A DNA stretch of 64,000 bases, from NCBI RefSeq assembly GCF_030730875.1, contig NZ_JAVAMA010000008.1, forward strand, positions 1 through 64,000. Direction: 5' to 3'. The translations under genes and the position numbers were made by a program. This document shows positions 1 through 64,000 of this stretch, piece by piece. This stretch comes from Sphingomonas sp. DG1-23. Lineage in GTDB: Bacteria; Pseudomonadota; Alphaproteobacteria; Sphingomonadales; Sphingomonadaceae. Under the pieces are notes generated by a model, which had not been told where the DNA came from, made no database searches, and worked only from the letters and a program-made list of their open reading frames with translations. Every line of letters begins with the position of its first letter. The stretch's first letter is position 1.

Positions 1-274
1 CGCCGGCGAGCATCGCCGTCGCGCCGGTCTCGCCCCATGTGAGCACGCCGATCACTGCGAGGGCGAGGCCGGCGAGAGTCGTGCCGAGAAACAAGGGCAT
101 GAACCAGGATTGCACGATCTGGACGTTGATCGCATTCATCGCCTGCGCCGCCGGACCCGGGCCCAACCGGTCGAATGCCTGCAGGATGAAGGTCGAGAAA
201 GCGAAATAGAGCCCCGCAATCAGCCCGCAGCCGATCGCGCCGAACCACAGCAAGCCGGTCACCACGCTTCCCAT
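1..274 (-). CDS. DUF1772-like integral membrane protein (3' end cut by window edge)
   Basis: Reading the minus strand from an ATG at 274 gives an uninterrupted frame running off the left edge. The protein starts MGSVVTGLLWFGAIGCGLIA and continues with a GLYFAFSTFILQAF stretch, a pattern I associate with DUF1772 (anthrone-oxygenase-like) small membrane proteins. At least two hydrophobic segments are visible in the 91 residues present. The start lies one base after the TGA of the PD40 gene, so it is the third gene of a translationally coupled minus-strand set. Family assignment is from memory of the motif; function is not known. Confidence 0.7.
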   Translation of the reverse strand, partial: MGSVVTGLLWFGAIGCGLIAGLYFAFSTFILQAFDRLGPGPAAQAMNAINVQIVQSWFMPLFLGTTLAGLALAVIGVLTWGETGATAMLAG

Positions 275-275
275 G

Positions 276-1157
276 TCATTCCCCCGCTGCAGACATGATC
301 CGATAGCGAATGCGATAGAGATCCATCCCGCCCTCTTTCCCGCGTCGCCCGGAAAAGGTCAGCCGGTCGCGGTCCGACCAATCGAGCATCGCGCCATAAT
401 TGTCCTCGCCGTTGTTGACCGATGCCGGCAGCCGGACCCCGATGTCATAGCCGTGGACGCCCGGCGCGGCATGGAACAGTTCGACCCGATCTTTGCGGAA
501 GTCCATCGCGCGGGCAAACAGGATCGTCGCGCCATCGCGCAGGAACGTGGCGTCGAACTCGTTCGCTGCGGTGTTGACGGCGCCGGGCAACCGCCTGGCC
601 GCGGCGAAACCGCCCTGGTTGCGGCGGGCGGTGTACAGGTCATGCCCGCCCGCGCGGCCGCTCCGGTCGCTCGAGAAGAGCAATGTCCGTCCGTCGGGCG
701 ACAGCATCGGCGCGAACTCGCTGCCGGCGCTGTTGATTGCGGGCCCGAGATTGGCGGCCGGGCCGAAGCCGCCTGCGGTGACCTTTACGCGATACAGGTC
801 GTCGCCGCCCGATCCGCCCGCGCGATCCGAGCAGAAATAGACGAACCGCCCGTCGGCCGAAAAGGCGGGATCGAAGTCGCGGCCGGGGCTGTTGAACGAA
901 ACCGGCCTGGCGAGGCCCCATCCGGCGGCCGAGCGACGTGAGATCCAGATATCATAGCCGCCGGGGCCGCCCGGCCGATCGCGGCTGAACCACAAGGCGG
1001 TGTCGCCGTCGGGGCTGAGCGTCAGCCGGATTTCGGCGTGGCGGGTCGACGCGATCCCCGGCGCGAACGGCTCGGCTGCACCGACGATTTCGAGTCGCGG
1101 CGACGCGCCGCTCAGGCCCAGCGCCATCAGCCATCCGAACGCGCGAGGACCGATCAT
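276..1157 (-). CDS. Secreted TolB/PD40-type beta-propeller protein
   Basis: 293 residues. The chosen ATG at 1157 overlaps the TGA of the upstream gene (ATGA, 4 bp) and opens with a signal-like stretch MIGPRAFGWLMALGLSG; a longer frame upstream is only a shadow of the neighbour. The body contains at least four PD40/WD40-like repeats of the form 'LSPDGRTLLFSSDRSGRAGG' (LSPDG, FSADG and SPDG followed by W/F-SRD/CSDR/SSDR and GG-D-L/I-Y), the hallmark of periplasmic TolB-like propellers. No TolB N-terminal domain is present, so it is not TolB itself. It probably acts in the periplasm as a binding or scaffold protein. Substrate unknown. Confidence 0.8.
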   Translation of the reverse strand: MIGPRAFGWLMALGLSGASPRLEIVGAAEPFAPGIASTRHAEIRLTLSPDGDTALWFSRDRPGGPGGYDIWISRRSAAGWGLARPVSFNSPGRDFDPAFSADGRFVYFCSDRAGGSGGDDLYRVKVTAGGFGPAANLGPAINSAGSEFAPMLSPDGRTLLFSSDRSGRAGGHDLYTARRNQGGFAAARRLPGAVNTAANEFDATFLRDGATILFARAMDFRKDRVELFHAAPGVHGYDIGVRLPASVNNGEDNYGAMLDWSDRDRLTFSGRRGKEGGMDLYRIRYRIMSAAGE

Positions 1158-2218
1158 GACCGGCGGACGAAGTCGCTGATCCAGTTGGTCTCCCAACTGG
1201 CGCCGCCATCGCCCGACATCGCCTGCTCCCAGCGCGCGCTGCGCGGGGTGATCGCCGACCAGCGCGTACGCGTCCTGACCGGCCGGGTGCCGAGCAGATC
1301 GTCGCCTTCGAACGTGCCGATGCCACCGGTGAAGCGGCCGCGCACCGGGGCCGCGAAACCGGTCGGGTCGCGGCCGTCGAGCCACCAGCTCAGCCATTCG
1401 CCGCGCGCCGGATCGAAGGTGCGCAGCCCGATCCCTTTATGCGGCCCGCCGCTGCGCTCGAAGCGATTGTCGCCGATATTGCCATGGCCGCCGAGCACCG
1501 GACGGTTGACGAAGGTTCCGGTGAAACGCTCCCACTCGCTGCTGCCGGCGAGCCGCTGCCGAAGCCGGCGATGCCGGACCGACCAGCTGCCATGGAGGAA
1601 ATCGAAGTCGCGCGGGTGGTCCGCGACGAACGGAAGCGGTGTCGCCACCGGGGCGGTGCGGGTGAAGAAATTCTCCCAGTTGATCTCCCAGGTCTTGCCG
1701 CCGTCGATCGACATCGCCTGTTCCCAATGGGGCCGCGCGCTGCGAACGTCGAGCCAGCGGAAGCGCACGGTGACCGGCGTGCCCTTGAAGATATCGGGCC
1801 CGGCAAAGACCCCGGCATCGCCGGCAAAGCCGCCGCGCACCGGCGGATCGATCCGGGTCGGGTTGCGGCCGTCGACCCACCAGATCGCCCAGCGGTCGCT
1901 TTTCGGGTCCCACGCGCGGACGGTGAGCCCGCGATAGGTGCCGCTCGGGATGTCGACCCCATTGTCGTCGATCGTGGCGAGCCCATCGAGCGCAAGCCAC
2001 AACGCGCTCTTGCCGCCGAATTCCTGCCAGTCGTGATTGTTCGCCAGCCGCTCCTTGAGGCGGCGGTGCCAGACGTCCCAATTGCCGACCAGCCAGTCCC
2101 AGTCGCGCGCGCGGGCGGCGGGATCGCTTGCCGGCGACCGCGCGAGAGCGGGCGCCGGCAGGAGCGCGCCCGTCGTCATCCCGGCGATCAGCCGCCGCCG
2201 CGTAACCAGCATTTTCAT
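1154..2218 (-). CDS. Secreted protein with two tandem copies of a DUF1579-like domain
   Basis: 354 residues from ATG 2218, which has a GAGGTGG Shine-Dalgarno just upstream; a second Met two codons later (2212) is possible. An N-terminal Arg-rich, hydrophobic leader (VTRRRLIAGMTTGALL, ending ALARS) looks like a Sec/Tat signal. The mature part is an internal duplication: each half has a W-x-V-x-H-RRL-x-x-RLA motif, a W-x-x-WW-x-DGR motif, and ends with H/RWEQAMS followed by DGG-x-(T/S)WE-x-NW. A single-domain relative is encoded at 36235-36711. Lipocalin-like beta-barrel binding is a guess from the domain type; the ligand is unknown. It heads a three-gene operon and faces a divergent LysR regulator. 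Confidence 0.75.
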   Translation of the reverse strand: MKMLVTRRRLIAGMTTGALLPAPALARSPASDPAARARDWDWLVGNWDVWHRRLKERLANNHDWQEFGGKSALWLALDGLATIDDNGVDIPSGTYRGLTVRAWDPKSDRWAIWWVDGRNPTRIDPPVRGGFAGDAGVFAGPDIFKGTPVTVRFRWLDVRSARPHWEQAMSIDGGKTWEINWENFFTRTAPVATPLPFVADHPRDFDFLHGSWSVRHRRLRQRLAGSSEWERFTGTFVNRPVLGGHGNIGDNRFERSGGPHKGIGLRTFDPARGEWLSWWLDGRDPTGFAAPVRGRFTGGIGTFEGDDLLGTRPVRTRTRWSAITPRSARWEQAMSGDGGASWETNWISDFVRRS

Positions 2219-2308
2219 CCGCCACCTCGCCACGTTGGTAGCTGCAGAAAATCGCGTGCGGATGGTTTTGGCTATGCGAAGCTTGGGGCAGGAGGCTAAG
2301 TCATATTT

Positions 2309-3232
2309 ATGCTCGACCGGCCGCTTCCGTCGCTCGCCGCCATTCGCGCCTTCGAGGCCGCGGCGCGGCACGGCAGCTTCACCCGGGCGGGCACCGAGCT
2401 CGGCACCTCCTCGGCGTCGGTCAGCTACCATGTCCGCCAGCTCGAGGCGCAATTGGGCGTCACCTTGTTCCGGCGCCACCCGCACCGCGTCGAATTGAGC
2501 GAGGCGGGCGCGCTGATCGCCGCCGAGGCGGAAAAGGCATTCGCGGGACTTCGCGCCAGCTTTGCGCGCGCGGTCGAGATCGACGCGAACCGGCTGTCGC
2601 TGACGGCCTTGCCGACCTTCGGGACGAGCTGGCTGGCGCCGCGGCTCGGTCGCTTTCGGGCGCTGCATCCCGACATCCAGGTTCAGCTCGATGTCTCGGA
2701 TGCCGCCGAGGATCTCACCGAGGGGCGCTTCGACCTCGCGATCCGCAACGGCGATGGCGGCTGGCCGGGGCTGCGCACGATCGAATTGTTCCCCAGCGTC
2801 TTCATGCCTCTGTGCGTGCCCGAGTTGAAGTCGGCGACTGCGGGGATCGAGGATCCGCGGACGCCGCTCGCAGTGCCTCTGCTCGGCCGGCCGGACTGGT
2901 GGGCGCTCTGGTACCGCGCGCTCGGCCAGCAAGAGGGCCCGCCGCCCACGCGCTTCGGCACCAGCCTCGCCACCGAATATCTCGACGTCGCGGCGGCACT
3001 CGCCGGGCATGGCGTCGTCATCGCCTCGCCGATCCTGTTCGGCGGCGAGATCGATGCCGGCCGGCTGGTGCCGGCGCACGATCGGGTAGTGCCTGCGGGC
3101 CGCTCCTTCTGGCTCGCTTACCCCGTCGCGCGCCGACAGAGCCGCAAGATCGGGCTGTTCCGCGACTGGCTCTGCGCCGAAGCTGCCGCGGCGCGCGCGG
3201 CGGCTGCGCGCTTTATCGAGGGAGGTGGGTGA
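2309..3232 (+). CDS. LysR-family transcriptional regulator (GcvA-like)
   Basis: 307 residues, normal for LysR. Residues 7-65 hold the winged HTH (AIRAFEAAARHGSFTRAG ... SSASVSYHVRQLEAQLGVTLFRR), followed by a substrate-binding domain with GcvA-type features (RFDLAIRNGDG, WYRAL). The ATG at 2309 is preceded by AGGAGG at 2290-2295, rather far away. It is divergent from the two-domain secreted protein gene, with about 90 bp between the starts, the usual arrangement for a LysR acting on its neighbour. It overlaps the following DUF2007 gene by one base (TGATG). The inducer cannot be read from sequence. Confidence 0.92.
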   Translation: MLDRPLPSLAAIRAFEAAARHGSFTRAGTELGTSSASVSYHVRQLEAQLGVTLFRRHPHRVELSEAGALIAAEAEKAFAGLRASFARAVEIDANRLSLTALPTFGTSWLAPRLGRFRALHPDIQVQLDVSDAAEDLTEGRFDLAIRNGDGGWPGLRTIELFPSVFMPLCVPELKSATAGIEDPRTPLAVPLLGRPDWWALWYRALGQQEGPPPTRFGTSLATEYLDVAAALAGHGVVIASPILFGGEIDAGRLVPAHDRVVPAGRSFWLAYPVARRQSRKIGLFRDWLCAEAAAARAAAARFIEGGG

Positions 3233-3435
3233 TGGCGCTGGTGGAACTCGGGCGCTTCGATCGGCAGGAGGCCTATATCGTCCAGACCCGCCTCGAGACC
3301 GAAGGGATCATGAGCTTCGTCTTCGATGCGGGGACGAGCATCGCCGACGGCAGCTGGCTGCTCATCCCCGTCCGCGTGATGGTCGACGACGAGGATGTCG
3401 AGACGGCGCGCGCCGCGCTCGAAGCCTCGGGCTAA
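3232..3435 (+). CDS. DUF2007-type small protein
   Basis: 67 residues. MALVELGRFDRQEAYIVQTR and the following R-LE-x-EGI, then PVRVMVDDEDVE, match the ferredoxin-like fold DUF2007, described as a putative signal-transducing domain. It is translationally coupled to the LysR gene through TGATG. Its stop overlaps the stop of the convergent GH2 gene: TAA and, on the other strand, TAG share 3432-3435. No catalytic residues are evident. Confidence 0.8.
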   Translation: MALVELGRFDRQEAYIVQTRLETEGIMSFVFDAGTSIADGSWLLIPVRVMVDDEDVETARAALEASG

Positions 3436-6400
3436 CGCGCCGGGCCGTGGAAATCGGCCTCGACGATGCCGAGCCGCCAGCCCGGCGGGACCGCGTCTGC
3501 GCCGGTATCGCCCGCTTTCCGCGAGGTATCGAGCTCGACAACCTTGCCGAAGGCGTCGCGGTCCTCGACCGGGCCGATCTGGGTGATCCGTAGCACGGCG
3601 CCCGTCACAGGGGCGAAGCGGAGGTTGGCGTACCCCAGCTGCCGTTCGGTTTCACCCTCCCAGATCGGCTTGCCGTCGAGCGTGATCCGCAGCCGAGAGC
3701 TGCGCGAGCGCCAGCCGACGAGCTTGAGGTCGATCTCGCTGAGCGTAGCGGGCGCGGCGAAGCGATATTCGATCCACGCGGTTTCGGGGCGGCCGTCGCT
3801 GGTCCAGCGCGACAGCTCGTTGTCGTCGGTGCTGTTCGCCGCTTCGCGCTGGTTCGAGCCCGCGGCGATCGACGCCGGAACCGCGGTCGAACGGCTCGGC
3901 CTGAACGAAGCACCCGCCGGCGTGGGTCCGCGGGCGAGCAATCCGGGCTGGTGATCTTCGGGGAAATCGGGCGAGAGCCCGCCGGCCGGCGGCTTCACGC
4001 GAACCGTGGGAATGGTCAGCGTCGCGCCTTTGAGACCCGCCGCGCGCGCGGTGACCCGCACGGTCCCGCTTTGCGTCCCGGCGCGGAGCAGCACGCGGTT
4101 CACGCCGGCTTCGACCGGCAAGGTTTGCGAGAGGATATAATTGTCCTCTTCGCGCGCGGTGCCGGCATAATGCGTGGTCTGATCGGCGCCGGCGGGTTTG
4201 ACCGGCTCGGCGGGCCCGGTGGCGACGTCCGACCGCTGGCGGCCCGACGAGTCGCCTTGCGCGATGCCGCCGCGCCATTCGGCCGGCCCGTCGAGCGTGA
4301 ACTGCACCTCGTCATTGGCGGTCGGCACCCGCCGCCCCTTCGCGTCGACCACCTCGACATCGACCAGCGCGATATCGGCGCCGTCCGTCACGAAGCCGCG
4401 CGGCGAGACATGGGGCGTCAATCGCAGCGCGACCGGGGCGCCGACGGTCTCGAGGCGATGTTCGGAGGTCCGCCCGTCTGCATGCGTCGTCACCGCCCGA
4501 AGCGTCCCCGGCGCCCAGGCCACTTGCTTCCAGGCGAACAGGAAGCCGCTGCTCCGCGCGCCCTTGCCGAGCGAGCGGCCATTGACGAACAGTTCGACGC
4601 TCGCGCCGTTCGAGACCACGGTCACGTCCTTGCGCGTGCCCGGCGCATAGTTCCAATGCCCGATGATGTGCGTTGCCGGGGTGACGCTGTCGACCCAGTC
4701 GCTCCACATCACCTTGTGCGCGAAATACCCCTCTTTCGGCAGCCGCACCGCGTCGACTTCGCCCGAGCGGCGATAATTATTGTCGCCGCGATAATGGGTG
4801 TTCGAATCCGAGAAGACGATGTTGACCCCGCCTGCGCTCACCCGCTTTCCGGTGCCCGGCCGCACCCGATAATAGTCCCACCAGCGCCGGACGTCCTCGA
4901 TCGCGTGGCTGTCCTGGTTGCGGTTGTAATCGGGCGAATCCGCGTGGAAGGGCGGAGTCAGCGCATCCTGATAGAGCCGCGCGCCCTCGTCGCGCGAATA
5001 TTCCATTGCCCAGACCGGCTTGCCGGCACTCTTGTTGATGTAGAGCATCTCGCCGCCATATTCGGCGGTCTTGCTGTCGAGCATCTCGCGCGATCCGATC
5101 GCGCGGCCGCCATGCGGATCGAAGCGGTCGCGGATCGCCTTCAACTCGGCCATGTGCGCTTCGCTGATATTCTCGTTGCCGCCCTCGTAGAACAGGATCG
5201 ACGGGTTGTTGCGGTTGTAGACGATCGCCGCCTGCATCGCCTCCTTGCGCTGCTCCCAGCGGCGACCGGTCACGTCGCTCTCGGCGTCGCCGGCGGGCAT
5301 CGCCTGGAGCAGGCCGACCCGGTCGGCCGATGCGACGTCCTGCTTCGAAGGGGCGATGTGCATCCAGCGCACGAGGTTGCCCCCGCTTTCGACCATCAGC
5401 GCGTTCGAGAAGTCGCTGAGCCAGGGCGGGATCGACACCCCGACCGCCGGCCATTCGTTCGAGGTGCGCTGGGCATAGCCGTGCATCTGGATCACGCGGC
5501 CGTTGAGCGTCACCATGCCGTCGGCGAATCCGGTCTGGCGAAAGCCGGTGCGGGTATCGACGCTGTCGATCACCTTGCCCTTCTCGGTCAGGATCGTGGT
5601 GACGGTATAGAGATAGCCATAGCCCCAGCTCCAGAAATGGAGCCCCTGCGTGGTGCCCGCGGCGGTGAGCAGCCGCGTTTCGCCCGGCGCCAGCGTCGTG
5701 CTGCCGCCGTCGAGCCGGCGTACGACGCGGCCGTCGCGGTCGCGGATCTCGACGCGATAGCCGATCTCGCGCGGTGCGGCGCCGTCGTTGCGGATCTCGG
5801 TCTGGGCATGGATGGTCGCGGCGCGGCGTGCGAGATCGAATCGGTCGGCCCAGACATATTGGCCGCTGGTCCCCAACCCGGGCTGGAGCGGCAGGGTCTG
5901 ATGGACAGGCCCGGTCAGGTGCAGCCGCACGTTGCGCGTGATGCCGCCGTAATTGACGTTGAAATTGTCATTGTTCCACTGGAAGCCGCTGCCGCTCGCG
6001 CGCTCCTTATACTTCCAGTCATTGTCGACGCGCACCGCGATCAGGTTCTCGCCGGGCTCCAGCACCGCGCTGATGTCCGCGCCGAACGCGCTCACGCCGT
6101 TCTCGGACAAGGCCACCGATCGCCCGTTGACCCATATTTCAGCCGCCTGCCGCACGCCTTCGAACTCGAGAAATGCGCGTCCGCCCTCGGGCCGGGCCGG
6201 CAAGACGATGCGCTTGCGGTACCAGATGATGCCCGTCGACAGCTTCTTGATGTCGCGCGCGAACGCTTCCTTCTCGTTGAAGGCGTGCGGCAGCGTCACG
6301 TCGCGCCATCCGCGATCGTCAAAGTCTTGCTGTGCCGCGCCCGCCTGCTCGCCGGTCGCCATGCGCCAGCCCGGGTTGAGGTTCCAGGTAGTGCGCGGGG

Positions 6401-6491
6401 AAGCGACCGCAGTGGATGCGTCCTGCGCGATGGCGGGGCTGGCCATTCCTGCGACCAGCGCGGCAGCGAGCCGGATCAGACCTTCTCTCAA
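3432..6491 (-). CDS. Secreted glycoside hydrolase family 2 enzyme (beta-galactosidase-like)
   Basis: 1019 residues with a Sec signal (MREGLIRLAAALVAGMASPA, cleavage near AIA-QD). Order: GH2 sugar-binding jelly roll (about 35-195; DRGWRDVTLPHAFNEKEAF, WYRK, EIWVNG, GGITRNV), immunoglobulin-like sandwich (about 215-330), TIM barrel (about 340-640) with the acid/base motif GNEN and a probable nucleophile Glu in VWAMEYSRDEG, then further Ig-like domains (DUF4982-like) and a C-terminal F5/8-type galactose-binding module. It should cleave a glycan or glycoside in the periplasm or outside the cell; the sugar cannot be assigned. It is divergent from the TonB receptor gene, suggesting joint uptake and digestion of one substrate. 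It converges with the DUF2007 gene with a 4-bp overlap. Confidence 0.9.
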   Translation of the reverse strand: MREGLIRLAAALVAGMASPAIAQDASTAVASPRTTWNLNPGWRMATGEQAGAAQQDFDDRGWRDVTLPHAFNEKEAFARDIKKLSTGIIWYRKRIVLPARPEGGRAFLEFEGVRQAAEIWVNGRSVALSENGVSAFGADISAVLEPGENLIAVRVDNDWKYKERASGSGFQWNNDNFNVNYGGITRNVRLHLTGPVHQTLPLQPGLGTSGQYVWADRFDLARRAATIHAQTEIRNDGAAPREIGYRVEIRDRDGRVVRRLDGGSTTLAPGETRLLTAAGTTQGLHFWSWGYGYLYTVTTILTEKGKVIDSVDTRTGFRQTGFADGMVTLNGRVIQMHGYAQRTSNEWPAVGVSIPPWLSDFSNALMVESGGNLVRWMHIAPSKQDVASADRVGLLQAMPAGDAESDVTGRRWEQRKEAMQAAIVYNRNNPSILFYEGGNENISEAHMAELKAIRDRFDPHGGRAIGSREMLDSKTAEYGGEMLYINKSAGKPVWAMEYSRDEGARLYQDALTPPFHADSPDYNRNQDSHAIEDVRRWWDYYRVRPGTGKRVSAGGVNIVFSDSNTHYRGDNNYRRSGEVDAVRLPKEGYFAHKVMWSDWVDSVTPATHIIGHWNYAPGTRKDVTVVSNGASVELFVNGRSLGKGARSSGFLFAWKQVAWAPGTLRAVTTHADGRTSEHRLETVGAPVALRLTPHVSPRGFVTDGADIALVDVEVVDAKGRRVPTANDEVQFTLDGPAEWRGGIAQGDSSGRQRSDVATGPAEPVKPAGADQTTHYAGTAREEDNYILSQTLPVEAGVNRVLLRAGTQSGTVRVTARAAGLKGATLTIPTVRVKPPAGGLSPDFPEDHQPGLLARGPTPAGASFRPSRSTAVPASIAAGSNQREAANSTDDNELSRWTSDGRPETAWIEYRFAAPATLSEIDLKLVGWRSRSSRLRITLDGKPIWEGETERQLGYANLRFAPVTGAVLRITQIGPVEDRDAFGKVVELDTSRKAGDTGADAVPPGWRLGIVEADFHGPAR

Positions 6492-6557
6492 CCAAACCTC
6501 CCAATATCGGGGCGAGTTCTCACATCGGGTCTTTCACGACATGTTCCACATTTTGAT

Positions 6558-6574
6558 ATATGCCTATGACATAT
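6558..6574. promoter_or_regulatory. Operator-like palindrome ATATG-N7-CATAT
   Basis: An inner TATG-A-CATA palindrome (6565-6573) shares its right arm with an outer ATATG...CATAT pair. It lies between a TTGATA (6553-6558) and a TATAAT (6579-6584) on the plus strand. On the minus strand it lies just downstream of a TTGACC (6590-6585), about 70-95 bp before the GH2 start. This is a typical position for a repressor site, but the cognate regulator is not in the window. Confidence 0.4.
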
Positions 6575-6810
6575 GGACTATAATGGTCAAGCCATTCCCA
6601 AGCATTCTTTATATTGGCCTTACCACCGCGCGCCGTAACAGTCCTGATTCCGAGTTTGGCATCGATACTGCGCGCAGTGACTGGCTCCCGCACTGCCATT
6701 TTTTGCTGCGGTGCAGCGGGGGGTACCGCTGATTCTTCTCGATTACCCTTGGTCTGACAAATGGGTTGCGCCGCTCAAAAAAGCTGATAATTCTAAAAGC
6801 TGAATATACG

Positions 6811-6825
6811 TCTCATATTGTGAGA
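6811..6825. promoter_or_regulatory. Inverted repeat TCTCA-N5-TGAGA upstream of the TonB receptor
   Basis: Perfect 5-bp arms separated by TATTG, centred about 124 bp before the receptor start codon. It is not followed by a T-run, so it is more operator-like than terminator-like. It could also be a 5'-UTR hairpin. Assignment is tentative. Confidence 0.35.
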
Positions 6826-6941
6826 GAATTGGGGAAACGCCCCACTCTCACGTCAGAGTGTCCGTGGCGGGAGAAGACAGGAAAACCTGGACCCGCCCCG
6901 GACGAGTGCGTGCACGAACACGGTTGGGAGAGGGGAAAATC

Positions 6942-9900
6942 ATGCATAATCGCTCGACGTCGCGCGTCCGGATCGGGGCCACCGCCTCGTGGATGGTATT
7001 GGGGCTGCTGCTCGCCTGTGGCGGCGAGGCAATGGCGCAGACGGCACCCGAAAATGCGCAGGCTGCATCCGACGGTCAGCAGGCTGCGGGCGTCGGCGAC
7101 GACGACCAGTCAGACGCGATCATCGTCGTCGGTTCGCGCGCCAGCCAGCAATCGGCGATCGGGCGCAAGAAGAATGCGCGGACCGCGACCGACTCGATCG
7201 TCGCCGACGATATCGGCTCCTTCCCCGATCGAAACGTCAACGAAGCGATCTCGCGCATTCCGGGCGTCGCGCTGAGCCGCAACGAGTTTGGCGAGGGCGA
7301 CAGCGTCGCGGTGCGCGGCAACGGTCCCGATCTGACTCGCGTCGAGCTGGACGGGATCGGCGTCCAGGCGACCAATTCGCTGGCGATCGACGGCGGCAGC
7401 AGCCGCGGCGCCGATCTGCGCGAGCTGCCCGCCGAGATGATCAAGAGCGTCGACGTGGTCAAGGGCTCGACCGCCGACATGACCGAGGGCTCGCTGGGCG
7501 GCAGCGTCCAGATCAAGACGCGCACCGGGCTCGATTTCGCCAAGCCTTATTTCTCGCTGCGGGCGGGCGCGCAGCAGAATTCGCTGGGCCGCGACTGGAC
7601 TCCCGATTTCAACGGCGTCGCCGCCAGCAAGTTCTTCGGCGACCGGCTCGGGGTGATCGTCAGCGGCAATTATTCCAAGATCCAGAATAACGGCCATGGC
7701 TTCGAGACGACCACCAGCAACAATCGCGGCTATGCGCGCCTGTTCGACTTCGACCAGTCGGCCGAGAAGACCTTCGCCTTCAACCCCGCGACGGTCGGCA
7801 CCGACGCTGCCGACGTCGAGTTCGCCAACAGCACCGCGCCCGACGGCTCGAGGCTCACGCCGCGCGAGCTGATCACGCTCTCGGCCGGCGCCACCAGCAA
7901 GGCGCAGTGTCTCCAGCTCTTTCCGCATCTGCCGGTCGGCGCCGCGGCCAACGCGAAGTCGCAGCGCATCCTCGAGCAGCAGACCTGCCTCAACCAGTGG
8001 AACGACTATACGCCGTCGCTGATCCGCAACTTCATGAACACCCAGACCGACGAGCGCTATTCGTTCGACGGGCGGCTCGATTATCGCTTCAGCGACCAGT
8101 TCACGGTCTTCGCCAAGGGCACGATCGCCAACCGCAAGGTGCACGACCAGAATCGCAGCCGCAATCCGGTGACCCTGTTCAACCAGAACGTCAACGGCAC
8201 CTTCGACATCCCCACCGCGAACACCAATCCGCGGTCGCGCACCGTCTCGCCGAACGCCCCGGCGGGCTATTATCTGTTCGACCCCAGCTACGGCATCAAC
8301 AATGTCGGCAACAATGCCGTGCTGGGCAACGTCCTAAACGTGATCCCGGGCAGCGTCGTGGTCGACGATGCGCACAACGTCACCGGGATGACGTTGACCA
8401 ACAATTCGGTGAGCATCGACCAGATCGAGAACCGCATCGACACCAAGACCAAATATGCGCAGGTCGGTGCCGAATATCGCGGCGAGCGCCTGCTGGTCGA
8501 GGCGATGGCCGGGCTGACCACGGCGGAGACGACGCGCGGCGACATGCGGACCTCGCGTTCCTACGCCTATGGCGATGCGACGCTGACGCTCCAGCCCAAC
8601 GGGCTGTGGGACATCGACTTGCCGAGCGACTATGACGAGACCAACCCGGCGAACTTCGTCCAGCTGCGGCCGGCAACCTGCGTCTCGGGCGGGAGCAATC
8701 CCGCGACCTGCACCGGCCAGAACGCGGTGGCCGCGGGCCCCAACGGGCCGGCGACGCCGGCCTATCTCGTGTCGCAGATGCCGCTGACCACGCCCAGCTA
8801 CGCCATCCAATATTCGCCGCGCATCGGCGAATCGACCGAGAAGATCGCCAAGCTCGACCTGACCTATGACACCAGGGACGCGCTGCCGTTCATCACCCGC
8901 TTCAAGGTCGGCGCGATGTATCGCGACAACGACATCAAGCGCTGGGGCGCCGGCGGCTATGTCGCCAGGCCGCAGGTCGGGGTCTTCGGCCAGCCGGGCT
9001 ATGTTCCCGCGGTCGTCGTGCCGATCGCGCAGGTTCGCGGCACGCTGCGCGCGTGCGAACCCACCGCGGGATCGGCGGCGGCGGGCGGGCTCTCGTGCAA
9101 CTATGGTTTCGTCCCCAGCACCAATCCTTCGAATATCCGTTCGGGCGTCGACACGCTGACCCGGCAGGAACTGCTCGACCTGTTCACGCGAACGCTCGAG
9201 AAGAGCGATTCGGCCTATTTCGGCGACGTGCCGAACCGGGGCAATTTGCCGCCGGCATGGCAAGGCATCCGCACCGACGAACTGTTCGCTGCGCTCGGCG
9301 CGTCGGACTTCATGAACTTCGATTGCATGAAGCAGTGCATGGGCAGCGACGGGGAGATGCACGACCAGCCCGTCACCCGTGCGAACGAGACGATCAAGAA
9401 CATCTACGGTATGTTCGAGTTCGAGCAGCGTCTGCCGCTCGGCCTGCTGTTCAACGGCAATGTCGGCCTGCGCGGCGTTTTCAGAAGCGTCAAATCGACC
9501 GGCCTGCAGACGATCTCGACGATCCGGACGACCGGCACCTTCAATCCCGCCGATCCCAACAATGCCGGCGGCATCGCCACCTATACCTACAGCCAGAACA
9601 TCGACTTCAAGAGCAGCACGACCGACTGGCTGCCCAGCGTCAACCTCAACCTGTGGGCATTCGACGAGAAGCTCGTCCTGCGCCTCTACGGCGGCAAGAC
9701 GGTGGCCGCGCCGAACATCAACAATCTGATCCCCGGCGGCACCTGCATCATCGACCAGCGTGTCGATCTCACCGCGGACGACGACGATTATGGCTGCAGC
9801 GGGCGCGTCGGCAATCCGGCGCTCTCGCCGTTCAAGGCGTGGAGCTACAATGCCAGCCTCGAATGGTATCCGAATGCCGACACGATGTTCTCGGCGACCT

Positions 9901-10625
9901 ATGGCAAGCTCGACGTCAAGGTCGGCAATCCGATCCAGGTGACTGTGCTCGAGCGGCCCTTCGCCGACAGCGATCAGCTCGATCCGATCACCGGCACGCC
10001 GCTCTCCGATATCGAGTTCCAGGTGCCGACCTGGGCGAACGGCCCCGGCTACAAGCGCGATATCTGGGAGTTCTCGGCCAAGACCGCATTCACCTTCCTG
10101 CCCTGGTTCCTGAAATATACCGGCGCCGACGCCAATTTCTCGATCCTCACTTCTGCGGTGACATCCGGCCAGCAGGATCCGCTGACCGGGGATGTGATGC
10201 TGCCGCCGGACGAGTCCAAATATTACACCAACGCCTCGCTCTGGTATGACGACGGCAAGCTCAACATGCGCGTCGCCTATCAGAAGCGCAGCGCCCGCTT
10301 CTCGTGCATCACGCCGTGCGGCGGCAACACCAACGACATCAATTATCCGGGCGAGCAATGGACCAACGTCCGTCTCGTCGCGCCGGGCTATAATCCCGGC
10401 GTGCCGCGGTTCAACGACGGGACGACCTTCATCGACGCCAAGATCTCGTACAACATCAACCGCAACTTCCAGGTCTATGTCGAAGGCCGCAACATGACGC
10501 GTCAGGTGCAGACCGTGTCGACCGGCGATTATGTGCCCTTCGGCGACGGCACGCCGCGGGTGATGCGGATGAACTATGGCGGCCGCCGCATCCTCGGCGG
10601 CATGCGCATCCAGTTCGGCAATTGA
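6942..10625 (+). CDS. TonB-dependent outer-membrane receptor
   Basis: 1227 residues, in the large sphingomonad/Caulobacter receptor class. ATG 6942 is chosen because GGGAGAGGGGA precedes it and it opens with a signal peptide (hydrophobic WMVLGLLLACGG, cleavage near AMAQT). A TonB-box-like DAIIVVGSR precedes the plug domain (about 75-210: FPDRNVNEAISRIPGV, VRGNGPDLTRVELDG, GGSVQIKTRTG). The remainder is a 22-strand-type barrel ending in GGMRIQFGN with a C-terminal aromatic two residues from the end, typical of outer-membrane insertion. Divergent linkage to a secreted GH2 enzyme points to oligosaccharide uptake driven by TonB/ExbBD. The actual ligand is unknown. A hairpin terminator follows. 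Confidence 0.95.
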   Translation: MHNRSTSRVRIGATASWMVLGLLLACGGEAMAQTAPENAQAASDGQQAAGVGDDDQSDAIIVVGSRASQQSAIGRKKNARTATDSIVADDIGSFPDRNVNEAISRIPGVALSRNEFGEGDSVAVRGNGPDLTRVELDGIGVQATNSLAIDGGSSRGADLRELPAEMIKSVDVVKGSTADMTEGSLGGSVQIKTRTGLDFAKPYFSLRAGAQQNSLGRDWTPDFNGVAASKFFGDRLGVIVSGNYSKIQNNGHGFETTTSNNRGYARLFDFDQSAEKTFAFNPATVGTDAADVEFANSTAPDGSRLTPRELITLSAGATSKAQCLQLFPHLPVGAAANAKSQRILEQQTCLNQWNDYTPSLIRNFMNTQTDERYSFDGRLDYRFSDQFTVFAKGTIANRKVHDQNRSRNPVTLFNQNVNGTFDIPTANTNPRSRTVSPNAPAGYYLFDPSYGINNVGNNAVLGNVLNVIPGSVVVDDAHNVTGMTLTNNSVSIDQIENRIDTKTKYAQVGAEYRGERLLVEAMAGLTTAETTRGDMRTSRSYAYGDATLTLQPNGLWDIDLPSDYDETNPANFVQLRPATCVSGGSNPATCTGQNAVAAGPNGPATPAYLVSQMPLTTPSYAIQYSPRIGESTEKIAKLDLTYDTRDALPFITRFKVGAMYRDNDIKRWGAGGYVARPQVGVFGQPGYVPAVVVPIAQVRGTLRACEPTAGSAAAGGLSCNYGFVPSTNPSNIRSGVDTLTRQELLDLFTRTLEKSDSAYFGDVPNRGNLPPAWQGIRTDELFAALGASDFMNFDCMKQCMGSDGEMHDQPVTRANETIKNIYGMFEFEQRLPLGLLFNGNVGLRGVFRSVKSTGLQTISTIRTTGTFNPADPNNAGGIATYTYSQNIDFKSSTTDWLPSVNLNLWAFDEKLVLRLYGGKTVAAPNINNLIPGGTCIIDQRVDLTADDDDYGCSGRVGNPALSPFKAWSYNASLEWYPNADTMFSATYGKLDVKVGNPIQVTVLERPFADSDQLDPITGTPLSDIEFQVPTWANGPGYKRDIWEFSAKTAFTFLPWFLKYTGADANFSILTSAVTSGQQDPLTGDVMLPPDESKYYTNASLWYDDGKLNMRVAYQKRSARFSCITPCGGNTNDINYPGEQWTNVRLVAPGYNPGVPRFNDGTTFIDAKISYNINRNFQVYVEGRNMTRQVQTVSTGDYVPFGDGTPRVMRMNYGGRRILGGMRIQFGN

Positions 10626-10631
10626 TCCCGG

Positions 10632-10658
10632 CCGGAGCCGCGCCAGGCGCGGCTCCGG
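10632..10658 (+). terminator. Hairpin after the TonB receptor gene
   Basis: A perfect 13-bp inverted repeat (arms 10632-10644 and 10646-10658) lies immediately after the stop codon. It is followed only by a weak T-tract (GCTTTGTG), so it is either an inefficient intrinsic terminator or an mRNA 3'-end stabiliser. Confidence 0.6.
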
Positions 10659-10683
10659 GCTCGCTTTGTGCTAGACCCTCGTG

Positions 10684-11478
10684 ATGGCGACGACAGCGGG
10701 AGATGGCCCGGCGCGCGGACTTGAACGCGTCGCGTTCGATGCGGGGCCGGAAGCGGCGCGGCATCTGCTCGATCGTTCGGCAATCGGGGCGATCGAGATA
10801 CCGCGACCGCCGCTGGACGAACTCCCTTATCGCGCGCTGGTACGTGCGCTGCTGGCCCGGCCGGGGTTCAAGCTCGACTTCAATCGGCTCGATCCCGAGG
10901 CTGCGCTGGCATTGGTCTGCGATCCGTTGCTCGGGCCCGGTAGCTTTGCCGGCGAGCGGGTGCGCCTCGCCGAGGATATCGCTGCGCTTGCCGCGTTTGC
11001 GGGAGCCCTGGTCGGCGCGCGCGCCTCGGTATCGATGCGCAGCTATTTCGCGCCCGGCGACACGGTGTGGCATGTCGATCGCGTGAACGAGGCGCGCGCG
11101 TTCCGCCTGTTATGGCCGCTCGGACGACCGGCGGGGATGCGCGTCACATCGGCCGATACTATCGATCCAGATGTCTATCGCGGGTTCATGCAGCGCGAAT
11201 TTCCGCTGCTGTGCCGCCTCGACACCCGGGTCCTGCGCACCGGCGCCGCGGTGGAAACGCTCTGGGCACACCGCCCGGCACAGCTCGCCGCGATGGTCTC
11301 GGGCCAGTTCCCCTTCCTTCTCGAGCCCGGGCGCGCGTGCGAAGTCGCGCCCGGCGCGGCGAGTATCCACCGCGTCCAGACACCGATGCAGCCGGGCGCC
11401 TGGCACCGCTCCTCCTGGGACAACCGCCGATCCCCGGGGCTCCAGATCGTGATCACCGCGGCGTCGGATACGGCTTGA
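10684..11478 (+). CDS. Uncharacterised protein, possibly DUF1826-like
   Basis: 264 residues from ATG 10684 (a GTG one codon upstream is equally possible; no clear Shine-Dalgarno). No signal peptide or membrane segment. Noticeable pieces are SYFAPGDTVWHVDRVNEARA, with an H-x-D pair, and a late IHRVQTPMQPGAWHRSSWD with two His. These could be metal ligands of a cupin or 2-oxoglutarate-oxygenase-like fold, and faintly recall DUF1826. It is coupled to the aldo/keto reductase gene by a one-base TGATG overlap, so the two products probably work together. Function not assigned. Confidence 0.7.
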   Translation: MATTAGDGPARGLERVAFDAGPEAARHLLDRSAIGAIEIPRPPLDELPYRALVRALLARPGFKLDFNRLDPEAALALVCDPLLGPGSFAGERVRLAEDIAALAAFAGALVGARASVSMRSYFAPGDTVWHVDRVNEARAFRLLWPLGRPAGMRVTSADTIDPDVYRGFMQREFPLLCRLDTRVLRTGAAVETLWAHRPAQLAAMVSGQFPFLLEPGRACEVAPGAASIHRVQTPMQPGAWHRSSWDNRRSPGLQIVITAASDTA

Positions 11479-12404
11479 TGCGGTTTCGCCCCCTCGGACG
11501 CACGGGGCTGAGCGTCTCGGAATTGAGCATCCATGTCTCGGCAGGAAAGGACCCGCACGAGACCGCCGATATTATCGCGCTGGCGCTCGATCGGGGCGTG
11601 AACACGGTGACGATCGAAGCCGGCGACGCCGCCGCGGAGCTTGGCGGCGCTCTGGCACGGGGAGGCGGGCGCCGGGAAATGCTCGTCGTCGCCCGTGCGT
11701 CGTCGCTGGTGCCGTTCGACCTGCCCTCGCCGCATGTGCCCGCGTGGCAGGCCTATCCCGGCTACCATCTTCGCGCCGAGGTCGAGAATCTGTTGGGCAA
11801 GCTCGGCGTCGAGCGTCTGGCGCTGCTGCAACTGCATGCCTGGTGTCCCGAATGGCTGGGCGAAGGCGATTGGCTCGAGACGCTCGACCGGCTGCGGTGC
11901 GAGGGAAAGATCGCCGGTTTCGGCGTTTCGCTGTTCGATCATGATGTGGACGCGGCGCTGGAGGTGGTTGCCGGCGGCGCGATCGATGCGGTGCAGCTGA
12001 TGTACAATGTCTTCGATCCGGCCGCAGCGGCGAGGCTGCTTCCTTTGTGCGATGCGCATCGGGTCGGTGTCGTCGTGCGTTCCCCGCTTTATTACGGGGC
12101 GCTCGCTCCCGCGTTCGATCCTGCCGCCTTTGCCGACGATGACTGGCGTCGCGGTTACTTCTTCGACGCACATCGGCGCGAGACCATGGAGCGGGTCGGC
12201 GCGCTGCAGGCTCTGGTCGCGCCGCCCGATCGTTCGGTGACCGATATGGCGCTGCGCTTCAGCCTGTCGCATCCGGCGGTGTCGACCGTGGCAGTGGGCA
12301 TGCACCGGCGTGCGCATCTGGAGGCCAATCTGCAGGCTCTCACGCCCGGACCGCTCGACGACGCGCTCCACGCGGCATTGGGGCGGCACAGATGGCTGTG
12401 TTGA
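11478..12404 (+). CDS. Aldo/keto reductase family protein
   Basis: 308 residues. Start FRPLGRTGLSVSELSIHVSA, central LQLHAW and GFGVSLFDH, and late DMALRFSLSHPAVSTVAVGM are classical AKR landmarks of the (beta/alpha)8 NADPH-dependent reductases. The usual catalytic Asp-Tyr region near the N-terminus is altered (EAGDAAAELGGAL in place of D-T-A-x-x-Y-G), so catalytic competence is uncertain. It is translationally coupled to the preceding uncharacterised gene. Its substrate is unknown. Confidence 0.88.
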   Translation: MRFRPLGRTGLSVSELSIHVSAGKDPHETADIIALALDRGVNTVTIEAGDAAAELGGALARGGGRREMLVVARASSLVPFDLPSPHVPAWQAYPGYHLRAEVENLLGKLGVERLALLQLHAWCPEWLGEGDWLETLDRLRCEGKIAGFGVSLFDHDVDAALEVVAGGAIDAVQLMYNVFDPAAAARLLPLCDAHRVGVVVRSPLYYGALAPAFDPAAFADDDWRRGYFFDAHRRETMERVGALQALVAPPDRSVTDMALRFSLSHPAVSTVAVGMHRRAHLEANLQALTPGPLDDALHAALGRHRWLC

Positions 12405-12516
12405 TCGGAGGCTGATCTGCCCAATTATTGAGCAGCGCTTGTCATCTGCACGAAAATTTATCCTCCGAAGATCTCCAGCTGTGCTGCGACGCCGCAAAAA
12501 CGCGCGAATTGGCGGC

Positions 12517-12532
12517 TGGCACGGCGCTTGCT
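12517..12532 (+). promoter_or_regulatory. Sigma-54 (RpoN) -24/-12 promoter of glnK-amtB
   Basis: TGGCACGGCGCTTGCT matches the sigma-54 consensus (TGGCAC-N5-TTGCW), with exactly 10 bases between the invariant GG (12518-12519) and GC (12530-12531). Predicted transcription starts near 12544, about 25 bp before glnK. An NtrC-type activator would be expected to bind upstream; a TGCAC half-site occurs at 12447-12451 but no full palindrome is obvious. Confidence 0.88.
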
Positions 12533-12569
12533 GAGGCGTTCCCCGGGTTAACCGCCAAGAGGGGGCGAC

Positions 12570-12908
12570 ATGAAGCTCATCATCGCCATCATAAAACCGT
12601 TCAAGCTCGACGAGGTGCGTGAAGCGCTCACCCAGGTGGGCATCGCCGGCATGACCGTCACCGAGGTCAAGGGGTTCGGCCGGCAAAAGGGCCAGACCGA
12701 GATCTACCGCGGCGCCGAGTACAGCACCAACATGGTGCCCAAGATCAAGCTCGAGATCGCCTGCGGCGCCGACATCGTCGACCGCGCCGTCGAGGCGATT
12801 CAGGCCGCGGCCAGCACCGGCGCGATCGGCGACGGCAAGATTTTCGTCCTCGATCTCGGCCAGGCGGTGCGCATCCGCACCGGCGAGACCGACGAGACGG
12901 CGCTGTGA
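12570..12908 (+). CDS. glnK: Nitrogen regulatory protein P-II (GlnK type)
   Basis: 112 residues, the canonical P-II length. MKLIIAIIKPFKLDEVREAL begins the ferredoxin-like fold. The T-loop contains RGAEYSTN with Tyr51, the uridylylation target. GKIFVLDLGQAVRIRTGE is the C-terminal ATP/2-oxoglutarate-binding signature. GlnK senses nitrogen and carbon status and plugs AmtB when ammonium is plentiful. Its stop overlaps an in-frame ATG of amtB, and it is driven by the sigma-54 promoter at 12517. Linkage to amtB favours GlnK over GlnB. Confidence 0.95.
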   Translation: MKLIIAIIKPFKLDEVREALTQVGIAGMTVTEVKGFGRQKGQTEIYRGAEYSTNMVPKIKLEIACGADIVDRAVEAIQAAASTGAIGDGKIFVLDLGQAVRIRTGETDETAL

Positions 12909-12922
12909 TGAAGGGGGTCCAG

Positions 12923-14341
12923 ATGAACACAGGAATGAAACTGGCCGCAGGGGCGGGGCTCGCCCTGTTCGCGGCATTGCCCGCCTGGGCGCAGGACGCC
13001 GCGCCTGCCGTGGCGACGGTCGTCCCCGACGATACGATGGTCAACAAGGGCGACGTCGCCTGGATGCTCGTCTCGGCGGCGTTCGTGCTGATGATGTCGG
13101 TTCCCGGGCTCGCGCTCTTCTATGGCGGCCTCGTCCGCACCAAGAACATGCTGTCGGTGCTGATGCAGGTGCTGACGATCGTCTGCGTCGCGGGCCTGGT
13201 GTGGTGCGCCTGGGGCTATTCGATGGCCTTCACCAATGGCGGCAGCCTCAACAGTTTCGTCGGCGGCTTCTCCAAGGTGCTGCTCAAGGGCGTCGACGCG
13301 AACACCTTTGCGGCGACCTTCTCGAACGGCGTCTATTTGCCCGAGACCGTGTTCGTCGTCTTCCAGATGACCTTCGCGATGATCACCCCGGCGCTGATCG
13401 TCGGTGCGTTCGCCGAGCGCATCAAGTTCACCCCGCTGATCCTGTTCGTGGTGGCGTGGCTGACGCTGGTCTATTTCCCGATGGCCCACATGGTCTGGTA
13501 TTGGCCGGGTCCGGACTTCCAGCCGGGCCTGCCCGACGATCATGGCTATCTCTGGGGCCTCGGCGCGCTCGATTTCGCCGGTGGCACCGTCGTCCACATC
13601 AATGCGGGCATTGCCGGCCTCGTCGGCTGCCTCGTGATCGGCAAGCGTACCGGCTACAAGAGCGATCCGATGCCGCCGCACTCGCTGACCATGACGATGA
13701 TCGGCGCGGCCTTGCTGTGGGTGGGCTGGTTCGGCTTCAACGCGGGCTCGAACCTCGAAGCCAACAAGTTCGCCGCATTGGCCTTCGTCAACACCATGGT
13801 GGCTACTGCCGCCGCGGGCGCCGCCTGGGCGATCATCGAGCAGATCATCCACAAGAAGCCGTCGCTCCTCGGCGCGGCATCGGGCGTCGTCGCCGGCCTG
13901 GTGGCGATCACCCCGGCCGCGGGCTTCGCGCATCCGATGACTGCGATCGTGCTCGGCGCGGTGGCCTCGGGCGTGTGCTTCTTCTTCGTCACCACGGTGA
14001 AGAACAAGTTCAAGTACGACGACACGCTCGACGTGTTCGGCGTCCACTGCGTCGGCGGCATCGTCGGCGCGATCGGCACCGCGATCGTTGTGGCGCCTTC
14101 GCTGGGCGGGCAGGGCTTCATGGACTTCAACGTGATCCCGGCGGTCGCCGGCACGTACGACATGGGCGCGCAATTGCTCACCCAGGCCAAGGCGGTCGGC
14201 GTGACCCTGCTGCTCTCGGGCGGCGTGTCGGCGGTCCTGTTCCTCGCGCTCAAGCACACGGTCGGGCTTCGCCCGAGCGTCGAGGTCGAGCTCGAAGGGC
14301 TCGACATCAACGAGCATGGCGAGCGCGCCTACAATTATTGA
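12923..14341 (+). CDS. amtB: Ammonium transporter AmtB
   Basis: 472 residues. ATG 12923 is preferred over 12908 because AAGGGGG sits 5 bp before it. A cleavable signal (LAAGAGLALFAALPAWAQDA) precedes about 11 transmembrane helices. The pore twin histidines are visible at His225 (GGTVVHINAG) and His375 (FGVHCVGG), with the Amt signature DFAGGTVVHINAGIAG. Subunits form an inner-membrane trimer conducting NH3/NH4+. It is cotranscribed with glnK as its regulatory partner and followed by a strong terminator. Confidence 0.96.
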   Translation: MNTGMKLAAGAGLALFAALPAWAQDAAPAVATVVPDDTMVNKGDVAWMLVSAAFVLMMSVPGLALFYGGLVRTKNMLSVLMQVLTIVCVAGLVWCAWGYSMAFTNGGSLNSFVGGFSKVLLKGVDANTFAATFSNGVYLPETVFVVFQMTFAMITPALIVGAFAERIKFTPLILFVVAWLTLVYFPMAHMVWYWPGPDFQPGLPDDHGYLWGLGALDFAGGTVVHINAGIAGLVGCLVIGKRTGYKSDPMPPHSLTMTMIGAALLWVGWFGFNAGSNLEANKFAALAFVNTMVATAAAGAAWAIIEQIIHKKPSLLGAASGVVAGLVAITPAAGFAHPMTAIVLGAVASGVCFFFVTTVKNKFKYDDTLDVFGVHCVGGIVGAIGTAIVVAPSLGGQGFMDFNVIPAVAGTYDMGAQLLTQAKAVGVTLLLSGGVSAVLFLALKHTVGLRPSVEVELEGLDINEHGERAYNY

Positions 14342-14396
14342 CGAGATCGGGCGCCGCCCGCGCGGCGCCCAACCGAGGTTCCTCCTGCGGACGACT

Positions 14397-14431
14397 GGGC
14401 CGGTGGTTTTCGAACCGCCGGCCCTCTTTTT
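14397..14431 (+). terminator. Rho-independent terminator after amtB
   Basis: A 12-bp stem (GGGCCGGTGGTT with AACCGCCGGCCC, one T-G pair) and a TTCG tetraloop are followed by TCTTTTT. A second GC hairpin without T-run lies just upstream at 14349-14370. This ends the glnK-amtB transcript. Confidence 0.88.
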
Positions 14432-14483
14432 GCGTGCGCGCCGCCGCGGGCTATAGTCGCGCCGGACGAACCCGGGGGCAGCC

Positions 14484-15185
14484 ATGCCGAAGCCGAGCGA
14501 ATTCCATATCGGGGTGATCGAATTCTTCTCGATCCTTCTGCCGGGTGCCCTGCTCACGGCGGCGCTGTGGCTGCACTTCGGTCCCGATATCGGGGGCCCC
14601 GCACGGAGCCTGCTGGCGCCGGCCGGCGCGGCGTGGGTGGCGTTCGCGCTTGCATCCTATGTCGCCGGCCATTTCCTCTTCCTCGCCGGCTCGCTGCTCG
14701 ACTTGCTCTACGACCGTGGCGCGCTGTGGGCATGGCTCGGCAGCCGGGGCTTCAGCCTCCGGTCTCGGCGCAAATGGTGGATCGGCAGGCTGCGCAAGGA
14801 CTGGGGTCTCGACCGCGGGAAACCGGCGGCGGACGTGTATCGGGACCTGTGCTTCTCGCTGGTCACCGACGAGAAGCGGAAGTTGTTCGGGGAAACCGCG
14901 AAGAACGAGCCGATGAACAATTTTGCCTTCGCCAAATCCGTGCTGCGATTGAAGGCGCCCGCGATGCTCGCAGATGTCGAGCGATATGAAGCCGATTCGA
15001 AATTCTTTCGTTCGCTCGTCGTGACGCTGCCGCTTGCCGTGCCGCCGCTGTTACCCGAAGCATCCTATGCGGTATGGCTATCGCTCGGACTGTCGCTGGC
15101 TGCATTCCTCCGATATATCGAGCAGCGCCATAAAAGCACCGAATGGGCCTTCCGGTACCTGCTCGTCCTGAATCGGATGCATTAG
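14484..15185 (+). CDS. Uncharacterised membrane protein
   Basis: 233 residues with hydrophobic segments near residues 15-32, 45-70 and two close to the C-terminus (about 175-205). The central part is soluble and basic (SRRKWWIGRLRKDWGLDRGK). I do not recognise the family. It follows the amtB terminator, so it is probably its own transcription unit, and it converges with the GMC oxidoreductase gene with a 4-bp overlap of the ends. Confidence 0.7.
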   Translation: MPKPSEFHIGVIEFFSILLPGALLTAALWLHFGPDIGGPARSLLAPAGAAWVAFALASYVAGHFLFLAGSLLDLLYDRGALWAWLGSRGFSLRSRRKWWIGRLRKDWGLDRGKPAADVYRDLCFSLVTDEKRKLFGETAKNEPMNNFAFAKSVLRLKAPAMLADVERYEADSKFFRSLVVTLPLAVPPLLPEASYAVWLSLGLSLAAFLRYIEQRHKSTEWAFRYLLVLNRMH

Positions 15186-16765
15186 CCCAGGTCTTCGCGC
15201 AAGAACGCCGCGCAACGTTCGCCGATCATGATGCTCGGCGCGTTGGTGTTGCCGCCGATCAGCCGCGGCATCACCGAGGCATCGGCGATATGGAGCCCGT
15301 CGACGCCGCGCACCCTGAGCCGCGGATCGACCACGGCGGCTGCGTCGGAGCCCATCCGCGCGGTGCCGACCGGGTGATAGACGGTGTCGGCGCGTGCGCG
15401 GATCAGTGCTTCGAGCGCCGCATCGTCGGCAAGGTCGACCGGATAGCGATCGCGTCCCTTGTAGCCGGCGAGCGGCGGGGTATCGAGGATGCGATACATT
15501 GCGCGTACCCCCGCCTTGAGCACCGCCATATCGCGTGGGTCCGACAGGAAGTTGGGATCGATCAGCGGCGCGGTGGCGGCGTCGGCAGACTGGAGCCGCA
15601 CGGTGCCCCGGCTTTCGGGACGGAGCACGCAGGCGTGGCAGCTATAGCCATGCCCTTTCACCTTGGTGCGACCATGATCCTCGACGATCGCGATCAGGAA
15701 ATGGAGCTGGACGTCGGGGCGTTCGCCGGCAAGCTCGGTGCGGAGGAAGCCGCCCGCCTCGGCAAAGGGCGAGGTCATCCCGCCGCGGCGCGTGAACAGC
15801 CACTGGACCATCGCGCCGAGCGACTTGAGCGTGCCCCAGCCCGAGCGGCCGAGGAAGAAGCTGCCGTCGGTCTCGAACGCGGCGGTATAGTCGATATGAT
15901 CCTGCAGGTCGGCGCCGACCGCGGCCCGATCGACCTGCACGTCGAGCCCCATTTCGGCGAGGTGCGCTCCCGGCCCGATCCCCGACAGCATCAGCAATTG
16001 CGGCGTCTGGAAGGCGCCGGCGGCGAGCACGACCGCGCGCCGCGCCCGGATCTCGCGCTGCTGCCCGGCCTGCCGATAGGCGACGCCCGATGCCTTGCCC
16101 TCGGTGAACAGGATGCGCTCGACCAGCGCATCGCAAATGATCTCGAGATTGTCGCGGCCAGCGGGGGGCAGATAGGCGCGCGCCGCGGTCCAGCGCTCGC
16201 CTTTCCGCTGGGTCACTTGATAAAGGCCGACGCCGTCCTGCCGCGCGCCGTTGAAGTCGGGGTTGACCGGGATCTGCAGCCGCGACGCAGCCTCGACGAA
16301 CGCGCGGCTGCCGGGATGCGCGAAATCCTGGTCGCTTACCCAGAGCGGTCCGTCATCACCGTGAAGGGAGTCGGCGCCGCGCACATTGTGCTCGCTCTTG
16401 CGGAACCAGGGCAGCACGTCGTCCCAGCCCCAGCCGGTGCAGCCGAGATCGCGCCACTCGTCGTAATCGCTTCGGTGGCCGCGGATGTAGAGCATCGCAT
16501 TGATCGCGCTCGATCCGCCGAGACCCTTGCCGCGCGGCTGATAGCCGCGGCGGCCGTCGAGTCCGGGCTGCGGCACGGTTTCGAAGCGCCAGTTGGTCTT
16601 GTCGGTCTGGAACGGCATCATGCCGGGCATGATCGTCTTGAGGCTGGTGTTGCGCCCGCCCGCCTCGAGCACCGCGACCTTGTATTTGCCGCCTTCGCTC
16701 AGGCGGCCTGCGACGGCGCTCCCGCCCGATCCGCATCCGATGACGACGATATCGGCTTCTTCCAC
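15182..16765 (-). CDS. GMC-family FAD oxidoreductase (choline/alcohol dehydrogenase type)
   Basis: 527 residues. The N-terminus carries the ADP-binding fold IVVIGCGSGGSAVAGRLSEGG. The GMC signature 1 region is GLGGSSAINAMLYIRGHRSDY, and the C-terminal DASVMPRLIGGNTNAPSIMI contains the catalytic region, after the active-site His in DTVYHPVGTARMG. It oxidises an alcohol with FAD; BetA-like sequences use choline or long-chain alcohols, and the substrate here is not determinable. The start codon lies 67 bp inside the preceding sterol-desaturase-like gene, in another frame, implying tight coupling. Confidence 0.93.
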   Translation of the reverse strand: MEEADIVVIGCGSGGSAVAGRLSEGGKYKVAVLEAGGRNTSLKTIMPGMMPFQTDKTNWRFETVPQPGLDGRRGYQPRGKGLGGSSAINAMLYIRGHRSDYDEWRDLGCTGWGWDDVLPWFRKSEHNVRGADSLHGDDGPLWVSDQDFAHPGSRAFVEAASRLQIPVNPDFNGARQDGVGLYQVTQRKGERWTAARAYLPPAGRDNLEIICDALVERILFTEGKASGVAYRQAGQQREIRARRAVVLAAGAFQTPQLLMLSGIGPGAHLAEMGLDVQVDRAAVGADLQDHIDYTAAFETDGSFFLGRSGWGTLKSLGAMVQWLFTRRGGMTSPFAEAGGFLRTELAGERPDVQLHFLIAIVEDHGRTKVKGHGYSCHACVLRPESRGTVRLQSADAATAPLIDPNFLSDPRDMAVLKAGVRAMYRILDTPPLAGYKGRDRYPVDLADDAALEALIRARADTVYHPVGTARMGSDAAAVVDPRLRVRGVDGLHIADASVMPRLIGGNTNAPSIMIGERCAAFLREDLG

Positions 16766-17661
16766 GCCTGTCCCCCCTCGTGGCGGGCTGCTTCCCAGCG
16801 CGCCTTTATCGTTTCCGACGTATCCCGGCTGCCGTCATGGCTCCATCCCGGCGGCCGGATCATATAATTGAGCCGCGCTTTCCAGCCGGGCGCCTGCCAG
16901 ACGTCCTTCGCGATCCCGACCCATTCGTGGGTGGCCGCCCAGACGATATTGAAGCTGCCGAGATTCTTGACGATGCCGTAGCGCGGCTTGTCGTCGTCGC
17001 GCTCGGGCTCGAAGGTGCCGAGCCAACGGTCCCAGACGATGAACACCCCGGCATAATTGCGGTCGAGATAACGCGGATTGGTCGCGTGATGGACGCGGTG
17101 GTGCGAGGGCGTGTTCATCACTGCCTCGAACCAGCGCGGCATCCGCCCGATCGCTTCGGTGTGGATCCAGAACTGGTAGATCAGGTTGAGCCCCGCGACG
17201 AAGAAGACCATCGCCGGCGGGAAGCCGATCAGGAACAAAGGCAGGCGGAACAGGAAGGCGAGGCTGAAAAAACCGGTCCAGGTCTGCCGCAGCGCGGTCG
17301 ACAGATTATAATGCTGGCTCGAATGATGGATGACGTGGCTCGCCCAGAACCAGCGGACGCGGTGCGCCGAGCGGTGGAACAGGTAATAGGCAAAGTCGTC
17401 GAGCACGAAGGCGAGGACGAACCAATACCAGGCGTAGCTCAGGTCGAAGAGCCGGAATTGCGATACCCAGGTCGCCAGCGCGAACACCGCTCCGCCCGAC
17501 AGCACGCCGGCGACGGTGCTGCCCGTACCGAGCGCCAGCGAAGTCAGCGTGTCGCGCGGCTCGTAGCGCGTCCGATCCTTGATCCGCGCGACGATCATCT
17601 CCGCCAGTACCAGCAGCACGAAGGCGGGAATTGCCAGCGTCACGGGATCGGCGAGCTTCAT
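16699..17661 (-). CDS. Sterol desaturase / fatty acid hydroxylase superfamily membrane protein
   Basis: 320 residues with several transmembrane helices and the family His clusters: HRSAH, HHSSQHYN and SHHRVHH, ligands of a non-haem di-iron centre. Such enzymes hydroxylate or desaturate lipids at the membrane. The polar C-terminal tail overlaps the first 67 bases of the GMC oxidoreductase gene, which could oxidise the alcohol product; this functional link is inference from overlap only. Confidence 0.9.
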   Translation of the reverse strand: MKLADPVTLAIPAFVLLVLAEMIVARIKDRTRYEPRDTLTSLALGTGSTVAGVLSGGAVFALATWVSQFRLFDLSYAWYWFVLAFVLDDFAYYLFHRSAHRVRWFWASHVIHHSSQHYNLSTALRQTWTGFFSLAFLFRLPLFLIGFPPAMVFFVAGLNLIYQFWIHTEAIGRMPRWFEAVMNTPSHHRVHHATNPRYLDRNYAGVFIVWDRWLGTFEPERDDDKPRYGIVKNLGSFNIVWAATHEWVGIAKDVWQAPGWKARLNYMIRPPGWSHDGSRDTSETIKARWEAARHEGGQAWKKPISSSSDADRAGAPSQAA

Positions 17662-17671
17662 GCCGACGTAC

Positions 17672-18061
17672 TTACATGATTGTCAGTTGCGCTTCCAGCC
17701 TGTCGACATCTTCGGGGAGCACCCCGTACAACAGCACCGGGCCGAACATGCGCTCGCCGGTCTCGATCGTCACGCCTTCGGGCGAGGGGCGACGCCATAG
17801 CGGCCGGCCGAGCCGGCGCGCGGCGACCTTGGCGCCGTGGCGTTTGAGGAGCGCGATACCGTCATTGCCGAGCACCAGCGCCGCCGCGCCGTTGGTGCCG
17901 ACCAATGCGGCGCGCGCGACGAATCCGCTGAGTGCCTCTTCGGCCATGCGGCGGGCGGTATCGCCGTCGGCGATGCGGCTCTCGCCCAGCTTGAGCAGGC
18001 GGGCCACCCAGGCCAGCACGAGGACGGCGGCGAGCGAGCCGGCGAGCTGGGCCCAGTTCAT
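17672..18061 (-). CDS. Uncharacterised membrane-anchored protein
   Basis: 129 residues: one N-terminal transmembrane helix (WAQLAGSLAAVLVLAWVARL) followed by a cytoplasmic domain containing a GTNGAAALVLGNDGIALLKRHG segment. No family recognised. Its start overlaps the stop of the phosphatase-like gene upstream by 4 bp (ATGA), so it is coexpressed. Confidence 0.7.
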   Translation of the reverse strand: MNWAQLAGSLAAVLVLAWVARLLKLGESRIADGDTARRMAEEALSGFVARAALVGTNGAAALVLGNDGIALLKRHGAKVAARRLGRPLWRRPSPEGVTIETGERMFGPVLLYGVLPEDVDRLEAQLTIM

Positions 18062-18489
18062 GCGCGTCCGGCGAGCGCGTCGAGCAGCGGCCGGATTCCC
18101 GAAATGTCATAGCCGGCGCCCGCCGCCTTGACGGTGAGCGCGGCGGGATCGCCGCCGCGGCTGGCCTCGGCGAGCGCCCAGAGGTTGCACGAACGGGTGC
18201 CCGAGCGGCAATAGGCCAGCACGGGGCCCTCCGAGGCTTCGAGCGCCTTGGCCATCGCCTCGACCTGCGTCGCCGAGAAGCCGGCATGCGTCACCGGGAT
18301 CTCGGCATAGGACAGCCCCGCGGCCTCGGCGGCGGCGCGGACTTCCGCGCCCGACGGCTGGCCGATCTCCTCGCCTTCGGGTCGATTGTTGACGATCGCA
18401 GTGAAACCCGCCGCGGCAATATTGGCAACTTCCGCGGGCAGGATCTGGGGGGCGACCGAGATGCTGTCGTCGATCCGGCGCAAATTCAT
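18058..18489 (-). CDS. TIGR01244 family phosphatase/sulfurtransferase-like protein
   Basis: 143 residues. The PTP-loop-like CRSGTRS motif (Cys-x5-Arg) near residue 93, with preceding GPVLAY, and the N-terminal DDSISVAPQI and IVNNRPEGEE segments, match the DUF442/TIGR01244 family (fold of dual-specificity phosphatases; related domains occur in Blh proteins of sulfide metabolism). It is the first gene of a pair with the small membrane protein. The physiological substrate is unknown. Confidence 0.88.
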   Translation of the reverse strand: MNLRRIDDSISVAPQILPAEVANIAAAGFTAIVNNRPEGEEIGQPSGAEVRAAAEAAGLSYAEIPVTHAGFSATQVEAMAKALEASEGPVLAYCRSGTRSCNLWALAEASRGGDPAALTVKAAGAGYDISGIRPLLDALAGRA

Positions 18490-18529
18490 GAATGTCCCTC
18501 TCTATCCTCGAGCCTGAACTGCCTTTGCA

Positions 18530-20299
18530 TCATGCCGCTTCGCGGATCACTTGCAGGAAGGCATCACCATAAGCTTCGAGCTTGCGCGCGCCAACGCCCG
18601 AGATTTCGCCGAGTCGGGACAGCGTGTCGGGACGGGTCAGCGCCATGTCGCGCAGCACCGAATCGTGGAAGATGACATAAGGCGGCAGCCCGGCTTCCAT
18701 TGCGATCTCGCGGCGCTTGGCGCGGAGCGCCTCGAACAGCGGGTTTCCGACCGGGTTGGCGCCGCTGGCCGCGCGTCCGCGCTTCGAGCGCCGCTCGCGC
18801 TTCGGCGGCAGGCCGAGTTTGAGATCGGCTCCGCCCTTGAGGATCGGCTTGGCGCCGGGCCCGAATTCGAGCCCGCCATGGGCATTGGTGCGCAGCGCGT
18901 CGCGTAGCAGCAGCGCGCGTGCCACCGGCCGGAGCAGCGCCGCTTCCTCGCCGTCGACGATGCCGAACACCGAGAGCTGCTCGTGCCCGTTCATCAGGCT
19001 GCGCTCGCTCGACTGGCCGAGCAGCACGCTCTCGATATAGCCGGCGCCGAACATCATCCCGGTGCGGAACACTGCCGACAGGAACTTCTGCGCGGTGACG
19101 GTGGCGTCGATCGCCGCGGGCGGGCTCAGGCAATTGTCGCAATTGCCGCAGGTCTCGGGCGCATCCTCGCCGAAATGCCTGAGCAGGATGCGGCGGCGGC
19201 ATCCCCCGGTCTCGACCAGGGCGCCCAGCGCGGAAAGGCGCGTACGTTCGCCCGCCTGCCGCCCGGCCTCGACTTCGCCGATGCGCTGGCGCGCCTTGGC
19301 GAAATCCTCGGCACCCCAGAACAGATGCGCGACCGCGGGATCGCCGTCGCGCCCGGCGCGGCCGGTCTCCTGATAATAGGCCTCGATCGATTTGGGCAGC
19401 CCGGCATGCGCGACGAAGCGGACGTCGGGCTTGTCGATCCCCATGCCGAACGCGACGGTGGCGACCACGACCATATCCTCGGACGCCACGAACGCCGCCT
19501 GGTTGCGGCGGCGGATCGCGGGATCGAGGCCGGCATGATAAGGCAGCACGCTGCGACCCGTCTCGGCGAGCTTGTCGGCGAGCTTCTCGACCGCGGCGCG
19601 GGTCTGGGCATAGACGATTCCCGGCCCGGGCTGCTCGGCGATCAGATCGACGATCTGCCGCGTCGTGTTTTCCTTGGGCGTGATCGTGTAGCGGATGTTC
19701 GGCCGGTCGAACCCCGCGACGATCAGGCCGTCCTGCGGGATGCCCAGCTGCTCGAGAATGTCGGCACGGGTATGCGCGTCGGCGGTGGCGGTGAGCGCGA
19801 GACGCGGGACATGGCCGAAGCGATCGAGCAAAGGCCGGAGCAGCCGGTAATCGGGGCGGAAATCATGGCCCCATTCGGAAACGCAATGGGCCTCGTCGAT
19901 CGCGAACAGGCTAAGCTTCGCCTGACCGAGCAGGTTGCGGAAGCCCTCGCCCGACGCGCGTTCGGGCGCGATGTAGAGCAAGTCGAGATCGCCGGCGCGG
20001 AAGCGCGCGATCGTCTCCTCGCGATTGTCGTCGACCGAAGTCAGCGTCGCGGCGCGGATGCCGACCGCCTCGGCGGCGCGGAGCTGATCGTGCATCAGCG
20101 CGATCAAGGGCGAAACGACGACGCAGGTGCCGTCGAGCGCGAGGCTCGGCACCTGATAGCAAAGCGACTTGCCGGCGCCGGTGGGCATCACCGCGAGCGT
20201 GTTCTGCCCGGCGAGCACGCGATCGACCACTTGCCGCTGGACGCCGCGAAAATCGGGAAAGCCGAAGGTGGTGCGGAGAATGTCGAGCGGATCGGTCAC
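18530..20299 (-). CDS. recQ: ATP-dependent DNA helicase RecQ
   Basis: 589 residues. Superfamily 2 helicase core: Walker A MPTGAGKS, DEAH box in AIDEAHCVSEWGHDFRPDYR, motif III LTATAD, motif VI QETGRAGRDG. The RQC zinc-binding Cys cluster (CRRR...CGNCDNC) and winged helix follow. The C-terminal HRDC domain (NPLFEALRAKRREIAMEAG) completes a standard RecQ. It unwinds recombination and repair intermediates 3'-5'. It is divergent from a HerA-like ATPase gene, with a REP-type palindrome between the starts. Confidence 0.96.
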   Translation of the reverse strand: MTDPLDILRTTFGFPDFRGVQRQVVDRVLAGQNTLAVMPTGAGKSLCYQVPSLALDGTCVVVSPLIALMHDQLRAAEAVGIRAATLTSVDDNREETIARFRAGDLDLLYIAPERASGEGFRNLLGQAKLSLFAIDEAHCVSEWGHDFRPDYRLLRPLLDRFGHVPRLALTATADAHTRADILEQLGIPQDGLIVAGFDRPNIRYTITPKENTTRQIVDLIAEQPGPGIVYAQTRAAVEKLADKLAETGRSVLPYHAGLDPAIRRRNQAAFVASEDMVVVATVAFGMGIDKPDVRFVAHAGLPKSIEAYYQETGRAGRDGDPAVAHLFWGAEDFAKARQRIGEVEAGRQAGERTRLSALGALVETGGCRRRILLRHFGEDAPETCGNCDNCLSPPAAIDATVTAQKFLSAVFRTGMMFGAGYIESVLLGQSSERSLMNGHEQLSVFGIVDGEEAALLRPVARALLLRDALRTNAHGGLEFGPGAKPILKGGADLKLGLPPKRERRSKRGRAASGANPVGNPLFEALRAKRREIAMEAGLPPYVIFHDSVLRDMALTRPDTLSRLGEISGVGARKLEAYGDAFLQVIREAA

Positions 20300-20343
20300 G
20301 AGCGCGGGTTAGAAGCCGGGAGGGCCGGGTGTCGAGCCCCTTC

Positions 20344-20452
20344 CCGTCACCCCGGACTTGTTCCGGGGTCCACCCCGCCTCGCGCGAATGCCTCGACTCT
20401 CTTGTGCGGAGCGAGCCTCCCGGTGGACCCCGGAACAAGTCCGGGGTGACGG
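20344..20452. repeat. REP/BIME-like element: perfect 31-bp inverted repeat
   Basis: Arms at 20344-20374 and 20422-20452 are exact reverse complements, separated by 47 bp. Each arm contains a smaller hairpin CCCCGGA-CTTGT-TCCGGGG. This is the kind of dispersed palindromic repeat common in sphingomonad genomes. It lies between the divergent recQ and HerA-like genes, within about 70 bp of the latter's start. Confidence 0.9.
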
Positions 20453-20520
20453 TTGGGGTATATCAACCTGTGGACAACCGATCGTTACGCCTGTTCCCTC
20501 GCGGCCGAATCCGCCAAAGC

Positions 20521-21984
20521 ATGCAGCGAATGACGGTTCGCGTGGAAATGGGGAAGGATACGGGCGGGGCGCCCGTGTCGATGGATCTCGAGGAGCTCCT
20601 CGCCACGCGTCTGCTCGTCCAGGGCAATTCGGGGTCGGGCAAGTCGCATCTGCTGCGCCGGCTGCTCGAGCAATCGGCCGGGCAGGTCCAGCAGGTGGTG
20701 ATCGATCCCGAGGGCGATTTCGTCACCTTGGGCGATCGCTATGGCCATATCGCGATCGAAGCCTCGGAACATAGCGAACGCGACGTGGCGCGCTTCGCCG
20801 CGCGGATCCGCGAGCATCGCGCCTCGGTGGTGCTCAGCCTCGAGGGGCTCGAGGCCGAGGGGCAGATGAAATGCGCCGCGGCGTTCCTCAACGGGATGTT
20901 CGATGCGCCGCGCGACCATTGGTATCCGGCCCTGGTGGTGGTCGACGAGGCGCAGCTCTTCGCGCCGGCGGGCGGCGGCGAGGTCGCCGAGGAAGTGCGC
21001 CGCGCGTCGCTGAGCGCGATGACCAATCTGATGTGCCGCGGGCGCAAGCGCGGCCTCGCCGGCGTCATCGCCACCCAACGGCTCGCCAAGCTGGCCAAGA
21101 ACGTCGCCGCCGAGGCGTCGAATTTCCTGATGGGACGCACCTTCCTCGACATCGACATGGCGCGCGCCGCCGACCTGCTCGGCATGGAGCGCCGTCAGGC
21201 CGAAGCGATTCGCGATCTGGCGCGCGGCCATTTCCTCGCATTGGGGCCGGCGGTGGCGCGGCGGCCGGTGGCGATCCAGATCGGTGCGGTCGAGACCAGC
21301 GCGCGCAGCTCGAGCCCCAAGCTGACTCCCCTGCCACAGGCGCAGGCCGAGGACATGAAGGAACTGCTGCTCGCGCCGGTCGAGCCCGAATGGACGCCGC
21401 CGGCGCCGTCGCCGGTGCCGACCCAGATGCCGTCGGAACGGCTGATCGAGGCGCTCGCGCGCTCTACGCCGGCGCCGGCGGAGGATGTACCCGAGATCGA
21501 CGCGGGAGAGGCGGCGGGGCGCATCGCCGAGGTGTTGCGCGACATCGTCGAGGATCCCGAATCGACCTATCGTTCGCCTTCGGTGCTCTATCAGGACTTT
21601 CTCGTCCGCTGCCGCATGGTCGGGCTGGCGCGCCCGCCGCTCGACCTGTCGGGCTTCGTTCGCCGGCTCTCCGCCGCGCGGGCTGGCATCCATGGCGATC
21701 CGGACGAGGATTGGGCGCAGGCGCTCGACGCGGCGCGCGCGCTTCCCGACGACATGCTCGGGCCGTTCCTGCTCGTCGCCCGTGCCGCGCGCGAAGGGCT
21801 GCCCTGCCCGAGCGATACCGAACTCGCCGCGACCTATGGCACCAGCTCGCTCGGCCGGGTGCGGCGCCTGCTCACCTATATCGAGAGCAAGGAGCTGTTC
21901 GTCACGCGGGTCGATCTCGCGGGCAAGCGCTCGATCACCATCCCCCGGCTCGGCTGGACCACCCAGCCTGCCGAGGTGAGCTGA
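20521..21984 (+). CDS. HerA-like (DUF87) ATPase
   Basis: 487 residues from ATG 20521; a Met at 20530 is an alternative, and neither has a clear Shine-Dalgarno. Walker A GNSGSGKS, Walker B ALVVVDEAQLF and sensor IATQRLAKLAKNVAAEASNF identify the FtsK/HerA helicase branch. A Pro-rich linker (about 330-375) leads to a C-terminal domain with a winged-helix-like end (AATYGTSSLGRVRRLLTYIE). No NurA nuclease partner is adjacent, so a classic HerA-NurA resection role is not supported. It may act in DNA translocation or repair. Confidence 0.85.
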   Translation: MQRMTVRVEMGKDTGGAPVSMDLEELLATRLLVQGNSGSGKSHLLRRLLEQSAGQVQQVVIDPEGDFVTLGDRYGHIAIEASEHSERDVARFAARIREHRASVVLSLEGLEAEGQMKCAAAFLNGMFDAPRDHWYPALVVVDEAQLFAPAGGGEVAEEVRRASLSAMTNLMCRGRKRGLAGVIATQRLAKLAKNVAAEASNFLMGRTFLDIDMARAADLLGMERRQAEAIRDLARGHFLALGPAVARRPVAIQIGAVETSARSSSPKLTPLPQAQAEDMKELLLAPVEPEWTPPAPSPVPTQMPSERLIEALARSTPAPAEDVPEIDAGEAAGRIAEVLRDIVEDPESTYRSPSVLYQDFLVRCRMVGLARPPLDLSGFVRRLSAARAGIHGDPDEDWAQALDAARALPDDMLGPFLLVARAAREGLPCPSDTELAATYGTSSLGRVRRLLTYIESKELFVTRVDLAGKRSITIPRLGWTTQPAEVS

Positions 21985-22042
21985 CCCGCTTCTAAAGCCG
22001 CGTCGCTCCATGTTAGCCTCCCGACAAACGGGGAGAAGAAAC

Positions 22043-22651
22043 ATGGACAACTTTGACGATTCGGACGAGCCGCGCGGATTCAATTTGGGACGCAGTTCGC
22101 TGGCCTTGGCGGGGATCGGATTGATCTACGGCGCCGTCGCGCTGTTCGGGTTCGTCTGCTATCTGCTGGTGCAGGACGACAGCAAGGCGAGCGAGCGCGC
22201 GACCACGCTCGCCGATTTCACGCCCGAGCTCATCCTCAGCACGATCGGCTTCGTCGGCGCGATTCTCGGCATCCAGCTGCTGCGATCGGTCGGGCTCTCG
22301 CGCGGCCAGCAGCCGGGCCGGGTGATCAACAGCGAGGAATGGGCGGCGATCTGCGATCAGGTGAAGTCGGGGCAGGAGGATGCGGTCACCCAATATATCC
22401 GTTTGACCAGCTTGAGCGGGTTCACCGGGGCCTTCACCAAACTGGGCCTGACCGGGCTGCCCCTCGCGACGATCGGGCTGACCTTGTTCTTCTCGTTCCT
22501 CGCGATCCGCTTTCCCGCATTCATGGATCTCGCCAAGCTGACGCTCGGCGCGTTCATCGGGTCGTTCGTGCAGAAGCAGGCAGGGGCCGGCGGTTCGGTG
22601 AAATTGCCCGGCGGCCAGACGGTGGCGGTCAGCGCGCCGCCGGTGGCGTGA
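22043..22651 (+). CDS. Uncharacterised membrane protein
   Basis: 202 residues from ATG 22043, which has GGGGAGAAG upstream. Hydrophobic segments near residues 22-42, 65-85, 140-160 and 163-180. Family not recognised. The C-terminus (LPGGQTVAVSAPPVA) overlaps the end of the convergent hydrolase gene by 23 bp. Confidence 0.7.
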   Translation: MDNFDDSDEPRGFNLGRSSLALAGIGLIYGAVALFGFVCYLLVQDDSKASERATTLADFTPELILSTIGFVGAILGIQLLRSVGLSRGQQPGRVINSEEWAAICDQVKSGQEDAVTQYIRLTSLSGFTGAFTKLGLTGLPLATIGLTLFFSFLAIRFPAFMDLAKLTLGAFIGSFVQKQAGAGGSVKLPGGQTVAVSAPPVA

Positions 22652-23570
22652 GCAGGCGGCGCAGCCATGCTTCGGTCGCTTCCGGATGGGTGACGGGTAG
22701 CATGTGGCCGCCGTCGATCAGCTCCAGCGTCGCGCCAGGAATCTCGGCGGCGGTCTTCTCGCCGTTGAGTTGCGGGTCGAGCACGGCGTCCTCCCGGCCG
22801 TAGAGGATCGCCACCGGCACCTTGATCTCGCCATAGCGCGCAACCAGCCCCGCCATCTCGGCCGGCGCGGCGCGGATCTCGAACGATCCGGCCATGTAGC
22901 TTTTCGGGCGCACCGCGAGCGCGCCGCCGCCGGCCAGCGCGAAATCGGCGGGGACCGGATCGGGCGCGAAGATCGCGGCGGCGGTCGCGGGCCCCGTGCG
23001 CACTCCCACCGGCACCGCGACGGTCCAGGCGAGCAGCGGGCGTAGCGCCAGCGGCGCGAGCAGCCCTTTGAAGGGCGCGGGGACGGTCTCGACGATTTGG
23101 GTCAAGGGCGCGATCAGCGCGAGTCCGCGGACCAGTTGGGGCCGGTCGAGCGCCAGCGCGAGGCTCACCGCGCCGCCCATCGAATGGCCGACGAGCAGCG
23201 GTTTCTCGAGCCCGAGCTGCTCGATCAGGACAGCGATCATCCCGGCCTGCGCGGCAATCCCGGGACGCGGCCCGACGAGCTGCGAATGCCCCCAACCGGG
23301 GCGGTCGATCAGGATCACGCGGTGATCCGCGGCGAGCAGACCGGCAAGCGAATGCGAGAAGTTGCGCAGCTGGCCCATCAGCCCGTGGACCATCACGATC
23401 GCGGGGCCCTCGGCCTCGGGGTTCAGCTCGACATAATGGAGGTGGGCGCCCGGCACCTCGGCAAACTTGCCCTCGGCGGGGACCATTTCCTCGGCCTTGC
23501 GCCCGACATAGGCCGACCAGCCTGCGAGCCCGAGCCCCAATACGCCCAGCAGCCCCAATGGTATCAGCAT
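22629..23570 (-). CDS. Alpha/beta hydrolase, membrane-anchored
   Basis: 313 residues with an N-terminal hydrophobic anchor or signal (PLGLLGVLGLGLAGWSAYVG). The fold landmarks are oxyanion MVHGLMG, nucleophile elbow GHSMGG (Ser), acid region YGREDAVLDP and catalytic His in DGGHMLPVTHPE. It is likely an esterase/lipase-like enzyme facing the periplasm; the substrate is unknown. Confidence 0.9.
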   Translation of the reverse strand: MLIPLGLLGVLGLGLAGWSAYVGRKAEEMVPAEGKFAEVPGAHLHYVELNPEAEGPAIVMVHGLMGQLRNFSHSLAGLLAADHRVILIDRPGWGHSQLVGPRPGIAAQAGMIAVLIEQLGLEKPLLVGHSMGGAVSLALALDRPQLVRGLALIAPLTQIVETVPAPFKGLLAPLALRPLLAWTVAVPVGVRTGPATAAAIFAPDPVPADFALAGGGALAVRPKSYMAGSFEIRAAPAEMAGLVARYGEIKVPVAILYGREDAVLDPQLNGEKTAAEIPGATLELIDGGHMLPVTHPEATEAWLRRLLTPPAAR

Positions 23571-23609
23571 CGCTTCCCTCCCCTGTTCCGCGCGGCTAGA
23601 AGCCTAGGC

Positions 23610-23882
23610 ATGTCCGATGTGCACAACAATCACGAACGCAGCCGGTTCGAACTGGTCGAACAGGGGCACACCGCCTTCGCGGAATATACCGTCGAGGGCG
23701 ACGTGATCACCTTTACCCATACGGTCGTGCCCTCGGCGCTGCAGGGGATGGGTGTGGGCAGCCGGTTGATCCATGGCGCGCTGACCGAGGTCCGCAGCCG
23801 CGGGCTCAAGGTGCGGGCGCAATGCACCTTCGTCGCGGCCTATCTCGCCAAGCATCCCGAATGGCAGGATCTGAAGGTCTGA
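23610..23882 (+). CDS. Small GNAT N-acetyltransferase (YjdJ/Gcn5-related type)
   Basis: 90 residues. TFTHTVVPSALQGMGVGSRL contains the acetyl-CoA loop (Q-G-x-G-x-G/S), and the ending VAAYLAKHPEWQDL is characteristic of the short GNAT_2-like family (COG2388). It probably acetylates a small molecule. It ends directly against the stop of the convergent ABC exporter gene. Confidence 0.87.
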   Translation: MSDVHNNHERSRFELVEQGHTAFAEYTVEGDVITFTHTVVPSALQGMGVGSRLIHGALTEVRSRGLKVRAQCTFVAAYLAKHPEWQDLKV

Positions 23883-25703
23883 TCACCCGGCGGCGAGTTC
23901 ATCGCCCGCCTCGCGCTCCTGCGCCTGACGCGCCCACATCTCGGCATAGATGCCGTCCTGGCGAAGCAGATCGGCGTGCGTGCCCTGCTCGGCGACGCGG
24001 CCCGCCTCGAGCACGATGATCCGGTCGGCATGGACCACCGTCGACAGACGGTGCGCGATGACGATCGTGGTGCGGCCGCGCTCGATCGCCTCCAGGGTCG
24101 CCTGGATATCGGCCTCGGTGCGGCTGTCGAGCGCGCTGGTCGCTTCGTCGAGGATCAGGATCGGCGGGTTCTTGACCAAGGTGCGCGCGATCGCGACGCG
24201 CTGCTTCTCGCCGCCCGAAAGCTTGAGCCCGCGTTCGCCGACACGGGTGTCGAAGCCTTCGGGAAGCGACTGGATGAAGCCGGCGATCGCGGCGCCGCGC
24301 GCTGCCGACGCGACTTCGTCGGGCGTCGCGCCTTCGCGACCATAAGCGATATTGTAGCCGATCGTGTCGTTGAACAGCACCGTATCCTGCGGGACGATTC
24401 CGATCGCGCCGCGCAGCGAACTCTGGGTCACCTCGCGAATGTCCTGGCCGTCGATCGTGATCCGCCCGCCGGTGACGTCGTAAAAGCGATAGATCAGCCG
24501 GGCGAGCGTCGACTTGCCCGCGCCCGAGGGCCCGACCACCGCCACCGTCGCGCCGGCCGGGATGTCGAGATCGATGCCCTTGAGGATCTGGCGGTCGGCA
24601 TCGTAGCCGAACTCGACCTTCTCGAAGCGGACATGGCCCTGGCCGATGGCCAGCGGCTGCGCGCCCGACGCGTCGACGATCTCGGCGTTGGTGTCGATCA
24701 GGTCGAACATGCTGCCCATGTCGATCACGCCCTGGCGGATCGTGCGATAGACCCAGCCGAGCATGTCGAGCGGCCGGAACAATTGGCTGAGCAGTGTCGA
24801 GACGAGAACCACGTCGCCCGCGGTGAACCGGCCCGAGCTCCAGCCGAACACGATCAGCGTCATTCCGGCGGCAAGCATCAGATTGGTGATCAGGGCCTGG
24901 CCGATATTGAGCCAGGCGAGCGAGTTCTCGCTGGTGACGGCGGCCTTCATGTACGAGGCCATCGCCTTGTCGTAGCGCGCCGACTCGCGCGCCTCGGCGT
25001 TGAAATATTTGACCGTTTCGAAGTTGAGCAGCGAGTCGACGGCGTGCGCCACCGCGCCGGTATCGAGATCGTTCATCTGCTCGCGCAGCTTCGAGCGCCA
25101 GTCGGTCACCCAGCGGGTGAAGGCGATGTACGCCACCACCATCACGAGAGTGCCCGCCACCAGCCACGCCCCGAAGCGCGTCCAGAAGATGCCGAGGACG
25201 AGCGCGAGTTCGAGGATCGTCGGGGCGATGTTGAACAGCAGGAAATAGAGCATCGTGTCGATGCTCTTGGTGCCGCGCTCGACCACCTTGGTGATCGCGC
25301 CGGTGCGGCGCTCCAGATGGAAGCGCAGCGACAGGCCATGGAGATGGCGGAACACGTCCGAGGCGAGGCGGCGGGTCGCGTCCTGCCCGACCTTCTCGAA
25401 CACGGCGTTGCGCAGATTGTCGAACAGCACGCTGCCCAGCCGCGCCGCGGCATAGCCGAGGACCAGCGCCGTCACGAGCCATACCGCATCGCGCGATCCG
25501 CTCGCCATCCGGTCGATCGCGCCCTGCAGCGCGAATGGCGCGCCATAGACCTGCACGAGCTTCGAAAACACCACGAGGATCAGCGCGATGACGATGCGCG
25601 CGCGCAGCCCGGGCGCGTGCTTCGGCCAGAGATAGGGCAGGAAGCGCTTCATCGTGCCGAGCAACGGGCGCTCGGGGGCGGATTCAGAATTTTGCGGAGG
25701 CAT
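23883..25703 (-). CDS. ATM1-type ABC exporter (fused membrane and ATPase domains)
   Basis: 606 residues from ATG 25703; the frame continues upstream, but those residues are a shadow. The six-helix exporter domain (about 25-330) contains RTGAITKVVERGTKSIDTML and LNFETVKYFNAE, diagnostic of the ATM1/HMT1 branch. The nucleotide-binding domain has Walker A GPSGAGKS, signature LSGGEKQR, Walker B ILILDEATSALD and the H-loop IAHRLST. Bacterial members export glutathione-linked or metal-thiol compounds. It works as an inner-membrane homodimer. Confidence 0.93.
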   Translation of the reverse strand: MPPQNSESAPERPLLGTMKRFLPYLWPKHAPGLRARIVIALILVVFSKLVQVYGAPFALQGAIDRMASGSRDAVWLVTALVLGYAAARLGSVLFDNLRNAVFEKVGQDATRRLASDVFRHLHGLSLRFHLERRTGAITKVVERGTKSIDTMLYFLLFNIAPTILELALVLGIFWTRFGAWLVAGTLVMVVAYIAFTRWVTDWRSKLREQMNDLDTGAVAHAVDSLLNFETVKYFNAEARESARYDKAMASYMKAAVTSENSLAWLNIGQALITNLMLAAGMTLIVFGWSSGRFTAGDVVLVSTLLSQLFRPLDMLGWVYRTIRQGVIDMGSMFDLIDTNAEIVDASGAQPLAIGQGHVRFEKVEFGYDADRQILKGIDLDIPAGATVAVVGPSGAGKSTLARLIYRFYDVTGGRITIDGQDIREVTQSSLRGAIGIVPQDTVLFNDTIGYNIAYGREGATPDEVASAARGAAIAGFIQSLPEGFDTRVGERGLKLSGGEKQRVAIARTLVKNPPILILDEATSALDSRTEADIQATLEAIERGRTTIVIAHRLSTVVHADRIIVLEAGRVAEQGTHADLLRQDGIYAEMWARQAQEREAGDELAAG

Positions 25704-25796
25704 CAAGTCGCGATTTGGGGCGCCGGGCGCATGCTTGCAACACTTTGGCGGAACGTCGCCCGCCGCGCTTCGTTTTGAAGCGCGGAAGGACGAGCG

Positions 25797-26030
25797 ATGG
25801 ATCAGGTGCTCTACGTGCTGGCGATCATGGGCTGCGGCGACGATTCCACGCAGTGTCAGCAGGCACGCGTCGAGCCGGCGCGCTACACGTCGATCGAGGC
25901 CTGCCAGCAGGCGATGCCCGCCGCGCTCCAGCGCAATACCGATGTGGATTTCCCGGTGATCAGCGTCGCCTGCCAGCGCCGCTCGGCGCGCACCGCCGAT
26001 GCGCGCCAGCCGGGGCGTCGCGGCGGCTGA
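25797..26030 (+). CDS. Small Cys-containing protein of unknown function
   Basis: 77 residues, preceded by a GGAAGGACGAGCG ribosome site. Four cysteines (MGCGDDSTQC, EACQQA, SVACQRR) suggest two disulfides and an extracytoplasmic location, but a clear signal peptide is absent apart from a short hydrophobic start (VLYVLAIM). No family recognised. It ends one base before the stop of the next minus-strand gene. Confidence 0.6.
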   Translation: MDQVLYVLAIMGCGDDSTQCQQARVEPARYTSIEACQQAMPAALQRNTDVDFPVISVACQRRSARTADARQPGRRGG

Positions 26031-26031
26031 G

Positions 26032-26223
26032 CTAGCGCTCGATCGGCAACGCCCAGCGAATCTGGTCGCGCAGCAGCGCCTCCAGATCGTGCGCGCCGGC
26101 ATTGTAGGCGGCGGCGCGTTTGCGCAGCAAGGTCACCAGCAGCGCGGCGCGGTTTTCGGGGTGATCGGGAACGGCACGCCCCTGCGCCACCGCGCGCGAC
26201 AATCTGAGCGAAAGCATCGTCAT
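26032..26223 (-). CDS. Small conserved-looking protein downstream of crtB
   Basis: 63 residues from ATG 26223; a GTG two codons upstream is possible. Sequence MTMLSLRLSRAVAQGRAVPD, then an Arg/Leu-rich helix LLVTLLRKRAAAYNAGAHDLEALLRDQIRW. Coding-like GC3 bias and position 48 bp after crtB suggest it is the last gene of the carotenoid operon. No function can be given. Confidence 0.5.
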   Translation of the reverse strand: MTMLSLRLSRAVAQGRAVPDHPENRAALLVTLLRKRAAAYNAGAHDLEALLRDQIRWALPIER

Positions 26224-26271
26224 TTCCACGGCTTGGACGTCAGCCGCTTGACGCGGTCTTGCCCGACGCGG

Positions 26272-27216
26272 TTACCGCGGTCTTTCCCAAATATGGTCTT
26301 CCAACTTCCTGTTCGCGTAGCGCCGTTTCCTGCCAAAGGCCTGCGCCGCGGCGCGCGCGATCCAGCCGATCTTCGCGAGGGCGCCGATCTTCACCCGATG
26401 GTCCCAGGCATGGTCGCCGATCGCCGCGACTTTCCGCGCGATGTCGCCATAGATCCCTGCCGCAGCCAGCACCGCCCACGCCGAGCGGAACGAGAGCGCC
26501 GGCGTGCCGGCACGGGCGCGCGCCTCATATCCGGCGGCGCATTTTGCCAGCCGGCGCGCGAGCACGGTGAGCCGCGGGCGGAACGGCGGTTTCATGTGCT
26601 GGCCGGGGGGGATATCCATTTCGACCAGCCATTGCTCGGGCAGATAGCACCGCCCGATCCGGTCGTCGGCCTCGACGTCGCGGGCGATGTTGGCGAGCTG
26701 GAACGCCATGCCGAGGTCGCAGGCGCGATCGAGCACCGCGTCGTCGTCCGGGCGCACGCCCATCACCACCGCCATCATGCAGCCCACCGCGCCGGCGACG
26801 TGATAGCAATAGCGCAGCATGTCGGCCTCGCTGCGCGGCCGCCAGCCCGCCGCATCGAGCGCGAACCCTTCGACCACGTCCCAGACGAAGCGATGCGGCA
26901 TCGCGGTTTCCGCGACGACGATGCGCAACGCATCGAAGGCGGCATCGCCGACCCAATGCCCTTCCAGCGCGGTCGCGGTGCGCCGGCGGATCACCGCCAG
27001 CTGCGCCTCGGCCTCGGCATCAGAGAGCGGATGCCGCGTCTCGCCATGATCCTGCCCGTCGGCGAGATCGTCGCAGGCGCGGCACCACGCATAGAGGAGC
27101 CATGCCCGCTCGCGGGTTTTGCGATCGAACAGCCGGCTCGCCAGCGCGAAGCTCTTCGAGCCGCGGCCGATCGACTCGCCCGCGGTCGCGACGATCGCGT
27201 CGCGACCCGGAGTCAC
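26272..27216 (-). CDS. crtB: Phytoene synthase CrtB
   Basis: 314 residues starting with GTG 27216 inside the stop of the preceding gene (GTGA overlap). The two Asp-rich prenyl-diphosphate motifs are visible: CRACDDLADGQD and ANIARDVEADD, the latter followed by GRCYLPEQW typical of trans-isoprenyl synthases. It condenses two geranylgeranyl diphosphates to phytoene, the committed step of C40 carotenoid synthesis. It belongs to the crtY-crtI-LOG-crtB operon; crtE is not in the window. Confidence 0.95.
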   Translation of the reverse strand: MTPGRDAIVATAGESIGRGSKSFALASRLFDRKTRERAWLLYAWCRACDDLADGQDHGETRHPLSDAEAEAQLAVIRRRTATALEGHWVGDAAFDALRIVVAETAMPHRFVWDVVEGFALDAAGWRPRSEADMLRYCYHVAGAVGCMMAVVMGVRPDDDAVLDRACDLGMAFQLANIARDVEADDRIGRCYLPEQWLVEMDIPPGQHMKPPFRPRLTVLARRLAKCAAGYEARARAGTPALSFRSAWAVLAAAGIYGDIARKVAAIGDHAWDHRVKIGALAKIGWIARAAAQAFGRKRRYANRKLEDHIWERPR

Positions 27217-27794
27217 AATTCGTCGCGGGTCATGCGGATGATCGGTACGGTCGGCTCGAAGCGCCGCATCTTGTCGAGCAGCCGATCGAGATCGTCGTCG
27301 GCGAGCAGGATGTTCTGGTGCTGCGGCCGCAGGAAGCCGACCTCGCTCATCTTGCCGACGAATTCGAGCAGCCCGTCATAGAAGCCGGCGACGTTGAGCA
27401 GGCCGACCGGCTTGGCATGATAACCGAGCTGCGCCCAGCTCATCGCCTCCCAAAGCTCGTCCATCGTGCCGGTGCCGCCGGGGATGGTGAGGAAGCCGTC
27501 CGAAAGCTCGGTGAAGCGCGCCTTGCGCTCGTGCATGGTCTCGACGACGTGGAGTTCGGTGAGCCCGCGATGCGCGACTTCGGCATTGACCAAAGCCTGC
27601 GGGATCACGCCGATGACCTCGCCGCCCGCTTCGAGCGCCGAATCGGCGACTGCGCCCATCAGCCCCAATTTGCCGCCGCCATAGACCAGGCCGATACCTT
27701 GCCCGGCGAGGCTGCGCCCGATCGCGCGGGCGGATTCGATATAGACCGGATCGGCCGGCGTCGCTGAACCGCAATAGACCGCGACGCGCTTCAT
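27213..27794 (-). CDS. LOG-family (TIGR00730) nucleoside 5'-monophosphate phosphoribohydrolase
   Basis: 193 residues. GLVYGGGKLGLMG binds nucleotide, MHERKARF contributes catalytic Arg, and PGGTGTMDE is the family signature with catalytic Glu. LOG enzymes release free base from (cytokinin) nucleotides. It overlaps crtI upstream and crtB downstream by 4 bp each, so it is translated as an integral part of the carotenoid operon, although no role in pigment synthesis is known to me. Confidence 0.93.
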   Translation of the reverse strand: MKRVAVYCGSATPADPVYIESARAIGRSLAGQGIGLVYGGGKLGLMGAVADSALEAGGEVIGVIPQALVNAEVAHRGLTELHVVETMHERKARFTELSDGFLTIPGGTGTMDELWEAMSWAQLGYHAKPVGLLNVAGFYDGLLEFVGKMSEVGFLRPQHQNILLADDDLDRLLDKMRRFEPTVPIIRMTRDEL

Positions 27795-29269
27795 CGGGCG
27801 TCCCCCAGCATCAATGCGGCGGTCGCCTTGGCGCTGCCGACCACGCCGGGGATGCCGGCGCCGGGATGCGTGCCCGCGCCGACGAAATAGAGATTCGAGA
27901 TCGCTTCGTCGCGATTATGAACGCGGAACCACGCACTCTGGGTGAGGATCGGCTCGAGGCTGAAGGCGGAGCCGAGATGCGCGCGCAGGTCGGTGGCGAA
28001 ATCGGGCGGCGCATAAGAGAATTTGGTCACGATACGGTCCTTGAGGTCGGGAATCAGCCGGCGGGCGACTTCGGCGAGGATGCGCGCTTCGAGCACCGGG
28101 CCGACTTCGCTCCAGTCGGCGGGGAACTTGCCCAGATGCGGCACCGGCGCAAGCGCATAGAAGGTCGAATGACCGTCCGGCGCCATTGCCGGGTCGGTCG
28201 CGGTCGGGTGGTGGAGATAGAGCGAGAAATCCTCGCTCAGCACGCCGTGATCATAGATGTCGGCGAGCAGCCCCTGGTAACGCGGCCCGAACAGGATCGA
28301 ATGGTGCGGGATCTCGGGGAAGGTACCGCGCACGCCGAAATGGACGAGGAAGAGCGAGGGCGAGAAGCGCTTTTGCTCGAGCTTCGAAGCCGCGCGCTGG
28401 GCGCTGCGCGAACCCTTCAGCAAATCGCGATAGCTGTGGACCACGTCGGCGTTGCTGGCGACCGCATCGACCTGCAGCTCGAACCCGCTTTCGGTGCGAA
28501 CCCCCGTCGCTCGATCGCCGAGCGTGTCGATCGCTGCGACCGGATCGCCGAGCCGAACGACGCCGCCCAACCGCTCGAAATGGCGGACCATGCCGGCGAC
28601 CAATTTGTTGGTGCCGCCCTCGGCGAACCAAACACCGCCATCGCGTTCGAGCTTGTGGATCAGCGCGTAGATTGCGCTCGTCGTGGTCGGATTGCCGCCG
28701 ACCAAAAGGGTGTGGAAGCTCAGCGCCTGGCGCAATTTCTCGTTCTTCACGAAGCGCGACACCATCGAATAGACCGAACGCCACGCCTGATATTTCATCA
28801 GCGCCGGCGCCGCGCGGACCATCGAACCGAAGTCGAGGAACGCGACATGGCCGAGCTTCAGATAGCCCTCGCGATAGACGCCTTCGGAATATTTGAGGAA
28901 GCGGCGATATCCGGCGACGTCCTCGGGATTGAGCCGGGCGATCTCGGCGCCGAGCTGGGCATCGTCATTGCCGTAATCGAACGCCGTGCCGTCGGGCCAG
29001 GACAGCCGATAGAAGGGCGCGACCGGCACCAGTTTGACGTCTTCGGCGATGTCGTGACCCGAAATCCGCCACAGCTCCTGCAGCGCTTCGGGCGCTGTGA
29101 TCACGGTGGGGCCGGCATCGAAGACAAAGCCGTCGCGCTCCCAGAAATAAGCGCGTCCGCCCGGCTTGTCGCGCGCTTCCACGATGGTGGTGTCCACCCC
29201 CGCCGATTGCAGCCGGATCGCGAGCGCCAGCCCGCCAATCCCCGCACCGATCACTGCCGCTCTCTTCAT
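27791..29269 (-). CDS. crtI: Phytoene desaturase CrtI
   Basis: 492 residues. N-terminal FAD-binding VIGAGIGGLALAIRLQSAG with GGRAYFWERDGFVFDAGPTV. The C-terminal carotenoid-desaturase signature is LYFVGAGTHPGAGIPGVVGS. Bacterial CrtI converts phytoene to lycopene in four desaturations. Start ATG 29269 overlaps the crtY stop (ATGA). Length and motifs are standard. Confidence 0.96.
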   Translation of the reverse strand: MKRAAVIGAGIGGLALAIRLQSAGVDTTIVEARDKPGGRAYFWERDGFVFDAGPTVITAPEALQELWRISGHDIAEDVKLVPVAPFYRLSWPDGTAFDYGNDDAQLGAEIARLNPEDVAGYRRFLKYSEGVYREGYLKLGHVAFLDFGSMVRAAPALMKYQAWRSVYSMVSRFVKNEKLRQALSFHTLLVGGNPTTTSAIYALIHKLERDGGVWFAEGGTNKLVAGMVRHFERLGGVVRLGDPVAAIDTLGDRATGVRTESGFELQVDAVASNADVVHSYRDLLKGSRSAQRAASKLEQKRFSPSLFLVHFGVRGTFPEIPHHSILFGPRYQGLLADIYDHGVLSEDFSLYLHHPTATDPAMAPDGHSTFYALAPVPHLGKFPADWSEVGPVLEARILAEVARRLIPDLKDRIVTKFSYAPPDFATDLRAHLGSAFSLEPILTQSAWFRVHNRDEAISNLYFVGAGTHPGAGIPGVVGSAKATAALMLGDAR

Positions 29270-30426
29270 TGGACCCCCGTTATCGCGCGTACCGCCCGGC
29301 CGATCGGCACCGGCGGCTTGCCCGTCATCACCCGGATCTTGTCGCCCAGGTTCGAATTGGCCGCATAGAAGCGGCGGATGAGCCCCTCGTCCAGCCGATA
29401 GAAGCGCGCGAGGACGCGATAGCGTTCCTCGGGTTCGGCGGCTTTGAACAGCATTGCCGCGAGCAGCCGGTAAAAGCGTCGGCTGCGCCACATGTGCGCG
29501 GCGTATCGATGGAGCAGATCGTGCAGGGCCTCGCCCTCGAAAATATCCGCTTGGGCGACGTGCGATGCGGTGCGCACCGCATCGGGAAGCGAATAGCTGG
29601 TGAGCGGATGGAAGAGGCCCGCACGCATCCCGGCTTTGGCGACGCCAGGTCCACCCGAGTGCCAATAGGCCTGGAAATCGCCGCCGATCGCCACCGGCAG
29701 CACGCCGCTCTCTTCGCGCGCGATCGACGCCACCGGCCAGCCGCGCGCGGCGGCATATGCGTCGATCCGGTTGCCTAGCGTACCCGCATCCACTGCGGGA
29801 TCGTCGCTGTAATAGGTGTCCTCGATGAAGATCCGGTCGGGCGCGAAGGGGAGGCAATAGACGAAGCGATAGCCGTCTTTTTGCGCGACCGTCGCATCCA
29901 TCACCATCGGGCGTTCGAGATCGTGCGGCGCGGAGAGAGCCAGCTCGCGGCCGAGGAACTTCTGCCAGCCGAGCTCCAGCGTCGCGAGATCGCCCGTTCC
30001 GCGGCAGTCGATCACGCCCTTCGCCTCGACGCGGTCGCCATCGGCGAGCAGCACCTGCGTGGCGCTCACTTCGATCGCCTTGCGTTCGAGCATCACTGCC
30101 CGCGCGGGCAAAGCGTCGCGCGTCGCGCGCTCGAACTGGCGCGATTCGACCGAATAATAAGGCGACTTCAACGTGCGGGCGTGATCCGGAAACGCCACGT
30201 CGTAGCGTGTCCAGCCATGGCTGATCAGTGGGGAGATCAGCCAGCGATCGACGGGCGCCACGTCGCTCGCGAAGAACGACCAGAGATGGTTGCCGCCGAG
30301 ATGCGTGCCACCTTCGATCAGGCGGATCTCCGCCGCGGGGTGCCGCTGATGCACTGCGCGCGCGATCAATCCCCCGGCAAGACCGCCGCCGACGATGGCG
30401 AGATCGCAGCTGATCGTGGCCGACAT
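29266..30426 (-). CDS. crtY: Lycopene beta-cyclase CrtY
   Basis: 386 residues. It opens with LAIVGGGLAGGLIARAV for dinucleotide binding, has the cyclase motif HLWSFF, and RIFIEDTYYSD corresponds to the conserved FxEDT catalytic region. It converts lycopene to beta-carotene. It is the first gene of the operon; the GST terminator lies about 35 bp upstream, so a crtY promoter must be very close to the start or transcription must read through. Confidence 0.95.
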   Translation of the reverse strand: MSATISCDLAIVGGGLAGGLIARAVHQRHPAAEIRLIEGGTHLGGNHLWSFFASDVAPVDRWLISPLISHGWTRYDVAFPDHARTLKSPYYSVESRQFERATRDALPARAVMLERKAIEVSATQVLLADGDRVEAKGVIDCRGTGDLATLELGWQKFLGRELALSAPHDLERPMVMDATVAQKDGYRFVYCLPFAPDRIFIEDTYYSDDPAVDAGTLGNRIDAYAAARGWPVASIAREESGVLPVAIGGDFQAYWHSGGPGVAKAGMRAGLFHPLTSYSLPDAVRTASHVAQADIFEGEALHDLLHRYAAHMWRSRRFYRLLAAMLFKAAEPEERYRVLARFYRLDEGLIRRFYAANSNLGDKIRVMTGKPPVPIGRAVRAITGVQ

Positions 30427-30460
30427 CGCTTCGGCCTAGCCCAGCGCGGGCGAGCGTTCC

Positions 30461-30495
30461 AACAAAAACCCTCCCCGGCGCGCGGCCGGGGAGGG
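30461..30495 (-). terminator. Rho-independent terminator of the GST gene
   Basis: On the minus strand, CCCTCCCCGG-N7-CCGGGGAGGG is followed by TTTTTGTT. It lies between the GST stop (30544) and the crtY start (30426), separating the two units. Its stem resembles the local REP sequences and may derive from one. Confidence 0.8.
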
Positions 30496-30543
30496 CAGGC
30501 GTGGCGGGAGCGGAGCGATGCGGCTCGCCCCCGAGAGCTGGTG

Positions 30544-31158
30544 TCAGGCGGCTTTGAGCAACGGCCATTCCTCGGCCATCGCCCGTGCGACCGACGGCCG
30601 CTTGCGCAACCGGGTGCGATAGTCGAGCAGCACCGGCCAGTCGGCGATCGCCACGCCCGAATGCTCGCACCAGTTGAGCACGCTCACCAGATAGGCGTCG
30701 GCGACGGTGAACCGGTCTTCGAGAAATTCGCCGCCCGCGAGCTGGCGGGAAAGAACGTCGAAAGGCCTGGCGACGCGCGCCAGTGCCGCGGCGCGCTCCT
30801 CCGGGCCGGCGGACTTGCCGAGCAACGGCGTGAACACCGCCTTGTGCAGCTCGGTGCTGATGAAGTTGAGCCAGGCGAGCATCCGGTAATGCGCGTCGGA
30901 AAAGCCGGTGAAGCTCAACGCGCCTTCGGGGGCGAGCTCGGCGATATAGGTGAGCACCGCCGGGCCTTCGGTGAGCACGAAGCCGCCACGGGTCTCGATC
31001 GTGGGGACCGTGCCCATCGGGTTCAGCTGGCTGAAATGCCGGCCGTCGGGCAACCGACCGTCCGCCGGAACGGCGACGAATTCGGCATCGAGCTCGGCTT
31101 CCTCGAGTGCGATTCGCGCTGCGAGCGAGCAGGCGAAGGGGCGAAAATAGAGCTTCAT
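30544..31158 (-). CDS. Glutathione S-transferase
   Basis: 204 residues. The thioredoxin-like N-domain starts MKLYFRPFACSLAARIALEE, with a Cys/Ser in the bacterial beta-class active-site region and NPMGTVPTIE at the cis-Pro GSH-binding position. The helical C-domain ends with FTVADAYL and KRPSVARAM. AGGGAGG lies upstream of the start. It is divergent from a TetR gene, with two palindromic sites in the 77-bp gap, which suggests electrophile-induced expression. The substrate is unknown. Confidence 0.93.
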   Translation of the reverse strand: MKLYFRPFACSLAARIALEEAELDAEFVAVPADGRLPDGRHFSQLNPMGTVPTIETRGGFVLTEGPAVLTYIAELAPEGALSFTGFSDAHYRMLAWLNFISTELHKAVFTPLLGKSAGPEERAAALARVARPFDVLSRQLAGGEFLEDRFTVADAYLVSVLNWCEHSGVAIADWPVLLDYRTRLRKRPSVARAMAEEWPLLKAA

Positions 31159-31180
31159 GACGGACCTCCCTTGATTTCTG

Positions 31181-31231
31181 TACGATCTCGCATAGAAATG
31201 TCCGGGTCAAGAGATTATTTGCGAGTTCGCA
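31181..31231. promoter_or_regulatory. Two operator-like palindromes between GST and TetR genes
   Basis: TACGA-TC-TCGCA (31181-31192) and TGCGA-GT-TCGCA (31220-31231) are near-identical sites, both continuing into ATA-x-AAATGTC. Their centres are 39 bp apart. The second abuts the tetR start codon. A TTGATT-N16-TAGAAA promoter for tetR would have the first site in its spacer. This arrangement fits autorepression and control of the GST by the TetR protein. Confidence 0.6.
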
Positions 31232-31235
31232 TAAA

Positions 31236-31826
31236 ATGTCAGGAAAAGTGCGGGGACGCCCGCGCAGCTTCGATCCGGGCGAGGCGCTCCAGCGCGCCGC
31301 CGAGCGGTTTCGGACATATGGATTTGCAGGGACGTCGCTCGACGAGCTTTCCGAAGCGACGGGGCTGAAGCGGCCCAGCCTCGCCGCCGCGTTCGGCGAC
31401 AAGCGCGCCTTGTACATCGCGGCGATCGAGAAGCTGATGGCGCGGGTCGAACGCCAGCTGATCCGGCTCGGCGAAGCGAAGCTGCCGCTGGGCGAACTGG
31501 TCGAGCGCATCCTGATCGGCGGGATCAACCTGTACCTGACCGGCAGCGAAGGCCCCGAGGGATGTCTGATCATCAATACCGCGGCGACGCAGGCCGCGTC
31601 GGACCCCGAGGTTCGCGAGAAGGTCGGCGCGTTCCTCGCGGTCGAGGATAAGCGAATCGCCGAATTGCTCGCCGCAGCGGGCAGCCCTGCGCCCGAAGCC
31701 CAGGGACGGCTGGTCGCCTCGGTGCTCCATTCGCTCAGCGTTCGCGCCCGCGCAGGCGCGCCGCGCGAGGAGCTCGAGCAGGTGGCACGCGACTGCATCG
31801 ATCTGATCGCGGGAGACGGGAACTGA
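31236..31826 (+). CDS. TetR-family transcriptional regulator
   Basis: 196 residues. The HTH lies at about 12-58 (ALQRAAERFRTYGFAGTSLDELSEATGLKRPSLAAAFGDKRALY). The start at 31236 lacks a Shine-Dalgarno and abuts an operator-like palindrome. The ligand-binding domain is of the YcdC/AcrR-like type with TGSEGPEGCLI. It is likely a repressor of the divergent GST gene. Confidence 0.92.
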   Translation: MSGKVRGRPRSFDPGEALQRAAERFRTYGFAGTSLDELSEATGLKRPSLAAAFGDKRALYIAAIEKLMARVERQLIRLGEAKLPLGELVERILIGGINLYLTGSEGPEGCLIINTAATQAASDPEVREKVGAFLAVEDKRIAELLAAAGSPAPEAQGRLVASVLHSLSVRARAGAPREELEQVARDCIDLIAGDGN

Positions 31827-31837
31827 GCGCGCTGCGG

Positions 31838-32389
31838 GTGCCGCGGAGCGCGGCGATCGCAGCGTTGCTGATCGGGCTCGCAGTGGTGGGCGTGCTGTTC
31901 GCGATGGAACGGCCGCCGATCTGCACGTGCGGGACGATCAAGCTGTGGCATGGCGTGGTCAATTCGAGCGAGAACAGCCAGCATCTCGCCGACTGGTACA
32001 GCTTCAGCCACGTGATCCACGGCTTCCTGTTCTACGCCGCCGCGCATTTCGCGCTGCGTGGGCGCGCGCGGAACTGGGCGCTGCCGCTTGCGGTTGCGGT
32101 CGAGGGGTTCTGGGAATTGCTCGAGAATTCGCCGACCATCATCAACCGCTATCGCGAGGCGACGATCGCGCTCGGCTATTCGGGCGACAGCATCGTCAAT
32201 TCCATGGCCGATATGGGCTGGATGGCGTTCGGCTTCCTGCTCGCGTCGCGGCTGCCGGCATGGGCGACGATCGCGCTGGCGGTCGGGTTCGAGCTGATGA
32301 CGCTCGCGTTGATCCGCGACAATCTGACGCTCAACATACTGATGCTGGTCTGGCCGGTCGACGCGATCAAGGTCTGGCAAGGCGGGTGA
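31838..32389 (+). CDS. DUF2585 family membrane protein
   Basis: 183 residues, GTG start 31838, 11 bp after tetR. CTCGTIKLWHGVVNSSENSQ, followed by HLADWYSFSHVIHGFLFY, is the characteristic DUF2585 core. Four to five transmembrane helices. Function unknown. It is cotranscribed on the plus strand with tetR and probably with the hydroxylase downstream. Confidence 0.87.
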   Translation: MPRSAAIAALLIGLAVVGVLFAMERPPICTCGTIKLWHGVVNSSENSQHLADWYSFSHVIHGFLFYAAAHFALRGRARNWALPLAVAVEGFWELLENSPTIINRYREATIALGYSGDSIVNSMADMGWMAFGFLLASRLPAWATIALAVGFELMTLALIRDNLTLNILMLVWPVDAIKVWQGG

Positions 32390-32410
32390 TGCCGGGTGTA
32401 GGCGGGAGCC

Positions 32411-33187
32411 ATGGCTCTCGCCGTCTTTCTCTCCGCATGCGCGATGACGCTGATCGTCGGGCTGCGCTATCTCGCCGCGTCGGGCGGGTTCGCGCTCGCC
32501 ACAAGGCTGCGGCATCCCGGCCTCTATGCCGGCCGCGACCGGCAGATGCGCCGCGAGATCGGCTGGAGCCTCGCCTCGGCGGCGATCTACGGCTTTCCCG
32601 CCGGCGTGGTCGCGTGGGGCTGGCAGAATCGCGGATGGACCCGGATCTACACCGACGCCGCCGCGTGGCCGCTCTGGTATCTGCCGGTGTCGGTTTTGCT
32701 CTATCTGCTCGCGCACGACGCGTGGTTCTATTGGACGCATCGCTGGATGCACCGGCCGCGCTGGTTCCGCATCGCGCATGCGGTGCACCATGCCAGCCGC
32801 CCGCCCACCGCCTGGGCGGCGATGAGCTTCCATCCGGTCGAGGCGCTCACCGGGGCCATCGTCATCCCCCTGCTCGTCTTCCTGATCCCGATCCATGTCG
32901 CCGCTCTGGGGCTGGTGCTGACCATCATGACCGTGATGGGAGTGACCAATCACATGGGCTGGGAAATCTTCCCGCGCTTCGTGCATAGCGGCCCGCTCGG
33001 GCGCTGGCTGATCACCGCGCGCCATCATCAGCGCCACCACCAACTCTACGGATGCAATTATGGCCTCTATTTTCGCTTCTGGGACCGGCTGTGCGGCACC
33101 GACAAAGGGCTCGGCGATTTCGCGCATGACCGCGGCGGCGCTGTGCCTCGCGCTGCTGCCCGGAGCGACGCCGCTCGCCAGCCTTGA
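32411..33187 (+). CDS. Fatty acid hydroxylase superfamily membrane enzyme (possible carotenoid ring hydroxylase)
   Basis: 258 residues with about five transmembrane segments and the full di-iron His set: HDAWFYWTHRWMH, HAVHHASR, NHMGWE and HHQRHH. It belongs to the sterol desaturase/fatty acid hydroxylase superfamily. CrtZ is shorter and has a different spacing, so this is not a standard CrtZ. Carotenoid 2,2'-hydroxylase (CrtG) of nostoxanthin-making sphingomonads is a possible identity given the crt genes 2 kb away; this is inference. Its end overlaps the DUF2141 gene by 62 bp. Confidence 0.85.
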   Translation: MALAVFLSACAMTLIVGLRYLAASGGFALATRLRHPGLYAGRDRQMRREIGWSLASAAIYGFPAGVVAWGWQNRGWTRIYTDAAAWPLWYLPVSVLLYLLAHDAWFYWTHRWMHRPRWFRIAHAVHHASRPPTAWAAMSFHPVEALTGAIVIPLLVFLIPIHVAALGLVLTIMTVMGVTNHMGWEIFPRFVHSGPLGRWLITARHHQRHHQLYGCNYGLYFRFWDRLCGTDKGLGDFAHDRGGAVPRAAARSDAARQP

Positions 33188-33539
33188 CGTCGAGATCACC
33201 GGGCTGCGTTCGGCCAGAGGATTGATCCAGCTCTGCCTGACTGCCGATGCCGCTGCCTTTCCCGATTGCAAGCGCGCCGGCGGCATCAGGCGCACGCTGT
33301 CCGCCGCCGCGCCGCGGATTCGCTTCGAAGGCCTTCCGCCGGGCGATTATGCCGTGGCGGTGATCCACGACGCCAATGCCAATGCGAAGCTCGACACCAT
33401 GCTGGGCATCCCGCGCGAGGGCTTCGGCTTCTCGCGCGATCCGGCGATCCGCTTCGGCCCGCCACGCTTCGCCGCGGCGCAGTTCACCGTGGCGGCGGGC
33501 GGCGGCAGCCAGCAGGTGCGGATGCGCTATCTGCTCTGA
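33126..33539 (+). CDS. DUF2141 secreted protein
   Basis: 137 residues from ATG 33126, chosen because it yields a signal peptide (MTAAALCLALLPGATPLASL). The mature part contains LPPGDYAVAVIHDANANAKL and GIPREGFGFSRDP, typical of DUF2141. It starts 62 bp inside the hydroxylase gene, in a different frame. It is probably a periplasmic beta-sandwich. Function unknown. Confidence 0.87.
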   Translation: MTAAALCLALLPGATPLASLDVEITGLRSARGLIQLCLTADAAAFPDCKRAGGIRRTLSAAAPRIRFEGLPPGDYAVAVIHDANANAKLDTMLGIPREGFGFSRDPAIRFGPPRFAAAQFTVAAGGGSQQVRMRYLL

Positions 33540-33594
33540 TCGCCGGCTGGACCGGTGCGGTCGGGCCCGTGCGGCCGCCGGGTGGGCACAGCGA

Positions 33595-34002
33595 TCAGCC
33601 GCTCTTTGCAGTGAACTCGACCAGATCCCAGCGATTGCCGTAGAGATCCTCGAACACCGCGACCTTGCCATAGGGCATGACCGCGGGTGGGCGGATGAAG
33701 GCGATTCCGGCCGCGGTCCAGGCGGCGAAGTCGCGGTCGAAATCCTCGGTGGCGAGGAACAGGAAGACGCGCCCGCCGGCCTGATCGCCGATAAAGCGCG
33801 CCTGTTCGGGCGTGGCGGCGCGGGCGAGCAGGATCGTGGTGGCGCGGTCGGGCGCGCCGGGCGGACGGATGGTGACCCAGCGCTTGCCCTGTTCGGGAAC
33901 GGCAATGTCCTCGACCAGGGTGAAGCCGAGCTTGCCGATGTAGAATGCGAGCGCCTCGTCATAATCGCGGACGATCAGGGCGATATGGGCGAGATGCGGC
34001 AT
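33595..34002 (-). CDS. VOC/glyoxalase-like protein
   Basis: 135 residues made of two beta-alpha-beta3 units: HLAHIALIVRDYDEALAFYI at the start and KVAVFEDLYGNRWDLVEF at the end, including metal-ligand positions His and Glu. This is the vicinal-oxygen-chelate fold used by glyoxalases, dioxygenases and antibiotic-binding proteins. Substrate unknown. It is 13 bp downstream of the arr gene and probably cotranscribed. Confidence 0.9.
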   Translation of the reverse strand: MPHLAHIALIVRDYDEALAFYIGKLGFTLVEDIAVPEQGKRWVTIRPPGAPDRATTILLARAATPEQARFIGDQAGGRVFLFLATEDFDRDFAAWTAAGIAFIRPPAVMPYGKVAVFEDLYGNRWDLVEFTAKSG

Positions 34003-34015
34003 GCGCGGCCTGGTC

Positions 34016-34426
34016 CTAGTCGATGATGTGATTGCGGCCCTCGGCGGTCAGCCGCGCAAGGCCGTCCTTCATCGCCTGAAGCTGCTCGGGCGAATGCGCC
34101 TGCCATGTCTCGACTTCGCCGATCACGCGAAGCGGCGCGCGCGAGCGATAGGATTGGGTGGGATTGCCGGGAAACTTCTGATCGGTGAGATTGGGATCGT
34201 CTTCGAAGGCGCCGGTCGGCTCGACGACATAAATCCGCTCGCGGCCTTCGCCCCGCGCGAGCTCGCAACCCCAGATCGCCGATTCGAGGCTCGCGGAGAA
34301 ATAGATCCACGACAATTTCTCTGCGCGAAAATTGGAAGCGAAGCCGGGCGCGAGCATATCGCCTAGCTGCAGGTCGGCGCGCGTTCCGTGATAGAAAGGC
34401 GGGGTGGCGTCGGCGGCGTAGGTCAT
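34016..34426 (-). CDS. arr: NAD+-rifampin ADP-ribosyltransferase (Arr)
   Basis: 136 residues, close to the 140-ish of Arr enzymes. PFYHGTRADLQLGDMLAPGF gives the NAD-binding His and Tyr. The core continues SNFRAEKLSWIYFSASLESA, then ERIYVVEPTGAFEDDPNLTDQKFPGNPTQSYRS. Arr inactivates rifamycins by ADP-ribosylating the ansa chain. No mobile-element genes flank it, so it looks like a resident chromosomal copy. Confidence 0.93.
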   Translation of the reverse strand: MTYAADATPPFYHGTRADLQLGDMLAPGFASNFRAEKLSWIYFSASLESAIWGCELARGEGRERIYVVEPTGAFEDDPNLTDQKFPGNPTQSYRSRAPLRVIGEVETWQAHSPEQLQAMKDGLARLTAEGRNHIID

Positions 34427-34594
34427 CGGTTTGGGCCTCTGGCAAGCGTTTCAGGGAAGTTTGGCGCGAATGGCGTGCGGCAGCAAATGTCGTTCGAAGT
34501 TGTCGCAATTGACAGCCCAACGCTGTTTGACCCAGCCGCGCGGAGAGGCAGGCGGGGAATGGCGGCGGCGAAGCGACGGGGACGCACCGCCAAA

Positions 34595-34668
34595 GCGACA
34601 CCAGCGCGGCGCGACCGCGACAGGCAGGCGACGCCGACGCGACGCGATCGCGACGGACAGGCGGCGCC
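34595..34668. repeat. Imperfect 33-bp tandem repeat
   Basis: Two adjacent 33-bp units (34595-34627 and 34628-34660), built on GCGACxCC...GCGA-CGCGAC-x-GACAG, plus a partial third. They occupy the gap between arr and the HTH gene. No gene is evident over this stretch. Confidence 0.6.
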
Positions 34669-34674
34669 GATGCG

Positions 34675-34992
34675 TCACTGGCGCGGCGCGGATGCGGCGG
34701 GCTGGCGCGGGGCGTCGGCCATGAACGGATCGGCCATGCGGCGCGCGTAATGGGCGCGCGCCTGATCCCAGATGCGGTCGAAGGCAGTGCCGGCGAGGCG
34801 CTGGCGCAGCCGGTGCGCGCTCGATCGCGACATCCCCGCGGCGCGCGCGGCATGCGCGACGCTGCCGGTCTCGAGCAACGCGGCGAGGAAGATGCGCTGG
34901 CGTGCAGGGTTCCACTGCGCGCGGGGTTGGACGGACGCCGGCGGCGCGGCGTGGCGCGCGGGCGGCGGATTGCGAGTCGGCCGGTTTTCCAT
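34675..34992 (-). CDS. HTH protein resembling the GTA terminase small-subunit-like protein
   Basis: 105 residues. After a Pro/Arg-rich N-terminus, WNPARQRIFLAALLETGSVA, then HAARAAGMSRSSAHRLRQRL and AFDRIWDQARAHYARRM, closely parallel the WTPAKRNRFLARLAETLNVR...AAWDQTIAEAYGRLE of the TerS-like protein at 40469. It probably binds DNA through the central HTH. It stands alone, 5.5 kb from the GTA cluster. A role in packaging or regulation is unproven. Confidence 0.75.
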   Translation of the reverse strand: MENRPTRNPPPARHAAPPASVQPRAQWNPARQRIFLAALLETGSVAHAARAAGMSRSSAHRLRQRLAGTAFDRIWDQARAHYARRMADPFMADAPRQPAASAPRQ

Positions 34993-35039
34993 CGAACAGG
35001 ATGGAGCAGATCAAATCCTATTTTGAAAGGAGCGCGGCA

Positions 35040-35633
35040 TCAGGGGCCGAACACGGCGCGCGTGGCTTGCTCGCGACCGCGCTTCTGTTCGCAGAGACGG
35101 GCAAATACCGGACTCAGGGACCGAAGCTTGACGCGGGAATAATCTATGTCGGCCAGATCGGCGCCCCGATAGCTGGCGCTGAATGCAATCGTTTCGTCGT
35201 TGAAGGTACCGCTGACCTGCCGCTTGACCTCGACCTGGTATCCATCGCCTGCCCGGCGGCAACTCTGATAGAGATTGAGCGGGTTTTTGATGTAGCTCAC
35301 GCACGATCGGATGTTGCTGTCGATCAACTCGGTCATCTGCAACCAGACGGTCGCTTGATGCTCCGTACATGGCTCGACCGCGATGGCCGAGATTTCCGTC
35401 GGCGACGGCGTTGGGCTCGGCGTCGGGGGCGATATCGAGGTGGGGCTGGGAGTTGCCGGTATCGCGGATGGAGCGGAGCGTTCCGGGGACGTGTTGCCGC
35501 TCAAGTAAATGCCGAGCGGCAGGAGGAGGATCGTCACTGCGATGCCGATAACCGCCCACCAGTTCGCGTGCATTCCCTCCACTTGCGCACGCACGCGCGC
35601 GATCGCCTTGCGAAGCCACCCCCCGACTTTCAT
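35040..35633 (-). CDS. Membrane-anchored protein with proline-rich linker
   Basis: 197 residues from ATG 35633 (GAAGG upstream). A cytoplasmic basic segment, one transmembrane helix (WWAVIGIAVTILLLPLGIYL), a Pro/Ser/Thr linker of about 30 residues rich in PTPSPT, then a C-terminal extracytoplasmic domain with three or four Cys (CTEHQATVW, RSCVSY, QSCRRA, LCEQ). It could span the periplasm. Family not recognised. Confidence 0.7.
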   Translation of the reverse strand: MKVGGWLRKAIARVRAQVEGMHANWWAVIGIAVTILLLPLGIYLSGNTSPERSAPSAIPATPSPTSISPPTPSPTPSPTEISAIAVEPCTEHQATVWLQMTELIDSNIRSCVSYIKNPLNLYQSCRRAGDGYQVEVKRQVSGTFNDETIAFSASYRGADLADIDYSRVKLRSLSPVFARLCEQKRGREQATRAVFGP

Positions 35634-35737
35634 GCCTTCATGATCCGGGGAGCGGGGCGTGCTTGTCAAGCGCAGCACGGCGCGCCGGCGGGAGAGGCGG
35701 GATCGACTGCGCCGCTATCCGACGAGATGGGCGTGAA

Positions 35738-36145
35738 TCACATCCCGTCCTGTGAAGGCTGCCCGATACCCGGTCTGCGATCGGCGTGGAGCAGCCAGCC
35801 GAGCACGAGCGCGACGAGCAGCAAGGCGGGGACGTCGCCGGCGAGATGGCCGAGATGCATGGGCGCGTGCAGCGACTGGACCGCCATGATCGCGGCATGG
35901 ACGAGGCTCGACCAGATCGCGAACAGGATCAGCGACCGGTGCGCCTGCGGATCGGCGGCAGCGCGGATCAGGAAGATGCCGAGCGTGGCATAGATGCCGA
36001 CGATCATCATGAAATAGTTCGAGGCGGCGGGCGGGCCGTGATGCCACGCCCAGCCCGAGGGCCAGAGTATCGCGAGGGGATAGACGAGGAGGCAGACGGT
36101 GCCAAACAGGAGGAGGGCGGCCTGCAGGAGCTTGTGCGGGTTCAT
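35738..36145 (-). CDS. DUF6632-like small membrane protein
   Basis: 135 residues, four predicted helices. WAWHHGPPAASNYFMMIVGI, then YATLGIFLI and HAAIMAVQSL are typical of a small uncharacterised membrane family (DUF6632, from memory). A GGGGAACTGCC precedes the start. Function unknown. Confidence 0.7.
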   Translation of the reverse strand: MNPHKLLQAALLLFGTVCLLVYPLAILWPSGWAWHHGPPAASNYFMMIVGIYATLGIFLIRAAADPQAHRSLILFAIWSSLVHAAIMAVQSLHAPMHLGHLAGDVPALLLVALVLGWLLHADRRPGIGQPSQDGM

Positions 36146-36234
36146 GGCAGTTCCCCTCGGTGGGCAACGGGAAGTATAGCCTGGCGGTTGTGCGGGTAAA
36201 TCGGGAGGCGGGTTAGCGCGCTCGGCCGATCAGC

Positions 36235-36711
36235 TCACTCCCGCTCGAAATCCATCACCCAGTTGGTCTCCCACGTCTGCCCGCCATCGGTGGACAGCGC
36301 CTGTTCCCAGCGCGGCGTTTCGGTGTCGGTTCCCAGCCACAGGAAGCGCAAGCGGACGAGGCGGCCTTCGTGAAGATCTTCGGCATAGAAGGTGCCGACG
36401 CCGTTCTCGAAGCGGCCGATGACGGGCACCTCGAGGCTGTGCGGGGCGCGGTTGTCGAGCCACCAGATCGCCCAGGTGGCGCTCGCCGGATCGTACGAGC
36501 GCAGCGCCACCGCACGATAGTCGCTGGCGGGGAGATGGAGGAGATTGTCCTCAAGATTGCCGTTGCCGCCGAGGATCGGGCGCTGTTCGCAGGTGCCGTC
36601 GAACTCCTCCCAGTCGTGGCAATCGGCGAGGCGGGCCTTGAGGCGGCGGTGCTTCACGCGCCAGCGGCCCTGCTGGAAGTCGAAATCGGAGCAATGTTGC
36701 GGCTGGTGCAT
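36235..36711 (-). CDS. Single-domain DUF1579-like protein
   Basis: 158 residues from ATG 36711, with GGGGAGAAG upstream. It contains one copy of the domain duplicated in the 1154-2218 product: RWRVKHRRLKARLADCHDWE, then RPILGGNGNLEDN, WAIWWLDNRAP, and RWEQALSTDGGQTWETNW. Unlike that protein it has no signal peptide, so it is presumably cytoplasmic. Function unknown. Confidence 0.78.
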   Translation of the reverse strand: MHQPQHCSDFDFQQGRWRVKHRRLKARLADCHDWEEFDGTCEQRPILGGNGNLEDNLLHLPASDYRAVALRSYDPASATWAIWWLDNRAPHSLEVPVIGRFENGVGTFYAEDLHEGRLVRLRFLWLGTDTETPRWEQALSTDGGQTWETNWVMDFERE

Positions 36712-36806
36712 GCGTCTTCTCCCCACAGGGAGGCTAGCATAGCAGTACCGGTACAAATAGAACATATGCGGAACTGGCGCGCTGCTGTTTGCATCCGCCG
36801 GCGCGG

Positions 36807-37331
36807 TCAGGCGGTAATCGCTCCCGGTGCGTCGGGATCGGGCAGCGGCTCGAGCGGTGCGCAGAAGCCGCAATCCCACACCTCGATTACGCGCTCGTAG
36901 CGTTTGCCGCCCTGGCTGTGCGACGCCTTCACCAGCAGGCGGGTGGGGATGATGCTATCGCCCTTGTAATCGGCGGTGATCTCGAGCTGATCGAGCAGGT
37001 CGCGTTCGCGATAGGCGGCCAGCATCCGGGTGAGCAGCGCGTGCGACATGGCGGCCTCGGGCGTGACATAGCCGGTGTTGATCCGGATTTTCTGGCCGCC
37101 CAGCTCGACCGGGAAGAAGTGGATCTTCACCAGAAGGCGCTTGCGGACCAGCTTCGCGGCCTCCTTGCGCGAGGTGACCGCGGAAAAATCGGGCGCGAGC
37201 GGCGGGGCGGGAACCACCATTGTCTGCGCAGGCGCGGCGGTCGCGCCCGGAAACGGGCAGATCAGCGCCAATGCGAAGGGCAGCGTAACCCCGCATTCGA
37301 GCCGGCGCGCAGTCGTGCTTCTGTTCTCCAC
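36807..37331 (-). CDS. Secreted protein of unknown function
   Basis: 174 residues from GTG 37331, chosen because AGGAGGTGGGGG precedes it and a signal peptide follows (VTLPFALALICPFPGATA, cleavage near AAPAQ). The mature part is beta-rich, with KLVRKRLLVKIHFFPVELGG and RLLVKASHSQGGKRYERVIE. Family not recognised. Confidence 0.65.
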   Translation of the reverse strand: MENRSTTARRLECGVTLPFALALICPFPGATAAPAQTMVVPAPPLAPDFSAVTSRKEAAKLVRKRLLVKIHFFPVELGGQKIRINTGYVTPEAAMSHALLTRMLAAYRERDLLDQLEITADYKGDSIIPTRLLVKASHSQGGKRYERVIEVWDCGFCAPLEPLPDPDAPGAITA

Positions 37332-37432
37332 GGATGCCCCCACCTCCTGATGCGAACGCGGCCAAAATAGCGGCGCCGGCATCCGGGATGGGGGGAATTC
37401 TATCCGTTTCGGAGAAGACTCACCGAAGGGCG

Positions 37433-39500
<2,068 letters not shown>

Positions 39501-39580
39501 TTAGGCCGAAGCGGGCGAGAGGGGAAACGAAAAAGGGCGCCGGCCGCGCGGCCGGCGCCCTTTGGTGCCTTGCCGGCGGA

Positions 39581-39868
39581 TCACATATGGTTGGCGGCCT
39601 GCTGCTCGACGCGGGCGTCGTCATCGTCGTCGGCCTTGTCGGCCATCGCTTCGCCCCTGTCCTCGACATTGTCGGCCTGGGCCTCGAGCGAATCGTGGAG
39701 CTGATCGTTGCCTGCCGCGGCGGCGGCATCGGCCTGGTTCTCGAGCGCGTCCGACTGATTCTCGGCCGCAGCTTCGATATTCTCGGCAGCACGATCATCG
39801 GCATTGCCGCCGCACGCACCGAGCGCGAGCAGGCCCGCCGCAGCGGCAGCCTTGAGCATGAACTTCAT
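39581..39868 (-). CDS. Small acidic lipoprotein
   Basis: 95 residues. Lipobox LALGACGG after MKFMLKAAAAAGLL marks Cys19 for lipidation. The mature part is an Ala/Asp/Glu/Asn-rich helical heptad-like stretch (ENQSDALENQADAAAAAG, ADKADDDDDARVEQQ) that may form a coiled coil in the periplasm. Function unknown. Confidence 0.85.
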   Translation of the reverse strand: MKFMLKAAAAAGLLALGACGGNADDRAAENIEAAAENQSDALENQADAAAAAGNDQLHDSLEAQADNVEDRGEAMADKADDDDDARVEQQAANHM

Positions 39869-39981
39869 GGGATCTCCCCTTTATGGTTTCGCGGGCCGGC
39901 AGAATCCGGCCTCGCGCACCAATCGCCGAAACCGCGCAGGGTTCCGACAGGCACGGACGGGGGAGGCCGCCCGGGCGCGGA

Positions 39982-40149
39982 TTACTTGATCTTGGCTTCC
40001 TTGAACTCGACATGCTTGCGCACGACGGGATCGTACTTGCGGAAGGAGAACTTCTCGGTCTGGGTGCGCGGATTCTTCTTCGTGACGTAGAAGAAACCCG
40101 TGTCCGCCGTGCTGACGAGCTTGATCTTGACAGTGGTCGGCTTGGCCAT
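39982..40149 (-). CDS. rpmG: 50S ribosomal protein L33
   Basis: 55 residues. [20 protein letters not shown], then YVTKKNPR and [18 protein letters not shown], are diagnostic for bacterial L33 of the Cys-free form. ATG 40149 is the conserved start; the upstream in-frame extension is not part of the family. Confidence 0.97.
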
Positions 40150-40468
40150 GACCCGAAACCCTTGAATCGTGCGAAAAGAAATAGCGGCGCGCACGGGCGC
40201 ACCGCTGTCAGGCCGCGGCGGATGCGCGAGTCCCGCGCAAAAGTCAAGACGGCGCAGGCAGGGCTGGTCGTCCGAGCGAGGCGATGTCGTCTCCGCGGCA
40301 GGCGGGCGAAAGTGTCAAATAACCTTATTGGTACAAAACACTTGACATCGTTACGCTGATCAGGTACTAATACCGAACGCTGAAGAATTGCGAGTCGGGC
40401 CTTTGAGCGCTCGCCGGGCCGGAAACGACGCTGCTGCGCCGGGCCTTTTCGCGTTCGAGGAGAACTAC
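40150..40468. other. Intergenic region between rpmG and the GTA-like cluster
   Basis: 319 bp without a convincing gene. It contains the divergent control signals: a strong sigma-70-type promoter towards the phage-like genes at 40342-40370, and the leader of rpmG. The stretch 40310-40375 is clearly AT-richer than its surroundings. Confidence 0.7.
40342..40370 (+). promoter_or_regulatory. Sigma-70-type promoter driving the GTA-like cluster
   Basis: TTGACA (40342-40347), a 17-bp spacer, then TACTAA (40365-40370). The predicted start is near 40377, some 90 bp before the TerS-like ATG, which has a GAGGAG ribosome site. GGTAC occurs on both sides of the -35 box. Confidence 0.72.
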
Positions 40469-40969
40469 ATGGCATCCGGAACTTTGGTCGTCCGCAAGGG
40501 CGGTGGTGCGCCGCTGCGCGCGCCCAGGGCAGGCTGGACGCCGGCGAAGCGGAATCGCTTTCTGGCGCGGCTGGCGGAGACATTGAACGTCCGCGCGTCG
40601 GTCCGCTCGGTGAATCTCTCCGAAGCGGGGCTCTACAAGCTCCGGCGGCGCGACCCGGCCTTTGCCGCCGCATGGGATCAGACCATCGCCGAAGCCTATG
40701 GCAGGCTGGAGATGCTGCTGCTCGAACGGGCGCTGCTGGGTGGGGGCAGGGTGCGTGCGACGGAAGGTGCGCGCCATCTCGACACGCTCAGCGAGCGCGC
40801 TTTGCTCGCATTGGTCCACCAGCATCGGCCGAATGCGCGCGGTCTGCGTGCGGCCACCGAAAAGGTCGAGGGGAGCAGCGCACTGGAAGAGGAGCTCGGC
40901 GCGCGCGACCGGCTGGTGGCGAAGCTCGCCGAGATCGAGATGCGGCTGGCGGCCGAAGATGACGCGTGA
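40469..40969 (+). CDS. GTA terminase small-subunit-like protein (ORFG1 position)
   Basis: 166 residues. WTPAKRNRFLARLAETLNVR followed by SEAGLYKLRRRDPAFAAAWDQTI is the HTH-type DNA-recognition domain of GTA small terminases. The C-terminal part is a Leu/Glu-rich helix ending AKLAEIEMRLAAEDDA, suited to oligomerisation. GAGGAG precedes ATG 40469. It overlaps the large terminase gene by 11 bp. Expected role: choosing and feeding host DNA to the packaging motor. Confidence 0.82.
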   Translation: MASGTLVVRKGGGAPLRAPRAGWTPAKRNRFLARLAETLNVRASVRSVNLSEAGLYKLRRRDPAFAAAWDQTIAEAYGRLEMLLLERALLGGGRVRATEGARHLDTLSERALLALVHQHRPNARGLRAATEKVEGSSALEEELGARDRLVAKLAEIEMRLAAEDDA

Positions 40970-42278
40970 TGCCGCGAGATCCGTGCCATGGCGCTCGCGG
41001 GCGGAGCACGCCGCGCAGTCCCCCGCGCGCACGGCATGGGTGGCGCAGCTCGAAGATGCCGACGCAGTGCGGCTGGAGAAATTGTGGTGCTGGTGGCGGC
41101 GGCAGGGTCAGACGCCGCCCGACGGCGATTGGCGCATATGGCTGGTCATGGCCGGGCGCGGTTTCGGCAAGACCCGGATGGGCGCCGAATGGGTGCGCGC
41201 GGCGGCCGAGCGCAATCACCGTCTGCGCATCGCTCTGGTGGGCGCCACCGTGGAGGATGTGCGGCGGGTAATGATCGAGGGCGAGAGCGGATTGCTGGCG
41301 ATCGCGGGCTGCCGGATGCGGCCGCGCTGGGAGCCGTCGATCGGCCGGTTGACCTGGCCCGGCGGGGCGCGCGCGGAAGTCTTCTCGGCGAGCGAGCCGG
41401 ACAAGCTGCGCGGCCCGCAGCACCACATCGCCTGGGGCGACGAGATCGGCAAATGGTCCAATGGCGAGGAGACGTGGGACAATCTGATGATGACGTTGCG
41501 CGCGGGCAAGCCGCGGGTGGTGGCGACGACGACGCCGCGGGGCGTGCCGCTGGTACGCCGGCTGTTCGCCGACCCCATGGTGGCGAAGACGCGCGGCGCG
41601 ACGCGGGACAATCGGCACAATCTGGCGGAGAGCTTCCTCGATTCGATGCGAATCTATGCGGGGACGCGGCTGGGACGGCAGGAACTCGAGGGCGAGCTGA
41701 TCGAGGATGTCGCGGGAGCGCTGTGGACGCGCGAAGCGATCGAGCGCAGCCGGGTCCGCGCGGCGCCCGAGCTGGTACGCGCGGTGGTGGGGGTCGATCC
41801 GCCGGCGAGCGCCGAGGGCGACGCCTGCGGAATCGTCGCGGTCGGGCTGGGGCGCGATGGTCGCGGCTATGTGATCGAGGATGCGACGATCGCCGGCGCC
41901 TCGCCCGAGGGCTGGGCGCGCGCGGTGGCGGGGTGCGCGGCGCGGCATCATGCCGAGCGCGTCGTCGCCGAGAAGAATCAGGGCGGCGACATGGTGGCGA
42001 GCGTCTTGCGCGGCGCCGACACCGGACTGCCGGTGCGGCTGGTCCATGCGTCGCGCGGCAAGAGCGCGCGGGCCGAGCCGATCGCCTTGCTCTACGAGGC
42101 CGGGAAAGCGCGGCACGCCGGCACGTTCCCCGAGCTCGAGGATCAATTGTGCGGGCTGCAGGCAGGCGGCGGCTATGAAGGACCGGGCCGCTCGCCCGAC
42201 CGCGCCGATGCGTTGGTATGGGCGATGACCGAATTGATGCTGGGCAAGCGCGGGGCGGCGCGGGTCACGGTGATGTAG
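40959..42278 (+). CDS. GTA/phage terminase large subunit
   Basis: 439 residues. Walker A-like AGRGFGKT lies at about 65-72; the Walker B region IAWGDEIGKW and TTTPRGVPLVRRL (coupling motif) follow. The C-terminal nuclease domain has VVGVDPPASAEGDACGIVAV, VVAEKNQGGD and SPDRADALVWAMTEL, with the acidic residues of the RNase-H-like fold. This is the headful-packaging ATPase/nuclease of RcGTA-type clusters (ORFG2). The gene appears intact. Confidence 0.94.
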   Translation: MTRDAARSVPWRSRAEHAAQSPARTAWVAQLEDADAVRLEKLWCWWRRQGQTPPDGDWRIWLVMAGRGFGKTRMGAEWVRAAAERNHRLRIALVGATVEDVRRVMIEGESGLLAIAGCRMRPRWEPSIGRLTWPGGARAEVFSASEPDKLRGPQHHIAWGDEIGKWSNGEETWDNLMMTLRAGKPRVVATTTPRGVPLVRRLFADPMVAKTRGATRDNRHNLAESFLDSMRIYAGTRLGRQELEGELIEDVAGALWTREAIERSRVRAAPELVRAVVGVDPPASAEGDACGIVAVGLGRDGRGYVIEDATIAGASPEGWARAVAGCAARHHAERVVAEKNQGGDMVASVLRGADTGLPVRLVHASRGKSARAEPIALLYEAGKARHAGTFPELEDQLCGLQAGGGYEGPGRSPDRADALVWAMTELMLGKRGAARVTVM

Positions 42279-42359
42279 CGCCCCCGCGTGCGCGACCGGC
42301 GTCAATGGCCGAGCGGTGCAGCCGGCGAAGCATTGCATTACGCCGGCGCATCAGGGGCG

Positions 42360-42719
42360 CTAGTATCCAACGAACCGAATATAAGTTGGGGCAGGCGAGT
42401 TATCGAAATTCGCGATGGACGCGCAATTGCTGGCGTCGGCGTAATAGAAGCCGACCGTTTTGCCTTGCGACGCGGCGGTAACCAATTGGGCGGCCCATGT
42501 CATGCATAGAGTGGGAGATACGCCCTCTCGTGTCCTGTCGATATTGCAGATGGAGATCCAGTCGTTGCGCCAGGTCGCAAACAGCATCACCCGCCCGTCG
42601 CTATGGGTATTGATCTCGGCGGGGACGCCGGTGCAATAGGCGGCTGCCCGAGCCGCACCCGGCAAGGCGAGTGCGATACCAAGCGCTCCGGCAGCGACCA
42701 GTTTTGCTACAGACTTCAT
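42360..42719 (-). CDS. Small secreted Cys-containing protein embedded in the GTA cluster
   Basis: 119 residues from ATG 42719 with a signal peptide (VAKLVAAGALGIALALPGAA, cleavage near ARAAA). The mature part has four Cys (AAYCTGVP, SICNID, TLCMTW, NCASIA), suggesting two disulfides. It lies on the strand opposite to the phage-like genes, between the large terminase and portal genes, and has no recognised phage role. Locally AT-richer than its neighbours. Confidence 0.72.
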   Translation of the reverse strand: MKSVAKLVAAGALGIALALPGAARAAAYCTGVPAEINTHSDGRVMLFATWRNDWISICNIDRTREGVSPTLCMTWAAQLVTAASQGKTVGFYYADASNCASIANFDNSPAPTYIRFVGY

Positions 42720-42799
42720 TGCCGGCGCTCTCCAAGGATTTCCGGATTCATCCATTGGGCGCCGCTTCCGGACACAAGGCCATAGTATTTCTAGCGATA

Positions 42800-42893
42800 T
42801 CCGTTTCGGCGCGGTGCCGTTTTATGATTAGGCTCGATCGCAACGAACTGACGAACAGACGGATGAGCGGACCGGGGAAGCGCCGAGGTGACG
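42800..42893 (+). pseudogene. Degenerate fragment of the spermidine-synthase-like gene
   Basis: This stretch aligns by eye with 43563-43661 of the intact gene downstream: both run GG-GTGCCG, CGATCGCAACGAA, then GGATGAGCGGA. In translation it gives MIRLDRNELTNRRMSG against MIVLDRNELMNSRMSG. The frame soon drifts through indels and no full gene is present. It is a remnant of local duplication. Confidence 0.72.
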
Positions 42894-42957
42894 TTCGGTG
42901 TGGGTCGGCGGACTTAGGCTGACAGGCGGCGTCTGCCTCCCGGTCGCTGCGGCCGCG

Positions 42958-43299
42958 TCAGGGATTCTGCATGCGTTTCGCCCAGGAAGGCTTGAGCGAA
43001 GCATCCTCGCCCATCTGCTGTTCGAGGCGAGCGAGGCGCTGCTCCTCGATATGCTTGCGCTGAGGTGCGGAGAGCCGCGAATGTCTGCGCGCTCTGCCGG
43101 CGCGGTAGAGACAGGCGAACATCGTGATCAATGCCGCCCCGATGGTGATGCCGACATCGGACAAGTCTGCGTAGAGGCTCATCACGAATGCAACGAGCGC
43201 GAGACCTGCCAGAAGGGCGGCGAGCAAGATATATTCGAGAGCCTCGCGCCGATCAGCGTCGAAAAGAGACTGGACGGGATCGGCGGACTTGCGGGGCAT
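42958..43299 (-). CDS. Small two-helix membrane protein embedded in the GTA cluster
   Basis: 113 residues from ATG 43299: MPRKSADPVQSLFDADRREA, then two transmembrane helices (about 24-42 and 48-65), then a basic tail with QRKHIEEQRLARLEQQMG. Family unrecognised. It lies between the duplicated fragment and the intact spermidine-synthase-like gene, on the opposite strand from the phage genes. Confidence 0.65.
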   Translation of the reverse strand: MPRKSADPVQSLFDADRREALEYILLAALLAGLALVAFVMSLYADLSDVGITIGAALITMFACLYRAGRARRHSRLSAPQRKHIEEQRLARLEQQMGEDASLKPSWAKRMQNP

Positions 43300-43506
43300 T
43301 GGACGAGATGCCTTTTGTTTGAACGACGGGCGGGCAATGGCTTCGAAACGGCAATCTGGGCAGTCCGTGAGACCGATTGACCACGGCACGTCGCACGGTG
43401 CAGCAGAATGGTTGCGCAGTCGTTACGTTTGCGAAGGCACGGAGTCGATCGCTCCCAAGGGCCGATCGAGCTTGTGCCGGCGCGCGGCAAAGCGGATAGG
43501 CGGCCG

Positions 43507-44175
43507 ATGGTACCGCGCGAACTGATCGATACGGCTGAAGTGCCCGGCGGCGAGCCGCTGCGGCTGTTCCGGCGGGGTGCCGACTTCATGATCGTGCTCG
43601 ATCGCAACGAATTGATGAACAGCCGGATGAGCGGATCGGAAGAAGCGCTCGCCGAAATGACGATCGATCGACTGCGCGTGCCGGCGCCGCATCTGCTGAT
43701 CGGCGGATACGGCATGGGGTTCACCTTGCGCGCGGCGTTGAAGCGGCTCGATGCGGATGCGCGGGTGACGGTGAGCGAATTGGTGCCGAAGATCATCGAC
43801 TGGGCGCGCGGACCGATGTCCGAGCTGGCGGCGGGGTGCCTCGACGACCGGCGCGTGGAGGTGGTGCTCGACGATGTCGGAGCGATGATCCGGCACGGGC
43901 GCGGCGGCTATGATGCGATCCTGCTCGATGTCGACAATGGTCCGGACGGGCTGACTCGGCCGGGCAATGACGGGCTCTATTCGGATCGCGGGCTGGCCGC
44001 GGCGCGCGCGGCGTTGCGCACCGGCGGGATATTGGCGGTGTGGTCGGCGGCGCCCGATGCGGCGTTCGCGCGGCGGCTGCGCGAGGCCGATTTCAGTGTC
44101 GAGGAAGTCGGCGTCAAGGCGCGCAGCAACGGCAAGGGGCCGCGCCACGTGATCTGGTTCGCGACGCGGCGGTAG
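43507..44175 (+). CDS. Spermidine/spermine synthase-like methyltransferase-fold protein
   Basis: 222 residues. PHLLIGGYGMGFTLRAALKR is the nucleotide-binding loop (GGYGMG), with VSELVPKIIDW, then YDAILLDVDNGPDGLTRPGN and GLYSDRGLAAARAALRTGGI, as in spermidine-synthase-like proteins of proteobacteria. The N-terminal tetramerisation part is short. It may transfer a propylamine or methyl group, but the substrate is unknown. It sits inside the GTA-like cluster and is not a phage gene. Confidence 0.85.
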   Translation: MVPRELIDTAEVPGGEPLRLFRRGADFMIVLDRNELMNSRMSGSEEALAEMTIDRLRVPAPHLLIGGYGMGFTLRAALKRLDADARVTVSELVPKIIDWARGPMSELAAGCLDDRRVEVVLDDVGAMIRHGRGGYDAILLDVDNGPDGLTRPGNDGLYSDRGLAAARAALRTGGILAVWSAAPDAAFARRLREADFSVEEVGVKARSNGKGPRHVIWFATRR

Positions 44176-44182
44176 ATTGAGT

Positions 44183-44307
44183 CCCTCTCCCTTTGGGAGA
44201 GGAGGGAGCCGACCCAGTCGGCGGAAGGGTGAGGGTGGTCCTCTCGCCCTCACCCTTCCCTCCGCCTTCGGCGGTGGGCCCCTTCCCTCTCCCGATGGGA
44301 GAGGGAG
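44183..44307. repeat. REP-like composite palindrome
   Basis: Outer hairpins CCCTCTCCC-TTTG-GGAGAGG and CCCTCTCCC-GAT-GGGAGAGGG flank an inner inverted repeat GGAAGGGTGAGGG / CCCTCACCCTTCC. The whole unit sits directly upstream of the portal gene's ribosome site (AGGAGA). Confidence 0.85.
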
Positions 44308-44325
44308 ATGTTTCAGGAGACAGGC

Positions 44326-45435
44326 ATGAAATGGTTCGGACGTAAGTCGGCCGGGCGCGAGGGCGCGCGGCCGGCGCTGGCGGGCGGCGGCGGCATCGCC
44401 GGCTTCGGCGACTGGCCGCGCAGCTACGAGGCGCAGGTGCGCGAAGGCTATTGCCACAATCCGGTGGCGCAGCGCGCCGTCAAACTGATCAGCGAGAGTG
44501 TCGGATCGGCGCCGCTCAAGGCGAGCGACCCCGCATTGGCGGCGCTGGCGATCGCGCGATCGAGCGGACAGGTGCTGATCGAGACGCTGGCGGCGCAATT
44601 GCTGCTCCACGGCAATGCCTGGGTGCAGATCCTGACCGACAGCCATGGCGCGGTGCGCGAATTGTTCGCGCTCCGGCCCGAGCGGATGACGGTCGAGGCC
44701 GATGCCGGCGGCTGGCCGGTGGCGTATCGCTATCGGGTCGGCGCGAATGTCAGCCGGCTGGCGGCCGAAGACGCGGCGGGGCGGCCGGCGGTTGCGCATA
44801 TCCGGACGTTCAACCCGGTCGACGATCATTATGGGCTCGGCTGCCTCGGCGCCGCGGCGGGGGCGGTGGCGATCCACAATGCCGCGACGCGCTGGAACAA
44901 GGCGCTGCTCGACAATGCGGCGCGGCCCTCGGGAGCTTTGGTCTATGACGTCGGCGACGGCGGGGTGCTGAGCCCCGACCAGTTCGCGCGGGTCAAAGGC
45001 GAGCTCGAGGCGGGGTTTGCCGGCGCCGCCAATGCGGGGCGGCCGATGCTGCTCGAAGGCGGGCTCAAATGGCAGGCGATGAGCATGACGCCGGCCGATA
45101 TGGATTTCGTCGGGCTGAAGGCGGCGGCGGCGCGCGAGATCGCGCTCGCCTTCGGGGTGCCGCCGATGCTGATGGGACTGCCGGGCGACACCGCCTACGC
45201 CAATTACCGCGAGGCCAATCGGGCGCTGTGGCGGCTGGCGATCCTGCCGATTGCGGACACCATCCTTGCGGGGCTTTCGCAAGCGCTGCGGGGCTGGTTT
45301 CCCGAGGCGGCGCTGTCGATCGATCTCGATCGGGTGCCGGCGCTGGCGGAAGATCGCGAGCGGCTATGGCTGCAGGCGAGCGCGGCGAGCTTTCTGAGCG
45401 ACGACGAGAAACGAGCTATGGTCGGGCTGGCGTGA
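44326..45435 (+). CDS. GTA/HK97-type portal protein (ORFG3)
   Basis: 369 residues from ATG 44326 (AGGAGA upstream). NPVAQRAVKLISESVGSAPL, LLLHGNAWVQIL, HIRTFNPVDDHYGLGCLGAA, and EIALAFGVPPMLMGLPGDTA followed by YANYREANRALWR, are the standard landmarks of HK97-family portals. Twelve copies would form the DNA-entry vertex. The gene appears intact. Confidence 0.94.
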   Translation: MKWFGRKSAGREGARPALAGGGGIAGFGDWPRSYEAQVREGYCHNPVAQRAVKLISESVGSAPLKASDPALAALAIARSSGQVLIETLAAQLLLHGNAWVQILTDSHGAVRELFALRPERMTVEADAGGWPVAYRYRVGANVSRLAAEDAAGRPAVAHIRTFNPVDDHYGLGCLGAAAGAVAIHNAATRWNKALLDNAARPSGALVYDVGDGGVLSPDQFARVKGELEAGFAGAANAGRPMLLEGGLKWQAMSMTPADMDFVGLKAAAAREIALAFGVPPMLMGLPGDTAYANYREANRALWRLAILPIADTILAGLSQALRGWFPEAALSIDLDRVPALAEDRERLWLQASAASFLSDDEKRAMVGLA

Positions 45436-45589
45436 CGGCGAGCATGCAGCTGCGTTCCCCGGCATTCCAGGTGCCGCGGGCATTGCTGCATTTGGCCTTG
45501 AGCACGGCGTCGGTCGACCATGCCCAGACGAGCAATGCGCCGAGCATGACGACGAGCAGAACGAGCAGCGGAAAGAGCCGGGGGCGCAT
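45416..45589 (-). CDS. Tiny membrane protein with Cys pair, antisense within the GTA cluster
   Basis: 57 residues from ATG 45589 to TAG 45416: MRPRLFPLLVLLVVMLGALL makes one transmembrane helix, followed by WAWSTDAVLKAKCSNARGTW and NAGERSCML. The C-x(n)-GxWN-x(n)-C pattern looks like a small disulfide-closed periplasmic domain. It overlaps the portal gene end by 20 bp on the other strand. It is small, so assignment rests on composition and motif only. Confidence 0.62.
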   Translation of the reverse strand: MRPRLFPLLVLLVVMLGALLVWAWSTDAVLKAKCSNARGTWNAGERSCMLAVTPARP

Positions 45590-45670
45590 GTACGCTGACT
45601 AGGCGCTGCCGCGCGGGCGGGCAAATCGAAGTTCGGACGGGGGTTCGGGCGGGGTTTTCAGGAGAGTGTG

Positions 45671-45979
45671 ATGCGTAACGAAACGGTGCTCGCGCAACTG
45701 ATCGAGCAGGCGAAGGAGGATGGTGCCGACGTGGCGACGCTGCGCGCGATCGCCGAGGAATCGGGCGAGCTGAGCGCGCAGCGGGCGCTGGCGCGGCTGG
45801 GGCTCGAGGATGTCGGCGCGGCGAAGGACATGGCCGAGTTGCGCGAGCTGCTGGGGGCATGGCGCGATGCCAAGCGCTCGGCGTTCAAGGCGGCCTTCTC
45901 ATGGGCGGGGCGGATGCTCGCCGCGCTCGTGCTGGTCGGGCTGGCCGTGAAACTCGGGTTCCCGGGGTGGCTCAAATGA
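45671..45979 (+). CDS. DUF6127-like small membrane protein (ORFG3.5 position)
   Basis: 102 residues from ATG 45671 (a GTG one codon upstream is possible; CAGGAGAG precedes). A helical N-terminal part (LIEQAKEDGADVATLRAIAEESGE ends the first helix pair) is followed by one transmembrane segment near the C-terminus (MLAALVLVGLAVKLGFPGWL). Small proteins of this kind sit between portal and protease in GTA clusters. It overlaps the protease start by 4 bp. Confidence 0.75.
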   Translation: MRNETVLAQLIEQAKEDGADVATLRAIAEESGELSAQRALARLGLEDVGAAKDMAELRELLGAWRDAKRSAFKAAFSWAGRMLAALVLVGLAVKLGFPGWLK

Positions 45980-46353
45980 GCGTGCGCTTCGCCGGCTATG
46001 CCGCAGTGTTCGACGTGCCCGATCGCGGCGGCGACGTGGTGCGGCGCGGGGCTTTCCGGTCGGCGGGGCCGGTGCCCCTGCTGTGGCAGCATGGCGGGAC
46101 GGCGGTCGGCATGATCGAGGCTTTGGCCGAGGATCGGCGCGGGCTGCGGGTGATCGGGCGGGTCGAGACGCCCGAACTCGCCGCGGCGGTGGCGAAGGGC
46201 GCAGTGACCGGATTGTCGTTCGGCTATCGGGTGACCGAGGCGCGCGGCGCGACACGGCGCGAGATCAAGGGGCTCGAATTGCTCGAGATCAGCCTCGTGG
46301 CGAGCCCGATGCAGCCGCTGGCGCGGGTACATGCAGTGACGCCGAACGCATGA
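45976..46353 (+). CDS. HK97-family prohead protease (ORFG4)
   Basis: 125 residues, on the short side for the family. MSVRFAGYAAVFDVPDRGGD, catalytic His in LLWQHGG, catalytic Ser in GAVTGLSFGYRV, and ELLEISLVASPMQPLA are present. It normally trims the capsid N-terminus during head maturation. ATGA overlap with the preceding gene. The last 65 bp overlap the convergent lgt gene. Confidence 0.92.
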   Translation: MSVRFAGYAAVFDVPDRGGDVVRRGAFRSAGPVPLLWQHGGTAVGMIEALAEDRRGLRVIGRVETPELAAAVAKGAVTGLSFGYRVTEARGATRREIKGLELLEISLVASPMQPLARVHAVTPNA

Positions 46354-47134
46354 GCAGCCAGACGCCTGCGGCGATCATCGGGACGCACAAGGTCTGGCCC
46401 ATGGTCAGGCCCCAGGCGAGATGTTCGAGCCCGGCATCGGGCTGGCGCGTGAATTCGAGGAAGAAACGGGCCGTGCCGTAGAGGAGCAGCGCGGTGCCGG
46501 CGAGGCGGCCGGGGCGGTTGCGCGCATCGGTGCGCCAGAACATCCACACCAGGACGAGCATCATCAGTCCGCCTTCGAGTGCGGCCTCGTAGAGCTGGCT
46601 GGGGTGGCGCGGGACGCCGTCATGGCTGCCCGGGAAGATCATCGCCCAGGGGAGGCTCGACGGGCGGCCCCAGAGCTCGCCGTTCACGAAATTGGCGAGA
46701 CGGACGAGGATCATGCCGAACGGTGCGGCGCAGGCGACATAATCATAGATGCGGACGAGATCGAGGCGGTTGCGGCGGGCGAACCACCACAAGGCGACGA
46801 GTACGCCGATCAGCCCGCCATGGAACGACATGCCGCCGTGCCAGAGCTCGAGCACCTTCCAGGGGCGGAGCCAGATGCCAGGCTGGTAGAACAGGCAATA
46901 GCCCAGCCGCCCGCCGAGGATCACGCCGAGCCCGACCCAGGTCAGCGCATCGTCGACCTGCGCGGGAGTCATCGGCGCGCCGGGCCGGGCGACGAGGCGG
47001 CGGAGATACCACCAGCCGAGCGCCAGCATCGCGAGATAGCTGAGCGCGTACCAGCGCAGCACGAACGGGCCGCCAAGGTCGAGCGCGACCGGCGAGAGGC
47101 CGAGATCGGCGAAGTGGATCGGATGGGCGGGCAT
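46289..47134 (-). CDS. lgt: Prolipoprotein diacylglyceryl transferase Lgt
   Basis: 281 residues, seven transmembrane helices. Signature residues occur in GRLGYCLFY, HGGMSFHGGLIG, RLANFVNGELWGRP and HPSQLYEA. Lgt transfers diacylglycerol from phosphatidylglycerol to the lipobox Cys and is generally essential in Gram-negatives. It lies antisense inside the GTA-like cluster, between protease and capsid genes, and overlaps the protease end by 65 bp. This is an odd place for a housekeeping gene. Confidence 0.96.
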   Translation of the reverse strand: MPAHPIHFADLGLSPVALDLGGPFVLRWYALSYLAMLALGWWYLRRLVARPGAPMTPAQVDDALTWVGLGVILGGRLGYCLFYQPGIWLRPWKVLELWHGGMSFHGGLIGVLVALWWFARRNRLDLVRIYDYVACAAPFGMILVRLANFVNGELWGRPSSLPWAMIFPGSHDGVPRHPSQLYEAALEGGLMMLVLVWMFWRTDARNRPGRLAGTALLLYGTARFFLEFTRQPDAGLEHLAWGLTMGQTLCVPMIAAGVWLLMRSASLHVPAPAAASGSPRG

Positions 47135-47230
47135 CGCGCGTCGATAGCATCGCCTTTGTGAAAATGCCGAGGGGTTTTCGACCATTCCCGGAGCGGTGCT
47201 CGGGGAGATCCTTTCTGTGGGAGAACAAGC

Positions 47231-48286
47231 ATGGACGAAGTGACGACGGACGCGCTCGAGGCGAGCTTCGAGGCAGTGGAAAGGGCGGGGCTGCCGCCGG
47301 TGCGGCCGATGCTGGCGGGCGGGCGGCCTCTGGGCAGCGCCGCGTTCGAGGGTTTCCTGCGCACCGGCGGCGGGTTCGAGATGAAGGCGCTGTCGGGCGC
47401 CAGCGACGCCGCGGGCGGCTATGCGGTGCCCGAGGAGATCGACGGCCGGATCGACGCGACGCTCAAGGCGGTCTCGCCGATCCGCGCGATCGCCAATGTC
47501 GTGAAGGTTGGATCGAGCGGGTATCGCAAATTGGTGACCAGCGGCGGATTCGAGAGCGGCTAGGCGGCCGAGACCGCGGCCCGGCCCGAAACCGACACGC
47601 CGGTGTTCAACGAAGTCGCGCCGCCGATGGGCGACCTCTATGCCAATCCGGCGGCGAGCCAGGCGATGCTCGACGACGCCGCGTTCGACGTCGAGGAATG
47701 GCTGGCCGCCGAAGTCGCGCGCGAGTTCGCCGCGGCCGAGGGGGCGGCGTTCGTCAGCGGCAACGGCACCAACAAGCCCAGGGGCTTCCTCGCCACGCCG
47801 ACCGCCTCGACCGGGGATGCGACGCGCGCGTTCGGGACGCTGCAAACCGTGGCGACCGGCGCGGCGGGAGCGTTCGCGGCCAATCCCGAGGAGAAACTGA
47901 TCGACCTGGTCCAGAGCCTGCGCGCGCCGTACCGGCAGGGCGCGAGCTGGGTGATGAACAGCGCGACGCTGGCGCGGATCCGCAAGTTCAAGACCAGCGA
48001 CGGGGCGTTCCTGTGGGTGCCGAGCCTCGCCGCGGGGCAGCCGGCGACCCTGCTCGGCTATCCGGTGGTCGAGGCCGAGGACATGCCCGACATCGCCGCC
48101 AATGCGCTGGCGATCGCCTTCGGCAACTTCAAGGCGGGCTATCTGATCGCCGAGCGGGGCGAGACGCAGGTGCTGCGCGATCCGTACAGCAACAAGCCGT
48201 TCGTGCATTTCTATGCGACCAAGCGGGTGGGGGGCATGGTGAGCAATTCGGAGGCGATCAAGCTGCTCAAGTTCGCGGTTTCCTGA
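47231..48286 (+). pseudogene. GTA major capsid protein (ORFG5) interrupted by an in-frame amber codon
   Basis: A single frame encodes an HK97-fold capsid: KALSGASDAAGGYAVPEEID, SPIRAIANVVKVGSSGYRKL, VSGNGTNKPRGFLATPTAST, LIDLVQSLRAPYRQGASWVM, FKAGYLIAERGETQVLRDPY. After FESG, the codon at 47561-47563 is TAG, and the same frame continues AAETAARPETDTPVFNE without any other stop to 48286. Family members usually have SGW(V/A)AETAARPET here, so TGG-to-TAG is the simplest explanation. Only 110 of 351 residues would be made without suppression. The N-terminal delta/scaffold region (about 50 residues) is also short. A sequencing error is the main alternative. Confidence 0.9.
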
Positions 48287-48294
48287 GCCTGGCC

Positions 48295-48425
48295 GATCCT
48301 CCCTCGCGAAGCGGGGGAGGTGGCACGCCAGGCGTGACGGAAGGGGCGTGGTCGCAAGCGTTCGCGCGTGGAAATGCCCCTCCACCCCTTCGTGATCCCT
48401 CTCCCCCGCTGCGCGAGGGAGGATC
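48295..48425. repeat. REP-like palindrome between capsid and connector genes
   Basis: The ends are near-perfect inverted repeats (GATCCTCCCTCGCG-A-AGCGGGGGA on the left, its complement with one difference on the right). The middle carries GGAAGGGGCG and ATGCCCCTCCA segments that also pair. The unit fills the whole intergenic gap. Confidence 0.85.
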
Positions 48426-48443
48426 CCAGACGAGGAGATTTCG

Positions 48444-48998
48444 ATGCTTGCTCCGCCCTTTCCGGCGGCGGCGATCGCGGCTGCGCGCGATGCTGCCAGG
48501 CTTTATTTGCGGATCGCGGGCGCGGCCGAGGATGCGTCGCTCGAAACCCATGCCGCGACGGCGCTCGCTCTGTGCGAGGCGTTCACCGGCCGGGCGCTGA
48601 TCGTCCGCGCGTGGCAGACGGTGCTGCCCGCGCACGGCGCATGGCAACGGCTTCCCGCCGCGCCGGTGACGACGATCGACAGCGTCGAGGGACTCGGCAT
48701 GTCGGGCAATGCCTTCGCGCTGCCGGTCGACGCCTATGCGATCGATATCGATGCGGTGGGCGACGGGTGGGTGCGCGGCAGCCCCGCGATCGCCGCCGGA
48801 CGCATCCGCATCGGCTATTCGGCCGGGCTCGCCGCGGACTGGGCCGCGCTGCCGGCGCCGCTGGCGCAGGGCATGGTGTTGCTCGCGACGCATCTGTTCG
48901 AGGCGCGCGCGAGCGGCGGCGCGCCGCCGGCCGCGGTGGCGGCCTTGTGGCGGCCGTGGCGGCGGGTGCGGCTCGAGGCCGCAAGGCGATCGGCATGA
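48444..48998 (+). CDS. GTA head-tail connector protein (ORFG6, gp6-like)
   Basis: 184 residues from ATG 48444 (GAGGAGATTTCG upstream). AARLYLRIAGAAEDASLETH followed by ALALCEAFTGRALIVRAWQT, and VTTIDSVEG, match the HK97 gp6-like/phiE125 gp8-like adaptor family. It would sit below the portal. The gene appears intact. Confidence 0.85.
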   Translation: MLAPPFPAAAIAAARDAARLYLRIAGAAEDASLETHAATALALCEAFTGRALIVRAWQTVLPAHGAWQRLPAAPVTTIDSVEGLGMSGNAFALPVDAYAIDIDAVGDGWVRGSPAIAAGRIRIGYSAGLAADWAALPAPLAQGMVLLATHLFEARASGGAPPAAVAALWRPWRRVRLEAARRSA

Positions 48999-49201
48999 AA
49001 GGCCTGCAGGCGCGCGCCGAAGAGGCCGGCGAACATGCCGCGACGCAGGCGGCGTTGCGATTGCGCGACGCCGCGCGCGCGGCATTGCCCGGACTTTCGG
49101 TGGAAGCCGAGGCCGGGCGGGTGGTGATTTCGGGGCGCGAATTGCGGCGGCGATGGCTGCGCGACGCCGTGCTCCGCTGGCCGGGAGGGTGGCTCCGATG
49201 A
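48995..49201 (+). CDS. Short GTA protein at the ORFG7 position
   Basis: 68 residues, overlapping both neighbours by 4 bp. MKGLQARAEEAGEHAATQAA, then RLRDAARAALPGLSVEAEAG and VISGRELRRRW. It resembles a shortened HK97 gp10-like joining protein (helix, then a strand pair), but I cannot assign it firmly. Its length is well below the roughly 110 residues usual for that position. Confidence 0.7.
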   Translation: MKGLQARAEEAGEHAATQAALRLRDAARAALPGLSVEAEAGRVVISGRELRRRWLRDAVLRWPGGWLR

Positions 49202-49596
49202 GCGCGCATGCTGTGCTGACCGAGGCAGTGGAAGCGGCGCTCGGCACGCATCCCGGGCTGGGGATCGCCCTCAACGGCGTGTTCGACAGCGTGCCGCGGC
49301 GCGCGGTGCGGCCCTATGCCGTGGTCGAGGATGCGTTGCTCGTGGACTGGAGCACCAAGGACATGATCGGTCGCGAGGGCCGGCTGACGGTCGGGCTGTT
49401 CGCCGGCGAGGACCGCAAGCGGCTGCGCGCGCTCGCCGACCAGATCGGCGCGGCGATCGCGGGATTGCCGCGCGAGCTGGGCGAGGGGTGGCGGATCGCC
49501 AGCCTCGCCTTTTTGCGCAGCCGGATATTCGAGGAAGGCCCCGGGCTGTGCGCGGCGGTGATCGAGTTCCGGGTGCGGATGCTGCAGGCGAATTAG
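49198..49596 (+). CDS. DUF3168 tail-completion protein (ORFG8)
   Basis: 132 residues. VLTEAVEAALGTHPGLGIAL, YAVVEDALLVDWSTKD and RIASLAFLRSRIF are typical of DUF3168, which caps the tail tube and joins it to the head. ATGA overlap with the preceding gene. Confidence 0.88.
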   Translation: MSAHAVLTEAVEAALGTHPGLGIALNGVFDSVPRRAVRPYAVVEDALLVDWSTKDMIGREGRLTVGLFAGEDRKRLRALADQIGAAIAGLPRELGEGWRIASLAFLRSRIFEEGPGLCAAVIEFRVRMLQAN

Positions 49597-49606
49597 GAGA
49601 GAGAAG

Positions 49607-50014
49607 ATGGCGGCGGAGAAGGGTAGCGCGTTCCTGCTCAAGGTGGGCAATGGCGGATCGCCGGTGAGCTTCATCACGGTGGCGGGGCTCAGGACCACGC
49701 AGCTGAGCGTCAATGGCGAGGCGGTGGTGATCACTTCGAAAGACTCGGGCGGCTGGCGCGAATTGCTGTCGGGCGCCGGGGTGCGATCGGTGAGCGTGTC
49801 GGGCGCCGGCGTGTTCACCGGATCGGCGGCGGAGAACCGGGTGAAGGCCAACGCGCTGGCCGGGGTGATCGACGATTACCGGCTGAGCTTCGAGAGTGGC
49901 GAGAGCCTGATCGGGCGCTTCCTGGTGACGCGGCTCGATTATGCCGGGGATTTCAACGGCGAGCGCAGCTACACGCTGAGCCTCGAGAGCTCGGGCGCGG
50001 TGGTTTCGGCATGA
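49607..50014 (+). CDS. Major tail tube protein (ORFG9)
   Basis: 135 residues, TP901-1/GTA tail-tube type: KGSAFLLKVGNGGSPVSFIT, then TVAGLRTTQLSVNGEAVVIT, SGGWRELLSGAGVRSVSVSG, DYRLSFESGE and TRLDYAGDFNGERSYTLSLE. It forms hexameric rings of the non-contractile tail. AGGAGAGAAG precedes the start. The gene is intact. Confidence 0.92.
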   Translation: MAAEKGSAFLLKVGNGGSPVSFITVAGLRTTQLSVNGEAVVITSKDSGGWRELLSGAGVRSVSVSGAGVFTGSAAENRVKANALAGVIDDYRLSFESGESLIGRFLVTRLDYAGDFNGERSYTLSLESSGAVVSA

Positions 50015-50382
50015 GCGGGATGGATGGTCTCGGTGCGACACCGACCCACCCCCAACCCCTCCCTGGAAGGGAGGGGAGTTCTAACCCGGCGCGGGGCGAG
50101 GCGGCGTTGCGCGTCGGCGGGGAGATGCTGGTGCTGCGGCCGAGCTTTGCGGCGCTGGTGGCGGCCGAGAGCGAGCTGGGGCCGTTGTTCGCCCTGGTCG
50201 AGCGCGCCGCCGAAGGGCGGCTGGGGCTAAGCGAGATGGTCGGGCTGTTCTGGCATTGCCTGCGCGAACGGCCCGAGGCGCTGACCCGCGACGGTTTTGC
50301 CGAGGCGGTGACCGGGTGTGGGCTGGCGGCGAACACGCCGGTGCTGAAGGTCCTGCTCGGGCAGATATTGGCGGGGCGGTGA
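50011..50382 (+). CDS. GTA family protein (ORFG10) with a REP-derived N-terminal insertion
   Basis: 123 residues. The core EAALRVGGEMLVLRPSFAAL, then VERAAEGRLGLSEMVGLFWH, matches the GTA gp10 (tail-assembly-type) family, which usually begins only a few residues before NPARGEA. Here MSGMDGLGATPTHPQPLPGR and EGSS are added, encoded by the REP-like sequence at 50041-50080. The frame is preserved. It overlaps the genes on both sides. Confidence 0.85.
   Translation: MSGMDGLGATPTHPQPLPGREGSSNPARGEAALRVGGEMLVLRPSFAALVAAESELGPLFALVERAAEGRLGLSEMVGLFWHCLRERPEALTRDGFAEAVTGCGLAANTPVLKVLLGQILAGR
50041..50080. repeat. REP-like element inside the ORFG10-like gene
   Basis: CCCAACCCCTCCC-TGGA-AGGGAGGGG hairpin in the 5' part of the coding region. 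It encodes THPQPLPGREG and is of the same family as the thiC insertion at 37543-37578. Confidence 0.8.
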
Positions 50383-50720
50383 TGGGCGGGCAATTCCTCC
50401 CCGGAGCGGGGAGGGGGACCGTCGCCGAAGGCGATGGTGGAGGGGACCCCGCTTTCCGCCCGGCTTCGCGCTCGCGGATGGCGGGCCCCCTCCACCAGCC
50501 TGCGGCTGCTCCCCCTCCCCGTTCCGGGGAGGAATTTATGGAGGCCGCGGTCCGGCTCGCCGGAATGGCGGGGGTCTTGTTCGGCTGGACGCCCGAAATT
50601 TTCTGGAACGCGACTCCGGCCGAACTGGCGGCGCTGGTGCGGGCGTTGGCGGGGGACGCGGTGCCGCCGCCCGGCGCGGGCGAGATCGCGCGGCTCAAGG
50701 AGCTATTTCCCGATGGATGA
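50382..50720 (+). CDS. Phage tail assembly chaperone (ORFG10.1/TAC) with a 47-codon REP insertion
   Basis: 112 residues from ATG 50382 (TGATG overlap). The last 60 residues (MEAAVRLAGMAGVLFGWTPE, then FWNATPAELAALVRALAGD, IARLKELFPDG) are the whole conserved domain. Residues 6-52 are encoded by a palindromic element. If 50396-50536 (141 bp) is removed, the gene reads M-G-G-Q-F-M-E-A-A-V, the usual start for the family. An internal ATG at 50538, with GAGGAATTT before it, could also be used, avoiding the insertion. Confidence 0.85.
   Translation: MGGQFLPGAGRGTVAEGDGGGDPAFRPASRSRMAGPLHQPAAAPPPRSGEEFMEAAVRLAGMAGVLFGWTPEIFWNATPAELAALVRALAGDAVPPPGAGEIARLKELFPDG
50392..50536. repeat. REP-like element with 26-bp terminal inverted repeats inserted in the TAC gene
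   Basis: Left arm 50392-50417 and right arm 50511-50536 are reverse complements with one difference. AATT lies at both outer ends and could be a 4-bp target duplication. An inner pair (GGTGGAGGGG and CCCCCTCCACC) also folds. No transposase is encoded, consistent with a non-autonomous element mobilised in trans. Confidence 0.88.
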
Positions 50721-51279
50721 AGAGATCGAACGCTTGATCATCGGCGTGCGCGCCGACACCCGCGGCTTTGCGCGCGACGTCGCCGAGATGCGCGGGCAGA
50801 TCGAGGGCCCGCTCGAGGCCGGCGCCGAGCGTGCCGGACGCGCGATCGAAAATGCGCTGTTGCGCGCGGTGCGCACCGGCAAATTCGGCTTCGAGGACCT
50901 GCGCAGGATCGCACTGGCCGCGATGGACGAGATCGCCGCGGCGGCGCTGCGCCAGGGACTGGCGGCATTGGGCGGCGGTGGCGGTTCGGGCGGCGGGGGA
51001 TTGCTGGGCGCGCTCGTCGGGCTGCTCGGCGGGGCGCCGGGGCGTGCGACCGGCGGCCCGGTGAGCCCCGGCCGGCCTTATTGGGTCGGTGAGCGCGGAC
51101 CCGAATTGTTCGTGCCGGCGAGCGCAGGCGCGGTGGCGGCACCCGTCGCGGGCGTGTCGCGCGAGGTGCGGGTGGCGATCACGATCAACGCCGGTGGGGG
51201 CGAGGCGCCGCGGGCGCTCGCGCAGTCGAGCCGGCAAGTGGCGCGCGCGGTGAAAGCGGCTCTGGCGGGGATGGAATAG
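50713..51279 (+). CDS. Minor tail / tape-measure-like protein (ORFG11)
   Basis: 188 residues. The N-terminal EEIERLIIGVRADTRGFARD followed by FGFEDLRRIALAAMDEIAAA, a Gly-rich hydrophobic stretch (GGGGSGGGGLLGALVGLLGG) and GRPYWVGERGPELFVPASAG are diagnostic of the GTA tail tape-measure family. This is a short version, consistent with the short tail of GTA particles. It overlaps the TAC gene by 8 bp. Confidence 0.9.
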   Translation: MDEEIERLIIGVRADTRGFARDVAEMRGQIEGPLEAGAERAGRAIENALLRAVRTGKFGFEDLRRIALAAMDEIAAAALRQGLAALGGGGGSGGGGLLGALVGLLGGAPGRATGGPVSPGRPYWVGERGPELFVPASAGAVAAPVAGVSREVRVAITINAGGGEAPRALAQSSRQVARAVKAALAGME

Positions 51280-51283
51280 CCGC

Positions 51284-51317
51284 AAAAGCCCCCCATCCCT
51301 TGCAGGGAGGGGAGTTC
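51284..51317. repeat. Small REP-like hairpin between ORFG11 and ORFG12
   Basis: CATCCCTTGCAGGGAGGGGAGTT resembles the end of the 50041-50080 element (GGGAGGGGAGTT shared) and folds as CCCT-TGC-AGGG. It is probably a partial copy. Confidence 0.55.
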
Positions 51318-51339
51318 CGCCGAACAGGGAGAGGGAATC

Positions 51340-53592
51340 ATGGCGCATTGGCTGGCTTCCGGACGGCGCGGGCAGGCGGTGGGCGTGATCTCGCGGTTCG
51401 ATCCCGTGTTCTGGACGGTCAATTTTCCGCGGCCGATGATGGCGAGCGTCGTGACCATCGCGTCCGATGCGCTGCGTGTGGACGCGGTGTTCTATCGCCA
51501 GGACGATCTCGCGGGGCTGATCTGGGAGGCCGAGGACCGGCACGACCACCCGCTGTTGCGCTACGACACCGATCGCGACTTCCGCGGATGCCGACTGCGG
51601 TTTCGCTGGCGCTCGTCGGGGGTGCTCGCGCTCGATCAGGTCAGCGGGCCGGTGCTCACGATCGAGGGGCGCGACGCGGCGGGGATCCCGCGCGCCTGGT
51701 ATGTGCGGCTGTGGAACTATGCCAGCGGCACGGCCGAGGACGCGATCGTCTCGATCGACTTCGCCACCGTGCAGGGCGGCTATCTGCTGCCCGGCGAGGC
51801 CGATCCGGTGTTCGCGGGCGATGTCGACCGGATGTTCGTGTCGCTGGTCGCCAAGGGTTATTCGGGCGAGGACGCAGCGCTGGCGGTGCCGGCCGAGGCA
51901 TGGGTCGAGCTGAGCCAGATCGCCTGTGAGGGACCCGGATCGGTGCTGACGACCGGCGACGTGGTGGTGCCCGAACATTGCCTGCAGATCGCCAACGGCT
52001 ATGACGATTGCTATCATCTGACTCCGGCGCGCGTGCTCCGCAACGCGCTCCATCTCGGCTATCGCGGGAACATCCTGCATTATGTCGGGATGAGCCATTA
52101 TTTCCGGCTCGAGCCCAATTCGGGCGGCTATTATGCCAGCCTGACCGGGGGCACGCTCAACGTGGCGTGCGCGGCATGGCATGCGGATTTCGCGGCGCGT
52201 GCGAAAGCGCTCGACTATGACGTGATCTGGTCGCTCTCCTACGAGCTGCTCGATCAGCATTGCTGGAACGACTGGAAGCAACGCGCGGCCGACGGTTCGC
52301 CCGGCCTGACCGGGTGGAGCCCACCTTCGGCCTTGCTGTCGCCGGCGCATGCGGGGGCAATGTATTATCTGCGGGTGGTGGCGCTGGCGTTCGTCGGGAT
52401 CGCGCAGACCGCAGGACTCGCGGTCAAGTTCCAGATCGGCGAGCCATGGTGGTGGGTGATGCCCGACGGGCGGCTGTGCATCCACGACGCCGCCGCGAAG
52501 GCCGAGCTCGACGATCCGGCGGAGCAGAATGTCCGGGGCGCGGTCGACGCTGCGGTACTCGATGCCGCCGGCGCGTTGCTCGCCGCCTCGACACTGGCGC
52601 TGCGCGACGTGGTGCGTTGGGCGCCGGGGGCCCAGGTGTTGCTGCTCGCCTATCTGCCGACGGTGCTCGATCGCGCAATGCCCGAGCTTCAGCGCGCCAA
52701 CCTGCCGATCGGCTGGGCGGCGCCGGCGTTCGATATACTCCAGCTCGAAGATTATGACTGGGCAGCGGCGGGCAACGCGGCGGCGAGCGCCAAGGGCGTG
52801 GCGCTTGCCGAGGCGCGGCTCGGCTATGACCCCGCGGATCAGCATTATCTCGCGGGGTTCGTGCTCAAGCCCGAGGACAAAGCGCAATGGGCGCCGATCG
52901 CCGCGGCAGCGGCGCGGGGACGCGCGCGGGGCGTGGCGGCGACCTTCGTCTGGGCGCTGCCCCAAGTGTTGCGCGACGGCTTCGTGCATTTCGAGCAGGA
53001 GGACGAGATGGACGCGTTCGACGACGTGCTGTTCCCGCTCGCGCTGGGGCGCGAGGCCGAAGTGGCGCCCGAGGTCTCGACGGCGATCGTGACCAGCGCG
53101 GGCGGGCGCGAGAGCCGCAATGCCGAATGGGCCGAGGCGCGGTTGCGCTACGATGTCGGCCCCGGGGTGCGATCCGAGGCGGACATCGCCGCGCTGATCG
53201 GCTTTTTCCGGGCGCGGATGGGGCCGGCGCGGGGATTCCGGCTGCGCGATCCGTTCGACGCCTCGGGCGAGGACGAAGTGCTCGGGGTGGGCGACGGGAC
53301 CGAGGCGCGCTTCCAGTTGGTCAAGCGCTATGGCGAGGTGGTGCGGCGGATCACCCGGCCGGTGAATGGCAGCGTGCGGGTGGCGGTGGACGGGCTGGAG
53401 ACCACGGGATTTACGCTCGGGCCGGGCGGGGTGGTGACGCTCGACGCGCCGCCGGACGCGGGAGCGGCGGTGACCGCGCGCTTCGATTTCGACGTGCCGG
53501 TGCGGTTCGCCGAGGATCGGCTGAGCGTGAACCGGACGACCTGGCTGGCGGGGGCGGCGGCTTCGGTGCCGCTGGTCGAGGTGCGCGAATGA
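51340..53592 (+). CDS. DUF2460 tail protein fused to a large N-terminal domain (ORFG12)
   Basis: 750 residues. Residues from about 550 (FDDVLFPLALGREAEVAPEV, SEADIAALIGFFRARMGPAR, FRLRDPFD, VKRYGEVVRRITRPVNGSVR) are the DUF2460 distal-tail domain, which alone makes up ORFG12 in Rhodobacter-type GTAs. The first 540 residues are extra: a jelly-roll-like segment (about 40-190, VSGPVLTIEGRDAAGIPRAW) and a barrel-like segment with YDVIWSLSYELLDQHCWNDW and KFQIGEPWWWVM, which looks like a carbohydrate-active or binding fold. It could help bind or cut cell-surface glycan. The gene is intact. Confidence 0.85.
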   Translation: MAHWLASGRRGQAVGVISRFDPVFWTVNFPRPMMASVVTIASDALRVDAVFYRQDDLAGLIWEAEDRHDHPLLRYDTDRDFRGCRLRFRWRSSGVLALDQVSGPVLTIEGRDAAGIPRAWYVRLWNYASGTAEDAIVSIDFATVQGGYLLPGEADPVFAGDVDRMFVSLVAKGYSGEDAALAVPAEAWVELSQIACEGPGSVLTTGDVVVPEHCLQIANGYDDCYHLTPARVLRNALHLGYRGNILHYVGMSHYFRLEPNSGGYYASLTGGTLNVACAAWHADFAARAKALDYDVIWSLSYELLDQHCWNDWKQRAADGSPGLTGWSPPSALLSPAHAGAMYYLRVVALAFVGIAQTAGLAVKFQIGEPWWWVMPDGRLCIHDAAAKAELDDPAEQNVRGAVDAAVLDAAGALLAASTLALRDVVRWAPGAQVLLLAYLPTVLDRAMPELQRANLPIGWAAPAFDILQLEDYDWAAAGNAAASAKGVALAEARLGYDPADQHYLAGFVLKPEDKAQWAPIAAAAARGRARGVAATFVWALPQVLRDGFVHFEQEDEMDAFDDVLFPLALGREAEVAPEVSTAIVTSAGGRESRNAEWAEARLRYDVGPGVRSEADIAALIGFFRARMGPARGFRLRDPFDASGEDEVLGVGDGTEARFQLVKRYGEVVRRITRPVNGSVRVAVDGLETTGFTLGPGGVVTLDAPPDAGAAVTARFDFDVPVRFAEDRLSVNRTTWLAGAAASVPLVEVRE

Positions 53593-54395
53593 GCTGGCTC
53601 GACGGCGACCTCACTACATTGGCTTTGTGCTGGCGGATCGACCGGCGCGACGGCGTGACGATCGGCATCACCGCGCATGATCGCGATCTGGCGATCGACG
53701 GACTGGTCTATCGCGCCGCGCCGGGGATGACGCCGAGCGCGATCAACCGCAGCGCGCGCCTCGATGCCGACAGCATGGACGTGTCCGGCGCGCTGACCAG
53801 CAGCGCGATCGGGGAGGCCGATCTGCTCGCCGGACGCTGGGACGGAGCGCGGGTCATGCTGTTCGCGGTCGATTGGCGCGATCCCGGGGCGCGGGTGCCG
53901 CTGGGCGAAGGGACGATCGGTGCGATCGAGACGCGCGGAGGCATGCTGACCGCCGAACTGCGCGGGGTTTCGGCGGAGCTCGAGCGGCCGGTGGTCGAGG
54001 AGACGTCGCCCGAATGCCGTGCCGCGTTCGGCGACCGACGCTGCCGCGTCGCGATGGCGGGACGGCGGCGGTTCGCGCGGGTGACCGGCGCGGAGGAGGC
54101 AGTGCTGACCCTGGATGCGGAGGAGCCGGTTGCGAACGCCTATGGGGGTGGGCGGCTGCGCTGGTTCAGAGGCGCGAATTCGGGGCTGGAGGATGCGATT
54201 GCCCGCTCCGAGGGCGCGATGGTGACGCTGCGGCGGCCGCCGCGGTTCGCCGCCGTCGGCGCGCTGGTCGAGATCGAGCAGGGTTGCGACAAGCGTCTCG
54301 CGACCTGTTCGGCGCGGTTCGGCAATGCCGCCAATTTCCGCGGCGAGCCGTGGTTGCCGGGGATCGACCTGCTGACGCGCTATCCGGGCGCATGA
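53589..54395 (+). CDS. DUF2163 tail protein (ORFG13)
   Basis: 268 residues. LCWRIDRRDGVTIGITAHDR begins DUF2163, and the C-terminal phage_BR0599-type domain has CRAAFGDRRCRVAMAG with later GCDKRLATCSARFGNAANFR and FRGEPWLPG. Conserved Cys (ECR, RCR, GCD, TCS) may bind an Fe-S cluster or metal in the tail hub. ATGA overlaps at both ends. Confidence 0.92.
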   Translation: MSWLDGDLTTLALCWRIDRRDGVTIGITAHDRDLAIDGLVYRAAPGMTPSAINRSARLDADSMDVSGALTSSAIGEADLLAGRWDGARVMLFAVDWRDPGARVPLGEGTIGAIETRGGMLTAELRGVSAELERPVVEETSPECRAAFGDRRCRVAMAGRRRFARVTGAEEAVLTLDAEEPVANAYGGGRLRWFRGANSGLEDAIARSEGAMVTLRRPPRFAAVGALVEIEQGCDKRLATCSARFGNAANFRGEPWLPGIDLLTRYPGA

Positions 54396-54775
54396 ATGCC
54401 GGCGCGCGCGTCGTCGAGGCGGCGCGGGGGGCGATCGGGGCACGGTTTCGCCTGCACGGGCGCGATCCTGCGACGGGACTCGATTGCGTCGGGCTGGTGG
54501 CGTTGGCGCTGAACGTAGCGGTGCCGCGCGGATATGCGTTGCGCTATGACGACGTGGCGCATGTCGTGCGGGTGATCGAGGCGGCGGGGCTGGTGCCGGC
54601 CGCCGATGTCCGTGCCGGCGACCTCGTGCTGCTGCGCGCCGGGCCGGGGCAGCTGCATTTCGCGATCCAGACCGGGACCGGGATGATCCACGCCGACGCG
54701 ATGCTGCGGCGCGTGGTCGAGCGGCGCGAGCTGGTCTGGCCGGTGATCGGCCGCTGGCGCACAGCAGGAGACTGA
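54392..54775 (+). CDS. NlpC/P60 cell-wall peptidase (ORFG14)
   Basis: 127 residues. The catalytic Cys is in GLDCVGLVALAL and the His in GQLHFAIQTG, with MIHADAMLRRVVE after it. It is a tail-associated murein endopeptidase used to pass the cell wall. The gene is intact. Confidence 0.92.
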   Translation: MNAGARVVEAARGAIGARFRLHGRDPATGLDCVGLVALALNVAVPRGYALRYDDVAHVVRVIEAAGLVPAADVRAGDLVLLRAGPGQLHFAIQTGTGMIHADAMLRRVVERRELVWPVIGRWRTAGD

Positions 54776-54776
54776 C

Positions 54777-56939
54777 ATGGCGACGATGGTATTGACGGTC
54801 GCCGGCAGCCTGGTCGGCGGACCGGTGGGTGGCGCGATCGGCGCATTGGCCGGCAACGTCATCGACCGCGAAGTGCTGTTCAGGCCCAAGGGGCGCGAAG
54901 GCCCGAGGCTGACCGAGCTGCGGGTACAGACATCTTCCTACGGTACCCAGATCCCGAGAATCTTCGGGACGATGCGCGTGGCGGGATCGGTGATCTGGGC
55001 GACCGACCTGATCGAGCATCGCAGCAAGCAGGGCGGCGGCAAGGGGCGGCCGAGCACGACCAGTTTCAGCTATACGGCGTCGTTCGCGGTGGCGCTCTCG
55101 GCGCGACCGATCCACGGCGTCGGGCGGATCTGGGCCGACGGCAAGCTGCTGCGCGGGGCGGCCGGCGACTTCAAGGCCCGCACCGGGTTCCGGATCCACG
55201 CCGGCAGCGAGGATCAGGCGCCCGACCCGCTGATCGCGTCGGTCGAGGGGGCGGCGCTGACGCCGGCGCATCGCGGGATCGCTTATGTGGTGTTCGAGGA
55301 TCTCGAGCTCGCCGATTTCGGCAATCGCATTCCGTCGCTGAGCTTCGAAGTGATCGCCGATCCCGCACCGATCGCGGCCGGCGCGATCCTCGCCGAGCTG
55401 GGCGAGGGCGCCGTGGCCAGTCCCGAAAATACGCTTGCGCTTGCCGGCTTCGCCGCTGCGGGTGCGAGCGTGCGTGCCGCCATGGAGACGCTGGCCGGTG
55501 CCACTGGCGGCTGGTTCCGCGCCGAAGCGGATGCGCTGACGCTGCTGGACGGCCCCGGCACGGCGATTGCGTTGACCGATGTCGGAGCGGGTGCGGAACG
55601 GGATATTCGAGGGCAGCGCGATATCGCGGCGGCCGAGACTGCCCCGCGGACGCTGACGCTCGCGCACTACGAGCCGGCGCGCGATTATCAGGCAGGAATT
55701 CAGCGGGCAGTGCGTCCGGGCGCGGGCATGCGCGAGGCGCGGATCGAACTTGCCGCGGCGATCGACGCGTCGGCCGCGAAGGCGATCGCCGAGGCTGCGC
55801 TGACCCGGCTCGACATGGAGCGCGAGCGGCGAACGCTGGCGCTACCCTTGGGGGCGCTGGCGATCCGACCCGGCGAGCGGGTGACGATCGCGGGTGCCCC
55901 GGGGCTCTGGCGAGTCGACCGGTGGCGGCTGGAAGACATGGTCGTGCTGCTCGAGTGCGTCGCAGTCGCCTCGGGGGCATTGCCGGGAGCCGCGAGCGGC
56001 GGGCGGGTGCTGTCCGCACCCGATCTCGCAATGGGCGAGACCGTGGTGCACGCATTCGAATTGCCCCCGCTGGGGAGCCTCGCCGCCACGCCACGGCTCG
56101 CGATCGCCGCGGGCGGGACGGGACCCGGCTGGCGAAGCGCGGCGCTCCTCCTGAGCACCGACGAAGGCGCGAGCTGGACGCCCGCCGGGACGACTGCAAT
56201 GCCCGCGGTGCTGGGACGGCTGGTGACGCCGCCGGGCGTGGCGCCCGCGCATCTCGCCGACCGCATCCACGTGATCGTCGTCGAACTGGCAAACGGGGCC
56301 ATGCTGCTGCACGACGCCGACGATTCGGGGCTGGCGGAGGGATCGAACCTCGCGATGGTCGGTGACGAATTGCTCCAGTTCGCGCACGCAGTCCCGCTCG
56401 GCGGGCGGTTATGGGCATTGAGCCGATTGTGGCGCGGCCGCCGCGGGACCGAAGCGGCGATCGGCAGCCAGACAGCCGGCGATCGCTTCGTACTGGTCGA
56501 AGCCGAGTCGCTGGTCGCGATCGATCTGCCGACCCAGCCGACGCGCGCGCAGGTGCTCGCCCAGGGCGTGAGCGATGCGGAAGCGGCGCAGGCGCAGGCG
56601 CAGGTGCGCGGCGTCTCGCTGGTGCCGCCGGCGCCGGTTCACCTCCGTGCTCGCGCCCTGCTCGACGGGACGACCGAGATCCGCTGGATACGCCGCAGCC
56701 GCAATGGCTGGGACTGGATCGACGGCGTAGACGCCCCTCTCGGCGAAGAAGGCGAACGCTATCAGCTGACCTTGACGCTCGCAGATGGCGGTGACCGCAT
56801 GATCGCAGCCGACGTGCCGCACGTCGTGCTGAATGTCGAAGAGCGACTGGCGGTCGTCGCCATCGCTGTCCGCCAGATCGGAGCGCATGGGCTGTCGCTG
56901 CCTGCGGTGCTCGCGCTGCCACTCCCGGGAGAAGGTTGA
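54777..56939 (+). CDS. GTA host-specificity / baseplate megatron-like protein (ORFG15)
   Basis: 720 residues. SSYGTQIPRIFGTMRVAGSV, STTSFSYTASFAVALSARPI and IHGVGRIWADGKLLR identify the GTA phage-tail (TIM-barrel-less, gpJ-like) host-interaction protein. A typical Gly-rich membrane-active N-terminus (GSLVGGPVGGAIGALAGNVI) is present. GTA relatives are often about 1300 residues, with a GTA_TIM domain, so this is a shorter sphingomonad form. The gene is intact. Confidence 0.88.
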   Translation: MATMVLTVAGSLVGGPVGGAIGALAGNVIDREVLFRPKGREGPRLTELRVQTSSYGTQIPRIFGTMRVAGSVIWATDLIEHRSKQGGGKGRPSTTSFSYTASFAVALSARPIHGVGRIWADGKLLRGAAGDFKARTGFRIHAGSEDQAPDPLIASVEGAALTPAHRGIAYVVFEDLELADFGNRIPSLSFEVIADPAPIAAGAILAELGEGAVASPENTLALAGFAAAGASVRAAMETLAGATGGWFRAEADALTLLDGPGTAIALTDVGAGAERDIRGQRDIAAAETAPRTLTLAHYEPARDYQAGIQRAVRPGAGMREARIELAAAIDASAAKAIAEAALTRLDMERERRTLALPLGALAIRPGERVTIAGAPGLWRVDRWRLEDMVVLLECVAVASGALPGAASGGRVLSAPDLAMGETVVHAFELPPLGSLAATPRLAIAAGGTGPGWRSAALLLSTDEGASWTPAGTTAMPAVLGRLVTPPGVAPAHLADRIHVIVVELANGAMLLHDADDSGLAEGSNLAMVGDELLQFAHAVPLGGRLWALSRLWRGRRGTEAAIGSQTAGDRFVLVEAESLVAIDLPTQPTRAQVLAQGVSDAEAAQAQAQVRGVSLVPPAPVHLRARALLDGTTEIRWIRRSRNGWDWIDGVDAPLGEEGERYQLTLTLADGGDRMIAADVPHVVLNVEERLAVVAIAVRQIGAHGLSLPAVLALPLPGEG

Positions 56940-57442
56940 TGATCGATACCGTGACGCACCGTTTCGCATTGCCGCTGCTCCAGCCGGGCCAGGCCCAGAA
57001 AGAGATGACTCACAACGAGGCCCTGGCGCGACTCGACCTGGCTCTGCACGGTGCGATCGTCGCGGCGGGCGTCGACGCGCCCCCCGCGAGTCCCGAGCAA
57101 GGGGCATGCTGGCTCGTCGGCGGCGCCCCCGAGGGCGCCTGGGCAGGACATTCGCATGCGCTCGCGGGCTGGACCAGCTCGGGCTGGATTTTCGTCGAGC
57201 CGCGCGAAGGCATGGCGCTATGGCTCGGATCCGGGCAGGGGATGGCACGCTTCTCGGACGGCGTCTGGCGCCTGAGCGAGCTCCACGGGAAAGTTTTTGT
57301 CGAGGGAGAGCAAGTGGTTGGCGCAAGGCGCGGTGCAGTCGCGGAACCCATGGGAGGGTCGACGGTTGATGCCGAGGCGCGGGCCGCGATCGTTTCGGTG
57401 CTGGAAGCATTGCGCGCACATGGTTTGATCGAGGGAGGTTGA
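56939..57442 (+). CDS. DUF2793 protein, end of the GTA-like cluster
   Basis: 167 residues from ATG 56939 (TGATG overlap). FALPLLQPGQAQKEMTHNEA and LARLDLALHG are the DUF2793 signature, found as the last structural gene, probably a tail-fibre or appendage protein. The remainder (GHSHALAGWTSSGWIFVEPR) is beta-rich. It ends 110 bp before ompA. Confidence 0.9.
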   Translation: MIDTVTHRFALPLLQPGQAQKEMTHNEALARLDLALHGAIVAAGVDAPPASPEQGACWLVGGAPEGAWAGHSHALAGWTSSGWIFVEPREGMALWLGSGQGMARFSDGVWRLSELHGKVFVEGEQVVGARRGAVAEPMGGSTVDAEARAAIVSVLEALRAHGLIEGG

Positions 57443-57552
57443 ACCTGTGACGTTCATGCAACAGTGACCGGTTTTGTGTGCTTGCGCAGAAACTTTCGTT
57501 TCGGTAGTGAGTTTGTCGCTGTCCGTAGTGACAACTTTGAAAGGGGATTAAG

Positions 57553-58686
57553 ATGCGGAAGCTTGCCGTAACTCTGGCACTTGCGACGACCGCGCTCAGC
57601 ACGCCCGCACTTGCACGCGACGATGCGTGGTACGTGGGTGTCGAGGGCGGCGCCATGCTGGTCGAAGACATTGATTGGGACGTTGGTGCCGCGATTGACA
57701 GCGTCACTGTCGACCACCGCGCCGGCTATGACGTCGGTGGTACCGTCGGCTATGACCTTGGTGTCGTCCGCCTCGAGGCGGAAGTCGGCTATCGTGCCGC
57801 CAACGTGACGGGCCTGCGCTCGACCACGACTATTCCGAGCGTGACCGGGGGCGGCGCTACCGTTCTCGCTCCTGCCGGCAGCTATGACCTTGCCGGTGGC
57901 CGCACCTCGGCGCTGAGCTTCATGGTCAACGCGCTTTGGGACTTCGGTGACGACGACGGCGTCCAGGGCTTTGTCGGCCCGGGTCTCGGCGTCGCACGCG
58001 TGAAGAGCCGCCTCGGCCTCGACGCCAACGGCGATGCGCTCGACGATTCGGACACCGTCGTTGCCTGGCAGGCGGTTGCGGGTATCCGCGCGCCGATCAC
58101 CGACAATATCGACGTGTCGCTGAAGTATCGCTTCTTCAACGCACCGGGCGTCGAGCTCGTCGATGTTGCCGGCCGCAACTGGTATGGCCGTTTCCGGTCG
58201 CACAGCATCCTCGGTGGCCTGACGTTCAACTTCGGTGCGCCTGAGCCCGAGGTGGTCGCTCCGACTCCGGAACCGACCCCCGCGCCGACCTACACGCCGC
58301 CGCCGGAGCCGGCTCCGGTTCAGCCGGCCGTGCAGTGCACCCCCGGACCGTACATCGTGTTCTTCGACTGGGATAAGTCGGACATCACGCCGGAGGCAGC
58401 GAGCATTCTCGACAACGCCATCAGCAACTACCAGAACTGCGGTAACTCGCAGGTCATGCTGGCGGGCCACGCCGACCGTTCGGGTTCGGCGAGCTACAAC
58501 GTCGGTCTGTCGCAGCGTCGCGCTGACGAAGTTAAGAAGTATCTGTCGGGCCGCGGCATCTCCGACGGTGTCATCTCGACCGAAGCGTTCGGCGAAAGCC
58601 GCCCGCGCGTCGAGACCGCCGATGGCGTCCGCGAACTGCAGAACCGCCGCGTGGAAATCATGTACGGGCCCGGCTCGGGCATGTAA
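57553..58686 (+). CDS. OmpA-family outer-membrane protein
   Basis: 377 residues. Signal peptide MRKLAVTLALATTALSTPAL (cleavage ALA-RD), an eight-strand beta-barrel (about 22-235, WYVGVEGGAML to GGLTFNFG), a Pro/Glu linker (PTPEPTPAPTYTPPPEPAPV) and a C-terminal peptidoglycan-binding OmpA domain (VFFDWDKSDITPEA, AGHADRSGSASYNVGLSQRR, NRRVEIMYG). AAGGGG precedes the start. Codon choice is more biased towards T at third positions (GGT, CGT, GTT) than neighbours, as in highly expressed genes. A terminator follows. Confidence 0.95.
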   Translation: MRKLAVTLALATTALSTPALARDDAWYVGVEGGAMLVEDIDWDVGAAIDSVTVDHRAGYDVGGTVGYDLGVVRLEAEVGYRAANVTGLRSTTTIPSVTGGGATVLAPAGSYDLAGGRTSALSFMVNALWDFGDDDGVQGFVGPGLGVARVKSRLGLDANGDALDDSDTVVAWQAVAGIRAPITDNIDVSLKYRFFNAPGVELVDVAGRNWYGRFRSHSILGGLTFNFGAPEPEVVAPTPEPTPAPTYTPPPEPAPVQPAVQCTPGPYIVFFDWDKSDITPEAASILDNAISNYQNCGNSQVMLAGHADRSGSASYNVGLSQRRADEVKKYLSGRGISDGVISTEAFGESRPRVETADGVRELQNRRVEIMYGPGSGM

Positions 58687-58718
58687 GCCACGCCGGTTCT
58701 TCGGAACGGCAAAGAATT

Positions 58719-58749
58719 GGGGAGGTCGGGAAACCGGCCTCCCTTTTTC
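58719..58749 (+). terminator. Rho-independent terminator of ompA
   Basis: A 10-bp stem GGGAGGTCGG / CCGGCCTCCC with a GAAA tetraloop is followed by TTTTTCTTT. It lies 33 bp after the stop codon. Confidence 0.9.
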
Positions 58750-58751
58750 TT

Positions 58752-59067
58752 TGTGGAGACGGCGCGGGAAATGCGTGAGCGTTCCCGGATGATCCGCAGG
58801 GCAGTTTTGCGCGTCCTCGTCGCGCTACCGGCGCTCTATTGCGTGATCCCGCTCGCAATCGCGCGGAGATCGTGCCGCCGATGCCATTGCTCCGCAGCGC
58901 AGCCGAGCAGTTGATCCCGGCGCGTCACGGCATTGCGCGCGCCGACGCCGCACGAATGCAAGGCTGGGCCTGGCCTGGCGCCGGGCATGATCTGGCGTAT
59001 TCGCCGCGATCCCAGGCGATGTTCTGCACGGGCTGAAAGATATCGGGCGTGCATGCCCCGCGCGCGA
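58752..59067 (+). other. Gene-poor stretch with a possible frameshifted secreted-protein remnant
   Basis: No intact gene is convincing. From ATG 58795 one frame encodes a good signal-like stretch (RAVLRVLVALPALYCVIPLA, then IAR) but stops at 58914. An overlapping frame then runs as RAEIVPPMPLLRSAAEQLIP and on to a TGA at 59036. One indel near 58860 would join them into an approximately 80-residue exported protein. This may be a small decayed gene, or chance. Confidence 0.3.
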
Positions 59068-59811
59068 TCAGCTGTCCGGCGCGCCTTCGACAGCGACCGT
59101 GAGCCATTCGGGGACGATTGCGTCACCGAGGGCATCGGTTCGCCGCAGCTCGATCATCAGTCCCAGTTCCGGGTAGCTTGTCCGGGTCCGCTCACCCGGC
59201 GTGCCGGCCGGCGCGACGACGAGGCGGCGGTTGACCTTGGCGCGATAATGCATGCGCGCGGTGTTCTCTTGGCCGACATAGCAGCCCTTGGCGAAGCTGA
59301 CGCCGTTCAGCTCGGCGGCATTGCATTCGAGCCAGAGCGTCTTGTCCTGGCCCAGCTCGGCTGTGCCTTCGGTGACTCCAAGGGAGAGGCGGTGGGCGCG
59401 CCAGGCGGCGTCCGCCTGACCGCCCCGATCTTCACTCAGCCAGCGCCGGCCGAGCGCGGGCAGGCGGGGGTCGAAGACGCCCTCCTCCCCATCCGCACGC
59501 CAATGGACATTGCCGTCGACCGGCTCGATCGCGATCGCGCGGCGCAGACGATATAGCGTCAGACGTCGGGCGAGCGCCTCGCGCTGCGCGGCTTCGCAGT
59601 CGATCAGAATCGCGTCGCCGTCGGCCCAGAGCAGGAAATCGAACAGTGCCTTGCCTTGCGGAGTCAGCAGCCCTGCCCCTTGCGGCGTGTCGGCCGTCAC
59701 CAGCGTCAGGTCTTGCGTCACCAGCCCCTGCAGGAAGCCGCGTACGTCCTCGCCGCTGACACGCAGCAGCGCGCGGTCGGAAAGCCATGTTGCGGGACTG
59801 GTTTCGCTCAT
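59068..59811 (-). CDS. ygfZ: YgfZ/GcvT-like folate-binding Fe-S maintenance protein
   Basis: 247 residues. The hallmark KGCYVGQE (K-G-C-Y-x-G-Q-E) is present, with DVRGFLQGLVTQDL near the start and GKALFDFLLWADGD. YgfZ/IBA57 proteins bind tetrahydrofolate and support maturation or repair of certain Fe-S enzymes. It is divergent from pyrC with 44 bp between start codons. Confidence 0.93.
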   Translation of the reverse strand: MSETSPATWLSDRALLRVSGEDVRGFLQGLVTQDLTLVTADTPQGAGLLTPQGKALFDFLLWADGDAILIDCEAAQREALARRLTLYRLRRAIAIEPVDGNVHWRADGEEGVFDPRLPALGRRWLSEDRGGQADAAWRAHRLSLGVTEGTAELGQDKTLWLECNAAELNGVSFAKGCYVGQENTARMHYRAKVNRRLVVAPAGTPGERTRTSYPELGLMIELRRTDALGDAIVPEWLTVAVEGAPDS

Positions 59812-59855
59812 GGGGAACAGGTAGGAGCCGGGAAGGCGCGACGGAAGAGGGCGAT

Positions 59856-61181
59856 ATGACGAACGTCGATCTGAAGCTGAAAGGTGGCCGCGTGCATCTG
59901 CCCGGCGGACCCGTCGAGGTCGATGTCGGAGTCCGCGACGGGCGCATCGTCGCGATCGGCGATGTCGGCGATGCGGGCGAGACGGTGAATTGCACCGGGC
60001 TCGACGTGCTGCCCGGAGTGATCGACAGCCAGGTCCATTTCCGCGAGCCGGGGCTCGAGATGAAGGAAGACCTCGAGAGCGGCAGCCGCGCGGCGGTGCT
60101 CGGCGGAGTCACCGCGGTGTTCGAAATGCCGAACACCAAGCCGAATACCGACAGCGCCGAGGCCGTGAACGACAAGCTTGCGCGGGCGAAGGATCGCATG
60201 TGGTGCGACCACGCTTTCTATGTCGGTGCGACTGCCGCCAACGCGCCCGAGCTCAAGGAGCTCGAGCGGCTGCCGGGGACCGCGGGCGTCAAGATCTTCA
60301 TGGGCGCATCGACCGGCGACTTGCTCGTCGCCGAGGATTCGGAGCTGGCGCGGGTGCTCGCCTCGGGCAAGCGCCGCGTCGCGATCCATGCCGAGGACGA
60401 AGCGCGGATGAACGCCCGGATGGATCAGCGGGTGGAGGGCGATCCTGCCTCGCATCCGGTGTGGCGCGACGACGAAAGCGCGCTGCTCGCGACGCAGCGG
60501 ATCCTGCGACTGGCGCGCGAAGCGAAGCGCCGAATCCACGTGCTCCACATCACGACTCCCGCCGAGCTCGAACTGCTGGGCAGGAACAAGGATATTGCGA
60601 GCTGCGAAGTCACGCCGCAGCACCTGACGCTTGCGGGCGAAGACGCCTATCCGCGGCTCGGCACCTTCGCGCAGATGAACCCGCCGATTCGTTCGGGCGC
60701 GCATCGCGACGGGCTGTGGCGCTGGCTCAACCAGGGCGTTCCCGACGTGATCGGATCGGATCACGCGCCGCACACGCGCGAGGAGAAGGCCAAGCCCTAT
60801 CCCGCGAGCCCGAGCGGCATGCCCGGCGTCCAGACATTGCTGCCGCTGATGCTCAACCATGTCGCCGAAGGGCGGCTGACGCTGCAGCGGCTGATCGACA
60901 TGACGAGTGCCGGGCCGCAGCGCATCTTCGGCATCGTCGGCAAGGGTCGCATCGCTGTCGGCTATGACGCGGATTTCACTGTCGTCGACCTCAAGGCGCG
61001 CTGGACGATCGAAGAGCAGTGGCTCGCCTCGCGTTGCGGATGGTCGCCCTTCACCGGCATGACCCTCACCGGCAAGCCGACAGGGACTATCGTGCGCGGC
61101 AATCGGGTGATGTGGGAAGGCCAGCTCGCCAAGGCGGCGATCGGGGCGCCGGTGCGGTTCGAGGCGGTCGAGTTCGGCTGA
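59856..61181 (+). CDS. pyrC: Dihydroorotase
   Basis: 441 residues, the long amidohydrolase type. SQVHFREPGLEMKEDLESGS supplies metal-binding HxR, EMPNTKPNTDS the substrate site, and IGSDHAPHTREEKAK the catalytic Asp. GAAGAGGGCG precedes ATG 59856. It closes carbamoyl-aspartate to dihydroorotate in pyrimidine synthesis. Distinction from allantoinase or hydantoinase rests on overall motif pattern. Confidence 0.93.
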   Translation: MTNVDLKLKGGRVHLPGGPVEVDVGVRDGRIVAIGDVGDAGETVNCTGLDVLPGVIDSQVHFREPGLEMKEDLESGSRAAVLGGVTAVFEMPNTKPNTDSAEAVNDKLARAKDRMWCDHAFYVGATAANAPELKELERLPGTAGVKIFMGASTGDLLVAEDSELARVLASGKRRVAIHAEDEARMNARMDQRVEGDPASHPVWRDDESALLATQRILRLAREAKRRIHVLHITTPAELELLGRNKDIASCEVTPQHLTLAGEDAYPRLGTFAQMNPPIRSGAHRDGLWRWLNQGVPDVIGSDHAPHTREEKAKPYPASPSGMPGVQTLLPLMLNHVAEGRLTLQRLIDMTSAGPQRIFGIVGKGRIAVGYDADFTVVDLKARWTIEEQWLASRCGWSPFTGMTLTGKPTGTIVRGNRVMWEGQLAKAAIGAPVRFEAVEFG

Positions 61182-61238
61182 TCGACGATGCAGGGTGCGC
61201 GATGCATCCCTGCCGCCGCTGCGCACGTTTCTGCAAGC

Positions 61239-62018
61239 ATGGGTTTCGTGCGATCGACGCGAGCGGAGCGAGGCCGGTCGGCGCTGGCTGCAGCGGCGCT
61301 GACCGTGGCCCTCGGCTATGCACTGGTTGCGGGGCTGGCGCTGGGCAGCGGCGCATCCCCCGAAGAAGCGCTGCAGATCTTCGAGATCGGGCCCGATCCG
61401 CCCCCGCCGCCGCGCGAGGAACGCAAGCCGCACCGGCTCCAGAGCAGCCGACGCGAAGGCGCGGCCTCGCCGCCCAATCTGCGATCCGAACCGACCGAGA
61501 TCGTCGCGCCCGAACCGGTTCTGCCCCTGCCTGCGACGCCGGTCATCGCCGCGCCGGTCGCCGGCGTGGGTAGCGACCCTTCCGCCGGCAGCGCCGAAGT
61601 CGCCGGGCCGGGCACCGGCAGCGGCGGGCAGGGCGACGGGCGCGGCAGCGGCGGCGAGGGGGACGGCAGCGGCGATGGCGGCGCCGAGACGCCGCCGCGC
61701 TGGATGCGCGGGCAGCTGAGGGATTCGGATTATCCCGATGCCGCGGCCGAGGCCGGAATCAGCGGAACGGTGGGCGTGCGCTATCTCGTCTGGACGGACG
61801 GCCGGGTTCGCGACTGCGAGGTGACCCGGTCGAGCGGCAGCCCCGAGCTCGATGCGACGACCTGCCGGCTGATCGAGTCGCGCTTCCGGTTCCGCCCGTC
61901 GCGCGACGCCGGAGGCAAAGCGGTTCCGGCGGTGATCGTCGAAAACCATAGCTGGGCGATCCAGCGCGAACCCGCGGAAGACCCGCCGCCGCGGCGACGG
62001 CGGCGGTTCGGCTGGTAG
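61239..62018 (+). CDS. TonB-like energy transducer
   Basis: 259 residues from ATG 61239; 61188 is an in-frame alternative, and neither has a good Shine-Dalgarno. One N-terminal membrane anchor (ALAAAALTVALGYALVAGLA) is followed by a Pro-rich segment (IGPDPPPPPREERKP), a Gly/Ser-rich linker (GTGSGGQGDGRGSGGEGDGS) and a C-terminal TonB domain (RDSDYPDAAAEAGISGTVGV, RYLVWTDGRVRDCEVTRSSG). The Gly linker in place of a long Pro spacer is unusual. It links the inner membrane to outer-membrane receptors. Confidence 0.88.
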   Translation: MGFVRSTRAERGRSALAAAALTVALGYALVAGLALGSGASPEEALQIFEIGPDPPPPPREERKPHRLQSSRREGAASPPNLRSEPTEIVAPEPVLPLPATPVIAAPVAGVGSDPSAGSAEVAGPGTGSGGQGDGRGSGGEGDGSGDGGAETPPRWMRGQLRDSDYPDAAAEAGISGTVGVRYLVWTDGRVRDCEVTRSSGSPELDATTCRLIESRFRFRPSRDAGGKAVPAVIVENHSWAIQREPAEDPPPRRRRRFGW

Positions 62019-62022
62019 GGGG

Positions 62023-63987
62023 CTAGCGGCGTTTGCGACCCGGGAACGGGACGATGGCGCCGCCCTGGTTGCGCGCGGTGGCCGCCTGCTCGACCGCGGG
62101 CAGCAATTGATCCTGACGAAATGGCTTGGCGAGGCGAGGGAGATCGTGCGCCGTCCCCTCGGGGAGCTCGGCATAGCCCGAAACCAGCAATATCGGCAGA
62201 TCGGGCCAGCCGGCGCGCGCCGCTTCGGCAAGCTGCGCGCCGTTCATGTCGGGCATGGCGAAATCGGTGACGAGCACGTCGACGCGGCATTCGCTCAACA
62301 GCTGGAGCGCGATCCTGCCCGATACGGCCTGGAGGACGCGGTGCCCGGCATCCTCGAGCATCGCGGCGGTGTTGGTGAGCACCAGCGCGTCGTCGTCGAC
62401 GGCGAGCACGACCAGCTGCCCGGCATGCGCGTTCCGGTCCTCGGCGGGTGTGTCCGATCGTTCGGTCAGCGCGCCGTCCGAGACGGGCAGCCAGATGTCC
62501 GCAGTGGTGCCTTCGCCGGGGCGGCTGTCGAGCACCAGCTTGCCGCCGCATTGCTCGGCAAAGCCATGCGCCATCGACAGGCCCAGTCCGGTGCCCTTGC
62601 CGACGCCCTTGGTCGTGTAAAACGGCTCGGTGGCGCGGGCCAGGGTGGCCGCATCCATGCCGGCGCCGGTATCGGACACCGACAGACAGACATAGGCGCC
62701 GGGCTTGAGGCCTTCGCCTGCCCCGACTTGCTCCTCGCGCGCGGCGATGACGATCCGTCCGCCGTCCTGCATCGCATCCCGGGCATTGACCGCGAGATTG
62801 AGCAGCGCCAGCTCGAGTTGCGCGGGATCGGCATGCACCCGCTTCACCACCAGCGGAAACTGGGTGTCGATACGGATGCCGCCGCCGATCGTGCGCTGCA
62901 GCAGCTCGGCCATGCCTCTGACCAGCGCGGCGGGGTCGACGGTCTCGAGTTGAAGCTCCTGCTTGCGCGCGAAGGCGAGCATGCGCTGGGTGAGCGTCGC
63001 GCCGCGCTCGGCCGCCTTCATCGCATTGTCGATGAAGCGCGAGACGTCTCCGCCTTCGGCCAGCTTGCGGCGCGCGAGATCGAGGCTGCCGACGATGGCG
63101 GCGAGCAGGTTGTTGAAGTCGTGCGCCACGCCGCCGGTGAGCTTGCCGATCGCCTCCATCTTCTGGGCGTGGAAGAATGCCTCCTGCGCCTGTTCGAGCG
63201 CGAGTTGCGAGCGGCGCCGCTCGGTCAGATCGCGCGTGATCTTGGCGAAGCCGATCAGCGTGCCGGAGGGATCGCGCACCGGATCGATGACGACATTGGC
63301 CCAGAAATGCGTGCCGTCCTTGCGCACGCGCCAGCCCTCTGCCTCGAAGCGACCCTTGCTCCGCGCCTGTTCGAGCGCCTTCGCAGGAATGCCCGCGGTG
63401 CGGTCCTCGGCGGTGTAGAAATTCGAGAAATGGCGGCCGATGATCTCGTCCGCGCGATAGCCCTTGAAGCGCTCTGCGCCCGCGTTCCAGCTCGCGACGT
63501 TGCCGTCCACGTCCAGCATGTAGATCGCGTAATCGGTCACGCTCTGGACGAGCAGGCGAAATCGCTCTTCGCTGCGGCGCAATGCTTCCTCGCCGGCGCG
63601 GCGTTCGGTGAGGTCGCGGGTCACCTTGGCGAAGCCGACCAGTTCGCCCGCCGGATTGCGGATCGGATCGATCACGACATTGGCCCAGAAGCGCGTGCCG
63701 TCCTTGCGCAGGCGCCAGCCCTCGGCTTCGAACCGTCCTTCCTGCTCGGCGGTCCGCAGCGCCCGTGCAGGGATGCCCGCGGCGCGATCTTCTTCGGTGT
63801 AGAAGCGCGAGAAATGCTGACCGAGGATCTCGCCGGTTTCATAGCCCTTGAAGCGCTGCGCGCCGGCGTTCCAGCTCGCAACGACACCCGTGGGATCGAG
63901 CATGTAGATCGCATAATCGGTGATGCTCTGAACCAGAAGTTCGAAGCGGTTGATCTCCGATCCTGCCGAAGCGGTGGTCGTGGTCAT
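62023..63987 (-). CDS. Hybrid histidine kinase with two PAS domains and a C-terminal receiver
   Basis: 654 residues, no transmembrane segment, so cytoplasmic. PAS1 (about 12-130) and PAS2 (about 142-260), each followed by RDLTERR. Then the phosphoacceptor His in GGVAHDFNNLLAAIVG, an HATPase with N-box NLAVNARDAMQDGG, G1 DTGAGMD and G2 GTGLGLSMAHGFAEQCGG, then a receiver (VLAVDDDALV, phospho-Asp in VLVTDFAMPDMNGA, Lys in LAKPF). The two PAS domains are very similar. Signal unknown. Confidence 0.94.
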   Translation of the reverse strand: MTTTTASAGSEINRFELLVQSITDYAIYMLDPTGVVASWNAGAQRFKGYETGEILGQHFSRFYTEEDRAAGIPARALRTAEQEGRFEAEGWRLRKDGTRFWANVVIDPIRNPAGELVGFAKVTRDLTERRAGEEALRRSEERFRLLVQSVTDYAIYMLDVDGNVASWNAGAERFKGYRADEIIGRHFSNFYTAEDRTAGIPAKALEQARSKGRFEAEGWRVRKDGTHFWANVVIDPVRDPSGTLIGFAKITRDLTERRRSQLALEQAQEAFFHAQKMEAIGKLTGGVAHDFNNLLAAIVGSLDLARRKLAEGGDVSRFIDNAMKAAERGATLTQRMLAFARKQELQLETVDPAALVRGMAELLQRTIGGGIRIDTQFPLVVKRVHADPAQLELALLNLAVNARDAMQDGGRIVIAAREEQVGAGEGLKPGAYVCLSVSDTGAGMDAATLARATEPFYTTKGVGKGTGLGLSMAHGFAEQCGGKLVLDSRPGEGTTADIWLPVSDGALTERSDTPAEDRNAHAGQLVVLAVDDDALVLTNTAAMLEDAGHRVLQAVSGRIALQLLSECRVDVLVTDFAMPDMNGAQLAEAARAGWPDLPILLVSGYAELPEGTAHDLPRLAKPFRQDQLLPAVEQAATARNQGGAIVPFPGRKRR

Positions 63988-64000
63988 GGGCTCCCCGCGG

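What the first reader, a model, noticed from the sequence alone, without database searches (positions are those of the whole stretch)
47231..48286. Amber codon in the major capsid gene of an otherwise ordered GTA-like cluster
The capsid frame is open over 351 codons except for one TAG at 47561-47563, exactly where relatives have Trp in SGW-x-AETAARPET. One TGG-to-TAG change would abolish particle formation unless an amber suppressor exists or the base is a sequencing error. The genes on either side (terminase, portal, protease, tail genes) remain open, which suggests recent inactivation or recoding.
Basis: partly seen in the sequence, partly recalled or inferred. Interest (0 to 1): 0.85.

Follow-up and report, generated by a model that had tools for sequence, protein, structure and literature searches.

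The report
Nonsense-mutated capsid gene in intact GTA
In one Sphingomonas genome the capsid gene of an otherwise intact gene transfer agent carries one premature stop codon where every relative examined has tryptophan, which most likely means that this strain recently lost the ability to make the particles and not that it reads the stop codon as an amino acid.

Summary
In detail: the HK97-type capsid frame 47231-48286 is open except for TAG at 47561-47563, where 192 of 192 related loci (164 distinct DNA cores) have TGG. The other GTA genes compared are open, and the capsid shows no excess of amino-acid changes, so the lesion looks recent. Recoding is not supported: TAG ends 138 of 608 coding-like frames in 855 kb of this genome, release factor 1 is present, and the scan found no second interrupted gene. 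One tRNA-like gene has CUA in its loop, but the loop has 8 bases and belongs to a mobile cassette with highly variable loops whose protein gene is broken here. A second Sphingomonas genome (G022) has a like lesion at another codon, without such a tRNA. TAG is also the stop most easily reached from this gene's codons (61 of 81 one-base routes). Verdict: most likely an ordinary, recent nonsense inactivation; a base error cannot be excluded without reads. The gene-plus-odd-tRNA cassette met on the way is the stranger thing.

The parts
47231..48286 (+). GTA major capsid gene (g5, HK97 fold), interrupted
   Evidence: homologue of the RcGTA capsid 6tb9 by way of its relative L003
47561..47563 (+). 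in-frame TAG at codon 111; TGG in 192 of 192 related loci
47231..47560 (+). translatable part before the TAG, 110 aa of 351
47564..48286 (+). part after the TAG, 240 aa, conserved; a GTG codon at 47603 opens an ORF in the same frame
40388..40969 (+). g1, small-terminase-like by position (weakly conserved; no NCBIfam match)
40662..42278 (+). g2, large terminase (ORF bounds; true start probably further in)
   Evidence: PF03237, PF17289
42360..42755 (-). small ORF inside the cluster, not found in 16 relatives' clusters
43408..44175 (+). spermidine-synthase-like gene; found in the clusters of 11 of 16 relatives
44308..45435 (+). g3, portal
45668..45979 (+). g3.5
45976..46353 (+). g4, prohead protease
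46289..47134 (-). one of two lgt copies (prolipoprotein diacylglyceryl transferase), antisense between g4 and the capsid gene
48444..48998 (+). g6, head-tail connector
48995..49201 (+). g7-like small gene
49204..49596 (+). g8 (start approximate)
49607..50014 (+). g9, major tail protein
50011..50382 (+). g10
50695..51279 (+). g11-like tail gene (start approximate)
51340..53592 (+). g12, distal tail protein; residues 559-749 match the Rcc01695 family
53589..54395 (+). g13, baseplate hub
54392..54775 (+). g14
54777..56939 (+). g15, baseplate 'megatron' protein (below the curated score)

Best explanation
A recent point mutation turned the Trp codon at position 111 of the GTA major capsid gene into the stop codon UAG. 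Translation ends after 110 residues, before most of the HK97 fold. Since a GTA head needs many copies of this protein (recalled), the strain should make no particles although the rest of the cluster is open (inference). Shown: the codon, its conservation in relatives, the open neighbours, a release factor 1 gene, and ordinary use of TAG. Inferred: that RF1 ends translation there, the loss of particles, and that the change is present in living cells.
For: TGG in 192 of 192 loci. Nearest relative L292 has the same 27-base context but for this base. The window's GTA genes carry no internal stop and are collinear with those of relatives. G000-only changes in the capsid are 6 synonymous to 2 non-synonymous besides the TAG, not out of line with other lineages, so decay has barely begun. 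TAG ends 138 of 608 coding-like frames in 855 kb, and inspection of 10 frames that go on coding left only the capsid. RF1 scores above its curated cut-off. A like case is G022: its GTA genes found (g7 not seen) show no stop except a Gln codon of the capsid that is TAG. 61 of 81 one-base routes to a stop in a relative's capsid gene lead to TAG.
Against: The rest of the cluster has not decayed, which is also what suppression or a sequencing error would give. The genome holds one tRNA-like gene with CUA in its loop. A CTA pattern matched only G000 and one other of 201 genus genomes, and in that other ARAGORN sees no such tRNA, so the coincidence of a CUA loop and a capsid TAG in one genome is notable. 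No strain of the same species and no reads could be compared.
Confidence: 0.83

Rival explanations
1. Sequencing or assembly error: the strain really has TGG.
For: Draft genome of 18 contigs; no reads at hand; a single base differs from the nearest relative in that context; the rest of the cluster is open.
Against: The scan of 855 kb left no other coding frame with a real in-frame stop, so errors that create stops are rare in this assembly; completeness 100%, contamination 0.53%.
Confidence: 0.1
2. Amber suppression: the orphan tRNA-like gene at G000 C17:182394-182466 (8-base loop CTCTAGGT) reads UAG and lets some full-length capsid be made.
For: A U followed by CUA in the loop; Rfam tRNA score 50.7 bits, over the cut-off; same contig as the GTA; no second such tRNA found with one CTA pattern in 200 other genus genomes (the pattern fits only tRNAs with a GAGC D-stem).
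Against: Loop of 8 bases and a C-C mismatch in the anticodon stem. It is one of 27 CTC-type loops of a cassette family whose later bases vary widely, so CUA is not what the family is about. The cassette's protein gene is broken twice here. TAG is not avoided. G022 has a capsid TAG but no such tRNA among its 44 tRNA hits.
Confidence: 0.04
3. Leaky or programmed readthrough of UAG by ordinary near-cognate tRNAs gives enough capsid.
For: None specific; the gene after the TAG is open.
Against: 192 of 192 relatives have no stop there, so nothing conserved is programmed; a head needs many copies (recalled).
Confidence: 0.02

Closest known systems
RcGTA (Rhodobacter capsulatus gene transfer agent), capsid 6tb9/6tsu
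   Same: Homologous capsid with the same Trp; terminase, portal, protease, capsid, tail and baseplate genes present in the GTA order (the RcGTA order itself is recalled)
   Different: Capsid stopped at codon 111; an lgt copy and minus-strand ORFs lie inside the cluster
Capsid gene of genome G022 (same genus)
   Same: Single TAG in the capsid of a GTA cluster whose other found genes are open
   Different: The stop replaces Gln at codon 227, not Trp111; independent event
Degraded GTA clusters of G102 and G180
   Same: Capsid with an in-frame TAG
   Different: g6-g15 not found in the stretches read; the capsid C-terminus is joined to another frame; in G180 the TAG lies at that junction

Membership tests
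RcGTA-type gene transfer agent cluster | Collinear homologues of terminase, portal, protease, capsid, tail and baseplate genes | tested here: met
RcGTA-type gene transfer agent cluster | Kept across the genus and not a stray prophage | tested here: met
   capsid match in 163 of 201 genus genomes; a minority of these are weak matches, perhaps to other phage capsids
RcGTA-type gene transfer agent cluster | Makes particles that carry host DNA | not testable with these tools
   needs culture work
Nonsense-inactivated gene (pseudogene) | Premature stop where relatives have a sense codon | tested here: met
Nonsense-inactivated gene (pseudogene) | No working suppressor or reassigned code | tested here: inconclusive
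   TAG is an ordinary terminator and RF1 is present; the odd CUA-loop tRNA was not tested for function
Natural amber suppressor tRNA | CUA anticodon in a 7-base loop on a sound cloverleaf | tested here: not met
   8-base loop, C-C mismatch in the anticodon stem
Reassigned amber code | TAG rare as terminator and frequent inside genes | tested here: not met
   138 of 608 coding-like ends are TAG; one real internal TAG found in 855 kb

The most novel reading that the evidence does not exclude
The orphan tRNA with an 8-base CUA loop, left by a mobile gene-plus-tRNA cassette, reads UAG in this strain. GTA capsid production has thereby become conditional on a remnant of a mobile element.
Probability: 0.04. 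Interest if true: 0.85.

Novelty: new member of a known kind. Interest (0 to 1): 0.27.

Why it matters
It gives a clean natural case, with a second one in G022, of a GTA cluster kept whole while its capsid gene is knocked out by one base. Such strains could test what the rest of the cluster does without particles, for instance whether inducing it is still costly or lethal. It also shows that 'intact cluster' does not mean 'producer' when GTAs are counted from genomes. As a case of recoding it carries no weight on present evidence.

Tried and rejected
Genome-wide reassignment of TAG was tested by a scan for coding-like frames that continue after a stop (40 codons scored on each side, so stops near a gene's start are not seen). 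Of 10 candidates in 855 kb, only the capsid is real. By my reading of the translations the other nine are neighbouring genes with their own start close by, or antisense frames.

A dedicated suppressor tRNA was tested by ARAGORN on the loci of all 48 tRNA hits of the genome (the two partial hits at contig ends gave none, and no tRNA-Ile and no Ala-TGC were called, so the set is not quite complete), by DNA similarity in the genus (16 of 201 match; 15 are other genomes; of the 9 of these 15 loci that I scanned, 8 hold tRNA-Asn and 1 no tRNA), and by a CTA pattern (2 of 201). It was rejected as the main explanation once the cassette family was seen.

Quadruplet decoding by the CUAG loop was considered and rejected. 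The loop would pair with CUAG, which in the capsid gene does not start at a codon boundary, and the two breaks in the cassette's own gene are in the -1 sense, not +1.

The idea that capsid stops are oddly biased to TAG (4 of 4 among the listed rows) was dropped because 61 of 81 one-base routes in a relative's gene lead to TAG. Three mid-gene stops being all TAG would occur with chance 0.43 at equal mutation rates.

A strain of the same species was sought in viral contigs and genome contigs; the closest, L292, is about 91% identical over the capsid gene. Searches of papers for GTA with pseudogene, or with nonsense mutation, gave no listing whose title or abstract start names such a case; I did not read those papers.

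The cassette protein gave no match in Pfam or NCBIfam, only a weak PADLOC row (E 0.0094, one of three proteins), no solved structure by sequence and none with E up to 0.001 by fold. PHROGs was not searched.

Full report
What is there. The window is C17:1-64000 of a 4.59 Mb draft genome of 18 contigs; the titles of the nearest relatives name Sphingomonas. Frame 47231-48286 encodes an HK97-type major capsid protein interrupted by TAG at codon 111. The cluster runs from g1 (about 40.4 kb) to the baseplate gene ending at 56939. The window's copies carry no internal stop and are collinear with those of 16 relatives. The g1 homologue is weak and was not found in L150, g7 was found in 7 of 16, g12-g15 were not found in L155, and in some loci g15 is cut by the end of the stretch.

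Conservation of the site. Every locus examined has TGG there: 192 of 192, with 164 distinct DNA cores. The set has 31 loci from the genus search (L003-L031, L079, L080), 80 from named genome contigs, 80 from viral contigs, and G102 (L374). The nearest, L292, shares the 27-base context apart from this base. The solved R. capsulatus GTA capsid also has Trp there, in SGWASETAA.

How old. Counting codons where G000 alone differs from six agreeing relatives, the capsid (both parts) has 6 synonymous and 2 other changes besides the TAG; six gene segments together have 56 and 16, against 86:25, 53:15, 50:14, 42:13, 28:8 and 30:1 in the six relatives. The numbers are small, but there is no sign of long decay.

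How unusual. In 201 genus genomes, 163 match a full-length capsid. Among the rows listed (the listing was cut), four carry an in-frame stop, all TAG: G000, G022, G102 and G180. In G022 the GTA genes found (g7 not seen) are open and one Gln codon of the capsid is TAG. In G102 and G180 no g6-g15 was found in the 19.9 kb read; the capsid end runs into another frame, and G180's TAG lies at that junction. In 80 named loci, other GTA genes show a mid-gene stop once (L153 g12, TAA) and one close to a gene's end (L159 g10, TAG). A further 24 stops lie within the first 33 or last 6 residues of the query and I took them as gene ends. Five frameshift-like breaks occur, three of them in L208. None of the 80 viral-contig capsids has a stop. 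TAG is expected: 61 of 81 one-base routes lead to it.

Recoding tested. In 855 kb of the genome (C17, C11 and 100 kb of C13) 608 coding-like frames end in TGA 388, TAG 138 and TAA 82 times; these are frames scored by codon use, not called genes. Ten go on coding after the stop, and by inspection only the capsid is truly interrupted. RF1 is present above its curated cut-off. ARAGORN on the loci of all 48 tRNA hits finds ordinary tRNAs plus two odd tRNA-like genes with four-base 'anticodons' ctag and ctgc at C17:182394-182466 and 182513-182585.

The odd tRNAs. They follow a gene that is broken twice in the -1 sense. Intact homologues (437-471 residues) lie on plasmids of Hymenobacter, Streptomyces and Miltoncostaea (7 records, 6 of them read) and on nine viral contigs up to 436 kb long. 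Loops were extracted by script from 16 loci, G000 included. Of 31 rows, 27 in 15 loci begin CTC after a GG-CC stem end, with 12 loops of 8, 9 of 9, 5 of 7 and 1 of 6 bases; Miltoncostaea gave none, and the other 4 rows are ordinary tRNAs or artefacts. CTCTA occurs in two, one in G000 and one in Hymenobacter. Cautions: loop length depends on where the stem is drawn; ARAGORN gives ordinary names to the 7-base loops and to some of the 9-base ones; the four Streptomyces loops are identical. As a control the script read 5 of 8 host tRNA loci, all with 7 bases, one of them also beginning CTC. CUA is therefore one variant among many. The protein was found in 1 of 397 family genomes, and a three-row alignment in 398 genomes of the phylum found G000 and one marginal match, so the cassette is rare there.

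Surroundings. One of two lgt copies (57% identical to the one on contig C10) lies antisense between protease and capsid. Of 156 relatives' loci where both flanks were found, only L160 has lgt there, and its capsid is open. In L292 g4 and capsid lie about 110 bases apart by my estimate, against 877 in the window. Minus-strand ORFs sit between terminase and the spermidine-synthase-like gene and were not found in 16 relatives. Such insertions may hinder transcription of the operon (inference), but gaps over 500 bases between g4 and capsid occur in 29 of 156 loci.

Conclusion. The simplest reading is a recent nonsense mutation that ends particle production in this strain. Papers: PMC9836097 was read in passages (its introduction says that the GTA genes are conserved to varying degrees in about half of the members of Rhizobiales, Sphingomonadales and Caulobacterales). 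The start of the abstract of PMC3875453 says that readthrough by suppressor tRNAs had not been observed in Caulobacter crescentus. Others were seen only as listings with abstract starts. That a GTA head needs hundreds of capsid copies is recalled, not from a call.

Noticed in passing
G000 C17:about 181021-182585 (L085 8507-10087), outside the window; L271-L273, L276-L278, L283-L291: Mobile cassette of an uncharacterised protein (437-471 aa, intact elsewhere, broken in G000) beside tRNA-like genes with abnormal anticodon loops that begin CTC (27 loops in 15 of 16 loci, 6-9 bases, later bases highly variable). Found on plasmids of Bacteroidota and Actinomycetota and on nine viral contigs; no Pfam or NCBIfam match, no PDB fold match with E up to 0.001; the predicted fold (pLDDT 82) resembles uncharacterised proteins of Edafosvirus and Yasminevirus, giant viruses by recollection. 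Function unknown; the listings of the paper searches did not name it.
   Followed up: partly
window 46289-47134 (-): One of two lgt copies, antisense between GTA protease and capsid genes; at the same place in L160 only, of 156 relatives' loci.
   Followed up: partly
window 42360-43389 (-): Minus-strand ORFs between terminase and the spermidine-synthase-like gene, not found in the clusters of 16 relatives.
   Followed up: partly
L374 (G102) and L375 (G180): In two GTA clusters g6-g15 were not found and the capsid C-terminus runs into the same kind of downstream frame (DUF2793-like by recollection), as if by similar deletions.
   Followed up: no
window 48287-48440, 50030-50090, 50393-50530: Palindromic repeat-like segments (CCTCCCTC...GAGGGAGG type), seen by eye, between and inside GTA genes g5-g11, one apparently coding within g10.
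   Followed up: no
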